DNA from: Branchiostoma floridae
Taxonomy: Eukaryota > Chordata > Leptocardii > Amphioxiformes > Branchiostomatidae
Direction of reading: 5' to 3'
NCBI RefSeq assembly: GCF_000003815.2
Contig: NC_049989.1
Coordinates: 14,040,637-14,104,636, forward strand
Length of the DNA stretch: 64,000 bases
The notes below the pieces were generated by a model, which saw only the letters and a program-made list of their open reading frames with translations, searched no databases and was not told the DNA's origin. The position numbers and the translations under genes are program-made. This document shows positions 1 through 64,000 of the stretch, piece by piece (positions within the stretch are counted from its first letter, which is position 1; every line of letters starts with the position of its first letter).

Positions 1-56
1 CCAGCTTCCCATCAGCCAGTGCGCGGTCCCCTGTAGTCAGGTACCCCTCGTAGGTC
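1..56 (-). CDS. TPR/nucleotidyltransferase-family gene 1, internal exon (partial at window edge)
   Basis: Minus-strand exon cut by the window start. The acceptor reads ACTTCAG directly before it. The only open frame starts one base in and encodes TYEGYLTTGDRALADGKL, matching 13792-13892 of gene 2 (SFEERLTTGDSALADEKL). The exon needs two bases from the preceding exon. It belongs with the exon at 1116-1808, because gene 2 has the same order. The rest of gene 1, expected to hold the nucleotidyltransferase and TPR regions, lies outside the window. Confidence 0.75.
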
Positions 57-599
57 CTGAAGTTATAAGGATATTACAGGTCCATATAACACCATAATGA
101 TTTTGTTTACACCACAGTACTCTGCCATAGATACTATTGGTACACAACAATGCAACCCACAGGATATTGTCTTCATCACATCCAAAGTACAACGGTGGCT
201 ATTCTTGGCCCCAATCGGCGAGTAATGGCCATAGCAAAATCAGCCCTACAGCTTCGACTATGGTTAAAAACAGTTCTATACGAGAAAGACAGTCTCTACC
301 TCATAGGGCACATTTGTAGGCTGATGCAGGTTGTTCCTTTCTAAGGAAACGCTATCATTTCGGTTATTCTTGCTAAACTAATTGTAATATAATTGTTAAA
401 AGAGCAAATTTTAGGAAATGCAAATGTGGACTGTATCTTCGAAATAAAACTATACTGTGACCGTAATAATAGCAAATTGTGTCAACATTTATTTATCTTA
501 AAGCATTGTAACGGTCTGTCAAGAAAATTTTGCATCCATTTCTCTTTGTCCAGCAGCCATGTTGACCCACCGTCTCTTAGTGATAGCGGCATTAGTACT

Positions 600-735
600 A
601 CTCTCCAAGCAGAGGTTGGTTAAAAAAATTGTGACCTTTTCCTTTCATCATTTTTTTATCGACCGACCTTTCGATGAAAAGCAGATGAAAGGAAAAGGTC
701 ACGATTTTTTTCCACCAACCTCTGCTTGGAGAGTA
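600..735. repeat. Foldback/MITE-like inverted repeat
   Basis: The arms at about 601-652 and 683-733 are close to perfect reverse complements, beginning CTCTCCAAGCAGAGGTTGG. The loop holds a second short palindrome. It lies in the intron of gene 1. The same terminal motif recurs at 35253 and 54328, so this is a dispersed family. It has no coding capacity. Confidence 0.8.
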
Positions 736-956
736 CACTAGTACCACTTATATGCTTACCTACTAGTAGACTGTAGACGCTTTGTGTCACCGATGATATA
801 AGTTTCGGGTGACGTCATTGGAAAGTCTCGTTGCACGTGCTCCCTTCGATTCTTCAATAGCAACATATACAAAAGGACAAAATTCGTTTGGTTATCTTAG
901 TGTTAAAATTTGTCTTTGTCAGTGAACGGCATGGCAAAAAATACGGGCTTCCTTAC

Positions 957-988
957 CATTTCCAATCGTCCTCGTACCTTGTTTGATT
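957..988 (-). CDS. Candidate 32-nt micro-exon of gene 1
   Basis: The upstream exon ends in phase 0 (donor at 1115-1114), but the next exon at 1-56 needs two carried bases, so the two cannot join directly. A 32-nt stretch here (NQTRYEDDWK plus two bases) is flanked by AAAG on the acceptor side and a good GTAAGG donor. It converts phase 0 to phase 2 exactly. The polypyrimidine tract is weak, so this is a hypothesis only. Confidence 0.3.
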
Positions 989-1115
989 CTTTGCCATGAT
1001 TAAGAGGTTGTGAAGAACTTGATACCCATCCCCATACAGGCCCCTTTACGGTGTGTTTACATTAGCTATACTGTGTTTACTTAAAGCCTCAGAACACAAC
1101 AAAAGAAAAACGTAC

Positions 1116-1808
1116 CTTCTGAATTCTGGTACTTTCTTGCCTGATTCTTGCCGTGTACTTTAAGCGGTGAATGAGTACCACTTTGCCTTGAAACCCCTCA
1201 CACCGTGACAGTGCAGTGTTGTACAGAGCAGTGGCCTTGGTCAGATTTGTGCTGTCTTTAGTTCTTGTTCCTCTTTTCAGGTACACGTCGCCGAGACTTT
1301 TTAAAGCTTCCGTCTCTAACATAGTGTCACCGTTTACGATCCCTTCTACCACTAATTTGGTATATTCAATCAGTAATAAAGTCTCCTTTTTTCCAACAAC
1401 AGTCAACTTGCGGTCCAGGTGTAGTAACTTCTCTGCTATGGAGAGCGAAGACATTTTCTTGTCGCCAGTAAGGGGTTCATAACTACTCGAAGCGTTTGGT
1501 TGCTTCCGTAACCTTAACTTTTCTGCATAGCGGTAACGATATTCAAGAATTTCTCCCACATCTGCGTCCTCACACCGGAGCAATGCGGTCCTGTACAGCA
1601 CCATGGCTCTCTCAAACTTCTCTGGATTCTTGCCAAGTCTCCCCTTATCCAAGTTCACGTCGCCCAGAGTTTTGAGCACCTCCACTTCCACACACCTGTC
1701 CATGTTCGCCATGGCGTCCAGCAGGGCACGGAGGTAGTCTGTCTCCGTACCCACCAGTCCCAGTCCCTTACTCTTGACGTCCACAAGTTTCTTGCAGGTT
1801 TGCAACAT
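1116..1808 (-). CDS. TPR-family gene 1, first coding exon
   Basis: This exon starts at ATG 1808 and ends at a strong CAGAAG|GTACGT donor after 1116 (231 codons). The protein begins MLQTCKKLVDVKSK and has two TPR-like helical hairpins of the form LKTLGDVNL..FERAMVLYRTAL and LKSLGDVYL..TKATALYNTALSRCE. It is closely similar along its length to 20038-20751, and the 5' flanks of the two genes also match (about 1975-2150 versus 20870-21080), so promoter and gene were duplicated together. No signal peptide is visible, so it is probably cytosolic. The function is unknown; a TPR scaffold role is inference. Confidence 0.8.
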
Positions 1809-4747
1809 TTTGTTACTGGATAAAATACGAAAACGAAGGCCTCACTAAGACCAAACATGTACACTAGACAGAACTCGACACTTACACAGCCACAGATCGC
1901 TGCTAGGTAACCCTGTACACACCTATTCTTACGTGACCGTGGGTAGTGCACGGCAAAACAATGAAAGGGTTTCGAGTGTCCAGGTTCGAATTCACGTTGT
2001 TCACAGTCTGCTGCTAAATTACACTAAATAACAGTGCAATACGAAATGAGAAATACGTTATTTAAAGTGATGTGTTTGGGGTGAATAGATGAACGGTAAC
2101 GGTACGGTTCCACGTTGAAAGTGACAAATTCTTTTCCATTTGACCTTTCCAGGTTTTATGCAGAACTTACCAAGGTCGCCCATGCACAGCTACATGAATC
2201 GTGGGTAATATGTAGCTCTCCTATTTGACTTGTAACTGTTCTAGTCTCGACCATTGTCTCGATTTGCATAACAATATCCGGGCATATTTTCTTGTTGATG
2301 TCCCTGGGGTCTTCACTTTTAGCTTTTTGCTATTTTACTTCAGTCCTATTCCGCTGGTAAGACGCTTTTGGTAGGTGGCTACTAGAGTTAAAGAATCGGG
2401 GTATTGCTTTCTTTGTCCTTCTTAAATTTGTTGCTGTATTTTACGGGCTTCTTGATGGGTCTTTACTCTGCTTTATTTCTTTGGTATTGCAGTAAGTTAG
2501 AAAAACATTAGCAAATAATGAAATAGTTGATCTTTGTTCGTATGAGTAAGAATGTGTGCAATGTTGTGGCAAAAATCAGATATTCTGCATTGTGATTTTC
2601 ATTACTCAAAGGAAGACAGAAACAAGAATGGACAGACTCTGATCTTCACATTGCGTTTTGCAGACACTGTAAGTCTATTGGAAATTTAAATTGGAAATTT
2701 GATACTTTTTCCTATCATAGAGAAAGGTATTATCGTCTCTGATTATGTTATCTTTGGAACAAGTTATAGAAAGTTTCACATCATATGACATCATCTGAAT
2801 AGATATGAGGTTACTTTATCTATGTGTCCATCCTAATATCTCTCTGATATGTCTGAGTGCAATAGCTGCATACTGCACCGTTTAAGTGAGACTGTATCTT
2901 ATGTTTACATGTATGTCCACAAATTGGTCTCCTACTTCTTGCATTACTGCGAGTCTCTGTAAAATTGGAAGATAACCGAGAAACAGCATCGATATCATAA
3001 CGCAACATTGTGATTTTCGGAAAGAAGGATTCGCTGAAATTCTTGAACTGCATTTCTATATATCTTTACATTAGGCATTTCGTTCTAGATGGCAAGTACT
3101 TGGTCAGACATACGAGGGTGCTTCAGAAAGTAATGCCATCGGTTTTATAACATGCTCATTTTTTCATCGAATGAGTTGAAATTTGGCACAAAGGTAAAGG
3201 CATATGTCCTGTTGATATTGACACATACCAATTAGTTCTTCAGATTTTAATGAGCAACTGAGTTGATTTCAAGATGATCACACCCCTTGCAGGTTGTCAG
3301 AAGATCAGTTTCTCTAGATCTAGATCCAATTATAACTACTGTAGGAAACTGAAATTTCGCCTGTATATTATTGAGTGTCTCTGAAAATGACATGCCAATT
3401 TTCCGTCTGCTCTGGTTTGCTAAGTCCTGGCAAGGGCTCAGCAGGCCCAGAGACAGAGTGAACGGTGGGGTAGATACAAATCGCTTTATCTGCAGTTCCG
3501 TAAATTCCAAAAGTTTGAAATTTGGTAAGAACTTTGCCTAGGTACTACTTCTTCCAACTATGTATAAGATATTGGAAATAGACACATAGCATTTCCATAA
3601 TTTACAAATATAAAATCTATGTCATTTTATAATAATTGGCCCAGCCAACTTCATGCCGTGGGCCTGGAGCAGTGATATTTTCACATGATGTTGCCTTAGT
3701 CATGTACTACTGGAATCGTTTCCCGAGAAATAAGAATACACCTTAGACTTTTATAAATACCAAATAATTCTGAATTCTTATGATTTTTTGACGGGCGACC
3801 ATAACTTTATCAATCAAATTCTCAGTATTGTAAGATGAAATCAATTTTCAAACAAGGGATTCAAATAGACTAACTACTTGAGCATTGTTTACACCCAATC
3901 GTAACTTTGTAAGCCGTAGCTATGAACTTGGCTAGGGATTTCAAGTTTAAAACTCCCAGTTGTGCAGATTTTGGTCACCTTGCCAATCAATCAATCTGAC
4001 AGCTGCTTATTTTTCAATGGACTTGTTGTTTTAACACCTCTTCACGAAACTGATTACCTACAATTATCTTTAATTATGCATAGAGGACAGACAATAGCAT
4101 GCAGGGAGCCCATGGCATTCATTCAAGTCCTGATTGACATGACGTCGGGCCACAGTCAGTGAGATTTTGTAAAGAATTAATTCATTGCTATAGACTCGAG
4201 TAAACTTTGTGGGAAGAAAACGTTTTAGAGTGGAAATTCTACAAGGAAGCATATTCAGGGCATTCAAAACTTGCTAAGAGCCGTCGATTGATAATATAGT
4301 TCAGCACAGGTCATGCAATGACTCCTGTCACAAAACATTGCGTAATTTTTTATGCAATACACATTTGCTAAAATAGACAGAAACAACCGTTCAGAATAGT
4401 GAATCTTTACCACTACAACCCGAAACATAAAGTTTTGAAGGCGTTAGCGGGACTGCGTTAACGGGAGCCCCGTGTAAAGAGAGTTCCCGTTAACGTAGTC
4501 CCGCTAATGCCAAATTTTCTCCCGTCCACTCCGAAGCGTACGGCCGTAGGCTCAGCGGGAGTCCCCGTCAACGCCAAACTGCGTATAAAGAGAACACGTC
4601 GGGCTCGCGTTAGCGGGAGTCAGGGTTTAGACGTTTAGCATAAAGCGCGCGCTTATTAGCATATGGCGCGAAAATGGTAGGTACAGATTTGCAAAACATT
4701 GGAGGAAAATTGCCAGCAGCGATCATGTTCATAACGCTTGCCTGGGG
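1809..4747. other. Intergenic region between the tandem TPR genes, gene 1 side
   Basis: No convincing gene. The first ~350 bases are the gene 1 promoter flank, homologous to that of gene 2. A mariner-type end (CGAGGGTGCTTCAGAAAGTAATG-like) lies at about 3111-3135 without a matching partner, probably a remnant. A GC-rich hairpin lies at 4440-4511. Short ORFs here show no family resemblance. Confidence 0.5.
4440..4511. repeat. GC-rich hairpin with GCGTTAGCGGGA arms
   Basis: The left arm begins GGCGTTAGCGGGACTGCGTT and the right arm ends ACGTAGTCCCGCTAATGCC; they pair over about 27 bases with few mismatches. Similar GCGTTAGCGGGA words recur to 4620 and at 6990-7040, so it looks like part of a dispersed repeat rather than a regulatory structure. 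Confidence 0.6.
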
Positions 4748-6122
4748 CAAAACTACCGAAGTCACGGGTTCCTCTCTCAGCACTCGGTGTCTAGTGCGGA
4801 AGGGGCCTTCCGCACTAGAAGTCTAGTGCCGACGTTACGTCCGCACTAGGTGTCCAGTGGTGAGTCGACTTCAGCACTGAAAACCCCCGATTCACCACTA
4901 GAAACCGAGTGCTGAGACTACCTTCCGCACTAGAAAACGAGTGACGACAAATATTCCGCACTAGAAAACGAGTGACGACAAATATTCCGCACAGGAAAAC
5001 CAGTGACGACAAATATTCCGCACTTGAAACCGTGAGTGCTGACAGCCTGCCTCCGTTACGTTATTTACAGTTCCGGGCAGTTAAAGGTACACATATACAA
5101 AATTAATGTAATACATAAAAGAAGTGTAACAAAACGTTCAGCTTGAGCCTGAGAAAGCTGCGTATGGGAGGAAATATCCGTGTCGGGTTTTCAAAGAACA
5201 GTACATATCAATTATCTTTCTTATTTGGACATTTTTTTTTCGTGACCAAAGTAGAACTGTCTAAACTGTCTGTAGCCGCCACGCATCAACAAATGATGCA
5301 TGCGAACGATTGATTGAAAGTAGTCTGCAACTCAAACACGACAAACTCAGCTGTAATTTATTGGCATTTTGTCTTCGTGAAATTTAGAAAAAGGGAACGA
5401 AGCTGACACACTGTTGACATGAGGTCATCATATACATAATACCATATAACATGTAGGATGTAGCGTATGATACACACATGCTGTTTCGAGTTCCGACAAA
5501 GACAAGACTAGGGCAAAATTGATTTAAAATACTGAGTAAGTGACCGTCTGAAGATGAGTAGGCGCTGCTGCATGTCAACTATGTTTTTGAGTAACAATTT
5601 GGACGCGAGCACTGGAAACCCAGTGCTGACGGTCTTAAAATGATAGTAGCACTCGGCTTCTAGTGCCGAAGTGGTCTTAGCACTCGGCCTCTAGTGCCGA
5701 AAAGTCACCGAGCACTAGAAATCCCAGTGCGGAACCCGTGACTTAGGTAGATCGGCACTCGGTTATCCAGTGCTCAAAGACCTCCGCACTGGGTAACCAG
5801 TGCTGAACGACCTTTGAACCACCCTTCCGCACTAGAAACCGAGTGCTGAGCGGAGATCAGCACTAGAAACCGAGTGCTGGGCGGAGTTCGGCACTAGAAA
5901 CCGAGTGCCGGGCGGAGTTCGGCACTGGAAAACGAGTGCCGAGACAAGGTGTAGCTCTGGAATTCCAGTGCTGACGGGTCTTCAGCACTCGAACAAAGCC
6001 GTTCCGCACTGGAATTCCTGTGCGGAAGTTTCTTCCGCACAGGGCCCCGAGTGCCGACGCCAGTTTCTCCACGAATTCCGCACTGGGCGCCCAGTGCGGA
6101 ACCCGTGACTTCGGTATACTTG
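4748..6122. mobile_element. Hairpin-array foldback element, long copy
   Basis: The left end CAAAACTACCGAAGTCACGG matches the reverse complement of the right end (CAAGTATACCGAAGTCACGG). Two arrays of short palindromes lie inside, at about 4770-5045 and 5605-6110. Each unit has the form GCACT-(8-9 nt)-AGTGC, often extended to 22 bp, separated by 9-30 bp spacers. About 560 bp of unrelated sequence separates the arrays. The ends match the element at 46686-47341. The flanking target duplication is not clean. No transposase is seen, so it is non-autonomous. Confidence 0.7.
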
Positions 6123-9100
6123 CAACGCTGGGTAAGAATACAGTGATAAGAAAACAGTCTTCCGATAGTTACTTTTTTTATATACTAGTAGAATGAATGT
6201 CAAAAAATAGTTTTCACGGCCTGCCTTTTCCGTAATGGCCACCTACGCAGGATCTTACGTCAATCGGGTCTGCAGTCAACCTTCAAAGCAGGCGGGATGT
6301 CAGCGAAAAATAGTCTCATTCTCACATTTTTGGACGACCTAGTTTTGCACAATTTTCGTGGAAGACCTTTAAAAAAATATACAAGTTCGATTCCGAATAA
6401 TTTCTCCTGCAATACATCGTTACGTTGTACCGAAACCAGAAGCCGCTATCTCTGCAAATTTTGTATAAAGTAATCCCATTACGCGTCTCCGATTGGCCGT
6501 TGCTATGACAGTGGTGGCCGTTGCTATGGCATTGGTGGGGGAAATTCCCGCTACATGAACTGCTGGCAGCTTGAGTTTTTACGTACGAGGTAGTTATTAT
6601 ACCTGCAGGAATTATGCGTATATCACGGTTATTTCAGTACGTAGCCATAATTTAGCAGGTCATCACTGAAAGAAAGGGATCTTCTATCAAACAGTTCGCT
6701 TTGAAAGGGTTTTTAAGTGCTTTTTTATCGAAAATTTTGTGGTCGAAGTTACCGGAAGTGTCAGCGAAACAACAACGTAGGCAGGGACTTGTATTTCTCA
6801 TGCAAGTCACGTATTTGAATTTTCAATCACTTGGTAGCGGTACGCAAACAAAAAATTTACGGTTGTTCAATATAACAACGTGCAGCTAAAAAAAACTGCG
6901 ATCTTAACGGGTAGAATTTCACCAAGATTTTACAATCCACCGCGCGCCGCGGGTGTCCTGTCAGATTTCCGGGCGGTGTGTCTAAAGAGGTGCCGATAGC
7001 GGCGTCCCGATAACGGGGAATTTACCGCTAACGCGAAAAGCGTAATGTAAAGTGGGCCTAAGTCGAAGTCTGGATAGAAGATGCATCGGGTATAGGTCAC
7101 GATAGGTTGCACAGAAAATACAATCTCCGGGCACATGTACGGTCTAGCTTGTTTTACACGCGTTATGCGGCATTTGTTTTTTGGTGTTTGTTTGTATTAC
7201 ATACCCGCTAAACTGTCCATGGCGTAAGCACGAGGTTATTTCAACTTACTTGGACGTACGGGAAGGACCCGTATTTATTTTAGAAGTATGATGGTTCTTT
7301 ACGTGTACTTTAGGTGTGGCTGTCTTCAAGAACGGTATTTCAATTTCAACGCATTATGCGACTTCATGAACGTCAAAAAGTCGGCTTTTCCATATATGTT
7401 TAGATACACAAAGGTGGTTCTACTACTAGTATTTACATATGCGCCTGGCCTCGTGACAAATGATATTGAACAAACCTTCTATATGGCAGTATATGTTACC
7501 CAGCTGATCAGCTAACATGTGCTTAACCAAAAAGGCTTCTCAAGAGCATTTGTGGGAAACTTGTCACAACAAGCCACAAGGCAAAGAGTCTGTGGTTCTT
7601 TGTTATTCATGCTCGGCAAGATTTTTGTACAATAGCGCAGATTGTCAGTTTTTGATCCGATTCTAGTGGATCACAGGCAAAAATTGACCTAAAGTTACGT
7701 CATAAATCAGTGAAATTGGCTTGGAAGTCAGACCCAGAGGCCACACTGCCTAGCTCCTCGGCTCCAGGGCCAACATGCCATCGTGGAAATTCTCAGTGTC
7801 CTAACTCAGACGGTCTGCGGCAAAACTTCCAGATCACCACAAAAACTTGAAAAAGGAGTTTTTTCCAGACTAACTACGCCGGCTAGCTGTGGAGATAATA
7901 ATTTGGCCACATAAGGGTTTAGTGAATGAGCAAGCCTTCTAACTAGACAGTTGTTGACGGTGTAATGTATGGCAACGTGAAACAATAACAAAGCAATCAA
8001 CACCAATCATTATAATGTTTGTCTTGACCTCAGGCGGGGGAATGTAACTCCCAGCGACCTGCAATCATTCCTCTTTTTGCCAAATTATCTTTAGGAAAGC
8101 CTGTTTGAGTGCTATAAACAGGAATGAGCCTGTTTAATGATTTTGGAACTCTCAATGGTTTCTCCTTTACAGCTCTTAGAATTGAGCGAGTTGCTATGTA
8201 GCAGGCAGTTTGAATACTAGTCCTCACATACCACTGTATCAAGAAAAGACACTCCCTCAGGTTTAGCTTAAAAATCAATTCCCAAGGGAATGCATTCGTA
8301 CAATTTTCTAAATTCTTTCAAAGCGATCGTAATACTGTAGAAAATGCCTCCGCCCCTGAGGCGTCGCCAAAAAGTCCTGGAAGATATGGGCTTAAATTAC
8401 TACACTGGTACAGAAGATAGTAGTAGTACTTCACAGTACTGAAGATGTCGTTTATTTTCAAAGATCTCTATTACATATTGAAAGGTTTGGAGATTTGTAA
8501 CTTAAAACATATTGAAAACTTCATGTAGAGATGGATTAGGAAACTGAATTGGCACAGTTTAAATCTGCATCGATAATTATTGTGTAAAGAACTTCATGAA
8601 AGGAATAACTGTGTTTCTGGTATTTTCTGAAGTCTGAATATGGTCTTATTACTTTAAAAAAAGGCTACAGCAAGCAAGTAACTTTTATGGATGACATCCT
8701 TTGCAAGTCTGACTAAAATCGCGCTCCTAGCGGCCGGCCCAACAATTACCGCCGCCCTAGGGAGGGGGTCATTAACCCCAGCCAGTGAGAGATTGTGTAA
8801 ACACAGGCTAATCCTCTGCAGACTCTGCATGCTTTCGAGCCGAAAAGCAACGCCTACATTTTCAAAGTTAGAGGCCACAGATGATAAGAATTGACACAAT
8901 AAAACATGGTATTATTGTTCACAACAAGTATACAAGTGACAATGGTATCGACATTACAATCTTGACACAGGGTAAGGTGAAAATTTCTATGACAAAAACA
9001 TGTTGCCATAGCATTAGATTTCATTGCCAATTCTTTTAATTAAGTATAGGGTATCTTTATCAAAAACCCCAACATGGTGGCATTCTACAACCTGATCCAT

Positions 9101-9196
9101 GCTGGCATTCTACAAGATTGATTATAATAGGACCATGTTAGTTACTTTTCAGGTTTTTATCCATTTTCAAAGAGTGGTAAAGAATCGTACAATGTC
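6123..9196. other. Intergenic region with scattered repeats
   Basis: Only short ORFs without recognisable domains. A single terminal-repeat fragment (CAGCAAG..TTTTATGGATGACATC) at about 8668-8700 belongs to the family of the element at 14723-15239. About 6940-7050 shares GATAACGGGGA/GCGAAAAGCG words with the hairpin at 4440. The tail of gene 2 ends at 9197, so the upper edge may hold its 3' UTR. Confidence 0.45.
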
Positions 9197-12100
9197 TCAG
9201 TTATCAAGCTCCCTAGACATATTTTGCGATCGTTCTTTATACTCCGTCGCTTTTTTCTGATCGCCAATTTTACTCCATGCTAATGCAAGGTGTTCAAGAG
9301 ACGCAGCAATGTCCGCATGTGCCGTGTTCTCTCCATAGATACTTTTTTCCATCGTCAATGCCTGCTCATAGTAGCTAATTGCTTTCTTCTGATCACCCAG
9401 TTCACTCCATGACAATCCTAGGGTAGTCAGCGTCATCGCAATGTCAATGTGTGCCGTGTTTTCCCCATGAATAGTTTTGTCCATCGTTAGTGACTGTTCG
9501 TAGTAGATTATTGCTTTCTCATGATCATCAAGATCACTGAAAGAAAATCCCAGATTGTAAAGTGTCCTGGCAATTTCCGGATGTGCTGTGTCGTCCCCAA
9601 AGATAGTTTTTTCAATCGACAGTGCCTGTTCGTAGTAGGTGATTGCTTTCTCTTGATCACCGAGATCACCCCAAGCTGCTCCCAGGTTGTTGAGCGTTGA
9701 CGCAATGTCCGGATGTGCCGTGTCGTCACCATAGATAGCTTTCATGGTGCTTAGCGCCTGTTCGTAGTAGTTAATTGCTTTCTCCTTCTCACCGAGTTCA
9801 TTACATGCTTCTCCCAGGTGGCTTAGCGTCGATGCAATGTCCGGATGTGCCGTGTTTTCACCATACATGCTTTTGTCAATCGACAGTGCCTGTTCGTAGT
9901 AGAAGATTGCTTTCTCCTGATCACCGACATCATCCCAAGCTTCTCCCAGGTTGTAGAGCATGGGTGCAATGTCCGGATGTGCGGTGTTGTCACCATGGAT
10001 GGTTTTCATGATGGTTAGTGCCTGTTCGTAGTAGCTGATGGCTTTCTCCTGATCGTCGAGTTCACTCCAAACTGATCCAAGGTGGTTTAGCGTCGACGCA
10101 ATGTCTGCATGTGCCGTGGTGTCACCATACAAACTTTTTTGCATAGATAGTGCCTGTTCGTAGTAGCTGAGTGCTTTCTCCTTATCGTCGAGTTCACTCC
10201 AAGCTGATCCCAGGCTGTTAAGTGACGAGACAATGTCTGGGTGAGCTGTGTTCTCTTCATGAATAGTTTTCATCATCGTCAGTGCACGTTCGTAGTAGCT
10301 GATTGCTGTCTTCTGCTCACCGAGTTCACCCCAAGCTGATCCCAGGTTGTTAAGTGACGAGACAATGTCCCAATTACCCGTGTTGTCGCCATATATAGCC
10401 TCTTTCGTCCTAAGTGACTGTTCGAAGTAGCTGATTGCCTTCTCCTGATTACCTAGACTGTACCAAGATGCTCCTAGGTTGTTAAGTGACCTGGCAATGT
10501 CCAGGTGTGCCGTGTTGTCTCCATGGATAGCTCTTTTCATTGTTAGTGACTGTTCGTGGTGGCTGATTGCTTTCATGTGATTGCCAAATTTAAACCAGGA
10601 TAATCATAGGTCGTTTAGTACCTTAGCAATATCGGAATGTACCGTATTGTCTCCATACATTGTTTTCATCATCGTTAGTGACTGCTCATAATAGCTGATT
10701 GCTTTCTCCTCATCGCCAAGTTCACTCCAAGAAAACCCTAGGCCGGTAAGTGTTGTTGTAATGTATCGATGTGCGGTGTCGTCTCCAAAGACGGTTTTCA
10801 TCATCGCTAATGCCTGCTCGTAGTGGCCAATTGCTTCCTTCCTATCTCCCAGTTCACTCCAAGATGACCCCAGGTTATCTAGTATCAACATAGTGAGCGG
10901 ATGTGCAGTACTATCTCCATGGATCATTGCCATCATCGTTCGTGATTGTTCGAAGTAGCTGATTGCTTTCTTCAGGTCGCCAAGGCTACGCCAATATGAC
11001 CCTACGTTGTTAAGTGACGCGGCCATGTCCGGATGTACCGTGTTGTCTCCATAGATAGCTACGTACATCGTTAGTGCCTGTTCACCGTAGCTGATTGCTT
11101 TCTTCGGAACACCGAGTTCACTCCAGGATATACCAAGGTGGAGAAGTGTGCGGGCAATGTCCTCACATATCGTGTTGTCTCCATAGATAGTTTTTTCCAT
11201 CTCTAGTGACTGCTCGTAGTAACTGATTGCTTTCTTTTGATCTCCGAGTTTTCTCCAGGCTGATCCCAAGACTTTCAGTGTCCTGGCAGTGCAAGGATGT
11301 GCCGTGCTCTCTCCATAGACGGCTTTCGTCATTACAAGTGCCTGTTCTTTGTAGTTGATGGCTTTCTTCTGATCGCCAAGATTACTCCAAGATAACCCCA
11401 TGTACAGTGACTCCGCAATGTCATGATGTGCCGTGTTGTCTCCATAGACCTGTTTGCGTATCCTTAGTGACTGTTCAAAGAGACTAGCTGCTTTTGTAAA
11501 GTTGCCTCTGAAGTTCCAGAATTGTCCCAATTCTTCAAGTATTTCCGAACGTTTTATCAAGTTGCTGCCGGCATCGTTTAATGCTGCTTCGAGATGGCGT
11601 AGGGCTTTATCTGACATAATCAGCTTTATAGCTATTCGGCCCCTACATTCATTGGAGGTGTCGAAGATGACCGTTTTTAAAACCATTTTCGGTTGGACTT
11701 GTGAACTGTCGATGAATATGTCTGATATACAGTTCATCAAAGGGATAGCCCTATCGTAGTATCGAAAAAGAATCATAGTGTCTTCGATGTGGAATGTTGA
11801 CCTTAGGGTAGTGCCAGATATCGTTAGTTGTTTATGATCATATTTCATTTCGACAAGAGGGGACATAGTGTCTTGTTGTCCCCCGTTGGCAAGGTATGTT
11901 CTCAAACGGAGCTCTGCCGAGATGCTGGTTAGTACCTTGAGGTGGGTGGCATTCTCTTCATGGACATTGCTTGTTAATTTTAACTCGTCTATAATGTTCC
12001 ACGCGCTAGCAAGAGTGATCTGATAGCAAAGAGCTAGAACTTCGATGGCTATGCCTGGAAAGCGGTATATGTCTTTCTTGACATTCAACAGTTGCCCAGA

Positions 12101-13179
12101 TGGCTCAAGACTAGTAGAAAACTGCTCCCCGTCCCCCCACGCGATTTGCATAGCAGACAGACGTGAATGGGAGCGCGACTGTAGATCCCCCGTGATGATT
12201 TCTTTAAGGTTTTCTCTATAATCGGTTACAAGAGCTTCTTCTCCTGTTAGGAAAACCACCCGCCTGAGGATGTCCGACAAGTGATACCCTTCGGCCAGGG
12301 AAACGTCTATCTGCTGGAACTTGGCCATTTCGGCAGGGGTCTGTATAAGGCTAACGGGAGGTTTGGTCTTAGTCTGGTCTCTTCCGAATGGAGTCTTACT
12401 CGCCCAAGGCATGAAACCATCGAAAGCAAACCCACGAGGCGTGGCAGAGTCAAAGAACCAGTCTTTCACTGGATCCTCCGATAGAAAATCGTTAAGTGAA
12501 GGGATAGCCATGGCTGGGAGGATGGTCTCTCCGAGGTTGATGACTTTCAGGTGTAGGTAGTGCGTGAGGTTGATGAAGTACCGCCGTGTGTCGTCATTGT
12601 CTTTGCCTTCCTCAATCAGAATGGCGAACTCCAGGTCAGAGTAGGGTGTGACCAGTTCTGTTGCCTGTGAACCCAATCCGATGAAAGCGTACTTACATGG
12701 AGGAGGACCAACTGTGGCGATGCATTCATCAATGAGGTCTTGGATAAACCCCTGTCTATCTTTGGCGATGTTCTTACATAAATTCTTAACTGCTTCAGCT
12801 CTCTCAGCCTCGACTTTTATCATGACTGGATCATCCTCGTCATATTGGTACGGATTATGTTGTTGATCAATGGCGTCTAGCTGTGACTTAGCGCGACTAC
12901 GCATCTCTTCTAGCCGCTTCTTATGACGAATGGCCGCATCAGAGCAACTCGGGCGGGCTTCCACATTTGCCGTGTAATGGAGGAACCATTGTTCTACGTC
13001 CTGCAGTATTTTTGTCATACTGTGTTTATTTCCGTCTGATCTGGCTATAGCTGCGTTGTACAGAGCTGCTGCCTGTGTGAATTTTCCACATTCTTTTGTT
13101 GTTTTGCCACGCTGGACGTAGACGTCACCTAGTCTACACAGACAGATGGCCTCTTTCCATCGATCGGGTTTGTTAGGAT
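9197..13179 (-). CDS. Nucleotidyltransferase-like + TPR array protein (gene 2), large terminal exon with in-frame TGA
   Basis: The acceptor CATACAG precedes 13179, and the leading AT joins the G left by 13792-13892 to give Asp (LIH-D-PNKPDRWKEAICLC). Counting from the Met at 13018, residues about 110-135 read GLGSQATELVTPYSDLEFAI. This is the GS...D-x-E nucleotidyltransferase signature of the GlnD/DUF294 type (GS 116-117, D128, E130). From about residue 490 there are roughly 18 TPRs of 42 residues (GDNTAHPDIA..NNLG..W..LGDQEKAISYYEQAL), the kinesin-light-chain/nephrocystin-3 style, nearly identical at DNA level. The TGA at 10606-10604 replaces the expected Gly codon of a TPR, and the frame continues unbroken to 9197. 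One TPR before it (about 11400) also lacks a residue. With its other lesions the gene may be decaying; an assembly error is possible. Confidence 0.8.
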
Positions 13180-13791
13180 CTGTATGGACATGAAGTATAT
13201 ATCTTTAGTCTCTTAATGGGCAGTTCTCCTTTTATACTTTTATGCTCATTTTGTTGTTTTAACGTTTTATCATACGGAGAATGTAACATATAACAACTAT
13301 TCAAATGAAGACATTTATATGATAAATGAAACAATGCTAAAATTTGCTACTTCTAAAATTATTGATTTGGTCTTTGTCAATACAGCTTTCTATCAAATGA
13401 CATTATTTTTACAGAAGAGCGTCAATTTTATTAAAGTGAAAGACCTCTACTGCACATTGATGGGGAGGGGCTACTAAGGTTTTTTTCTGAAGCCAGTCAT
13501 TGTGACATTTGGCCAATTTTTTCCAGTGGTACAAGAGGAGTGTTTATTTTTCAAATCTGAAATTGTGACTTACATTACCCTTGGTGAAACAGTGTTACTT
13601 TACGTTTTATGGGACCTACCTACAGCCTGTGTTAGGGTCTGTGGGTTCAGAGGTCAGAGTTGCTTTGGTTTGAACAGCTGAGTCGAAGCCGTGCTTTTTG
13701 CACAAACGGTAAGTAGATATTTTAGCTGCTAGCTTTAGTAGATATTTGGAGGCCCCTCCCCTGACATTACCGTAACAATAAAGTGACGTAC

Positions 13792-13892
13792 CGTGTATAA
13801 GTCTCAGAGCGGACGCAAAGTTCTGTTCTGCCACGTCGAGCTTCTCATCCGCTAGTGCGCTGTCCCCTGTAGTCAGGCGCTCCTCGAAAGAC
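13792..13892 (-). CDS. TPR/nucleotidyltransferase gene 2, internal exon
   Basis: A 101-nt exon between acceptor ATATTAG and donor CACG|GTACGT. It encodes 33 full codons (SFEERLTTGDSALADEKLDV and on to ALRLIH), the start of a TPR-like helix pair. Its end phase fits the exon starting at 13179. Its start phase needs two bases, which the preserved end of 20038-20751 does not supply. It is a clear paralogue of 1-56. Confidence 0.75.
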
Positions 13893-14722
13893 CTAATATA
13901 AAGTGATGATGATGTTAGAGTATAGAGTAGAGTGTATTTGTTGGATTACATACCAATATATTATAATCGGTCTTGCACGCACAAAACTGTACTAGCCATG
14001 ATAACTTTACAAGTGTTAATGCACACTTAAAGGGGTACTAAGCCCCAGAAGGGGGTGTTATTTTCCAATGATTTCAGAATCAGCAACAATTTTGCAGGAT
14101 TTCACTTGTGGTGAATTTTGCGATGTGTGTTTGTAAAACAATATGGCACTCACTAATCCCAAGCATGCCCTACCCATGCATTTCCTTTAGGTTCAGAGTC
14201 TCAGACATGGTGAATATGGTGAATATTTTTGGCATAAATGAGGGGCGAATTTGCACACCAAGAAGGGCAACTGTTCACAAGATAACAAACAGCACTTACC
14301 ATTAGACGATGTTTTAACATAGCCCCTCAAATTGGTTTTGTACCTGAACTTTTTCAGGCCATGTCAGGCACATTGTATTCAGCTATAGGCTGGGATTACT
14401 TGATTTAATTAAAGGGTACTTTGCGAGTTACTTTACTTTGGTACTTTGCATAGCAAAATACTGAATGCATTTTGATGTACGCGAGACAAGTCGGTACTTT
14501 TGTCGTATAATGTGAAGTAGCATGTATGTTTAAATTCCTAAAATCAATGTTTGGGAAAATAACACTCTAGTCTTATGGAGGTTAGGATTCCTTTTAGCGA
14601 CAGAAGTAGTGGTTTTGCTAGCCGAGTATACGTTAGAAATTTCTAGTGGGACGTAGTGAACAAAACAATAGGAATACGAATATACAATGATATGATACAA
14701 GAAAAGAAATCAATCTGGGTTA

Positions 14723-15239
14723 GGCCACAGCAAGTAAATTTTATGGATGACATCAGCGCGCGCAATAATTTTCACCTGATAAAAAAAACAAGATTTTTTT
14801 TCTTCTGCATAAATGGTCAACATGCCGATAAAGTATCAAAATGAGCAAATATATTGTGCTGTAGCCTAATAATTGTACTTGTAGAAGTGAAACTTGCGAG
14901 GTACCCAGGACTGTAGTTGTAGAAATGAAACTTATTGGATAGTTGTAAAAGTGACACCAATATGGAAGCTATGAGTGTGGTTACTAACTTTGTTGGTGAT
15001 GCCAGTCTACCACACCAGTGTCACTTTTACCACACCAGTACATGTCTTAAATGCAGGAATGAATGCCTTGTTGGCTCTGATACCAATACAACAGTACTAG
15101 TCATCACAACTTAATGGTGCCTATTTTTGAAAATGTAGCCATCTTGTTTTTTTTTCACCCATCTTGTTTTTTTTCGCCCTATCGCACTATTTTTGCAGTC
15201 AGTAGAGGATGTCATCCATAAAATTTACTTGCTGTGGCC
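14723..15239. mobile_element. PIF/Harbinger-like MITE
   Basis: Terminal inverted repeats of about 31 bp begin GGCCACAGCAAGTAAATTTT and are flanked by TTA on both sides (14720-14722 and 15240-15242). A 3-bp TTA/TAA duplication is typical of PIF/Harbinger. It sits in the enlarged intron of gene 2. Related sequence occurs at 32730-33118 and 51790-52010, in equivalent introns of the two coiled-coil genes. It has no coding capacity. Confidence 0.75.
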
Positions 15240-15284
15240 TTACAATGAAGTAAATTATTTCATAATTCATTTGTCCACTGACAA

Positions 15285-16844
15285 TGTTAGTTTACGTTGT
15301 TTGCCATCTCTTCAACACCTCGTATGCAAAGGGCACAGTGCCCTCAGTGTGGAAGTCGGCAAATGTTGTGCCTGTACCGAAGGCTGCTGGAGCATCACAA
15401 GTGGAGGACTTTCGACCAGTCTCCCTTTTAGCTGTTTTGGCAAAACTGCTCGAGAGATGCGTTCTCAAGAGATTACTCCCTGCACTAACCACGGTCATCC
15501 GGGACCAGTACGCCTACATGAAAGGCTCGTCAACCACACTAGCATTGGTGCGTTTGGTACAAACCTGGTTATCTGCTCTTGACTCCAAAAAGCCAACTCT
15601 CGTAAGGGCACTTTTTGCGGATATGAGCAAAGCTTTTGATCGGGTAGATCACGCCCTGCTGCTGATGTGTGTTAACAATCTACAAGTGAGTCCACACATG
15701 CTGGCATGGATACACAACTATCTCAAACATAGACAGCAAAGAGTTGTGACCCATGGCAAGTTCAGCACCTGGCACACTTTAACATCAGGAGTCCCACAGG
15801 GGGGTGTTCTCTCACCCTACTTATTTTTGCTCTTTATGAGCACTAGGTCACCAGTGTATAGTTCCACACTAAATGTTGGCTATGCTGACGACGTCAGCTT
15901 GTCGCGATCTCTCCATGTGGCTGTGGCAAACAGCGACAGGGCAGTGGAGGAGGAAGCGACTCAGCTGGATGTATGGGCTAGCGACAACAAGATGATTTTA
16001 AATGGAGGCAAAAGTCAGCTAATGCAAATATGTTTTAATAGATCAGTTCCTGTCCCACCGGAGATTATCTTAGGGGGACAACAGGTGCCATGGGTTGAAC
16101 AGGCCAAGGGTTTGGGGTTCATTTTGGATAGTTACTTGACGTTCAATAACCAAGTGACATCCATGGTCACGAAGGCCTCTCGTAGGCTTCACTATCTTAG
16201 GCTCCTTACTAAACAGGGCACTAGTGTCGTGGATTTGGTCCAGGTGTACGTCACACTTATCAGACCTGTGCTCGAATATGGGCACGTACTACTAGTAGGG
16301 TGTAGTAAGGAGCAGGAGAGACAAATTGAAAGAGTACAACGGAGAGCACTCCGTATCGTCTCACTGGGGGGAAGACGAGAGGTGCCTGCTCTGCCGACGC
16401 TGAAAGAACGACGAGAGGTTGCGGCAGTGAAGCTACTGAGGGACATGCTGGACGAGGGTCACCCCCTCCATGACCTGGTGCCGCCGGCCAGAACTACAGT
16501 CACTGGGAGGACTCTTAGAAACGGCAATGCACTTACTGTGCCAGCTGCCCGGACACAGAGACTGAGAAGGTCGTTCTTGTACCAGGCTATACGCCTGTAC
16601 AACGAGGCTTGATACTCTGCGTAGGACGTTCCTGTCCTTGACTCCGGTGTTCCTTGTGAAGTATAATGTACAACTTTGTATAGGCGTTTCTGTATCATGT
16701 ACTGTAATTTGTTTAATGGATGTATATACATATATTTTGTAGTCGACATGTTGAAAATTTGTACAAAATCAGTGATATTCAGTTTGTTCTTACAAACTGC
16801 GATGCTGATTCTTTTCTGAATAAACGAATAAACGAATAAACGAC
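15285..16844 (+). mobile_element. 5'-truncated non-LTR retrotransposon (LINE) with reverse transcriptase
   Basis: The 15284-16612 frame has the ordered motifs of a non-LTR reverse transcriptase: EDFRPVSLL, the catalytic Asp in FADMSKAFDRVDH, SGVPQGGVLSPYLFLLF, the YADD box and GLGFILDSYLTF. The endonuclease part is missing, so the copy is 5' truncated. After the stop the element ends in an (AATAAACG)n tail at about 16819-16843, a short-repeat 3' end of the CR1/L2 sort. It lies antisense in the gene 2 intron. The intact frame suggests a fairly young insertion, though it is not autonomous. Confidence 0.85.
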
Positions 16845-17338
16845 ATTGTTAAAATCTTCCCGTCTCAAATCAATGATAATTTTGCAATGTTTTCTCCTTC
16901 ACCATCTATGTCATACTAACTTCTTTTTTTTTTGGAAATGTTACACTGGAGGAAACCAAATAAAACTGATAGATGAAACAAAGATAAATGGTGATGTATT
17001 CGAATATGATGCTAGCTTTTCTATGGCTGAATCGGCTGTTCAATTCAGCGAAACGGCTGCTAACTTTAGGGTGGTTTGCAATGCAACTTGAGCGAAAAGG
17101 CAAATATTAACGTTACCACTCCTGTGCTTACATAGACTGTTGACTCTTTGCGTCACCGATGACATGAGAGTTGGGTGTCACCATTAAGAAGTCCCGTGGC
17201 ACAAGACTCTGTTGTTGAACTCTGTACTCCAGGCTAGTAAATATCTACAACCAGAAATGATTATCAGCATCAGTATCTACATTTAATCTTGTAACGGCTT
17301 CCTTCAGTGCATGCTCGGGTTACAGGATTTATGAATTA

Positions 17339-18051
17339 CGAGGGGTGATCAATAAGTTCTCGGCCTAACCCAGAAATAATAAGCAGAACTCAAATTTTGA
17401 GGCACAACATCATAGTATGGAGCCTTTTATCAATACCCGCCAAATTTCAAATCATTGCAGTAATTACTTTACAGGCATTCGTTTTCTGCAAATCAGAAGG
17501 TAAGTGGCGAGAAAAAGTGGTGTGAATTGTGATCAGACATGTGTGGGTCGAGTTCCCCATGCCGTAAATTAGCAAAAGATATTGTCAAAATGTTTGATAA
17601 TGATTCACTTCCTATTTCAAGCAAAAGAATTGGGTGTCTGACTTCCAGCAGCGCAAGTTCACTCGCACACCTCGGTAAAGCCGAGGACGTATTGATAATC
17701 CCACGTACATGTTTTAAGTCCTATATAAATATGTACCAAAATTCAAATCATTGTGATCGTTACGTTGCAGGCGACACCCAGTAACGTTAGGTAAGGGATA
17801 ACGAAAAAAAGTGGACAATTGAGCTGCGACTTGAAGTGTACGGGTCAAATTGTCTGATCACACGTCACCCTTCTTTTTCTCGCCACTTACCTTCTAATTT
17901 AGAAAAAACGAATGCCGGGAAAGTAATGACTCCAATGATTTGTAATTTGGAGGATATTGATAAAAGATTTAATACTATGAAGTTGTGTCTCAAAATCTGA
18001 GTTGTTCTTGTTATTTCTGGGTGAGACCGAGGACTTATTGATCACCCCTCG
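17339..18051. mobile_element. Non-autonomous mariner/Tc1-like element
   Basis: The ends CGAGGGGTGATCAATAAG and CTTATTGATCACCCCTCG are perfect inverses, with TA on both sides (17337-17338 and 18052-18053), the mariner target duplication. Similarity extends inward about 40 bp. The 713-bp body has no transposase frame. It interrupts sequence that aligns with the gene 1 intron at about 930-990. Confidence 0.85.
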
Positions 18052-18061
18052 TATGTTAGTA

Positions 18062-19590
18062 AAAATAACTTTATTGCACAACAATTGTACGAGGTACAAA
18101 GTATGGCATCTACATAACTACAGTGCTATAACTTAACTTAGGGCTTATCTAACTAATACAGGAGTTGTAGTATGGGATAAGTTTCTTACAATCATTGGAG
18201 GCTTTTACAATCATTTGGGGAATTTCTAATGTCAAAACCTTCTTTGATATATTTTCCTATATCTGCCATGCAGGGATTGTCACATGTCATTATGTATCTG
18301 AATTTGCACTTCAGGTCCATTTGGATAAATCCTTGTGTACAAAATGACAGCCTTCTGTATAGAGAATTGCGTATATCGGAATATTTGGGACATACAACCA
18401 TAAAGTGATATTCGTCTTCGATTAGCTCTGGACAGAATGGACAAACCCTCTGGTCAATAGGGATTTTTTGGAATCTTCCGGTTTCTATATTTAATTTGTG
18501 ACAGCCAATTCTGAGTTGTGTGATTGCCCTACGAACGTCAAGGCTCTTTATGGTTGAAATGTAATTTTCTTGCTTGTAATGCTTGTTCAATGTAGAAAGA
18601 GATGAGAGTTTGGAATTGTTTCGAATAGAGGAATGCCAATTTTGCACGTATATATCTTGTAAACGTTGTCGTAACTGAGTGGTGATTGTGTCTATGTGGT
18701 ATGACCTCGGGTTCAGCCATATGTGTCCAAAGCCTTGGTAGTTGAGGATATTTTTTACGTGGACAATCCAATCATGTTCTCCGAATGAAACAGTATTGTA
18801 TGCCTCACGAAGAAGGGCATCTTCGGGCAGATTAACTAAACGATGCCAATATTTCACAAGTTGCATTTCTGCATCAATCCTAGCTGGGAAAGTTCCCAAT
18901 TCTCCCCTGACACCATCGTGTGAGGCTTTGGCATGAATGCCTAACAGAAATTTTTGGAAGTGCATGTCAATGATGTCAAATTCTGGAATTTGTTGATTTG
19001 AGTCTAGGTTTATAATTTGGAAACCGTTATCTCGTAAAATATGGCTATTGGCATGACGCAATAGTATTTCTTTATCTGTATTTCTTTCCAAACATACAAC
19101 ATAAGTAGTATTCAAAGCAGAAGAGGTGGTTTTTCGAATGGTAGCTGGAAAGTTATCTTGAATATTAAGTTTTTTAAGTAAAGTAGAAAAAACCTTTGAG
19201 GAAGGTTCGCAGATGTTATTGGTATGTGATACAATGATTCTTATACTTTTAGCAAAACGGTCAAAGCAAGTGATTTCTGAACAGTACATAAAGATGGGTT
19301 TTACAAATTTGTCAAATAGATTTTTTCCGAGATTGATTGAAATGTCCTTGTTAGAGAGTAAAAGAGCCTTGAGTTTGAAAAGTGCTCTCATTGCTTTGGT
19401 TTTCAAATATTTCCTGGCGGTTTTGAATTTTCCGGAGAATGTGAAAGGAATGCCGAGGTATGTATAGCTGTCAGTGATTTCTATATTTTTGCCATAAATA
19501 TGGAATTGGTCTTTGTTATTCTTGCTAGAACCTTTGCCAAAAACAACTACCTTGGTTTTTGAAACATTGACAGATAGAAGTAATGCTTGC
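18062..19590 (-). mobile_element. LINE 3' fragment, C-terminal part of the pol protein
   Basis: Continuous minus-strand frame from about 19590 (VSKTKVVVFGKGSSKNN, SYTYLGIPF) through the thumb region to 18192. It includes a Cys/His cluster CPFCPELIEDEYHFMVVCPK near the C terminus, typical of LINE pol tails. The catalytic RT motifs are absent, so it is 5' truncated. The 3' end (TTGTGCAATAAAGTTATT) recurs at about 31063-31109 and 48975-49000, identifying one family with three fragments in this window. Confidence 0.8.
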
Positions 19591-19814
19591 GTGATTTATT
19601 GTGATCACTAGAACAAAGGTGACAGTTTATGAAACATCTCGGTGACGCATGCTCTTTCTAAAATCTATGTAATTTGATGACACAATTCCTCTTACACATA
19701 CAATATACGAGTTGAGAAAACATCAAGATGGGTTCCTTAATTCATGTGACAATATACAACTATTTCACACAAGTATGAGGTCTCCAAACTTATGTTTAGA
19801 ACATTTGTCAATCG

Positions 19815-19823
19815 CGTGTGTGT

Positions 19824-19889
<66 letters not shown>

Positions 19890-19898
19890 TGTGTGTGT

Positions 19899-19929
<31 letters not shown>
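19815..19929. repeat. (GT)n microsatellite
   Basis: About 115 bp of nearly pure GT dinucleotide with occasional AT interruptions, just downstream of the 3' end of the gene 2 first exon. The Val/Cys-rich ORF over it is not a gene. Confidence 0.97.
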
Positions 19930-20037
19930 ATCTTTAGCTAACATTAATCTTCATTTAGCAAGTCCTTTAGCAACTCAACCCCCAACATTTCATATCTATC
20001 TTCATCATAAACAATACAATCAAATGGGAATGATTAC

Positions 20038-20751
20038 CAAGTTATTTTCCGTCTTCTGTCTTTCTTGCCTGATTCTTGCCGTGTACAGTAAGCGGTGAAT
20101 GAGTGCCACTGTGCCTTGAAACTCCTCACACCGTGACAGTGCAGCGTTGTACAGAGCAGTGGCCTTGGTCAAACATGTCGCGTCTTTACTTTCTGTTCCT
20201 CTTTTCAGGTACACGTCGCCGAGACATTTTATCGCTTCCGTCTCTAACATAGTGTCACCGTTTATGATCCCTTCTATCACTATCTTGGTATATTCAACCA
20301 GTAATAAAGTCTCATTGTTTCCATCAACAGTCAACCGTTGGTCCAGGTGTAGTAGCCTCTCTGCTATGGCGAGCGAAGACATTTTCATGTCGTCAGTAAG
20401 GGGTTCAGAACGACTCGAAGCGGTTGGTATTGATCGCTTCCCTAATCTTAAATTTTCTGCATAGTGGTAGCGATATTCAAGACTTTCTCCCACATCTGCG
20501 TCCTCACACCGGATCAGTGCGGTCCTGTACAGTACCATAGCCCTGTCAAACTTCTCTGGGCTCTTTTCGAGTCTCCCCTTTTCCAAGTTCACGTCACCCA
20601 GAGTTTTGAGCACCTCCACTTCCACACACCTGTCCATGTTCGCCATGGCGTCCAGCAGGGCACGGAGGTAGTCTGTCTCCGTACGGACTAGTCCCAGTCT
20701 CTTACTCTTGACGTCCACCTCGCGAAGTTCTTTACAGACTCGCAACATCAT
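20038..20751 (-). CDS. TPR-family gene 2, first coding exon
   Basis: ATG at 20751; the protein begins MMLRVCKELREVDVKSKRLG and has the same two TPR-like hairpins as 1116-1808 (LKTLGDVNLEKGR, CLGDVYLKRGTESK). The ancestral donor seen in gene 1 (CAGAAG|GTACGT) reads CAGAAGACGG here, so it is lost. The next plausible donor is AACTTG|GTAATC after 20038, which ends in phase 0 and does not fit the phase needed at 13892. The exon is otherwise intact at 238 codons. The gene is therefore either joined by an unseen small exon or is non-functional in this haplotype. Confidence 0.72.
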
Positions 20752-22298
20752 GGATAGTTGGGCACCACGGAAAACCTCGTCAAGACCTTAGAAATAGTTA
20801 AGACTCACAAAAGTACCAACACAACCTCACAGACTGAAAGCTGTTACACCACCATTCTTCCGTGATTTTCAAGTGTCCAGGTTTGAGTTCATATTACTCA
20901 TAATCTGCTGTGGAATGACATTAAATACTTATAGAAATATATACAGCTTAATGAGTATCACCTTTCTCTAGTAAGACGCTGCGTGTTTGGGGATGGGTAA
21001 AAACTGATGAAATGGTTCACTTCCGCTTCCGCGTTGAAAGTGATGCGTCATTTGCCCTTTGACCTTTATGCAAATGAGGCAAATATCCACCGAATTAGAA
21101 ATAAAGAAGAGTAATACTTAAAACTTAGTGAAAGTCAGCAGCAGCCGGAGAGGTTTTATTTTCTGATCTTTGACTTGAGAGACTAGCGTGTTTCTATGGT
21201 AACCGTTGCTAAGGCAAAGATACTCCCATAGCAACGGGACGGCCTATAGTATTATACAGTCATTTAAAGTATGATAAATTCATAAGTCCATGAAACAGTT
21301 GAAATTCATGAATGAGGTAGCTGCAATGAATCTTTGATAAAAGTAAAATGTAACTAGATTTCATTCACCCATGATGCAATATCTTTTAAGCATCAGATTT
21401 CAGCAAAGTTGCCTATTAGTAAGATAACGCAAGATACATGCAACATAACTGGTTGCAATGTGTGTTCAAATGATATCACACGTGAAGAAAGTTCAAACCG
21501 ACAGTAGGGAGTTTATTTTCTGACCCTTGAAACTGTATTTCAACGACAATCATTGTTACGAAACAAATACCTTCATACCAACGAATGGCTTAGAGCCGTA
21601 TACATTACATTCTTTAGATCTACAGATCTGAAACAGATTTAATGTACCCACAAGGCTAGCAGTCTCACGACTAATTTACGAAAGGTAAAATTCGAAACTT
21701 AACTTTGGTGTAAGTAATGTTGTTGCCTTCTGAGCACATGTATCACACAAATGTAAATGTTGACATTGACATGAGCATAAATATCTCCCTGTATTTCCTT
21801 AGGTGTCTGTTATCAAGGCTAAGATCAACGAGACTCTGTCAATGCCTGCTGGGAAACTACAGTATGAATTTTACTTTTTTAACGGATTTTTACAATGCAA
21901 GGCCAGTTGACTACTTCTATGCAATGTACTAATTTTGATGGAATTTTACTGTGAACTACAGTATGAATTTTACTTTTTAAAGGATTTTTACAATGCAGGG
22001 CCAGTTGACTACTTCTATGCAATGTACTAATTTTGATGGAATTTTACTGTGAACTACAGTATGAATTTTACTTTTTAAAGGATTTTTACAATGCAGGGCC
22101 AGTTGACCACTTTTATGCTATGAACTAATTTTGATGGAATTTTGAAATTATTTTCCTAGCAGATAGCGGTGAGGCACGGACAACAGTATTCGGCAACATC
22201 ATTGTGAAAAAGTGTGAACTCTTTACCCCACAGAAGAACTACCCCAACAACAAATTCAATAAAATTTCAATAATAGAATATAATATGTAGCAAAATGT
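20752..22298. other. Promoter flank of gene 2 and spacer
   Basis: About 20760-21080 aligns with the 5' flank of gene 1. The remainder is AT-rich without a supported gene, apart from the 98-bp tandem repeat at 21853-22144. The last ~150 bases are likely the 3' UTR of the coiled-coil gene ending at 22299; no canonical AATAAA was found there on the minus strand. Confidence 0.5.
21853..22144. repeat. 98-bp tandem repeat, 3 copies
   Basis: Three head-to-tail units of about 98 bp begin ACTACAGTATGAATTTTACT, with only a few differences between units. The high identity implies recent duplication. It contains no gene. Confidence 0.9.
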
Positions 22299-25200
22299 TT
22301 ATCCCGGATGCTGATGATGATTCCGGTCATCAGGGTCGTGCATGGAACAGGTACCGCTAGTCGCCTCCTGCCAGGCTTGGCCCAGGTATCTGGCCTGTTC
22401 CTGATGGTGCCTCATGGCCTGTATAAACGAACACACATCAAACTAATCAGGATATGAATTGTCATGACTTTTTGCTAATATTGCTTGACAGGAAAGAAAC
22501 TACAATTACATGTCAAACGCTGTATCCACATGCAAAGGTGATTTGATTTCATGATAATTTTCGTCTCCCCAAATAAAGCTTAATGTATAGTTTCCGTAGA
22601 TTATCTATTTCGAGCGAATTTTGAGCAGATATTAGTTCCATTAGATGAAAAATCCGTGTTACCATTTCTTCCATGTGTCCGTTAGACATATGCTTTTCTT
22701 CCTCTTCTTCCTTCTTCCTTCTGGCAGTTGCCAACACCTAGAATGTAGACAATGTGTGATCAGATCACCACAGTGACGTGACATTAAATGAGATAAGATA
22801 GTTTGTCTCGACAGGTACTGCCTTGTCAGCATGAAGATGGCTTGGGAATTATTAAATAAAAGAATAGACGTCCTCAGATTTGAAAGGACAAATTCTACAA
22901 ACACTACATTGAGCTTAGAATGTTCGACCTTAATGTTTGAACTTGTAAAGTAGGTCGGTGGTTTGGTCAGTTTGCAATTATAGTGCTTGTTTACATCTGG
23001 TTTGGCTCTGTTCCAATGTTGTAGACTAAAATGCAGAAAGTAGTGCTACTTACTTTAAAGATCTCTCTTTCCATCATCGTACAGCTGAGCGCACTCTGGA
23101 GCTCCTATGCATATAGTGGAAATGTCAACACATTAAACATTTACAATACTGACTTAAAGGCAAGACAAATAACCACTATCTATTAAATGAAAATGCGACA
23201 CAAGGGAAAAGGCCAGACAAGAAATACGAAATCAAACATTGGCACTGACCTTGATTTGTTTATCTTGTGACATCCTCGTCATTTCATATACTGCTTTAGT
23301 CAAGTCGATCTACAGGAATGCATATGAGAAAGACGTCTGACTAACTTCGACACGTCAACATTTTACACCGATCTTGCTGTTACGTTACAACATTAACAGC
23401 CGGTTAAACATTGACATTCCCACCTATTGATACAAGCAGTTACTACTTTAAGAAAATCGATATGCCGTTGCTAAAAGATCAAGAACAACGATAAGGATGA
23501 TAATAACAACAATGATAATGTTAACAATGACGAAAACAACAAATATCGGTAACAACAATGGCAATTTGATGATAAATCATAGAAATGATAGTAAAATGAA
23601 ATATCTGAATATCTGAATAGCCTGGGTACCGTCCGATTTCTACCGGGTTTTCATCTAATAAAAATGATTTTCTCATAACAAAAGATCATTAGCAGATTGA
23701 TTGGCGCAAAACCTTCACCATTATACACATGAAAAACATAGTCTCATTACAGTGGTATGTACCAAAGTGCTGTATTTTCTCATAGAAAAAATTAATATTA
23801 GGGGCAATGAAACCTAATGACGTAATTCATATGACCCCAAAAAGATTTAGAATCCTTTTATGCTTTCATGACGATCTATCAGTATTCGTTACAGTTCCAT
23901 TCTTTCTTCATTCAATAATGAGAAAACAATGGAAAGTCAAAATGCTAATTTAGCTAACTCTGAAACTTTAACAGCAATACCCTACAAACATCCATCGTGT
24001 AAAACAATCACATTGTACAGCCAAGCGAAAGGATAGAACGCAAATACAACACACCTACAACAACAATCATTAATATGCAATAATGATACGTAATAATAAT
24101 GATTAATAAGTATTAATACAATAAAACCGTCGCCAACTAAATAGTTTTTATTGCAACACTTATTAAACATGATTTTAACTCACCGATGCCTCAGATTGCG
24201 TCTTGTGACTCTTGATCTTAAGCTGCAATTTCTCCACCAGCTCCTGAAGACGCTCCTGCTTCTTACGGTCCTCGTCTGACTGGAAGGTCATCTCCTTGAG
24301 ACGGAGCTCGTTCTTACGCAGATTCTTCAGGGTCTCCTGGTGGCGCCTCTGCTCGGCGTCCAGGCCTGCCTTCAGGTCACGCACCTGGGTTGGAGGAAAA
24401 CTTTCCTTAAGCTAAGGGCACAACCCGCCGTACGTGCAATTTGTCGACCCGTACGTTGTTTCTGGAGGCTACGTCCGCCACGTATTCCTAACAACGTTCA
24501 GACTGTACAGGGCAGGCGCGTCGCCCGTACTGGCACGTACGGGGGCAAATCCGCAGCCCGATGGCACACACAGTTTTGCCTACACGTAAAGTTCTACGGT
24601 GTCTGCTTGCTCCAAAATCCGTCGGATTCCCTACGAGTTCGTAAGGAGGCGGTACTTACCACTAACGGATCCCAAAAGATCGCCCACGTTTTGGCACGTA
24701 TTTGCACGTACGGCGGGTTGTGCCCTTAGCTTTAGGCACTAGTGTAATCATACAGCTGAGAGTAACATCTCGAAAGAGTGACATACTATACTATGTGCTA
24801 CCCAGTTTGGACACGTATGCGTAGGCGTTGTCCTGCAAGTGTCCATATGCCATAACCACTGGAGTTTCTGAACAAAATGTACTAGTCACAATAAGCTTCT
24901 GGCAGCCTTTACTAATACGCCAGGCATTTGTGTGGCCAGTTCTTGCCGCATGCGCGCACACCAGACTAATACGCGAGGTAGCAGGTAGTCAAGCACCTGG
25001 ATAGGTTTTGAAAAAGTCAGAGGTTTGCAGGTAGCATTCACTAACTTTCGTCCGTGACTTAGAAGACAAGACTGATAGGGCTCATATACTCACACCGGAC
25101 AAAACACCATTCTTGTTGATAAATGTACCGCCTTACCCTGTCCCCGGCTTCTGTAGGAATACCGACTTACCCTAGTCTCCAGCTTCTGCAGGTGGTGTTT

Positions 25201-28200
25201 CCCGGCCTTCAGCGCGCCCGTCTCCACCTCGTCAAGACGACGCTGGAAGTCTCGGATAGTCTCCTCAAGATTCTTCTCAAGATGAGCGTTCTTGTCGTGT
25301 TCCTGACGTAGGTCGTCAGCGATGCTCGCAGCCTGTTTCAGATAAACACAAGAAAGGCAATCAGTGATAGCAGACTTCAGACAGTAGGCGCCCTCTAACA
25401 GAACATATGAGAACTGCACTGCAGAAACGCGCGCACACACACATACACACACACATACACACACACACGTAAACACACAAAAAACTAGCACGCACAACAC
25501 CCCCCAAAAATTCAGATTTAGAATTTGCTCGTGCAGTATTCGTTACAAATCGATTCTTCTTCATTCAATATTGAACCTTAACCGCAATGCCTTAGAAATA
25601 TCCATCGCGTAAAACAATCTTCATACATACAGCCATGCGAAAGGATAGAACACAAATACAACACACCAACATCAACAATCGTCATTAATTCGTAAAAGCA
25701 ATAAAACCGTCGCCATGGCAATAGTTTTTATTACAACACTTATTAAACATGATTTCAACTCACCGATGCCTCAGATTGCGTCTTGTGACTCTTGATCTTA
25801 AGCTGCAATTTCTCCACCAGCTCCTGAAGACGCTCCTGCTTCTTATGGTCCTCGTCTGACTGGAAGGTCATCTCCTTGAGACGGAGCTCGTTCTTGCGCA
25901 GGTTCTTCAGGGTCTCCTGGTGGCGCCTCTGCTTAGCGTCGAGTTCTGCCTCCAGGTTACGCACCTGGGTTGGAGGAAAACTTTCTTTAGGGTTTGATGC
26001 AACATACACTCGAGAGCCGCGTAGTGCCCGTACCCAGGGGGGGGGGAGGTGGGGGTTGGGGTTCGGACCCAACAACCAACCCCCCCACACCTACTCCCCC
26101 CCCCCCCCCACACACACACACATACGCTCGAAGGTCCGTTTTTTCACACTCGAAGGTCCGCTTTTTCATGTCCAAGATTTATTTTTCAAAGGCATGACTG
26201 ATATGCGTTTTTCACTGATAGACATTTCATTCAATCTAAGCTAGTTTTTGCAAAATGTGCACCATAAAGTGCAGGAAATAGCGTTTCAGTGGGTCCAGAT
26301 TTCAAAATTTCTCCGGACCTCCATTGCGTCTTTGGTTTCCGATTTGGTGAAAGTATGTCGGGGGTCGCCCTCAAAGACTTACGCCGAAAGTCTTGTGTGT
26401 ATCTTAATAGAAATTCCATTTAACTTTGCCAGTAAATTTTGCCCGTCAAAATGCAGGAAATTGCGTTTCAGAGGGTCAAAATTTCAACTTTTTTCTGGGG
26501 AGCATGCCCCCGGAACCCCATAGGCAGCTCAAGTAATTAAAAGAGCCCCTCACTGTGGCAAAATCCTGGCTACGGGCATGGAGAGTAACATCTCGCAAGG
26601 GTGACATCCTATACTATGTACTACCCAGTTTGGACATATATACGTAAGCGTTGCCCTACAAGTGTTTATATACCATAACCACTGGAGTTTCTAAACAAGT
26701 CTACTTGGCACAATAAGCTTCTGTCAGCCTTTACTGACACGCCAGGCACTTGTGTGGCCAGCAGTTCTTGCCGCACACCTGACTAATACGCGAGGTAGCA
26801 GGTTCTCAAGTACCTGTAGGTGTTGAAATAGTCAGAAGTTTGCAGGTAGCATCCACTAACTTTCGTCCGTGACAAGTGTACCACCTTACCCTAGTCCCCG
26901 GCTTCTGTAGGGGTACCGTCTTACCTTAGTCTCCAGCTTCTGCAGGTGGTGTTTCCCGGCCTTCAGCGCGCCCGTCTCCACCTCGTCAAGACGACGCTGG
27001 AAGTCTCGGATATTGTCCTCAAGACTCTTCTTCACCTTCTCAAGATGGGCGTTCTTGTCTTGTTCCTGACGGAGGTCGTCAGCGATGCTCGCAGCCTGTT
27101 CCAGATAAACACAGGAAAGACAATCAGCGATAGTAGATTTTACTCCTTCAGACAGTAAGCGACCTCTAGCCGAACATATGAGAACTGCACTGCAGAAACA
27201 CGCACACACACACACCAAAAAAATCAGATTGATAATTCTTTTATTCAGATCTATCACTATTCGTTACGAATCCATTCTTTCTTCATTCAATAATGAACCT
27301 TAACAGCAATCTTCATACATACAGCCATGTGAAAGGATAGAAAACGAATACAACACACCTACATCAACAATCATTCGTACGTAAAAACAATAAAACCGTC
27401 GCCATGGCAATGGCTTTTTATTGCAACACTTATTAAACATGATTTCAACACACCGATGCCTCAGATTGCCTCTTGTGCGTCTTTATCTTCATCTGTACTT
27501 CCTCCACCAACTCCTGGAGACGTTCCTGTTTCTTACGGTCCTCGTCTGACTGAAAGGTCATCTCCTTAAGACGGAGCTCGTTCTTGCGCAGGTTCTTCAG
27601 GGTGTCCTGGTGGCGCCTCTGCTCGGCGTCCAGCTCTGCCTCCAGGTCACGCACCTGGGTTGGAGAAAAACGTTCCTTAAGTTAAGGGCACCTCGCCGTA
27701 CAACCCAAAAACCAGATTTATAATTCTTTTATTCAGATCTATCAGTATTCGTTACAAATTCATTCTTTCTTCATTCAATAATAAACCTTAACAGCAATGC
27801 CTTACAAATATCCATCGCGTAAAACAATCTTCATACATACAGCCATGCGAAATGATAGAACACAAATATAACACACCTACATCAACAATCAATACTACGT
27901 AAAAATAATAAAACCGTCGCCATGGCAATAGTCTTCATTGCAACACGTATTAAACATGATTTCAACTCACTTCGTCAGATTGCGTCTTGTACGTGTTGAT
28001 CTTCTGCTGCATTTTCTCCACCAGCTCCTGAAGACGCTCCTGCTTCTTACGGTCCTCGTCTGACTGGAAGGTCATCTCCTTGAGACGGAGCTCGTTCTTG
28101 CGTAGATTCTTCAGGGTGTCCTGGTGGCGCCTCTGCTCGGCGTCCAGCTCTGCCTTCAGGTCACGCACCTGGGTTGTAGAAAAACGTTCCTTAAGCTAAG

Positions 28201-31200
28201 GGCACAACCCGCCGTACGTGCAATTTGTCCGTACGTTTCTTTGGGAGGCCAAGTCCGCCACGTATTTCTGAAAACGCCTCGTAGATATGGATCTCCTTCT
28301 TCGATTCCTCCAGCTCCAAGTTGACCTGTTCGCTCTTCGTTCGCCACTAAACACAACCAATGAGAAGTGTTTGAATCCCCCGTCACACATTCAGGACCGT
28401 CTCACGAATTCACACCCGACCGCTTCCCAACTGAGGTCGACGCTGCATTAGGAGTAATCCATCCTATTCTAGTCCCAGACCTTTCCTCTGGTGGCATCTA
28501 TTAGAATATCCCGATAATAGACCTCCCGACTTTGATTTGTCAGAATGCAGGGTTTGAGCAAATGACTTTTCAAGAATAGCTAGTCGACACCCTGACGGAC
28601 AAAGTCCCAATTACAGATGGCCTAACTTACGATTGACTCCCAACCTAGCCTCCGTTGGAGTCTTCGAAATGGGCTGGATTTTGACGACGCCTCAGAGGCG
28701 AGCCAAATATTGTACTGTAAATGCAGAAATGTTCGCGGTGGATTTATGTTCGCGGTTTTCGCGTTGGCCATTTCACCGCGAATTTAAAACCACCGCGAAC
28801 ATTTTTCTAGGGCATTGAAATACTTCAGTGCATGGAGCTACCGCGAAATTAAAACCACCACAAAAAGTCCTCTTTCCCGCTACCGCGAACTTAAATGCAT
28901 TTACAGTAGTTTGCGACCGTTTGACAAGAATTCCCAAAATATCGCAAGCATGTCAGGAATTTTTCTACAGGCATGTGTAGCTGCATCATCCCTTTAGAGG
29001 GGAATAACTTAGGAATGGGTTGACGGATCTTTGCAATGTATATAGCTTACACAATAACAGCTGATAAATACACTGCATTTCATGTTAGAATGCTAAAAAA
29101 ATATGCAATATGTAACTCAAAAAGAGAGAAGTATTATGCTTATTGATTAGTTCATGCAAATGAGGATCTCGTTTGTATAATTAATGACAAACATTTATGA
29201 TAGGTCACTCGTCAAAAGAGATCACTTTTTTGTTAACAGCAATGCCCGACAAACATCCATCGCGTAAAACAATCTTCATACATACAGCCAGGCGAAAGGA
29301 TAGAGGATAGAACACAAATACAACACACCTATAACAGCAATCATTAATACTTGTAAACAATACAACCGCCACCATGGCGACAGTTTTTAGTTTTGTCGTC
29401 ACGTCTTGTCAGTAAATTTTTCACACCAAAAAGGATCAGAAGCAAACCCTACCTCTTCTCTGAGCTTGGCCGTCTCGTTGTTACTGAGAGCCAACTCCTC
29501 CTAAACCGTGTGAAAACAAACATTTGCTTCAGAATAAAATCTTACCTAATTTTCAATGTTTTTGTGACATTTCTAGACATACTCTGTAAACCAATCAACT
29601 TTATAACAACATACAATGGCCAGCTCCAAAATGGATGTTTGCACTTTCTTACCATGTGACCATTGGAAGTTTGGTGATCTTTGACGTCCATATAGCACTT
29701 ACAGTAAGTGGTTATACTGTATATCTTTTAGGAAACGTGTGAGTTACTACAGGGATAGAGTTTGCTACACAGTTTGTTACGGTGCCTCTAGACGACCATA
29801 TCGGCATCACGTAGCGTGACGGCAGTATGTGTAGCTAACAGCTGCACATATCGCATCACGTAGCGTAACGGCAGTATGTGTAGCTCACAGCCGCACATAT
29901 CGGCATCACGTAGCGTAACGGCAGTATGTGTAGCTCACAGCCGCACATATCGGCATCACGTAGTGTAACGGCAGTATGTGTAGCTCAAAGCTGCGCATAT
30001 CGGCATCACGTAGAGTAATGGCAGTATGTGTAGCTCACAGCTGCGCATATTGTCATCACGTAGCGTAACGGCAGTATGTGTAGCTCAAAGCTGCGCATAT
30101 CGGCATCACGTAGCGTAACGGCAGTATGTGTAGCTCACAGCTGCGCATATCGGCATCACGTAGCGTAACGGCAGTATGTGTAGCCCACAGCTGCGCATAT
30201 CGGCATCATGCAGCGTAACGGCAGTATGTGTAGCTCACAGCTGCGCATATCGGCATCACGTAGCGTAACGGCAGTATGTGTAGCCCACAGCTGCGCATAT
30301 CGGCATCACGTAGCGTAACGGCAGTACGTGTGGCTCACAGCTCGGACCTCCTGGGTTCGAGCACCCTGACATGCTCCGGTGTGCCCTTAGGGAACGTTAC
30401 TAGTACTTGAATGGACATATATGGAGGTCCCGTGATTGAGGAAAGTAAAACTTCGAGCATGTATACGGAAAAGAGCCCACCACACTTATCGAAAAGTGTA
30501 GGGTCCCATCCCGTTAAAATCCTTGTGCGTTACGCCACAAGGCAATACAAAAAATATTTAAAAACAGGTCTTCTTTTTTAGCCAATGGTATTGTTTTAGC
30601 CTACCTTCGTTTGGCTTAACATGGAGTCCTTCACGGCTGCTTGGTCATCTTTCTCCGCTACCAATTTGGTCAGCGCCTGTGAACATTCAACGATACTACG
30701 GTTAGTCAAAGAATGATAGTGTTAATTGTCAGGACAACGTACGTCAACGTTGTTTGCTGTTTTCTAAAACTCGTTTTTCACCACCGTTGATAAATGTATC
30801 TGTCCTTAGCTATCCTACATTTCCAAGTGTTATGTGCTTCTAATATACCACAAGTATAATTGCTATTGTACGTTCTTTTTTCTCACAAATCAACTTTTAT
30901 TTTGTGCTACCAAAGATCATAAGATGACCCTTGTGTAACATGAATGTCAGTAATATCCCTGTAACATTATCCACGATCTTCGGGCGTATCGATGTAAGAT
31001 CGGCCATCGACAGAGGGTTTCGAGCATTTTTCCCCTGAAAATCGTCCCTGTCACATATAAGCCATACTTTGTACCTTGTACAATTGTTGTGCAATAAAGT
31101 TATTATAATAAGCGAGGCTCGGGCGATTGCCGCAGAATCGTTGTCCGATCGACTTTCGCCAATGTGACAGGGGTATAAATACCCATTTTCACTAGACAGC

Positions 31201-34200
31201 GATCGCTGACCAAAAATTTAAAAAAATCTGTGTCTGTGTCTGTATCTGTATCTGTATCCATATATCCGGTATAACCGCCGTTCGGCGTAACACACCAGCT
31301 TCGCAGGCACGTGGTGTGGCCTCTGGTAACCGTTGACTGATCTGTCAAACAATAATTGCATTATAGCTTATTTAGATGCGAATATCCAGATTGGTACTCA
31401 CCTGTGTCATCACCTTCTGCACGACACTACAAGCTGTAGCCTTAATTTCCATCTCTCTAGCTTCCTGGAAAATAAGGAAACATCAAGAGAATTCGTTGTT
31501 TCTTTGCTTAGTTATCCTCCTTGTGGTTAAACTTGACCTTCACCTTTGACTCTCCAACACCTATCCACATACCAAATATCATTTTAATCTTTTCAGAGGT
31601 TCTGAAGTTATGCTGACAGCAATAGTCTTATTCGAGAGAGAGAGTGACGGAGAGAGAGAGAGAGTGAGTGACGGAGAGAGAGAGAGAGAGTGACGGAGAG
31701 AGAGAGTGAATGACGGAGAGAGAGAGAGAGAGAGAGAGTGACGGAGAGAGAAGAGAGAGTGAGTGACGGAGAGAGAGAGAGTGAGTGACGGAGAGAGAAG
31801 AGAGAGTGAGTGACGGAGAGAGAGAGTGAGTGACGGAGAGAGAGAGAGTGAGTGACGGAGAGAGAGAGTGAATGACGGAGAGAGAGAGAGAGAGAGAGTG
31901 AATGACGGAGAGAGAGAGAGAGTGAGTGACGGAGAGAGAAGAGAGAGTGAGTGACGGAGAGAGAGAGAGAGTGAGTGACGGAGAGAGAGAGAGTGAGTGA
32001 CGGAGAGAGAGAGAGTGAGTGACGGAGAGAGAGAGAGTGAGTGACGGAGAGAGAGAGAGAGTGAGTGACGGAGAGAGAGAGAGTGAGTGACGGAGAGAGA
32101 GAGAGAGTGAGTGACGGAGAGAGAGAGAGTGAGTGACGGAGAGAGAGAGAGAGTGAGTGACGGAGAGAGAGAGAGTGAGTGACGGAGAGAGAGAGAGAGT
32201 GAGTGACGGAGAGAGAGAGAGAGAGTGACAGAGAGAGACAGACAGAGAGAGAGAGAGAGAGAGGCAGACACACATTTATTACCTGAAGGTATCAAATACA
32301 CGAACTTGGCCACGTTCAAAGTTGAGCATATATAGGAAAAGAGTGTTACCTGTATTATGGTGACTATGATTTCTTACTACTAGTATAACCACAATATTGC
32401 TTCTTACCTCATCCTTCTTTTTCACTATCTCCTCATGTAGGCTCTTCAGGGAGCTGATAATCTTTCAATGGGAAAAGAATAGCGCATGTTCATACTACGT
32501 TGAGAATATCACGAGTGTGCATATTGCCTGGTACAATGTGATCTCTAGCTAGGTCATAATATCGTATATTTTTGAATTTCTACATGAACACTGGATACAG
32601 ATAAAATCTAAAAACACTTGGATCGTTGTATATTTTCATACTCAAAAGTTTCTGGTATCATGATTTGATATTTGCGTTATATGTGTGTTGTCTGGCGTAC
32701 GATGGATTGCTTCATGTTGAAATAAATCGTGAGGTAGCCTTGTTTGTAATTGTAAAATGACACTAGTGAGGTACATGTGGCCGTGAACGTATGGTTGTGC
32801 AGGTTACATAATAAAAGCGGACCCAATGACTGTAGTTGATGTAGTTGTAAACTTTTTGAGAGATACCAGTCTACCACACTATTTATAGCTAGTGTCACTT
32901 TGCGCACCTCTTTAATAAAGAAATAAAAGACTTGTTGGTTGTGATACAATGTTTAGTCGCTCTTAATCTTGTTAACGTTACAATGTTATTGTTATGTGTC
33001 TATTTTGAAAATTTAGACATCTTCATTTTGTTTACCGATCTTGTTTTTTCGTCCTCTCTCATTAAATTTGGAGTCTGTAGAGGATTCCATACATAATATT
33101 TACTTGCTGTGGTCTCAGTGTTTCAATAGTCTGTATTGTGTCTTTGCGGAAAGACGTGTCTTGTATTGTTAAATTAACTGTGCTGATGTATAACACGTTT
33201 GTCAGAAACATAACTCCACTCACCAGCTGCTGCTGATTAGCCTCTTGCCTCATTTTTGCGCTATTCTCATGCTGTGGAGGAGAAAAATAATATCAGAGGC
33301 AATAAAAATGATGACGTCATCAATTTGGCCCCAAAAAAATCAGATTTAGAATTCTTTAATGCCCATCTATCAACGTTCGTTACGGCTCCATTCTTTCTTA
33401 ATTTATTAATAAGAAATCAGTTGAAGGTCAAAATGCCAATTTAGCCAACCGAGATACAAACAAATTGACAAGATAGAAACAAATGCGAGGAACTAATCCA
33501 ATTTGGTTATCTATGTGCACGTCCTTTGAGTTATCTTTTGATCTCATTTTTTTTTTAATTTTCCCTTTTCTTCGGTATTTCCTATCTCAGGTAAAAGTGT
33601 AATAGAAGTTGTAGTTTCAAATCAACCTTAAAAACTGTTAAACGTTGCTGGCGACACAGTCTACTACTCAATAAGATTAAAAGCAGCACACAGAGCATCT
33701 TCCGGCCACAGACGAACTTTGGCAAGACGTAGTCCCGACCACTTGTACTACGTGTAAACTTTACTCGAGCTCGAATAAGGCAAACATGTCACAGTTTAAC
33801 TTGTGACGGAGCTTGTGCATAAAGAATTGAACATTCCAAAATTATTACTAGTAACAAAACAGAGAAATTAGACGTCCAGTGCACACCTGGATTTTCACCC
33901 CCTTTAACGGAACTTCAAGGATCACGGGCATCGTAGGGATAGAGTAGATAGGGATCAGTAACACGGATGTGTACATTCAGATCCTTATGATTTGGGTATT
34001 GACATTTTATTGGTTTAGTTTAACCCTATTCAGACCGGGCTTTTTTGGTCATCCCTGGACGGGGGGAGGGGGGGCTTTTGAGGCCCTCCAATTCTAAGTC
34101 CTCTAACTCTTGAACGACGTGCCGTAGGGCCACCAAATTTTCAGGACATGATATCGACATAACGTGTGACGTTACGTTGACGTAAGATGACGTAATTATG

Positions 34201-37200
34201 ACGTCATCAATTTGATTATATTGGCCGGACCCATGAAAAAAGGGTATTCTCAGACAACTTCAAGTTATACTACAAAAATGTAACAACAAGTGCAGATAAC
34301 AGAATAATAATGTTTATTACGACTTGTATTGTCAATAGCAACATCGATATAATGACGTCATGCACATCTAAGATACGAGTTGGGCTCCGCCATATTATAT
34401 CCACTACCTTGAATTTTTAAAACTACTTTTTTTGCAACAAATAATCACAAAGGGCAATGGAAATAGACTAAATTCATTCATTTAGATGTTTTTTGATGAA
34501 AAAATTAGGTATCAGGTAGTTACAAATTTTAAGGGATAATTAGCTTGTTATTCTTGATCTGGCCATACGGTCCGCCATCTTGGATTTTGGGCTGATGACG
34601 TCATCAAATTAGCATAATTTATGCATATATAATTATGAAAGATATGCTAAATAATATAAGATTTTATTTATGTATCAAAATAGCAGTAATATAGCAAATA
34701 AATGTAAAAAATACATTGTTAGAACCAAAAATAGTGATTTTGGGCAAAACTGCCTGTCAGCAAACGATGGCCATGGCAACACGAAAAAATGGAAAATTTG
34801 TCAAACTTCGTAAAATTGTTGCCAACAATATTTTAGGAAAACTCACCAGATTTGGTGGCTCTAGCATAAGCCGTTCTGGCGTTATAGGACATCGAAGTTG
34901 GTGCAGGCCTCAAAAGCCCCCCCGTCTGAATAGGGTTAAGTAACATTTACAGGGATGACACCATCAAGAATCCCGGCTATCTAACCGAAAATACTATACT
35001 TTGTGGGCCTCAAAATTTGCCTGAGCTAAAATTGTGTCTATACGCAAGTCATACGGACTTGAATGTACGCACACGCGTGACTGCTCCCATAAATGGAGCA
35101 TATCAAAAACGTTTGTGTAGATCAGTACTCACCAAGACACGGACGCAATCCTTTAGATGGCTGTTGGTACTGCGCATCCCAAGGAACTCCTGCCTCATGT
35201 TGGCAACTGTCATGAATTCATCTAAAGAGAGACATAAAATGTCTGTATGACGTACTCTCCAAGCAGAGGTTCGGCTCTGACTTTTGAAAACCAATTTCGG
35301 GACGTTTTTATCGGCCGGTGGACATAAAAAGGTATAGAAAGCCCGATAAAAACGCTTGAAAACACGTCAAAATGAGCCAGAGTCGAACCTTTGCTTGGAG
35401 TATACATGTGACGAAGTTCAAGAGGAGCATTTCAAAGTGAAAAGTTACTTCTTCCTTCTCCTACTACTACCATGGTTTCGTTGAAGAGGTTCATCAGTCA
35501 CGCATGAATTCAGTGTTTCCAAATTTTCTTCAAGCAATGACTGTTTTTAAACAGTACCTTACTTTTAAAAACAGCCATTGCTTGAAGAAAATCTGGAGTA
35601 ACTATCACGACATACACATAATTACAACTATGGAGTAATAGTCTTTTTTCTTTGATAATGCAAATGAGATCTTCATTTACATAATTCGTCAACCCCTTCT
35701 CGAGTTATTCTCGAAAGGGGGCCCAAGCCTACATTGCTTGTCCCAGAGCTAACGTTATCTACCATTCAAACATGACAATCATATCAAGAACACGAAATGT
35801 CAAAACCGGAAATTTCCCTGCATTACCGTAAAACGCCGATTGTCGAACTTGGCCTTCGTTTTTCCTGACCCTTACTCCTATCCAATATTACAAGATCTAT
35901 CCGCAGCTTCTCGCGCTATTTTTTCTCTACAGGCAGACACAAGAAGAAAAGACACCGAAAAGAAAAACTTTTTGGAAGGTAAAATATAGTAAAGCTGTTA
36001 GTCTATTTATTACCATGTTCTAGAATGGACGCGGTGGGTGGGGTGAATTTCAAGGCACATTTTATACGCATCCCAGTTTCAAATTGACTGCTAAGTACAT
36101 TGGACACTTCATAAAGACAAGTAAAGAATATGATACAAAGCGGGTTTTTTTACTTCTATCTTGACATTTTAAACACAACAATGTACACACAAAAGTGACA
36201 TCTAGCGACTATTGGGATAATGACAAACAGCAACGACAACGTCGTATCATAAACTGACCAGACATTTTCCCTCACTCATTGCGGACTTGTTTTCTCGGTA
36301 TATACTTTAAGACTTTTCTTGCCTTAGCTTGGTGAAAAACTCAATACCGCTTATATACTTATGTTTTATTTTTTATAAGTTTTTAAGGTTTTGTTGACAA
36401 CAGTAAGCCGGTACACGGTATGTCATTCAAACTGCAGTACGTTGGTGGCGGCGCTGCGTTCTAAATTAGATTTGTGTAGTCGTTGACTTTATAATCGGAA
36501 TATCATACAAAACGTTCAAGTATTACTAAAACGACAACACGCCAAACTTTAAAAGATTCGTTTTTATCGATATGATTCTTTGAGCGCTCCGTCAAATCGC
36601 TAAGCCACAGCGACACCGCCAACGTGCCGCAGTTTCAGTGAGTTACCCGCGTTAGGATGTCTTACAGCCTCCAAAGTTTGGCGTTTTCATTGCAACAGTT
36701 CAATGTACTAGTGTTTTCCTTTTCAACCCATTTCGCTGCAAGTACCCGAACCCACAGTACGAACTGTGTCCTGTGTGAGGACTTTTGCCATAGGACATGC
36801 CATAAATTTACACAATGCTCTCATAACAAACACGCGCCGTTCAAGTAGTCAAGTAGTAAAGGCTGTAACAACGACAGTTACAACAATTTTCATCAATCAA
36901 TGACTGTTTTTGAAAAGGTACAGTACATACCTCCCTGAATACTGTACCTTTTCAAAAACAGTCATTGATTGATGAAAATTGTTGTAACTGTTGGCAAACG
37001 TGACTGATGAACCTCTTCAACGATGTAACAACGACGGATTCATGCCCACAAACTTCGGTGAGTCGTATTAACAAGAAAAATAACCTAGTGTCATTCTAGC
37101 GGACTGAGAAACTCCGCTACATTAAGCTTAAGCCTTCCACAATTCCTTACCTGTGTTCAGACACACTTTAGTAGTTTTATCTTTTGTAGATTCACGGAAC

Positions 37201-37217
37201 TTTCGTAGTAACGCCAT
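22299..37217 (-). CDS. Coiled-coil protein with myosin-rod-like exon block (headless), long paralogue
   Basis: Read as 18 exons with good GT/AG borders: 37217-37151 ([14 protein letters not shown]), 35221-35133, 33271-33224, 32461-32408, 31464-31402, 30676-30605, 29500-29453, 28346-about 28218 (uncertain), 28168-27971, 27654-27454, 27095-26925, 25964-25764, 25332-25171, 24384-24184, 23309-23250, 23104-23054, 22737-22663 and 22418-22299 (stop TAA). Exon 1 ends in phase 1; all later joins are phase 0. Exons 2-7 are short, charged and helical ([38 protein letters not shown]). The middle block is homologous to the C-terminal rod of muscle myosin heavy chain. The end is Lys/Glu-rich ([10 protein letters not shown]) then His/Gln-rich. 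No motor, IQ or membrane segment is seen, so a filament-associated coiled coil is likely. Exons 1-7 have one-to-one partners at 49360-55028. Confidence 0.75.
24184..28168 (-). CDS. Tandemly duplicated myosin-rod exon block (order B4-B3-A2-B2-A1-B1)
   Basis: Four B exons (28168-27971, 66 codons; 27654-27454, 25964-25764 and 24384-24184, 67 codons each) encode variants of [46 protein letters not shown]. Two A exons (27095-26925, 57 codons; 25332-25171, 54 codons) encode [34 protein letters not shown] followed by B reproduces the order in the C-terminal rod of muscle myosin heavy chains. All six are phase 0-0 multiples of three, so any subset can be spliced without a frame change. The flanking introns are also duplicated (a block with CCATCGCGTAAAACAATC recurs downstream of each B). 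B3 has a weaker GTGTGT donor; B1 and B2 have GTGAGT. A1 lacks three residues present in A2. Confidence 0.85.
24410..24731. mobile_element. PIF/Harbinger-like MITE next to exon B1
   Basis: Terminal inverted repeats of about 29 bp (AGCTAAGGGCACAACCCGCC inward) with TTA duplications at 24407-24409 and 24732-24734. It lies 25 bases upstream of the B1 acceptor. Partial copies lie at the same position before B4 (from about 28193) and B3 (from about 27676), so the insertion preceded at least some of the exon duplications. Confidence 0.85.
26245..26525. repeat. ~185-bp repeat unit, 2 diverged copies
   Basis: Two units begin with AATGCAGGAAAT(A/T)GCGTTTCAG, at about 26268 and 26452, each followed by GGTC..ATTTCAA. 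They match the four-unit array at 62345-63010. The repeat is intronic and non-coding. Confidence 0.75.
28218..28346 (-). CDS. Uncertain exon of the coiled-coil gene fused to MITE sequence
   Basis: A good acceptor (GTGTTTAG) opens a frame [20 protein letters not shown], typical rod-like heptad sequence. The original donor is not visible: at about 28273 the sequence passes straight into the same MITE family as 24410-24731. Within the MITE a CAC|GTACGG site after 28218 would close a 43-codon, phase-0 exon. Either the exon was damaged by the insertion or it uses a MITE-derived donor. Confidence 0.4.
28713..28907. mobile_element. MITE with TACTGTAAATGCA ends
   Basis: The ends TACTGTAAATGCA and TGCATTTACAGTA are perfect inverses. 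The interior is rich in CCGCGAA/TTCGCGG words that also pair. Diverged pieces with the same words occur at about 37445 and 38272. Length about 195 bp, non-coding, intronic. Confidence 0.75.
29797..30350. repeat. 50-bp minisatellite, about 11 units
   Basis: Tandem 50-bp units containing CATCACGTAGCGTAACGGCA and GTATGTGTAGCTCACAGCTG. The array ends in a region with a tRNA B-box-like GGGTTCGAGCACCC (about 30352-30365), so it may have grown from the head of a tRNA-derived SINE. The equivalent intron of the short paralogue has only three units (49707-49855). Confidence 0.9.
30954..31175. mobile_element. TAA-flanked MITE containing a LINE 3' tail
   Basis: Ends TATCCCTGTAACATTAT and its approximate inverse (AATGTGACAGGGGTA), flanked by TAA (30951-30953 and 31176-31178). 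Same family as 44275-44974. A LINE 3' tail (TACTTTGTACC..GCAATAAAGTTATT, about 31063-31109) is nested inside, same family as the minus-strand LINE at 18062. Confidence 0.65.
31634..32268. repeat. GA-rich microsatellite/minisatellite
   Basis: About 635 bp of (GA)n blocks punctuated by GTGAGTGACGG every 20-28 bp. It lies in the intron between exons 4 and 5. The Ser/Leu-rich ORFs across it in three frames are artefacts of the repeat. Confidence 0.97.
32730..33118. repeat. Dispersed element related to the MITE at 14723
   Basis: Shares blocks with 14940-15239: ACCAGTCTACCACAC, GTGTCACTTT and the end word TTTACTTGCTGTGG. A matching block at 51790-52010 occupies the equivalent intron of the short paralogue, so the insertion predates that duplication. 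Confidence 0.55.
34024..34935. mobile_element. piggyBac-like MITE
   Basis: Ends CCCTATTCAGAC and GTCTGAATAGGG, directly flanked by TTAA at 34020-34023 and 34936-34939, the piggyBac hallmark. The interior is AT-rich with TGACGTCAT words and no transposase. It is absent from the equivalent intron of the short paralogue, so it inserted after the gene duplication. Confidence 0.85.
35253..35404. repeat. Foldback element with TACTCTCCAAGCAGAGGTT ends
   Basis: Inverted ends of the family at 600-735. It starts about 30 bases upstream of the exon 2 acceptor. A diverged copy at the same place in the paralogue (54328-54495) shows it was present before duplication. Confidence 0.75.
35479..35594. repeat. 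Hairpin element, first copy
   Basis: Begins CGTTGAAGAGGTTCATCAGTCACG (35479-35502) and contains a 29-bp stem (35523-35551 with 35564-35592, one mismatch). It is an inverted partner of 36874-37022: the 24-bp word recurs there as an exact reverse complement. Confidence 0.75.
36874..37022. repeat. Perfect 52-bp stem hairpin element, second copy
   Basis: Bases 36874-36925 and 36940-36991 are exact reverse complements (52/52) around a 14-base loop, followed by the reverse complement of the 24-bp word at 35479-35502 (36999-37022). It lies in intron 1 of the long coiled-coil gene, about 130 bases downstream of exon 1, so it would be transcribed. Confidence 0.9.
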
Positions 37218-37255
37218 GGCGTACGACTTTCCGAATAGGTAACCACGGTAAGTTG

Positions 37256-37344
37256 TTCGAACGATAAACAATGGAACGTTATGACGTCATGAACGACAAG
37301 ATGGAACGGAGAACAATGGCGATCCTCGGAGCCACCTGACGTCA
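37256..37344 (-). promoter_or_regulatory. Conserved promoter block with palindromic CRE, long coiled-coil gene
   Basis: Starts about 40 bases upstream of the ATG at 37217. It contains GTTCGAACGATAAACAATGG and a perfect TGACGTCA at 37282-37289, with a second TGACGTCA at 37337-37344. The block is nearly identical at 55088-55180, upstream of the paralogue, while surrounding sequence has diverged more. CREB/ATF binding is inferred from the motif. Confidence 0.55.
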
Positions 37345-37641
37345 TACAGGTGGTGTGTAAATAGAGCCTTTCCTTCATTTTGACTCTCTTGAAGTACTTT
37401 ACCGAGACCAACGGGTAACGTTGAGCAACGACGAAGACAATGAATTTTCATATATCTGCGGTGGATTTTATGTTCGGTCTCCATCGCAAACGTATAAAAC
37501 AACTGCGGAAATTTCTGTTTCGTCTTCTGTCCGCCTCACCGCCTTGTCTAAGTTCTCCATACATCACATTGTACAGTATGGTGTGTTGGACGCACGGTGA
37601 ATTCTCACAACTAACAAACCCGATCATCAAACAGTGAATAC

Positions 37642-38070
37642 TAGGGGTGGGTATCGGTACGGTGTACCGGTACAAAACAAGTTTTTCTTATTGGACCGGT
37701 CCAGAAAACCCGGGCCTGAAAAAATTAGGTGTACCGGATGTTGGACATATTGGAAAATGAACGTATAATATGATCAGGCATTCACACATTTCGGGGCTCA
37801 CCGGTCGAGGAAAATAACAAGAGCGAAGTAGAATAGGGTCTATAGACATTTCTACCATGTTTTACAGTCAATAGTACAGGGGCAGTTAGCCATGAAGTGT
37901 TTTAAAACGCCAATACTCCACAAAACAGATTTTTTTTGTTGCGAAATGGACCATTGTTTTGAGCATCGTCCACTCACTTGTTCTCACATACTGAATCAGG
38001 TCCAGGTTCAGGTCCAAACCTGGACCTGATCCTCTGGACCTGAAATTTTCTGTAGCGGTACCCACCCCTA
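37642..38070. mobile_element. hAT-like MITE
   Basis: Ends TAGGGGTGGGTATCGGTAC and the inverse of TAGGGGTGGGTACCGCTAC, with an exact 8-bp duplication GTGAATAC at 37634-37641 and 38071-38078. Both are diagnostic of hAT elements. 429 bp, no transposase frame. It lies upstream of the coiled-coil promoter. Confidence 0.9.
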
Positions 38071-38702
38071 GTGAATACATATTTACGGTTATATTACATA
38101 GTACCCCATATAGATTGACAGTTGTTCACGCCAGCACTACCGAAAGCGACTATTCTATCTTGTAGTACCTATTGCTGGTTAGTGCGAGGCCGTGCATTTC
38201 TATAACAAGTTAATACTATATTTGGTTTTCGATTGGCTGTCCGTAAAAGTTTCCAGAGCTACTATAGTTTCAACCGCGAACTTAAACCACATCCAACACT
38301 CCATTTTCCCCTTAAATACGGCGAAATTAAATTACCGAGAACAAAAACCATTTAAATTATATAATTTCTACCAAAGTCATTCAACTTAACTCTGAATGTT
38401 ACTAGATCCATATCTTCAATTTTTACTTCGGTACAATATGTTCGGTATCAAAGGTTGACTAGGAGCCTACAACCCTGTAACCGTACGTACCGTATGAGTG
38501 TGCCACTAGTCAGCCGGACGGAATTGACCGTGTTTCGGTGGCGGCTGTCCTGACTCCTCGCCGTGAGCCGTGCTGCCTGTTGAACCAGGCGGGAAGAGAT
38601 GTTCCTGGACCGCCCGATCACTGGCCGTAACGTCGCTCATACCCAGCATCGCTGCGCTTAGACGGGATGGCAACAAACACAACACCACGGAACTGAAGCC
38701 AT

Positions 38703-38957
38703 GCCTAGCTGTTGTGTTATGTTATGTTGTGTTGTGCTGTGTTGTGTTGTGTTGCCGTGCTGTGTTGTGCTGTGTTGTGCTGTGTTGTGCTGTGTCGTAC
38801 TGTGCTGTGCTGTGCTGTGCTGTGTTGTGTTGTGCTGTGCTGTACTGTGCTGTGCTGTGTTGTGCTGTGTTGTGTTGTGCTGTGCTGTGCTGTGCTGTGC
38901 TGTGCTGTGTGGTGCTATGCTGTGCTGTGCTGTGTTGTGTTGTGTTGTGTTGTGCTT
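38703..38957. repeat. TGTGYTG-rich pentanucleotide satellite
   Basis: About 250 bp of tandem TGTGT/TGTGC pentamers. It yields Cys/Val/Leu-only ORFs in all three plus-strand frames, which are not genes. Confidence 0.97.
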
Positions 38958-39892
38958 CGGTCAGTGGTTCCGCAAGTTACTTTACGGGATGTTTGGGGGC
39001 AATTTCGGGTGTGACCCCGTGGGCCGCCATGCAGCTACCGGATGTATTTTTTTTAGCTCAGAGTTAAAATAAACCCGGGGCCCGACGATTAATAGACGTT
39101 GTGATCTACGCGTGAAAACACCGATAGGTACCACCCCCCCCCCCCCTCGTGGTATCCGGCAGTCTACCGGGACAAATTTGTGGCTTCAGAGCCCGACCGG
39201 GGCAACACACCCTACGGACACTACGTAACCAAAGCATCATTTAGTTGGTTTCTGCAGTGTTTGGCCTATAGCGCTGAATAAGAGCAAAAACGAAAACAGC
39301 TGATTTTTACAAGTACGAACAAAACAAAATAGATTTAAAAGAAGGAACGATATTAGAGTGGTCCGAGCATTGTTCAAAAGGTTCGATTTAAGGCCGACAT
39401 ACAGTTTCGAATATTGGTGTTTCCCTGAGCTTGGCAAGCACTAGTACTAATGGTGTCTAAGATGTTCCTTGCTTGGAACAACAATTCTGACTAGCTCATT
39501 ACTGTAAAAGGGTATCACAATCGTAACGGCCTGAACGCCTAAAGGTCTTCAGATACACACCTTCATTATGTGAATTATCAGTCTAGGTCTGATCAGGATC
39601 AGTCATTACCATCAGCAAGTGATTCTCAGCATTAAATGACAGCGATGGGACCAAAAACAACAGTTTTGTGTCAAAAGATTGTTTTGAAGAAGTATCTTCA
39701 CAAAACATAGGCTTATGATAAACCTATGGGGAAATAACAAGAGCTGTCAATCACCTGTACGTATGTATCGAACTGGATGACGTCACGAATACTTGTGACT
39801 AATGCTAGCCATTATTGCCTGTATTCTGTTTCTAGCCAATAGTGATAACGGTACAAGAAAAATTCAAGGCACATTGCAGAATCTTGAATGTC

Positions 39893-39898
39893 TTTATT
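39893..39898 (-). terminator. Poly(A) signal AATAAA of the NB-ARC gene
   Basis: Canonical AATAAA on the minus strand, about 120 bases downstream of the stop codon at 40017-40019. Supports a transcript end near 39870. Confidence 0.7.
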
Positions 39899-40016
39899 CT
39901 TGTAAAACTGCATTACATATGTCATTTGAAACTACAAACTCGACACATAATCTAAGATTACATATCCATACAGGATCCATTTTCCGCCTCAGCAGACGTG
40001 TACACTGACGTCACAG

Positions 40017-43000
40017 TCATGGTTTTACTTTTTGCTTCTTACTTGTTCTAATGTCCTGTACATGTGTATAGTAACACAGGCCACTGGATTTGGTGTAGGC
40101 CAGGCTCCATTTCTCTTCCGTGTGTGTCACTCCGGTAACTCTATCATCTTTCTGCTCAAAGTGGAAATTTTCTCCCTCGTCAGAAAGAGGTACCTCAAAG
40201 AAACTTTTGACTATCTGTTTTGACTCTTCGCAGTTGTGGAAATGCTTGCCCCTCAAAGTGTCCAAACTGTTCATAAAGTTTTCAAGGCATCTCATATTGA
40301 GTCCCGTAGGGGTAAGTGAACAGTTCACATATTTTAACAGTTCCTGTAGTCTGTTCCACAACCAAAGAGCCTTCGGAAAATGACTCCTAGAATTAAAGAT
40401 ATATTTGAAGTAAGGACTTTTGAGTGAATAGTTTGCTTTATAAACAAAGGGGTTACCCACTATAGCCACACACGGCGAGATCTTATTGAGAATGCTTAAT
40501 TGACTTTCGGTAAAGTTATTGTTTGTTTCAAAACTTTCATGTTTAAGCTTTTTATATTTTACAAGTGTCATACTAAAATTATGTGTTAGCTCATGTATCA
40601 TTTCACACCATTCTTCCATGACTCTCCTACATATCGGCGACATGAGGTGTCTTATGTCACTAAGGAAACATGTATTTAGACCTGTCTTTACTTCATCAAT
40701 CACAGATTTGTCATATTCCGGATCCGTATACAGTGCCTCCTTGAAATGATTTACAAGTGCCCCTATCGTCTTTGCGAGTTTAGCAATGCTAGGGAGTTTT
40801 GAAGTATTTAGCCAACCTAAAAGTTTTTTGGCTTCAAAACTTGTGGCCTTTGAGGCCTTAAGTCGCTCTTTCAAAGATTCTATTTGGTGGTTGATGTTTG
40901 TAATGGATGACCGGGCCAGATGACAAGTATGACCTATTCTCTCCACTACCTGTATCGTATCGTGAAGCCCCTTCCACGTGCACCCTTTATAGTTATTTTT
41001 TATCAAAGCTAAAGGCTCTGATAGATCAGCACAATGATCTGTGGGTAGTGTCGAAGATTGCCCGTGTTTTGACCTCTGCCCTGTGGTCTGACCAGTAAGC
41101 TTGCCAAGCTGACGTGCCATGATTGTTGCTAGATACTTCAGGCTTACATCATTATGGAACGATAGGTATGATACTGGCAGATTGGAATCTTGTTGTGAAT
41201 TGATAAGTATGTCTGATTTTCTAAACTTGGCATCAATTCTGAACTTGGAGTTCTGTGTGCTAGTTAGAGACAAGACACTCTTCAGCACTCCTGGGTCCCC
41301 TAACAAATCGTGCCAATCTTCACGAGCAAATTCTAGGATATCAAACTCTTTACTCTCCCTGGGTAGTCCTAGCATCGCTTCAAAGTATCTGTTAGTACAC
41401 GTAGAGGTGTCCATGTAGCGGTAGTACATCTGCAGAACAATAGTGACTATCTTTATAGCTTTCTGTATGACACTTCTGTAATACTGCAGAAAGGCCACAA
41501 AGCGCTCCGTCGAACGGCAGCAAAGCAATGTTTTTATGTCTTTTGTGTCATCATGGCAATTAACTTCATCATCACACTGCTTTATAACCATGATTAGATC
41601 CTTCATCGATGGATGCTTAAGTCGGTCTTGTTGCGGAATGAGTATTTCTGCACCTGCTGTCAACGTTGACAACGCCATCCAAATGTCGTCTGGCTTTGCA
41701 ATTGGGTTTGGGTTTGGGCTTAAAAGCATATTTTGTACCATGTCAAGCGGCTCTTCATCAATATATGATGGCACAAGCCAGACAAATGACGTAAGAAGCC
41801 TGGAGTAATTAACTTCGTTAAGTTTGCCACTTTGAAGAAGTCTATTATAAAGGAAGAAAGACACACGTTTTAGTGACGCCATGACCTGGTTGATTTCACA
41901 GGAGGTCGATTGCAAATCGATGTCAGGTAGGTCTATGTATACCATGTATCCCATTACCCTGAACAGGCTATCCGCTATGTTTACCAGTAAACTAACAGCT
42001 TCTTTGCCATTAGACGGACAAGACAGTAGAGTGCTCCTAAGAGAGTTTACATAATCAAGAATGTGACAGGACAGATCCTGAGTTGAATGCTGTCTGCGAA
42101 GTAGGAGCGCCTGGCCATGGAAGAAAAGGAACGCCTCATCACATTCACCCCATCGGCAAAAAAACCCAGCGGACTTTCTCATGAAATTGTATGTACCATT
42201 GATGGAAAGGTTTGTTTGGTACTTGTCGACATTCAAGGCCAGATAATGCAGGTGATTAGTTAGGATTTCTGCCTGCACCCTGGAGGTGTCATTGCTAAGT
42301 AACATTGTTGAATATTTGAAAGCGTTCTCCAAATGTGCGAGTCTCAAGGTTTCGTTCATTTCTGCTACAACAACTTCCTGTACTATTCTGTGCACACTAA
42401 AAGCACAAGGCTGAAAGGCATGGCATCGAGAGGCCAGGGAAAATCTCTCTAGGTTTGCGACCGTTTCCATCATATCTAATTTTTCAAGTTGCGTTGGGAT
42501 AGCAAAAAGCTTTGCAAAGTTTTTGCTGTAAGGTTTGGGACAAGGGATACAGTCTGGGCCCATAAATGATGTCATGTTCAAAAGTACAGCGGCGCTAGGA
42601 GACAGCTGGCGCAGAGTGTAATCTAATGTGTGGCGAATGTTCCTGTTTGCAACCTGTTCGATATCCATTTTATCCAGCAAGTCTCTCAGACAACGGCGTT
42701 AGCTCTGGTGTATTTGTCATGATATTCTTTGATAGAGCAGCCGGTTGTTTCAATGTATGCATACGCCAGCTGTAGGGCCAATGGGTGATGGCCGAGCGAT
42801 CTGCCTAGACTCTCCACCCATCTACGGTCATCTTTACCGCTAGATCTGACTGTTTTGTTAAACAATGCCTGGGCCTCAGTATCGCTGAACGGAGGGAGAC
42901 TGACCACTGAAATACGCTCCTTATCAAGTCTTAGGTTTTCCTGGGAGGTCAAAAGAATATGCATTGTCTCTGTGATGCTGTGGGGAAGTAGGGACTCCAA

Positions 43001-43398
43001 CTCTTTCATGGTTTCTCTGACTGCCCCATCAACTACTAGCAACCAATATCGTGACTTTGTCAGGTACTTTCTAAACTGTATTGTTACAGACTTACAGCTC
43101 ATTTTATCACTAGAGTGTACAGATTCTTCCCTGGTTAGACTAACGTAAGAGCTGTAGTGACTGATACTAGCACACAGGTCGCCCTTACTCGCTAACCTGA
43201 CCCAGAACACCCCACCAGGGTACCTCTCCGCACGCCTGTGTCCGTACTCAATAGCCAATGATGTCTTCCCGACTCCGCCCAACCCTCTGATGAGACAGGT
43301 CCGGTTCTGTTCAAGACACGCGTCGATCTTGCCGAAGACATCTTCTCGTCCCACGAAAGTCTTCATACGGCGAGGAAAGAAAACCATGAAGGGTGTGT
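40017..43398 (-). CDS. NB-ARC (STAND) NTPase with helical C-terminal region; one-base frame break
   Basis: The acceptor CTGTTTCAG precedes 43398; the exon begins AC, completing an Asp codon with a G from a phase-1 exon, then TPFMVFFPRRMKTFVGRED. Counting from Met 43387: P-loop GLGGVGKTS 35-43, Walker B YWLLVVD 114-120, LLTSQ sensor-like motif 145-149, GHHPLAL 199-205, the NB-ARC order of Apaf-1, NLR-like and plant R proteins. The frame ends in TGA at 42688-42686, and a frame offset by one base continues at once (LLDKMDIEQVANRNIRHTL) for about 880 codons through a winged-helix-like part (FSVHRIVQEVV) and an all-helical region to the stop at 40017. The offset equals one missing base: a mutation or an assembly error. 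The upstream effector exon is inferred to be the CARD exons at 45435-46249. Confidence 0.8.
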
Positions 43399-43790
43399 CT
43401 GAAACAGATTCATGTCTTTATATTACTGGTGTAATGAAAGGAATGCAATCTGGTCACCAGATGCATTGTGTAATAGCTTAACCGAACACTGGGCGATAGT
43501 GCACCCACTAACACGCTTGTCCGAACACTGATATTCTACACTCGAGTACTCGCTCACAGCAGTCGCAGCCTTGCATCCCTTTCCCACTAGAGGCTGAGAC
43601 CAACAATTTTACAAATAGTTCAACGAATATGATAGCTAAAGGACTATTTGTTTGGGATTTGGTCATTTTGTTGTGTTTTTATCATACTTTACATCAAATT
43701 CCAATTATGAAATCAAAGATCAAAGCAATCGAAATTTGGTTGCTGTACAGTCGCTCAGAGATCGCGCTTTAGTGAACTTTACTTTAGAAC

Positions 43791-43796
43791 TTTATT
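43791..43796 (-). terminator. Poly(A) signal AATAAA after the transmembrane exon
   Basis: Minus-strand AATAAA about 105 bases past the stop codon of the 43899-44194 exon and about 390 bases before the NB-ARC exon. It makes the transmembrane exon a complete terminal exon and supports alternative polyadenylation at this locus. Confidence 0.65.
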
Positions 43797-43898
43797 TCAC
43801 GACAACTGTAAAGGACACAATGCGTGGCAACTTGCACATACAAAATGTACAATACATACAGAACAATTTAACTACATGACTTGCTAATGTCTAAAAAT

Positions 43899-46249
43899 CT
43901 AAGAAACTAATCTATCTTTCGAATGGTAATAGTACTGTATCATATACATAATCAGGCTAGCGTTATGTGCTGCTTCAGGACAGTATGATATTGTCTCGTT
44001 TTTAAAGGAGTTGTATATAAATTGACCGACATAGATGAGATGGTCTAAACAATATGTGGCTAAATCGTCGTCTTCGGGATACTCACCGTTCATTCCGTCA
44101 GTGTAGTAAACAGTGACTATCCAAGCACAGATCATCAAGGTTGTGAGGAGCATACTAACGGCACCTAGTCGTTTCATGGACCACTTTGTGACATCTGCAA
44201 AACATACAAGTAAAGAACCGTCCATAAAGTTTATACAAAATCATTAATGAAGGTCGTGACCTTCTTAATGGTAATACCCCTGTCACATAACGCGCAAAAT
44301 CGAGCGGACGACGATTCTGCGAGCTCTAAATGACATGAGTAAGACGTCCGGTGTTCTGACGATCATTTCGCGATTTTTCGGGATCGCCGGCGATTTTCAG
44401 GGGTTGAACGATGGTCGCGGTGCAGCGAAACATGTTTTTAACAAGTCGCCGGTTATCTCTGAGTTCGCAGAGCTCGTTACCAAGTCGCCTGCAGATCGTG
44501 CAAATCGGATGGCGAACGCCCGTCAGTCGGGTGACGTTCGCCTGACATACGCTCGACTTACGTTTGTTTGCAAATATTGAATTTCTTTAAATGTGAGAGT
44601 AATTCTGACATTGTGGTCCCTGTGGTAGCATGTAGTCTGACTTTGTGACACACTTTCTTTTCTTTCGTCATTTCTATTATGCCCGCGCATTCCATTACTT
44701 GGTTAAAAAGATTCCGACAACAAAAGAATAAACATTGATTGATCTCTTGCCTTATTGTGAGGAACGTTTCGTGTTACCTTGTCCGCGTGTAAGAGGTCAT
44801 GGGAGTTTAATTATCAAAGATTTATTTACTGGCGATCGCACGAGCCTCGCTTATATGTGACAGGGACAGTTTTTGGGCGAACAATACGCAAGACGCTCTG
44901 AAGATCATAAAATTTGCCGACCTTCCAGCAATCGCGAAGTACGTCCGAAGATCGCACATTATGTGACAGGGGTATAAAGACCATTCAACCATTTAATGGT
45001 TTAATCGTCGCCGTACAAACAAATCTTACTATGGAGAAGGTAAAGAAACTAGGTTTCGTCATCAGCCTAGTCCAGCCTTCGACAGGGTTACAGAGTAAAG
45101 AGTCTTTGATCTGTTTGGATAGCAAACATCACATATGAAAGAGTCATACGACATCGTGCTTCAAGGTCCGGCTACAACGTACAGAAGAGGTCGTCGGCTT
45201 TCAAATATTTACTGGTAGCAAACAGAACAATTGGGGTGGTGAAACTATCTTACCCCTACACACAGTCATCGGTCTTTGATACCAAACAGAAACAAGCGTA
45301 TAAAGAGAGCAAAGATTTTAAAACATAATGTGGTATTGAGGGGACACAAAAGGAGACATGTCATAAACAGTCTTAGAATTTAACAACAAATGATCAGCAA
45401 ATGTACTGCAAACAAGCAAGGAAATGTAAACCACCTTGTGGCCACCGTCCAAGATCTTTCTTTCTTTTCTCTCCTCTCCTCACAGCTGTGTGAAGACGTG
45501 TCCGACTCTCTAGTAGCTGACTGACAAGGTGACGGTATGGAACTTCCCTCAAGCTTTCAACAAAGTCGTCAAAAGCGTCATACGGTAATTCTGTAACATT
45601 TAAAGTTGCAATGTTTGCTAATGGCACGCACAGTTTTTGAGCATTGAAAATATCGATGAATACAAATTCCAACTTCAAATTCTTAAACAAGAACTATGAC
45701 AGACATTTTATTATCTTTCTAACACATACATATATTTTTGTAGCTTTCAAGAATATGGTGATATAGTATATACTAATACTATATACTAGTATATTGACAT
45801 CTTTACATACATAAGCGTATTAAAAAAATTTGGGTGCACCTGTGCACCAACAGAAAAATTGTGTACACAGCTCCAATTACAGGTGCGCCTGGGTACACAA
45901 ACACCTAGTATTTCGAGCCCTGGTGGCGGTTGAAATTACCGAGTACGGCAGATTTTTAACAGGTACGGCAGAAATTACCGGTCACGAAAGTCCGATAAGT
46001 GTTTAAGATTACAGTTGATTTTTCATGTAGCTTGAAAATTGTTCGAAAGTTTCTGTTCGTACCCAACAGTTTGTCCAGTAGCGCCCTGGCGCCGCAGTGT
46101 GGCCCCTCTGTTCTCGCCTTGGCCCGGATGAACCCCGGGTCTCCGTCCCTCCAGTGGACCGTGCTGTACCGCAGGGCTTGTACCGGGTCCATGTCACGGC
46201 TAATGTCGTCATAGCAGTCCAGGATAACTTGTCGGTGTAGCGGATCCAT
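43899..46249 (-). CDS. CARD-transmembrane protein (short isoform or separate gene)
   Basis: Three exons: 46249-46063, 45590-45435 and 44194-43899 (stop TAG). All junctions are phase 1 and match. The G left at 46063 plus AA gives Glu; the G at 45435 plus AT gives Asp. Predicted length is 212 residues. Residues 1 to about 95 form a CARD-like death fold (HRQVILDCYDDI, ARALLDKLL-E-LPYDAF, FVESLREVPYRHLVSQLLES), with RIG-I/MDA5-type spacing. A basic linker follows (RRGEKRKK), then a TM helix LGAVSMLLTTLMICAWIVTV at about 124-145 and a 67-residue tail with two N-glycosylation sequons and paired Cys. CARD plus TM resembles MAVS in outline, but here the TM is not at the extreme C terminus. The start at 46249 (GCCGCTATGG) is chosen because upstream codons lack ATG. 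Confidence 0.7.
44275..44974. mobile_element. TAA-flanked MITE in the CARD gene intron
   Basis: Inverted ends TACCCCTGTCACATAA, flanked by TAA (44272-44274 and 44975-44977). A 3-bp TAA target is Harbinger-like. The interior is rich in TCGCG words; the ORF at 44335-44580 is part of the repeat. Same family as 30954-31175. Confidence 0.8.
45435..45590 (-). CDS. CARD exon 2 (helices 5-6 and basic linker)
   Basis: Acceptor AATGTTACAG; the exon completes the CARD fold (YDAFDDFVESLREVPYRHLV) and ends at CCACAAG|GTGGTT in phase 1. The leftover G joins equally well to the transmembrane exon at 44194 (giving DVTKW) and to the NB-ARC exon at 43398 (giving DTPFM), so it is the likely branch point for two isoforms. 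Confidence 0.75.
46063..46249 (-). CDS. CARD exon 1 (helices 1-4)
   Basis: 62 codons from MDPLHRQVILDCYDD to RALLDKLL, ending at the donor TTGG|GTACGA. The CARD core pattern is visible: a polar first helix, RYSTV, then IRAKARTEGPHCGARALLDK, similar in layout to the IQAE..KGP..A segment of RIG-I CARDs. The upstream flank has a CRE. Confidence 0.75.
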
Positions 46250-46307
46250 AGCGGCTACAAACTGTGAACGTAAGTAACTTTCTTCCGGGTATTCTGGCAA
46301 CTTTCGA

Positions 46308-46315
46308 TGACGTCA
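46308..46315. promoter_or_regulatory. Palindromic CRE (TGACGTCA)
   Basis: A perfect TGACGTCA 59 bases upstream of the CARD start codon. Position and sequence suit CREB/ATF binding. The same octamer is in both coiled-coil promoters. Chance occurrence cannot be excluded. Confidence 0.45.
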
Positions 46316-46685
46316 CTGTCCAAATTAGTCCCCAGCAAAAGAAAAGAACAAACACACAAGATGAAGACATTCCTCTGTGCAAATCTAATAATGGCGCAAC
46401 TTTGGCAGCTCCAAGGTGGATTGGACAGCGAATAGATTGTATCCGATGATTTGGTTGTTTAGAAAATCAAAACTTTCGTCGATTATTCGGGCGTAGGGAG
46501 ACACTTGTCTTGAGTGAAGCGGTCGGTGCGGATGGATTTGTAAAGGTTAAAGGTGGGTAGGCTTGGTTTCGGGTAGTATTTTTCTGCCGTTCTATTTGAC
46601 CTGGTTGGCGTTGCTTAATTATATGTTTGTCACAAATTTATCCCCTCAATGGTTTAAGTTTTTCTTTTTTTACTCAGATATAATG

Positions 46686-47341
46686 CAAGTATACAAAAGT
46701 AACGGGTTCCGCACTGGTGTTCCAGTGCTGAATCAATGGGTCGAATCGGCCTCAGCACTGGTTTTCCAGTGCTGAAGAAACGTCAGCACTGGGTTTTTTT
46801 TTACAAAGAATAGGTAGTTACAGGTGGATGACACATTCTGTTTGTGCGGCAAAGTAACATCGTTTAAAAAACAATAGGTAGTCAGAGTTAGACAACTAAC
46901 AGTTGGTCTATCGGTGTGGTAAAGAGATCGCTTTTTTTTTACAAAGAATAGGTAGTTACAGGTGGACGACACATTCTGCTTGTGCGGCAAAGAAGCATCA
47001 TTTAAAAAACATTGTATAATACAGTTGTCCATTTATATTTTGTTACAGAATGTAAGTTCTTTTCACCAACTTTATACATTTTATACTCGGTTTCCAGTGC
47101 AGAATATTTGTCAGCACTGGATTTCCAGAGCTGAAATGTCCTCAGCACTGGAAATCCAGTGCTGATTGTAGTCTCAGCACTCGGTTTCCAGTGCTGACAG
47201 GAGGGCTTTGAGTGGTGAAGCTGCCTCAGCACTGGATTTCCAGTGCTGACGCCGGCTCAGCACTGGACTTCCAGTGCTGACGACCACTTCAGCACTGGTG
47301 TTCCAGTGCTGACAGAGGAGACCGTTACTTTTGTATATTTG
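46686..47341. mobile_element. Hairpin-array foldback element, short copy with 11-bp target duplication
   Basis: Ends CAAGTATACAAAAGTAACGG and the inverse of CAAATATACAAAAGTAACGG (19/20 match), with CAGATATAATG repeated exactly at 46675-46685 and 47342-47352. An 11-bp duplication is in the range of Mutator-type transposition. The inside holds about eight 22-bp palindromes of the type CAGCACTGGATTTCCAGTGCTG, mostly in 47120-47315, and a ~80-bp direct repeat (about 46790-46868 and 46927-47011). No protein is encoded. Confidence 0.85.
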
Positions 47342-48439
47342 CAGATATAATGAACTTTTTTGCATAACTAGCGGTTTGGATGTAGAAATGTAGGGGATTT
47401 GCCCAGCTCGTTTAAAAATCTTAGCACAGATTCAGTCCACAACCAGTCGACTGTAAGCCAGAAAATACGGAGAAGGGGGAGCTGACAATTATTTTATAAC
47501 CATACCCAAACTCCAATCAGGGAAAACACCGCACCAAAGCTAAAAAGTGTAAAGGAGCCCTGAAGAATTGTGACTTTCTCTCCTGACCCTACCACCCAGG
47601 GATTACGTTATATGCTGTACTGAACATGTATATGGTTTGGGAAAAGACCCTATGTTTATGCATGGTGCAGGGACATGATCGTGAGTGGGTTATGTTACAG
47701 TTTTACAAACCCTATACACGTATACAAAATAAAACGCTTACCAACAAGCTTTCGATCAGTCCTCTGATCCTTATCAGGTTGCTGCAAGTATGTAATATAT
47801 TTAAACCGTCGATAATTGCTGAAAATGTGGTAAAAGCATAAAACTTGCTGACTCTTGATTGTATACTAGACATTTTCATGTATACATGTGGTACAAACAT
47901 AGGAAACATACAGGTTATGTAGGTACAGATAATGAACAGTGGTTGAATTTACCAATTAAGGGACTAATTCAAAAGCTAGCGTTGGCTTTATCTATTTAGT
48001 TCCGATGTGTAACTAAATGTAATCCTGCTTGAAATCATACAAAACTTATACTTATACAATGGTAGGCTGTAATATGTCTATCTAGTACTTAGATATCATA
48101 GGGCATTTTAATCAGTATGATCTGTTCTTGTTTGATCCATTGTTTATTCATGTGAAGCTCAAATCGGCCTACAGGTCGCTTTTCATTGAGGCCATGAGGG
48201 AAGACAAACTATATAACAGATATGCAGTTTACGTCATTTAAAATCCCTACATACAGTCTATACACATATTTTACGCATACGTATACATGGTCCACCAACT
48301 CGCAACTTTGGCTGAAGACAGACGGAGGTGGAAAACGTATGCCGATTGCATTAATGGCCCTGAGGTGAGGTATACGTGGTCAAAATACGGAAGAGAGATA
48401 TGGAACATGATTCAATTCCGTTTGTTTGGATCGTTTCTG

Positions 48440-51245
48440 TTACTTAAAGAGTTTCTTAAAGGAAGCTAAAGTTGGGCGGTCCTTCTTCCCGACCCTCAAA
48501 TTCTCTACCTGAAAGAGAACAATAATGCAAAATGAAGACTGAATATAGATCTAAGACGTTTTACAGCGTTTGTCGTGTAATATTGACTATATTACAACGT
48601 TTAACGACAACCATTAGCAGTCATTTTACGTAATGAGTTATTCACATTCCTCGAATCAAGTACAACAGATTTTAAGAGACTCAATGCTACAGGCAGATTT
48701 GATTATATATTCAGACGTGACAACTCCCACAATGCTAAAATAGGTAAATATATGAAAGATTGCTTTGTCATAAGAAAAAATGCCGAAACTCATAATTAGC
48801 CCCACTCGATTGTAGTACAATGTTTTAGGCTAGCTCTCATTGTTTTACAAATAAGGATGTCAAATTTCATTCTATATGCACAATCTGCATATGTACTATG
48901 TTTTATACTTGCTTTAGTAATTAGGGTGATAAGTTTGTTTCTTCTTTTTTTCTGCCATACATTGTACCGTGTACGATCGTTGCGCAATAAAGTTCTTCTT
49001 GTATATCCTAAATGCAGGTACGATGTGGGAGTAGGTCTTAGTTATGGTTTAGTTCCCAATCGGATAAAGGGGCCCTGTCCGGCAGTTGACGGGCTGTTTT
49101 TGACACAGTTTATGGGGTGACCACTTTGGTGGGGCACTTTGCGGCCCCCGGGATAATTTTGGGCCCGGCCGGGCACCGGGTTGAATTTAAGGTGGACTCG
49201 AAATGACCCGAGACCCGATAATTAAAAAAACGCCCTGACCTACCCGTGGTAAAACCTAGGGGACGCAGCCCCCCCCCCCCCCCCCGAGCTTTAGAGTGCT
49301 GTATTCAAGTATTGTCAGTAAATTTTGCACAACGAAAAAGGATCGGAAGCAAGTCGTACCTCGTCTCGGAACTTGGCTGCCTCGCTTCTACTGCAAGCCA
49401 GCTCCTCCTAAGCCGCGTGAAAACAAACATTTGCTTCAGAATAAAATCTTACCTCATTTTATTAATGTTTTTGTGACAATTTTAGACATACTCTGTAAAC
49501 CAATCTACTGTATAGCAACATACAATGTCCAGCTCTAAAATGGATATTTGCACTTTCTTACTATGTGACCATGAAATTTTGTTGATCTCTGACGTTCATA
49601 TAGCACTTACAGTAAGTGGTTATACTTTATATCTTTTAGGCAAACGTGTGAGTTACTGCAGGGATAGAGTTTGCTACACAGTTTGTTACGGTGCCTCTAG
49701 ACGACCATGTCGGCATCACGTAGCGTAACGGTAGTATGTGTAGCTCACAGCTGCGCATATCGGCATCACGTAGCGTAACGGCAGTATGTGTAGCTCACAG
49801 CTGCGCATATCGGCATCACGTAGCGTAACGGCAGTATGTGTAGCTCACAGTTCGGACCTCCTGAATTCAAGCCCCCTGATATGCTCCGACGGTGTGCCCT
49901 TGGTAAATGGACTCATCGTTATTCGAATGGACATTATATGGAGGTCCCGTGTTTGAGGGAAGTAAAACTCCGAGGACGGAAAGTAACCCACCACACTTAT
50001 CGAAAAGAGTAGGGTCCCATTCCGTTAAAAACCTTGTGCGTTACGCCATAAGGCAATACAGAAATGATCTTTTTTAAGCCAATGATATTGTTTCAGCCTA
50101 CCTTGGTCTGGCTCAACATGCTCTCCTTCATGGTTGCTTCCTGATCTTTTTCTGCCACTATTTTGGCCAGCGCCTGTGAACATTCAGCGATACTACGATT
50201 GGTCAAAGAATGATAGTGTTTAATGATTGTCAGGACAACGTACGTCAACGTTGTTTGCTGTTTTCTAGAACTTGTTTTTCACCACCTTTGATAAATGTAT
50301 CTGTCGTTAGCTACCCTACATGTCCAGGTGCTATGTGCTTCTGATATACATTTGTACGACAAGTGTAAATAGTTGTCAAATTTATGAGCTTGCAATGAGT
50401 GATTTTCGCAAGCTCATTTATTGGTACTCACATGTGACATCACTTCCTGTGCGACATTGCCATATTGGTACTCACATGTGACATCACTTCCTGTACGACA
50501 TTCCCATAATGGTACTCACATGTGACATCACTTCCTGCACGACATTGCCATATTGGTACTCACATGTGACATCACTTCCTGTACCACATTGCCATTTTGG
50601 TACTCACATGTGACATCATTTCCTGCACGACATTGCCATATTGGTACTTACATGTGACATCACTTCCTGTACGACAATGCCACATTAGTACTCACATATG
50701 ACATCACTTCCTGTACGACATTGTCATATTGTTACTCACATGTGACATCACTTCCTGTACGACATTGCCATATTGGTACTCACACGTGACATCACTTCCT
50801 GTACGACATTCCCATAATGGTACTCACACATGACATCACTTCCTGCACGACATTGCCATATTGGTACTCACATGTGACATCACTACCTGTACGACATTGC
50901 CATATTGGTACTCACATGTGACATCACTTCCTGTACGACATTCCCATAATGGTACTCACATGTGACATCACTTCCTGCACCACAATGCCATATTGGTACT
51001 CACATGTGACATCACTTCCTGCACGACTCTGCCATATTGGTACTCACATGTGACATCATTTCCTGCACGACACTGCCATATTGGTACTCACATGTGACAT
51101 CACTTCCTGCACGACACTGCAAGCATCACCCTTCATTTTCGCCTCTCTGGCTTCCTGGAAAATAAGCAAACACTCGTTGTTACTTTGCTTGATTATCCTC
51201 CTTTATCTATTCTCACGATAACGTGTGTGAGAGAGGGGCAGACAA

Positions 51246-51300
<55 letters not shown>

Positions 51301-54300
51301 CACACACACACACATCAAATACGGCATAAAACGGACATAAGATATAAACATAATGCGAGGGAATTATCATCACTATGTACATCAAAGTCATCCCAGGTAG
51401 TGTTTCTGTATCCAATTTATTACCCGAAGGTATCAAATACACGTACTTGGTCACGTTCAAAGTTGAATAGGAAAGGTGTGTTACCTTTATTATGGTGACT
51501 ACGATTTCTTACTATAACAACAATGATACTCACCTCCTCCGTCTTGTCATGGAGGCTCTTCAGGGAACTGATCATCTTTCGATGGGAAAAGAAAATAGCA
51601 CATACTGTGTACATACTGTATTGTCATGTACAATGTGATCTAGGTCGTTAATATTGTATATTTTCGAATTTCTAAATGAACAGTCCGAATGCAGATAAAT
51701 TTTTAAAACATTTGGATCGTTGTATATTTTGACACTCAAAAGTTTCTGGTATCATGATTTGGTATTTACGTTATGTGTTGTGTGGCGTACGGCGGATTCC
51801 TTTATGTTGAAATATAGCGAGTGAGAAACATGTTGCCATCACCGTATAGTTGTGCAGGTTAGATAATAACAGTGGATCCAATGCAGTAACCATGCCTGTA
51901 GTTGATGTAGTTGTTAACTTGGTAAGTGATACCAGTTTTTCACACTAGTGTCACTTTGGGCACCTCTTAAATACAGATATAAAGGACTTGTTGGTTGTGA
52001 TACAATGTTTAGTCTGTATGTGTGTTTTCTGTAATGAATGGCATTGTAAATGTGCTGATGTATAAAATGTTTGTCAGGAACTACTCACCATCTGCTGATC
52101 TAAAGCCTCTCGCCTCATCTTCTCGTTATTCTGATGCTGTGGAGGAGAAAGATTTCATTTAAGATTTAACTAATCCAATGTGGTATTCTATTTCCACCTC
52201 CTTTAAGTCACCTTTTTATCTTTTTCTCTTTTCTTCGGTCTTTCCTTGCTTTACCCCACGTGAAAGTAGCATTTCTGATAAAAGTTGTGGGTTCAAATCA
52301 ACCTTGAAAACTGTTAAACGTTGCTGGTGATACAGTATACCACTCAATAAGATTAACATGCATTGGCATAATACCGGCCATAAGACTTATACCGGCCGAT
52401 AAAAAATAATGCAATTTAAAGAGATCTACACATGCAACAATAGTTATTTCTGAGGTATGCACACTTCAGACATCCAGGTGTCCAATACATCATTTACAAA
52501 GCATCGATTACAATGCATTCGAAGACAACAAGGCGAAAAGTTTTCAGTATCTTTTTCGGGACAGGCAGCTCGTCGTGGGCCGAACACACCGTCACATTCA
52601 TTGCCAGATTTGTAGATCATAATTACACATGCTCACGGCACAAGACGAACATGATTCAACAGCAATCTTGAATTTCTGTTGGTGACCTACAACTCATGTA
52701 AAAGTGTGAAGAACCGTTGCATAATAGCCCGGATCTACGACTGAATGGGCAAAATTGAACGTACGCAGCCATTTTCCCGCCATGTTTATATCTACGCTAG
52801 CAGTAGAGTGTTACGTCATAGCGGTTGTGAGGCACAAAAGTTAAATGAAAATTCTTGTCAGTATACGTCCGTTTTCTCATGACATTTTGTATGCTCATGC
52901 AGGTTTATGTTTTATGCATTTACTAACAGAAAATGAAGGAACATGCATATGGAGGATGTATAAAGGTACATAGCGACAGTTAATTGTGCCGTGTTTCTTC
53001 CGGCCGGTATTTTGTAACCCCTCTCAACCACGCGCTCGTTCACCGTGTAATTCCGCGGCGTGTTACAATTACGATATTACGCTTTTAACAAGACAAGAGT
53101 GGCAGAAAAGTTACACAGAAGAAGTGGCAAGGGTAAGCTATAACAGCAACATGTAACTGGAGAAAATGATGCGTTGACAATTTGTCAAATCAGTATGGCT
53201 AGAGAAATCGTCGTAGACGTGCCGGTATTATGATAATAAAGGGTAAATGCCCCGGCCCGAGGTGTATATGGTGAGATAATCCCCTGGTCAGGTGCGATAA
53301 CCACCGAATAAACCACCCAGTGAGCGTAGCGAACGAGGTGGTTTATGAGGTGGTTATCGCCCCCGACCGGGGTATTATGCCCCATAAACCCCCGGGGGAA
53401 GGGGCGCCCCTTTAACGNNNNNNNNNNNNNNNNNNNNNNNNNNNNNNNNNNNNNNNNNNNNNNNNNNNNNNNNNNNNNNNNNNNNNNNNNNNNNNNNNNN
53501 NNNNNNNNNNNNNNNNNACTAGGCGGTGGAACTGGACCATTACAATGGACTTGGTCCCCATGTAACTCTAACATGGACTGCACACTGTACAAAGCATTCC
53601 TTTCTGCTGGGACAAGTGTGTTGCTATTTAATCCTAAGTTATAGTTGTACATATTCAATAAATTTGAAGGAATGTGAACAGTAATAATGTTTGGATTCAG
53701 GCCAGGCAGGTGGGTATCGCTCCCCTGATTGGTCGGCGCCTGGCTATATGATAATAGATGTTAAAGCATTTCGCAGAGAAATCCTCCGGCCACAGACGAA
53801 CTTTGGGAAGACGTATTCCGTACCAATGTATTCAAACGTATATGTGCTATGTGTAAACTGTGCTTGAGCACGAATAAGGCAAATATGTCACAGTTTAACT
53901 TCTGACGGAGCTTGTGCACAAAGGAATTGAACACTCCAAAAGCATTACTAGTAACAAAACAGAGAAATTAGACGTCCAGTGAACACCTGGACTTTCAACC
54001 CTATAAGGGAAATAAGATAGATCATGGGCATCGTATGGATAGAGTAGATAGGGATCAGTAACACGGATGCGTACAATCCCTGTAATGTTTTACAAAAGGT
54101 GAACCACAACATTCATATTGCAATTGCGGTTGATGGCTTGGAAGATTACTATAGCCACGGGTGGGATTTCACCCCCTAAAAATAGTTTGTATAGATCAGT
54201 ACTCACCAACACACGGACGCAATCCTTTAGATGGCTGTTGGTACTGCGCATCCTAAGGAACTCCTGCCTCATGTTGGCAACTGTCATGAATTCATCTAAA

Positions 54301-55028
54301 GAGAGACATAAAATGTCCATGTGACGTACTCTCCAAGCAGAGGTTGAGCTCGGGCTTTTTTTAAACCAGCCTTTATGCGTTTTGATCGGCCGGTGCTAAG
54401 AAGAAACAGTACAGATTAGAAAGCCCAGCATATACGCCTAAAGACACGTCAAAAAACAGACAGATCTGAAATTCTGCTTGTAGACTTTACTAGTGACGTA
54501 GTTTAAGATGTATACAAAACGTACATATATGACAAGAAAACCATCGTGCCAGACGTAAAGAGATTTGTTTTCATTAATGAAAGTCGTTGAGCGCTCGGCC
54601 GCAGCGACACCGCCAACGCACCGCATTTTCAGTGAGTTACGCGCGTTAGCATTGCCAGCAGCCTTTAAACTTCAGTGCATTTGTGTTTTCTTTTCACTTC
54701 CTGTTCGTTTTGTTCCAAGTACCCGGACCAACAGTGAGAACTGCGTCCGATAAGAGGCATTTTGAACTAGGACATCCCGAAAATCCTCCTGATTTATGCT
54801 GGCATCATTATAAACATGGGCCATTTATATAGTCAACTAGTAAAGGCTGTAACACATGGGATTCATGTCCACAAGTATGAACTTCGGCGTGTCAAATTTC
54901 ATCGTAGCGGACTGAAAACTCCGTTATATTAAGCTAAAAGTCTTTCACAATTCCTTACCTGTCTTAACATGCACTTGTGTATATTCACCATCCCTAGATG
55001 CACCTCTACTCTTCTTAAAACAATCCAT
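48440..55028 (-). CDS. Short coiled-coil protein, paralogue of the myosin-rod fusion gene
   Basis: Eight exons with matching phases: 55028-54959 (MDCFKKSRGASRDGEY), 54295-54207, 52136-52089, 51575-51534, 51154-51092, 50173-50102, 49407-49360 and 48508-48440 (acceptor CTCTTTCAG; VENLRVGKKDRPTLASFKKL, stop TAA). Predicted 166 residues. Exon 1 ends in phase 1; the rest are phase 0. Exons 2-7 match those of the long gene one to one (exon 2 [14 protein letters not shown] in both; exon 4 four codons shorter here). The last exon is unique and replaces the whole myosin-rod block. The protein is charged and helical with no membrane segment; function unknown. Introns also match, including the 50-bp minisatellite, so this is a segmental duplication. 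An assembly gap lies in the intron between exons 2 and 3. Confidence 0.78.
48600..49006 (+). mobile_element. LINE 3' remnant
   Basis: The frame RFDYIFRRDNSHNAKIGKYM (about 48700-48760) aligns with FRYIMTCDNPCMADIGKYIK at the C terminus of the LINE at 18192. The 3' end ATTGTACCGTGTACGATCGT then GCGCAATAAAGTTCTT matches that family's tail. It lies just upstream of the short paralogue's last exon on the opposite strand. Confidence 0.65.
49707..49855. repeat. 50-bp minisatellite, 3 units
   Basis: Same unit as 29797-30350 (GGCATCACGTAGCGTAACGG) in the equivalent intron, with three copies. Downstream sequence with GACCTCCTGAATTCAAGCCC corresponds to the B-box-like flank of the longer array. Confidence 0.9.
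50418..51120. repeat. 44-bp minisatellite carrying an exon end and splice donor
   Basis: Sixteen units of exactly 44 bp. The last (51077-51120) is the authentic 3' end of exon 5 of the short coiled-coil gene; the other fifteen lie in the following intron. On the minus strand each unit reads GTGCAGGAAGTGATGTCACA then T|GTGAGTACC, so the exon end and 5' splice site are repeated. A two-unit variant (ACATTCC followed by CATAATGG) recurs at units 2-3, 9-10 and 12-13, showing higher-order duplication. Confidence 0.95.
51246..51314. repeat. (CA)n microsatellite
   Basis: About 69 bp of CA dinucleotide with one CG interruption, in the intron where the long paralogue has the GA-rich array. Confidence 0.97.
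53221..53760. repeat. GC-rich palindromic repeat interrupted by an assembly gap
   Basis: Contains inverted words such as GATAACCACC..GGTGGTTATC and AAACCACC..GGTGGTTT on the left side. Bases 53418-53517 are 100 Ns. It is absent from the equivalent intron of the long paralogue. Likely a young element whose hairpins blocked assembly. Confidence 0.5.
54328..54495. repeat. Diverged foldback remnant (TACTCTCCAAGCAGAGGTT family)
   Basis: The left end TACTCTCCAAGCAGAGGTTG is intact; the right end (CTGCTTGTAGACTTTAC) is eroded. Same position relative to exon 2 as 35253-35404. Confidence 0.65.
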
Positions 55029-55087
55029 TGTCAAGCTACGCTAGAACATTTAGTCTGGCTAGCTATCGAATGTTACTAAGCAGTACT

Positions 55088-55180
55088 GTTCGAACGATAA
55101 ACAATGGAACGTTATGACGTCATGATCGACAAGAATGGAACGGAGAAGAACGGCGATCTCCAACTTCGCCTGACATCATA
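55088..55180 (-). promoter_or_regulatory. Conserved promoter block with CRE, short coiled-coil gene
   Basis: Starts about 60 bases upstream of ATG 55028. Shares TTCGAACGATAAACAATGG and TTATGACGTCATGA (CRE at 55115-55122) with 37256-37344. The second CRE of the long gene reads TGACATCA here. Conservation against diverged flanks suggests function. Confidence 0.55.
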
Positions 55181-55443
55181 CAGGTGTTACATCATCAAGA
55201 CAAACGGTTAAACAAAGCCACATATTGCCTTTTATTTGCTTTGACTCTTTAAATACTTGAGAGGAAAGTGGCTTTCTGTTGTCCTTGGTTGTAGGATATC
55301 TGGGGCAGGTCGAAGTGAATTTTAAACAATGCGGTTCTTTCGTCGTGGTGAAATGAACACTTGGAAATAAAATGTGTTTCGTCTTCCACTGACTAGAAGT
55401 CGATTATTTACATATTCTTTATATATAATTTCCCTCACTTGAA

Positions 55444-56222
55444 ATGAAATGCTGCGTATTTCTGTTGAAGGTACCATGTTGGCTTTCAAATGTAAGTAAG
55501 ATTCTCGAGGAGTCTGGTTATGGGTACCTACTGTTGAACCAAGACTATAATATACCATCAGCTCAGTCGCAAGTGAAACAAAGATTGAAAGACATATTTC
55601 TACAGACTTTCAATTCCGAACTCAACTCTAATGGAAAAAGGGAAAATCAAGGAAACAAACTAAGAACGTACAGGAAGTTCAAAGACACCTACGAAAGAGA
55701 ACAGTACCTAAATATACATAATTTCAGCCATCGCCGAGCCATGGCTAAATTAAGAATTAGTGATCACCCTTTACAAATAGAAGTAGGAAGATACAACCGG
55801 ACTCCTCCGAGTGATAGAATCTGTACACTTTGTAACGCCAAAGATATTGAAAATGAAGTTCATTTTGTATTGGAGTGTGAGTTATATAGTGATATACGTA
55901 ATTCTTTTATTAATGTCCTGAATTTTGATACACGAGCTAAACAGTTAGTAAAAGATGAGCTTTTTGTATACATAATGAAATCATCTGACAACATTGTACT
56001 GCAAAAACAGGAAGTGATGCTATATTGTAGAATAGTATAGCATTACATATTTGACTGTATAGCATTACATATTTGACTGTTTTGTAAACGATAGATGTAC
56101 TTAGTTGTTCTGTCTCTCCCACTGACACTGTAAAGATTCTTTACAGCAACGTTTTATGTAACTACTGCATTTAGCCCATATGGGCAAGGTCATGCAAATA
56201 AAGATCATTGTCATTGTCATTT
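55444..56222 (+). mobile_element. LINE 3' fragment with (TCATTG)n tail
   Basis: The frame from about 55500 to 56040 has the LINE pol C-terminal pattern: HRRAMAKLRISDHPLQIEVG, then a Cys/His motif RICTLCNAKDIENEVHFVLE and CELYSDIRNSF. It is related in layout to, but distinct from, the LINE at 18192. It ends in AATAAAGATCATTGTCATTG, a CR1/L2-like tail. No RT core, so 5' truncated. Confidence 0.75.
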
Positions 56223-56561
56223 ATCGCCCGCTCTCTACTTCTAGGTAGTGATCAGTAATAACAAACTCCAGACAAATATTCCTACAACAGCAAAGAAACT
56301 CCAAGAGCAAAGGAAGCTTGCAGGATGCAAAACACAGTGGAGAAAGATAAAGAAAGACTGCATGCAGTTACAGGACTCTTCAAATACTGTAGAGGCAGAA
56401 CACAGTGGATGATGGTGAGACTGATAACAAACCTGTAACCGTACAAACTGTTTTGTAATACCGCTTGTTATTGTAGGTGTAGTAAGATACCACATTCTTG
56501 TATCACTGTTATTGTACAGAATAGGAAATGGCCCATGTGTGTGTGTGCCCTGTATTGGGAC

Positions 56562-56840
56562 ACGTGTTCAGCACCAAGGACAGGTATGTTAGCTTATGGG
56601 TGTATGGTGTTCAGCACCAGGACAAGTTTGTTTGTCTGTATCCGGATGGTGTTCAGCACCAAGGGCAGCAGTACAGGTATGTTCGCTTATGGGTGCATGG
56701 TGTTCAGGGCCAGGGCAAGTTTGTTTACCTGTGTGGATGGTTTTCAGCACCAAGGACAGGTATGTTAGCTTATGGGTGTCTGGTGTTCAGCGCCAGGACA
56801 AGTTTGTTTACTTGTGTGTGGATAGTGTTAAGGACCAAGG
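56562..56840. repeat. Tandem repeat with CAGCACCAAGGACAGG units
   Basis: Alternating units of roughly 60-120 bp contain GTTCAGCACCA(A)GGACA and GTATGTTAGCTTATGGGTG, about three copies with small differences. ORFs across it in all three plus frames are repeat artefacts. Confidence 0.8.
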
Positions 56841-57843
56841 ACCACTCGCCTTGTGTAGACAACAATTGAATACAGGCCCAGGAATCATTTTATACACATT
56901 TCCGTGGTGACCGTAAGTAAGGAAAGCCTCTGGCGGTCAACACGGCTATCTAACATGGTTCGCCATTGATGGAATGTATTAGTCGTTTGGCAGGAACTAA
57001 CTTTTGGTTAGCTGCTTAATACTTTTCTAGTGAGTTAAGAGCACAAAACGTTTTGCAAGCTGTATCAAGAACAGACATTGTTAACTTCTACTTATTTCTT
57101 TATTACGTTGATAAAGTGAGCTTTGTAGTTCATTTTCATTCATATATACACGTCGTAAGAGCACTCTTCTTGCCAGTCAGGGAATATATTTAACAGAGGT
57201 ACCGGTTTGCAGCATGAAGCAAACGTGAATAGAGATATGCTCTGGTGATACACGTTGCTACATATCCAGATATTCTCATCATGCAAGCCCCGGCATGCTT
57301 TATGGGGCCTTGGACCGAATCACTCTCAGTCAAATCACTGCCCTATTTTTGTATCACTCCACCAGTCACATGTAGAGCTAGAAGTTTGTAGATTAAATCC
57401 TAGTCCGCTCATCCAGTGTCTCCTAGCCATCAATCGTAGTCAACAGAGCACTACAAGGAGTCAGGGAACACAACACAACACACGTGTATTAGTTTTCTTT
57501 GTCAAAGAAATGCTAACCTTATTCTGTTTGATGATTCAATATTTATACCAGTGTCACTTACTGCATTACGGAATATAACAAAAGTCTTTTTTCTTGGTTG
57601 TGATATAGTATTATATCGCTTCAAGTTTTGCAAAAGCTTTATTATATTTCAACCATACTACATGTACGGGTTAAGAAATATTGCTTTCCTGATGTTTCTT
57701 CTCCTTTTCCTGTCATATTTTTGAAATCAACTCATCTCTGTCATTCTGGGGACAAATGACCTGTGCCAATACATTGAAATGTGTTCAGTCCTGTACATGT
57801 TGTTAGAACATACATGTACTGTTTTAACGTTAACAATGACACA

Positions 57844-60800
57844 TCAAGAAGCTTGGAGGTTGTAGCACAATGAAGTGACGCTTCTGTTTTCTCCTTGTGG
57901 TTTCTTTCGTTTAGGATAAGGGATATCTGTTCTTGAGTTCTCAGTCCCTTGACTCCTACTAGCTGTTGCCGGCGTTGTTGTCTCCATACCATAGGCGCCT
58001 GACATGGTAGCTTGTCCGTACGGCGTGATGATATCGTCTTCGTTCTGATGATCCGGTATGACATCATACTGATGATCCGGTTGGGGCTGGTCTTCCACAG
58101 TCTCGTAGGTATGATGGGAGAACTGGTCGGCGCCATGTTGGTTTTCCGTATGACAGTCGCTCGAATTCTCTTGAGATTTCTTGAATATATTTTTACATAA
58201 AACAAGAGCGATGAAACAAGACAAGGCAACAACTGATGATGTCAAAAGTGCAGTTATGACCAGGTCCAAAGGATTGATTGAAACGTTGTTCATGTCTGAG
58301 TTCAGGAGAAACACTACATGGTGTTTACCTTCATCAGCTTCTGTCAATGTTTCTGTACCCGAGGTAGGAAACTCAGTGACACTGACGTTAGGACCAGTGC
58401 TGAACGTTGACACTTTATAATGAGCTGAAACATTCAACGCTTCGTCTGAAGGAAACAGTACGGTACAAGACACGACATCGCCACGCCATTTTTGCATGAT
58501 AATTTCACTGACCGTTAGAACAGAGATAGTCTTTCCCACATAGTTACAGGTACTGTTTGACAGTGTTGAACGATTAGCGTACAGTGTTTCTGAGTGGCAA
58601 CATGTGAATCCGTCAGGGTCCATGTACAAGGATGTCGTAATGTTGACGTCACCATGATTGACGTGTGTTCCAAACGACACGTCTGTGATGACGACATCAT
58701 TTCCGTCTGGCAGAGTCCACTTGATGTGGGGAGGTTCTACTTCCCAACATACCTCACAACGTAAGGTCCGGGCACCATCCAAGGAACTGATGGTAAGTCT
58801 TGGAGCGGGGCACTGCAGCGATGCTACCATGGTGCTTGTAAACTCGCACAAATGCCTACCTTGGAGAACTCCTGGATAGCTGCACGTCAAAAGCCTCAAA
58901 TCCGTTGACTGAGAATGACAAGATTTCATCAACCACCTGAGAGCGCACGTGCAGCGAAGGGGGTTTCCTACCACTCGTAGTTTAACAAACTTCCACATGT
59001 CGAAGCTGAAATCTTCAATTTTCAGTTGATTCTCTTGTAGACTTGCGATCCAGTTATCCGAAAGATCGATGTCACCGATGCGAGGAGTAAACCTGAAAGC
59101 GCCCGGTTCGATGTACTGAATCTCATTCTGGGCCAGGTCCAAAGTGCTGAGTAATCTTTCCTCTTGTATGACCGGGAACCAAGTTGCTCTTACCGCCTTG
59201 ATTTTGTTACCAGCGAGACGCAGCACTCGAAGGCGGTGAAGGGTATCAAAACTACCTGAAATGATAATGGATTGTCGAAATATAAACATTCATACATGTT
59301 GTGTTTGACGTAATATTAGTAAAGTCATCACAGCCAATTAACTAAAAATGAAACACTATGTCAGGAAACCTTATTGATTATTTACGGGTTCGGCTGTGAT
59401 AGATATCTGTATCTCATTTTTATAGATGTACACGTGTATAACCGCCCTTGGGCGTAACACACCAGCTTCTCGGGCACGCGGAGCGGCAGCAGCTGGTTAT
59501 ATATTACACTGAAAGACCTGTCACATCTTACTACGTATACAACATACAGCTAGGTCTAGCCAAAGGGAACGGGAACGATGCTCAAGGTACAACAAAACAA
59601 GTACATGTACATCTATAATAAAAATATCAAATATTTTATTGAGAGAGTTCAGAGTTTGAGGATGGCCGGGTAAGGTTTAATTGTATACCAGTATACGTTA
59701 TAGTACAATAAGGAAATATTTGGTTACTAGTGTTGTATGTGCATTATCATCCAACTTTGGACGTACCTGTTTCCACGGTGTGAATCCTGTTGTACCGTAG
59801 ATCCAAGAACGCCAGCTCACACAGATGTCTGAAGTAGCCAGGTTTGATGGCGGTCAGTTTGTTCCACGGTAGATGTAAGGCGACAATGTCCAGACAGCGG
59901 TCACTGGTGCCAAACGCCTCGTCCTCTATGTATGCTATCTCGTTGTGAGACAAACTCAGATGGCCACAAACTGTTTTGAACCACCGTTTTCCAACATAGG
60001 ACAACTTGTTGTGACTCAGTGACAGGTTGTACAGCAAACGGAACCCATCAAATGTGTTGTTGTCGAGATGTAGAATTTCACCTATAATAAGACATGAAAC
60101 GATCACGTTATGGCAGTGGTAACTGAAGCATGCTGGCAAAAGATTTCTGTGTTCTTTTTGCTTTTTTGTCTAATTTTCTCATATATACCTCGACACTCTA
60201 TCTGTAACCTTTACATTAGGTCATTGTGGCCATGTGACAATCGCCAGTTCGCCACGTATCATTGATGCCTCCTAGCGGTCCGTATCATTTTTGCAGCTAT
60301 TTAGTCCTTTCCTGCAATAATTTCATGAACTGCTAGGAGGCAATTTTGATCTATGAGATGTAGAATGTCACCTAAGCCAAGAAAACGATGAAATGCTTAC
60401 GGCAGTGGTGACTGAAGTATGCTGGTGAAATATTTGTACCTTGTGATTAGAATGAGTCAATGCGAGCCTAGCTAAACATTAAACTAATTTCTTAATTGCA
60501 AAAGTAACATTAAAGTCTTGGTATTACAGGAAAGAGGATGTTAACAAAAACTACCAGTCAGTAGTACCAATCCATGGTACCATCAGTAGTTGATAACTTG
60601 TTAAAGATTAGGCCATGTTGATTTGATGATATGGATGACATCCGTAAGCGCATTAATTTTCATCGTCGTACAAAGTAGCTTTAAAGGGAGCACATATAAG
60701 TTTAAAATTTAATAAAAAATCCTAAAACGGATTCATAGAATGAACTTCCAAGGTTTAAGAAAAAGATATGATAGAATCAAAATGAAAAATCCATTGTTCA

Positions 60801-61754
60801 GCATGCCATACTCTGTGTGTTTCGTCATTTATTCAACCTTCCTAACCACCTAGATTTCAAAATGAAGGCAACTTTTTTGACCAAACTTTTTTTATTCCCA
60901 CGCTCACATCAGTTATGGGGTTCCCAGAGAATGGCATCCATATAGTCAAATCGACACGACCTAATAGATATTATCTAGATAAAAAGGGACAGATGCATGT
61001 GATTTACTGCCATATAATTGCATCACTATACATTTTGACCTTCTTTGGTTAGCATACCATGATGGTTAAATTCTAGTTTGTATTTGTCATACTATAACCG
61101 TAGTTTAGCTGCATATAATGTCAAGACAAAATGACCAATAAACTGGTGGACGTACCGACTGATAAGTATCTAATGCCAGCTCAAAAAAGAACAAGGAATA
61201 GTTACCAACCTAGAATTGATGTGTTTAGAAATTCACATTTTTAAAGAACTATCGTAGAGTGGAATTTGTTATCACCAAACACAGTAAGGGCATCTTCGGG
61301 ACGGTGGATAGTTTTAAAGAACACTTGCAGATAGATGTGCAAAAACTAGGTGTGACAAGTCGTTTGGTGTAATATAACCACTGCGAAGCTCGTGTGTTAC
61401 GCTGAATGGCTATAATATAGATACAGATACAAATATATTACCTGGTTCTATGTAGAGTTTCCGTAGATGTTTAAGGTGGTTGACGTCAGACGAAGTCAGG
61501 TTACCGAGCCGGTAGTTTCGGAGCCACAACGCGGAGGTTCTCTCCAAAAGCGGGCAGGATGGAATCTTGTCCCGGCCACTTTTCTCCAGCGTGGCGTCGC
61601 AGATAACACACATCTCTCCAGACGATACCTCCTGAACACTGTCCGGATGACATGGTAGTGCGTGAAGCGATGTACACGTTGGGCACTTATCAACGAAACA
61701 TGACGCGCTTCTCATTGAGACCAAAAGGGCAATCAGCAAGACGATCTGCACCAT
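57844..61754 (-). CDS. LRR-Ig transmembrane receptor with ITAM-like tail
   Basis: Three exons, 61754-61442, 60081-59767 and 59255-57844, all phase-1 joins, total 679 residues. Signal peptide MVQIVLLIALLVSMRSASC, then a Cys-rich LRRNT-like region (CPTCTSLHALPC). About seven LRRs follow (ILHLDNNTFDGF, LYNLSLSHNKL, LVALHLPWNKL type, FLDLRYNRI, LRLAGNKI, TLDLAQNEI, IDLSDNWI). An LRRCT follows (GNPLRCTCALRWLMKSC), then an Ig-like domain (TLRCEVCWEVEPPHIKW to VVSCTVLF) with several N-glycosylation sequons. The TM is at about 539-563 (VITALLTSSVVALSCFIALV). The cytoplasmic tail carries YETV-x9-YDVI near residues 593-609 and further Tyr sites. A cell-surface recognition receptor of the lancelet LRRIG type is likely; the ligand is unknown. 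Confidence 0.85.
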
Positions 61755-62344
61755 TTTTTAACGATTTCTCTGTAAATTCGCACAAAAGAAAATTTTCGAG
61801 GGAGTTGCCTTTCTTACGTGCGCTTCTATGAAATACTTACTGGAGGTATGCATGGTGCGCAGACAATTGTGTTTTTTGATGTTCCATCCTCCTACGCAGG
61901 GACATCCAAACCGCCTGTCAAGCGAGGAGCTTAAAAACTACATAAAGTCATGCAATCACCACCCACAGGCTGAATACAACAATACACACCGCCTCAACAC
62001 GCCGCACACACGAAAGCATTTGTGATCATATTGCTGTCAGATGAAAGTAGAATTGCCCAATAACCTAAGGCAAGGATGTTGTGTTGTTACATGCATTTAT
62101 GTAACTGTGTCAGAATGGATCTAAATTGTCTGACCGGTCCCGGAAACAAAAAACCGCACATCCGATTGACGCTCTCTGTGCTTGGATGTACCTATGAATA
62201 AGTTTATCAAGCTAGCAAATTAAAATATATTTTTCAGTATCTCATTTTACATTTCATGTCATTTATTGTCTATCATATAAAACCTTGTGTATGTTTTTTA
62301 ATGATGGAAATTTCATTAAACCAATGGTCTAACGGCAGTCTAAC
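61755..62344. other. 5' flank of the LRR-Ig gene
   Basis: Upstream flank of the receptor gene. No recognisable core promoter motif or further exon is seen. Confidence 0.4.
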
Positions 62345-63010
62345 GGCAAAATTTACCCCCGAAAATGCAAAAACTGATGGCGTTTCAGAGAGACGTCCCA
62401 AATTCAAAATTTAGCCAGACCTCCCTCGTGATGGCCGCGTCTTGGGTGCAGGACAATATGTTGCGGGAGCGTCGCTCTCAAAATTCTTTTAAACTGAATT
62501 TTACTATCGTACTTAGCTTAGTTTACAAGCTGAATGTGGCCCCCAAATGCAGGAAATGACGTTTCAGACGGTCAAGATTTCAAAATTTTCTCCGGACCTC
62601 CCTAGCGATGACTTGCGCCTCGGGCGCTCACAACGACATGGTGAAAATTTATGTGGGTTATCCTCCTCAAACAAATTTCTGTCTTTGACAAAAATGGCAT
62701 TAGATTTAGCATAGTCTCCAGCAAAATTTGTCCCTAAAAATAAAATAAAAATGGCGTTTCAGAGGGTGCAGATTTTGAAATTTCCCCAGACCAACCTTCC
62801 GACAGCTCGCACCTTCGGTACTCGAAATCGTGAAAATATTTTTGGACATCGCCCTTGCTAAATACCATGTGTCTTTCTTACAGAATTGTCATCAAACTTA
62901 GCTTAGTCTGGCAGCAAAATTTGCCAGTCAAAATGCAGGAAATGGCGTTTTAGAGGGTCAATATTTCAAATTTTCCCGGGGGAGCATGCACCCGGACCCC
63001 CTTAGGATGG
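62345..63010. repeat. ~185-bp repeat array, about 4 diverged units
   Basis: The words AATGCAGGAAATG, GGCGTTTCAGAGGGTC and AAATTTTCTCCGGACCTCC recur at about 62366, 62550, 62735 and 62930. Matches 26245-26525. No coding potential. Confidence 0.8.
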
Positions 63011-64000
63011 TCGCGCCCCCGGCGTACCGCAAAATTCTGTCAGTAAAAGTCCCCCCCCCCCCCCATATGAAATTTCCTGCCGCCGCCTCTGCAAAGTAAG
63101 GACCTGAATTGGATAATCAATGACAAAATGCTGCAACAGCCCTCCTTGCTAAAATAAGATAAGATTTTCATACTTTGGACAACTTGTGAAATTTGCGTAG
63201 AGTGGAGACCATTAACGAATATACGTAAAGTAAAATGAGGTAACCTTACCTTGAGGTAAATTTACATGATCATTTTACATGATAGCTTTAGAATACGTTA
63301 TTTGAAAAGGCTAACATATTTTGGCGAAGTTATGAAGTCCTAAAAGTCTAGTCTTGGTTATTGTCTATTTCTATGAAGAAATGATAAAAAGAATGATTGG
63401 AAAAAAATTGCAAATTTTCTGATCAATACAACGCATTGATTACATTGTGTAAATATCTATCTGAAAAGCAGTCTGCGAAATCGTATTCGAAAACCAATGA
63501 TCAAATATCAACGGTTTCTCTGACAGTTTGAAACTGCCCGGAACTGGTTGAGTCTTGCCTGGAGACTGACCGGTGGTTAAACAAGCTTTGGCATGACGAA
63601 TGTGCCATTTGCGTCTTTCATATCGTGCCAGTGACAATCTCAAGTGTTTTACGTTTACATTATGAGATTAATTCACTAGAAAATTCACACCCGCCTTTCT
63701 GACGTTGACACATACACTAGCCCTTCCGTACCCGGTTGACGTAGAGTCAACATTTTCATCATAATGCTCTTTGGCGTATTTATCATACTACTGTTGACTT
63801 TTACGTTGATATTCAACGTGGATTTGACAAATCTTGATCATTCACTGCACTTGGAGGGATGAAATTTTCAAAATGTATAGCTCTTTAGATTTTATGCACT
63901 TCAGTTTCCACATTTTTCTGCATTGTTTCAAAAAAGAAACGAACAGTATTTGGAACATCAGGTGACCCAAGTCACCAGCACTACTGCACGAAGTACGTCC
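63011..64000. other. Terminal spacer
   Basis: A poly-C tract at about 63049-63064, then AT-rich sequence. No ORF with recognisable features and no splice-linked exon was seen to the window end. Confidence 0.4.

Follow-up and report, generated by a model that had tools for sequence, protein, structure and literature searches.

An internal transmembrane exon between CARD and NB-ARC in an amphioxus gene family that may encode membrane-spanning STAND proteins

How is a reading frame continued when a CARD is followed by two exons that could both accept it? The question is raised by the window analysed here, a 64,000-nucleotide stretch of the Branchiostoma floridae genome, in which two CARD exons, a transmembrane (TM) exon and an NB-ARC exon lie in this order on the minus strand. 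CARD exon 1 (46063..46249) has 187 nt, that is, 62 codons and a leftover G, and CARD exon 2 (45435..45590) has 156 nt in phase 1-1; the introns after both are phase-1. A sequence-only reading of the locus had stated that the CARD exons end in phase 1 with a leftover G, and that this G is compatible with the acceptors of both the TM exon (44194) and the NB-ARC exon (43398). Both statements were borne out by a re-reading of exons and phases on the minus strand. The same sequence-only reading had proposed alternative C termini, a TM tail or an NB-ARC NTPase. Close NB-ARC copies in the same genome number 12, the window counted; CARD exon 1 has a counterpart in nine of them and CARD exon 2 in 11, and in copy L024 exon 2 consists of two pieces that are out of register. 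Every exon is open in L022, L023 and L025, and L021a extends to the end of its contig. A CARD-only form made by reading through exon 2 to a stop at 45394-45396 was considered and rejected, its sole support being a 12-codon open frame.

The TM exon (44087..44194, minus strand) contains a donor that had been missed earlier. This site, ACG|GTGAGT at 44087/44086 (GTGAGT, 44081..44086), is in phase 1 and lies 108 nt from the acceptor. By a weight matrix that was not trained on this genome, it ranks in the top 0.16% of the 8,373 GTs that the window has on its two strands, and it is the sole donor scoring at least 5 within 46300-42600. Among the splice sites of the gene model in the window copy, the acceptor and donor of the TM exon are the strongest; the donor of exon 2 is weaker, and so is the acceptor of NB-ARC. 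The donor thus defines a 108-nt phase 1-1 cassette, encoding DVTKWSMKRLGAVSMLLTTLMICAWIVTVYYTDGMN, which would be spliced in frame to the NB-ARC exon.

The family comparison agrees with the splice-site scores. First, all 12 copies have a TM exon, 96-120 nt long, immediately 5′ of the NB-ARC exon; its donor is strong in 11 and weaker in L027, and in L018 the exon carries two in-frame stops. Second, the NB-ARC acceptor is in phase 1 in 12 of 12. Third, the exon was recovered by tblastn in the window and seven other copies, and by a loose splice-plus-hydropathy scan in ten of 11 copies, the 11th being L018, with two weaker extra matches in L025; the exon of L027, with its weaker donor, was identified in addition to these. 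A tightened scan, whose cut-offs were chosen after the results of the loose one, gave ten matches over 368,000 nt of strand, each of them a TM exon of the family. The dN/dS ratio (NG86) is 0.13-0.39 for NB-ARC and 0.25-0.74 for the TM exon in 27 of 28 pairs, the remaining, young pair (seven changes) giving 1.69. Because the exon and its phase-1 donor precede NB-ARC throughout the family, we regard the TM exon as internal, a reading made from splice sites and family comparison.

Could the TM exon nevertheless be terminal, so that the locus makes a CARD-TM adaptor resembling MAVS and NB-ARC is the alternative ending? Past the donor, the frame stays open for 61 codons (43899..44086; chance about 0.04), ending in a stop at 43899-43901; about 100 bases beyond it lies an AATAAA (43791..43796, minus strand). 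The tail is mildly coding-like, 3.7% of non-coding windows scoring equally high. The stop and AATAAA noted by the sequence-only reading are present in the window, but they are not kept in the nearest copies: in all three of these the tail carries a deletion, a frame shift or a stop, and the AATAAA is missing at the corresponding place, other AATAAA or ATTAAA motifs lying at different points of the intron. As every one of the 12 copies has the exon closed by a phase-1 donor and placed upstream of NB-ARC, the proposal of alternative C termini was not sustained, and a terminal TM exon is very improbable. Nor did the idea of a MAVS-like adaptor hold. MAVS proteins, including oyster CgMAVS (PMC5557890), share with the amphioxus family a CARD and a TM helix, whereas here the helix is predicted to be internal and not a C-terminal tail anchor, being followed in intact copies by about 1,100 residues. 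The CARD-TM short form also had no match to the three TRAF-type patterns with which it was scanned. An internal TM exon that runs by chance into a stop and an AATAAA is a tempting misreading, and it is corrected here.

Does the CARD belong to the same gene as NB-ARC at all? The joined CARD exons matched Pfam CARD_2 in nine of nine copies (best E 3.8e-8), the window CARD, at 26.9 bits, falling just below the cut-off of 28.2. Among solved structures, the closest to a profile of the nine family CARDs is the N-terminal CARD of RIG-I (E 6e-6). Genome-wide, 20 of 20 CARD matches lie inside the NB-ARC loci. A Pfam scan of the three minus frames across 46250-53200 revealed no further death-fold domain; its two matches, both below threshold (E 0.05 and 0.09), were of other kinds. 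These results support the earlier claim that CARD and NB-ARC are parts of one gene. A division of the locus into two genes, one encoding CARD-TM and the other, downstream, NB-ARC with a first exon of its own, could draw on the internal ATGs of the NB-ARC exon and on the 500 bases between the stop of the TM frame and that exon. However, no donor in 43900-43380 scores above 1.9, and the TM exon is collinear with NB-ARC in every one of the 12 copies; with the CARD matches confined to these loci, this arrangement is hardly credible. The CARD-to-TM intron of the window also contains a MITE-like insert (44275..44974) with perfect 16-bp terminal inverted repeats.

The NB-ARC exon begins with a first reading frame (42686..43398, minus strand, within ORF 42686-43417) that has the phase-1 acceptor and the P-loop GLGGVGKT, the latter present in seven of seven aligned copies. 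The remainder (40017..42698, minus strand) encodes DUF7779, which we take to be a winged helix, and then a C-terminal region of about 780 aa without an assigned domain; an AATAAA motif lies 3′ of the stop (39893..39898, minus strand). The two ORFs differ in frame, and the break (42686..42698) is peculiar to the window copy in comparison with seven others that are open across it. This break, near 42690, may be an assembly error or a recent lesion; because the frame is broken, the window product is possibly truncated unless the assembly is at fault. In the window, the Pfam matches reach 25.1 bits for NB-ARC (cut-off 23.5) and 37.2 bits for DUF7779 (cut-off 27), and among three other copies scanned one exceeded each cut-off, all with E ≤0.004. 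From the P-loop, the NB-ARC profile and the DUF7779 that follows, we assign the protein to the NB-ARC STAND ATPases. The best solved-structure match of NB-ARC, and the sole credible one for a PDB profile of three copies, was bacterial AfsR; against PADLOC the frame gave weak matches (best E 0.001), and the C-terminal frame gave nothing credible in PADLOC or PDB. An AlphaFold2 model of the NB-ARC frame alone was unusable (pLDDT 41). An acceptor-like site at 42940, within this exon, scores 5.8 in comparison with 4.5 for the TM acceptor.

Because all 12 copies have the TM exon ahead of NB-ARC, the tail is not conserved and the CARDs reside in these loci, a single CARD-TM-NB-ARC protein is favoured over alternative C termini. 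We infer that the exons are spliced to encode, in this order, a CARD of RIG-I type at the N terminus, a linker that is short and basic, a TM helix in its own 108-nt exon, NB-ARC, DUF7779 and the long C-terminal region. The cassette might still be optional, its inclusion giving a membrane form and its skipping (45435 to 43398) a soluble cytosolic CARD-NB-ARC protein. Since all junctions are in phase 1, skipping would keep the frame, and in L018 the NB-ARC exon is still open (1,113 aa from the motif) despite the two stops in its TM exon; this model also requires no extracellular ATPase. Against it, the strength of the TM acceptor and donor favours inclusion, the exon is retained in 12 of 12 copies, and a purely cytosolic NB-ARC leaves unexplained the enrichment of glycosylation-type sequons described below. 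We therefore consider an optional cassette rather unlikely.

On which side of the membrane would the single-pass protein place its NB-ARC part? Past the TM helix, seven intact copies contain 103 N-x-S/T sequons against 57.4 expected, a number reached in none of 1000 column shuffles, whereas the reversed motif occurs 55 times against 56.9 expected; D-x-S/T is mildly raised (77 versus 59.8; 47/1000 shuffles). Sequon columns conserved in at least five of seven rows number seven, versus 1.06 expected (0/400), and the frame at 40017..42698 has 11 sequons versus six reversed motifs. The NB-ARC relatives L031 and L032, for which no TM was detected, show a slight excess (7 and 8 versus 4.6 and 5.1). 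No excess occurs in the distant L034 (2 versus 2.3), in which the TM exon is present. The family CARDs have no sequon in 1,026 aa, which is uninformative because only 0.8 were expected. Cysteine content does not discriminate and was set aside as an argument for an ectodomain: L031 and L032 (2.8-3.2%), without a visible TM, are as rich in cysteine as the family (2.9%). The net flank charge is greater on the N side of the helix in nine of 11 copies, which favours a CARD inside. Reverse insertion with the N terminus outside, or a re-entrant helix, would leave NB-ARC in the cytosol, where NB-ARC ATPases reside in well-studied cases, and the flank charges are equal on both sides in L026 and point the other way in L027. 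The charges of the other nine copies and the sequons past the helix speak against this orientation, in which the CARD would sit outside, and we judge it very improbable. That an extracellular NB-ARC is biochemically odd counts against the ectodomain reading. On balance, we think it somewhat more probable than the opposite that one gene mainly makes a single-pass CARD-TM-NB-ARC protein, the helix most likely being a signal anchor that leaves the N terminus inside and the C terminus outside, with a cytosolic CARD and a lumenal or extracellular NB-ARC part; such a protein might be a type II receptor that has NB-ARC as its ectodomain.

How does such a protein compare with known systems? In a published domain table for B. 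floridae (PMC2246300), 16 NB-ARC and 84 CARD domains are given, a large expansion, and amphioxus Apaf-1/CED-4-type proteins likewise have a CARD followed by NB-ARC. The present family differs from them in a TM helix between the two domains, in the absence of a WD40 match, and in a CARD nearest RIG-I and an NB-ARC nearest AfsR among solved structures. The C-terminal sensor repeats of NLR/Apaf-1 proteins proper were likewise not seen, Pfam giving no LRR, WD40 or TPR match in the window ORF and three intact copies, although strongly diverged repeats could escape it. RIG-I is similar in its CARD profile; the family has one CARD and, in the parts scanned by Pfam, nothing matching a helicase. Of two sea cucumber proteins, AjNLRC4 (PMC8699970) is also a deuterostome membrane-spanning STAND protein, with Ig outside, NACHT inside, two TM helices and no CARD, and AjNLR-new (PMC13133943, published in 2026) is a comparable case, a membrane protein whose STAND ATPase is reported to be extracellular and its signalling part inside. 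The proposed geometry is alike; AjNLR-new has NACHT, an Ig domain and two TM helices, in contrast to NB-ARC, one TM and a CARD in amphioxus. A literature search at the level of titles and abstract openings, with subscription papers mostly outside its coverage, showed no CARD-TM-NB-ARC protein among the entries listed.

If the proposed topology is correct, binding of a ligand, a nucleotide or both on the outside would drive oligomerisation of NB-ARC, which would in turn cluster the cytosolic CARDs and recruit CARD partners. We tentatively suggest, as a possibility that we would not yet favour, that these genes encode chordate surface or lumenal NB-ARC receptors, in which the STAND ATPase would form the ectodomain and serve as an oligomerisation switch, driven by nucleotide or ligand, that signals through clustering of a RIG-I-type cytosolic CARD. 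STAND ATPases are generally regarded as switches that operate in the cytosol. An NB-ARC beyond the membrane with a CARD inside would, if true, be a receptor layout in which a Toll-like geometry is joined to inflammasome parts, and it would raise the question of which nucleotide NB-ARC uses outside the cytosol.

How does the transmembrane (TM) exon of this gene relate to the exons on either side of it? The sequence-only reading proposed one CARD with two alternative endings, a terminal TM exon with its own stop and AATAAA, or an NB-ARC exon. Its exons were reproduced on the minus strand, where CARD exon 1 (46249-46063), CARD exon 2 (45590-45435) and the acceptors of the TM exon (44194) and the NB-ARC exon (43398) all fit in phase 1. 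It had overlooked a consensus donor, ACG/GTGAGT, inside the TM exon, exactly 108 nt past the acceptor and in phase 1; splicing there gives the frame CARD-TM-NB-ARC. By weight-matrix scores, this is the only donor scoring at least 5 within 46300-42600 and falls in the top 0.16% of the window's 8,373 GTs. The TM acceptor is within the top 1.0% of 7,497 AGs and is outscored by a site at 42940, within the NB-ARC exon; the donor of exon 2 ranks lower (top 4.6%), as does the NB-ARC acceptor (top 22%). Past the TM-exon donor, a tail is open for 61 codons to a stop (43899-44086, minus strand) and is mildly coding-like, so the window sequence by itself could not decide between an internal and a terminal exon. 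Upstream of the TM exon, the intron that follows CARD exon 2 contains a MITE-like element (44275-44974) with perfect 16-bp terminal inverted repeats.

Searching the genome that the window comes from (431 contigs, 513.4 Mb) gave 17 NB-ARC matches. Twelve, among them the window copy, are close, at 68-100% identity; about 10 kb was taken around each of the 11 other close copies, some being extended and two sharing one stretch. CARD exon 1 is present in nine of the 12 copies and exon 2 in 11. Genome-wide, the window CARD had at least 20 matches, such counts being lower bounds, and all 20 are exon 1 or exon 2 of these NB-ARC loci. By tblastn the TM exon was found in seven other copies, and all eight exons, counting the window's, have a phase-1 donor (GTGAGT in seven, GTAGGT in L022). 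A loose scan, looking for phase 1-1 exons with hydrophobic products, matched 10 of the 11 copies, newly adding L021a, L024 and L026 and giving two weaker additional matches in L025; it missed L018, where the TM exon has two in-frame stops. The twelfth copy, L027, has a TM exon with a weaker donor (GTCAGC), upstream of which a CARD was looked for and none was found. A tightened scan, its cut-offs chosen from the loose-scan results, returned 10 matches over 368,000 nt of strand, each of them one of these TM exons. The phase-1 NB-ARC acceptor is present in all 12 copies. Of the three copies nearest to the window's, L018 and L020 have most of the tail region deleted and L019 has it frame-shifted; the window's AATAAA (43791-43796) is at the matching place in none of them; A[A/T]TAAA hexamers do occur elsewhere in their introns. 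Because the TM exon and its donor are family-wide, with a phase-1 NB-ARC acceptor, and the tail and AATAAA are not conserved in the nearest copies, the TM exon is best read, from these sequence comparisons, as internal to a single gene, and the proposed alternative ending is not borne out. L018, whose NB-ARC is 96% identical, keeps an open NB-ARC exon despite the stops in its TM exon, and is either a natural TM-less copy or one in early decay.

The joined window CARD was matched by Pfam CARD_2 at 26.9 bits, just below the 28.2 cut-off, and a profile built from nine family CARDs matched RIG-I, in its N-terminal CARD, at E 6e-6. The NB-ARC frame scores above the Pfam cut-off for NB-ARC, with DUF7779 coming after it; domain and profile searches gave no convincing match for the C-terminal ~780 residues. 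Near 42690 the NB-ARC exon of the window copy shifts frame, through either an assembly error or a lesion; seven other copies are open at this place. For the frame used after the break, up to the stop, dN/dS against L018 is 0.55. When window 40020-42698 is compared with L018, the C-terminal part shows a synonymous divergence of 0.24, against 0.055 for the NB-ARC part, a difference that gene conversion of the NB-ARC end could have produced. Just 5′ of CARD exon 1 lies an array of palindromic units of type TCAGCACTGGAAATCCAGTGCTGA (46699-47297), in which an 80-bp stretch recurs as a direct repeat (46794 and 46932); an assembly gap of 100 N occupies 53418-53517.

By the NG86 method, applied to up to nine of the 12 copies (L021a, L024 and L027 unpaired), dN/dS was 0.13-0.39 for NB-ARC (36 pairs), 0.10-0.41 for CARD exon 1 (28 pairs) and 0.06-0.73 for CARD exon 2 (36 pairs, six saturated). 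For the TM exon, 27 of the 28 pairs gave 0.25-0.74; the remaining one, a young pair with seven changes, gave 1.69. The 19-residue mean hydropathy of this exon was 1.96-2.72 across 11 copies. Thus the sequence of the TM exon changes but its frame (L018 excepted) and hydropathy are retained, which is the behaviour expected of a membrane helix.

With one helix separating them, CARD and NB-ARC would lie on opposite sides of the membrane. Of 11 copies (without L018, and with a shorter N flank in L024 and L027), nine carry a higher net charge ahead of the helix than behind it, one carries equal charge on both sides and one carries a lower charge ahead. Sequons (N-x-S/T) were counted in the seven copies whose NB-ARC exon is open (in L021a, as far as the contig reaches); the other five (the window, L019, L020, L021b and L026) are broken or gapped. 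These seven hold 103 sequons against 57.4 expected (sd 9.3), a number reached by none of 1000 shuffles that keep alignment columns whole. For N-x-T alone the count is 62, with 23.2 expected; the reversed motif does not depart from expectation (55 against 56.9), and D-x-S/T is mildly raised (77 against 59.8). Seven sequon columns are retained in at least five of the seven copies, against 1.06 expected (0 of 400). Elsewhere in the window are minus-strand frames, with domains named by eye, for TPR repeats (1089-13204 and 20020-20787; those at 1089-1841 and 20020-20787 look alike) and for an LRR and Ig-like membrane protein (57844-61757). Two TPR frames go the opposite way (sequons 1 and 3, reversed 7 and 5), and the LRR-Ig frame has raised sequons (8, reversed 5). 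Three observations count against an outer NB-ARC: the family is no richer in cysteine than two NB-ARC relatives in which no TM is visible, those two have a small sequon excess themselves, and no excess is seen in a distant relative that carries a TM exon of its own. We give an outer position of the NB-ARC roughly even chances, and a full extracellular-switch mechanism, which we regard as tentative, somewhat lower ones.

Amphioxus is described as rich in CARD and NB-ARC genes (PMC2246300, PMC2575513). The sea cucumber membrane protein AjNLR-new is reported to have a NACHT-type STAND ATPase domain facing outward and its signalling portion within the cell (PMC13133943). No CARD-TM-NB-ARC protein was among the matches listed in a literature search at the level of titles and abstract openings. 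In L034, a distant NB-ARC relative on another contig (24% identity), a weak CARD match (E 0.002, below the cut-off), a 99-nt phase 1-1 TM exon with strong splice sites and an NB-ARC frame follow in that order (L034 1689-6300). In the neighbouring L033 a comparable stretch, recognised by its hydrophobicity, precedes NB-ARC. It may be that the CARD-TM-STAND arrangement originated, or was retained, on more than one occasion.
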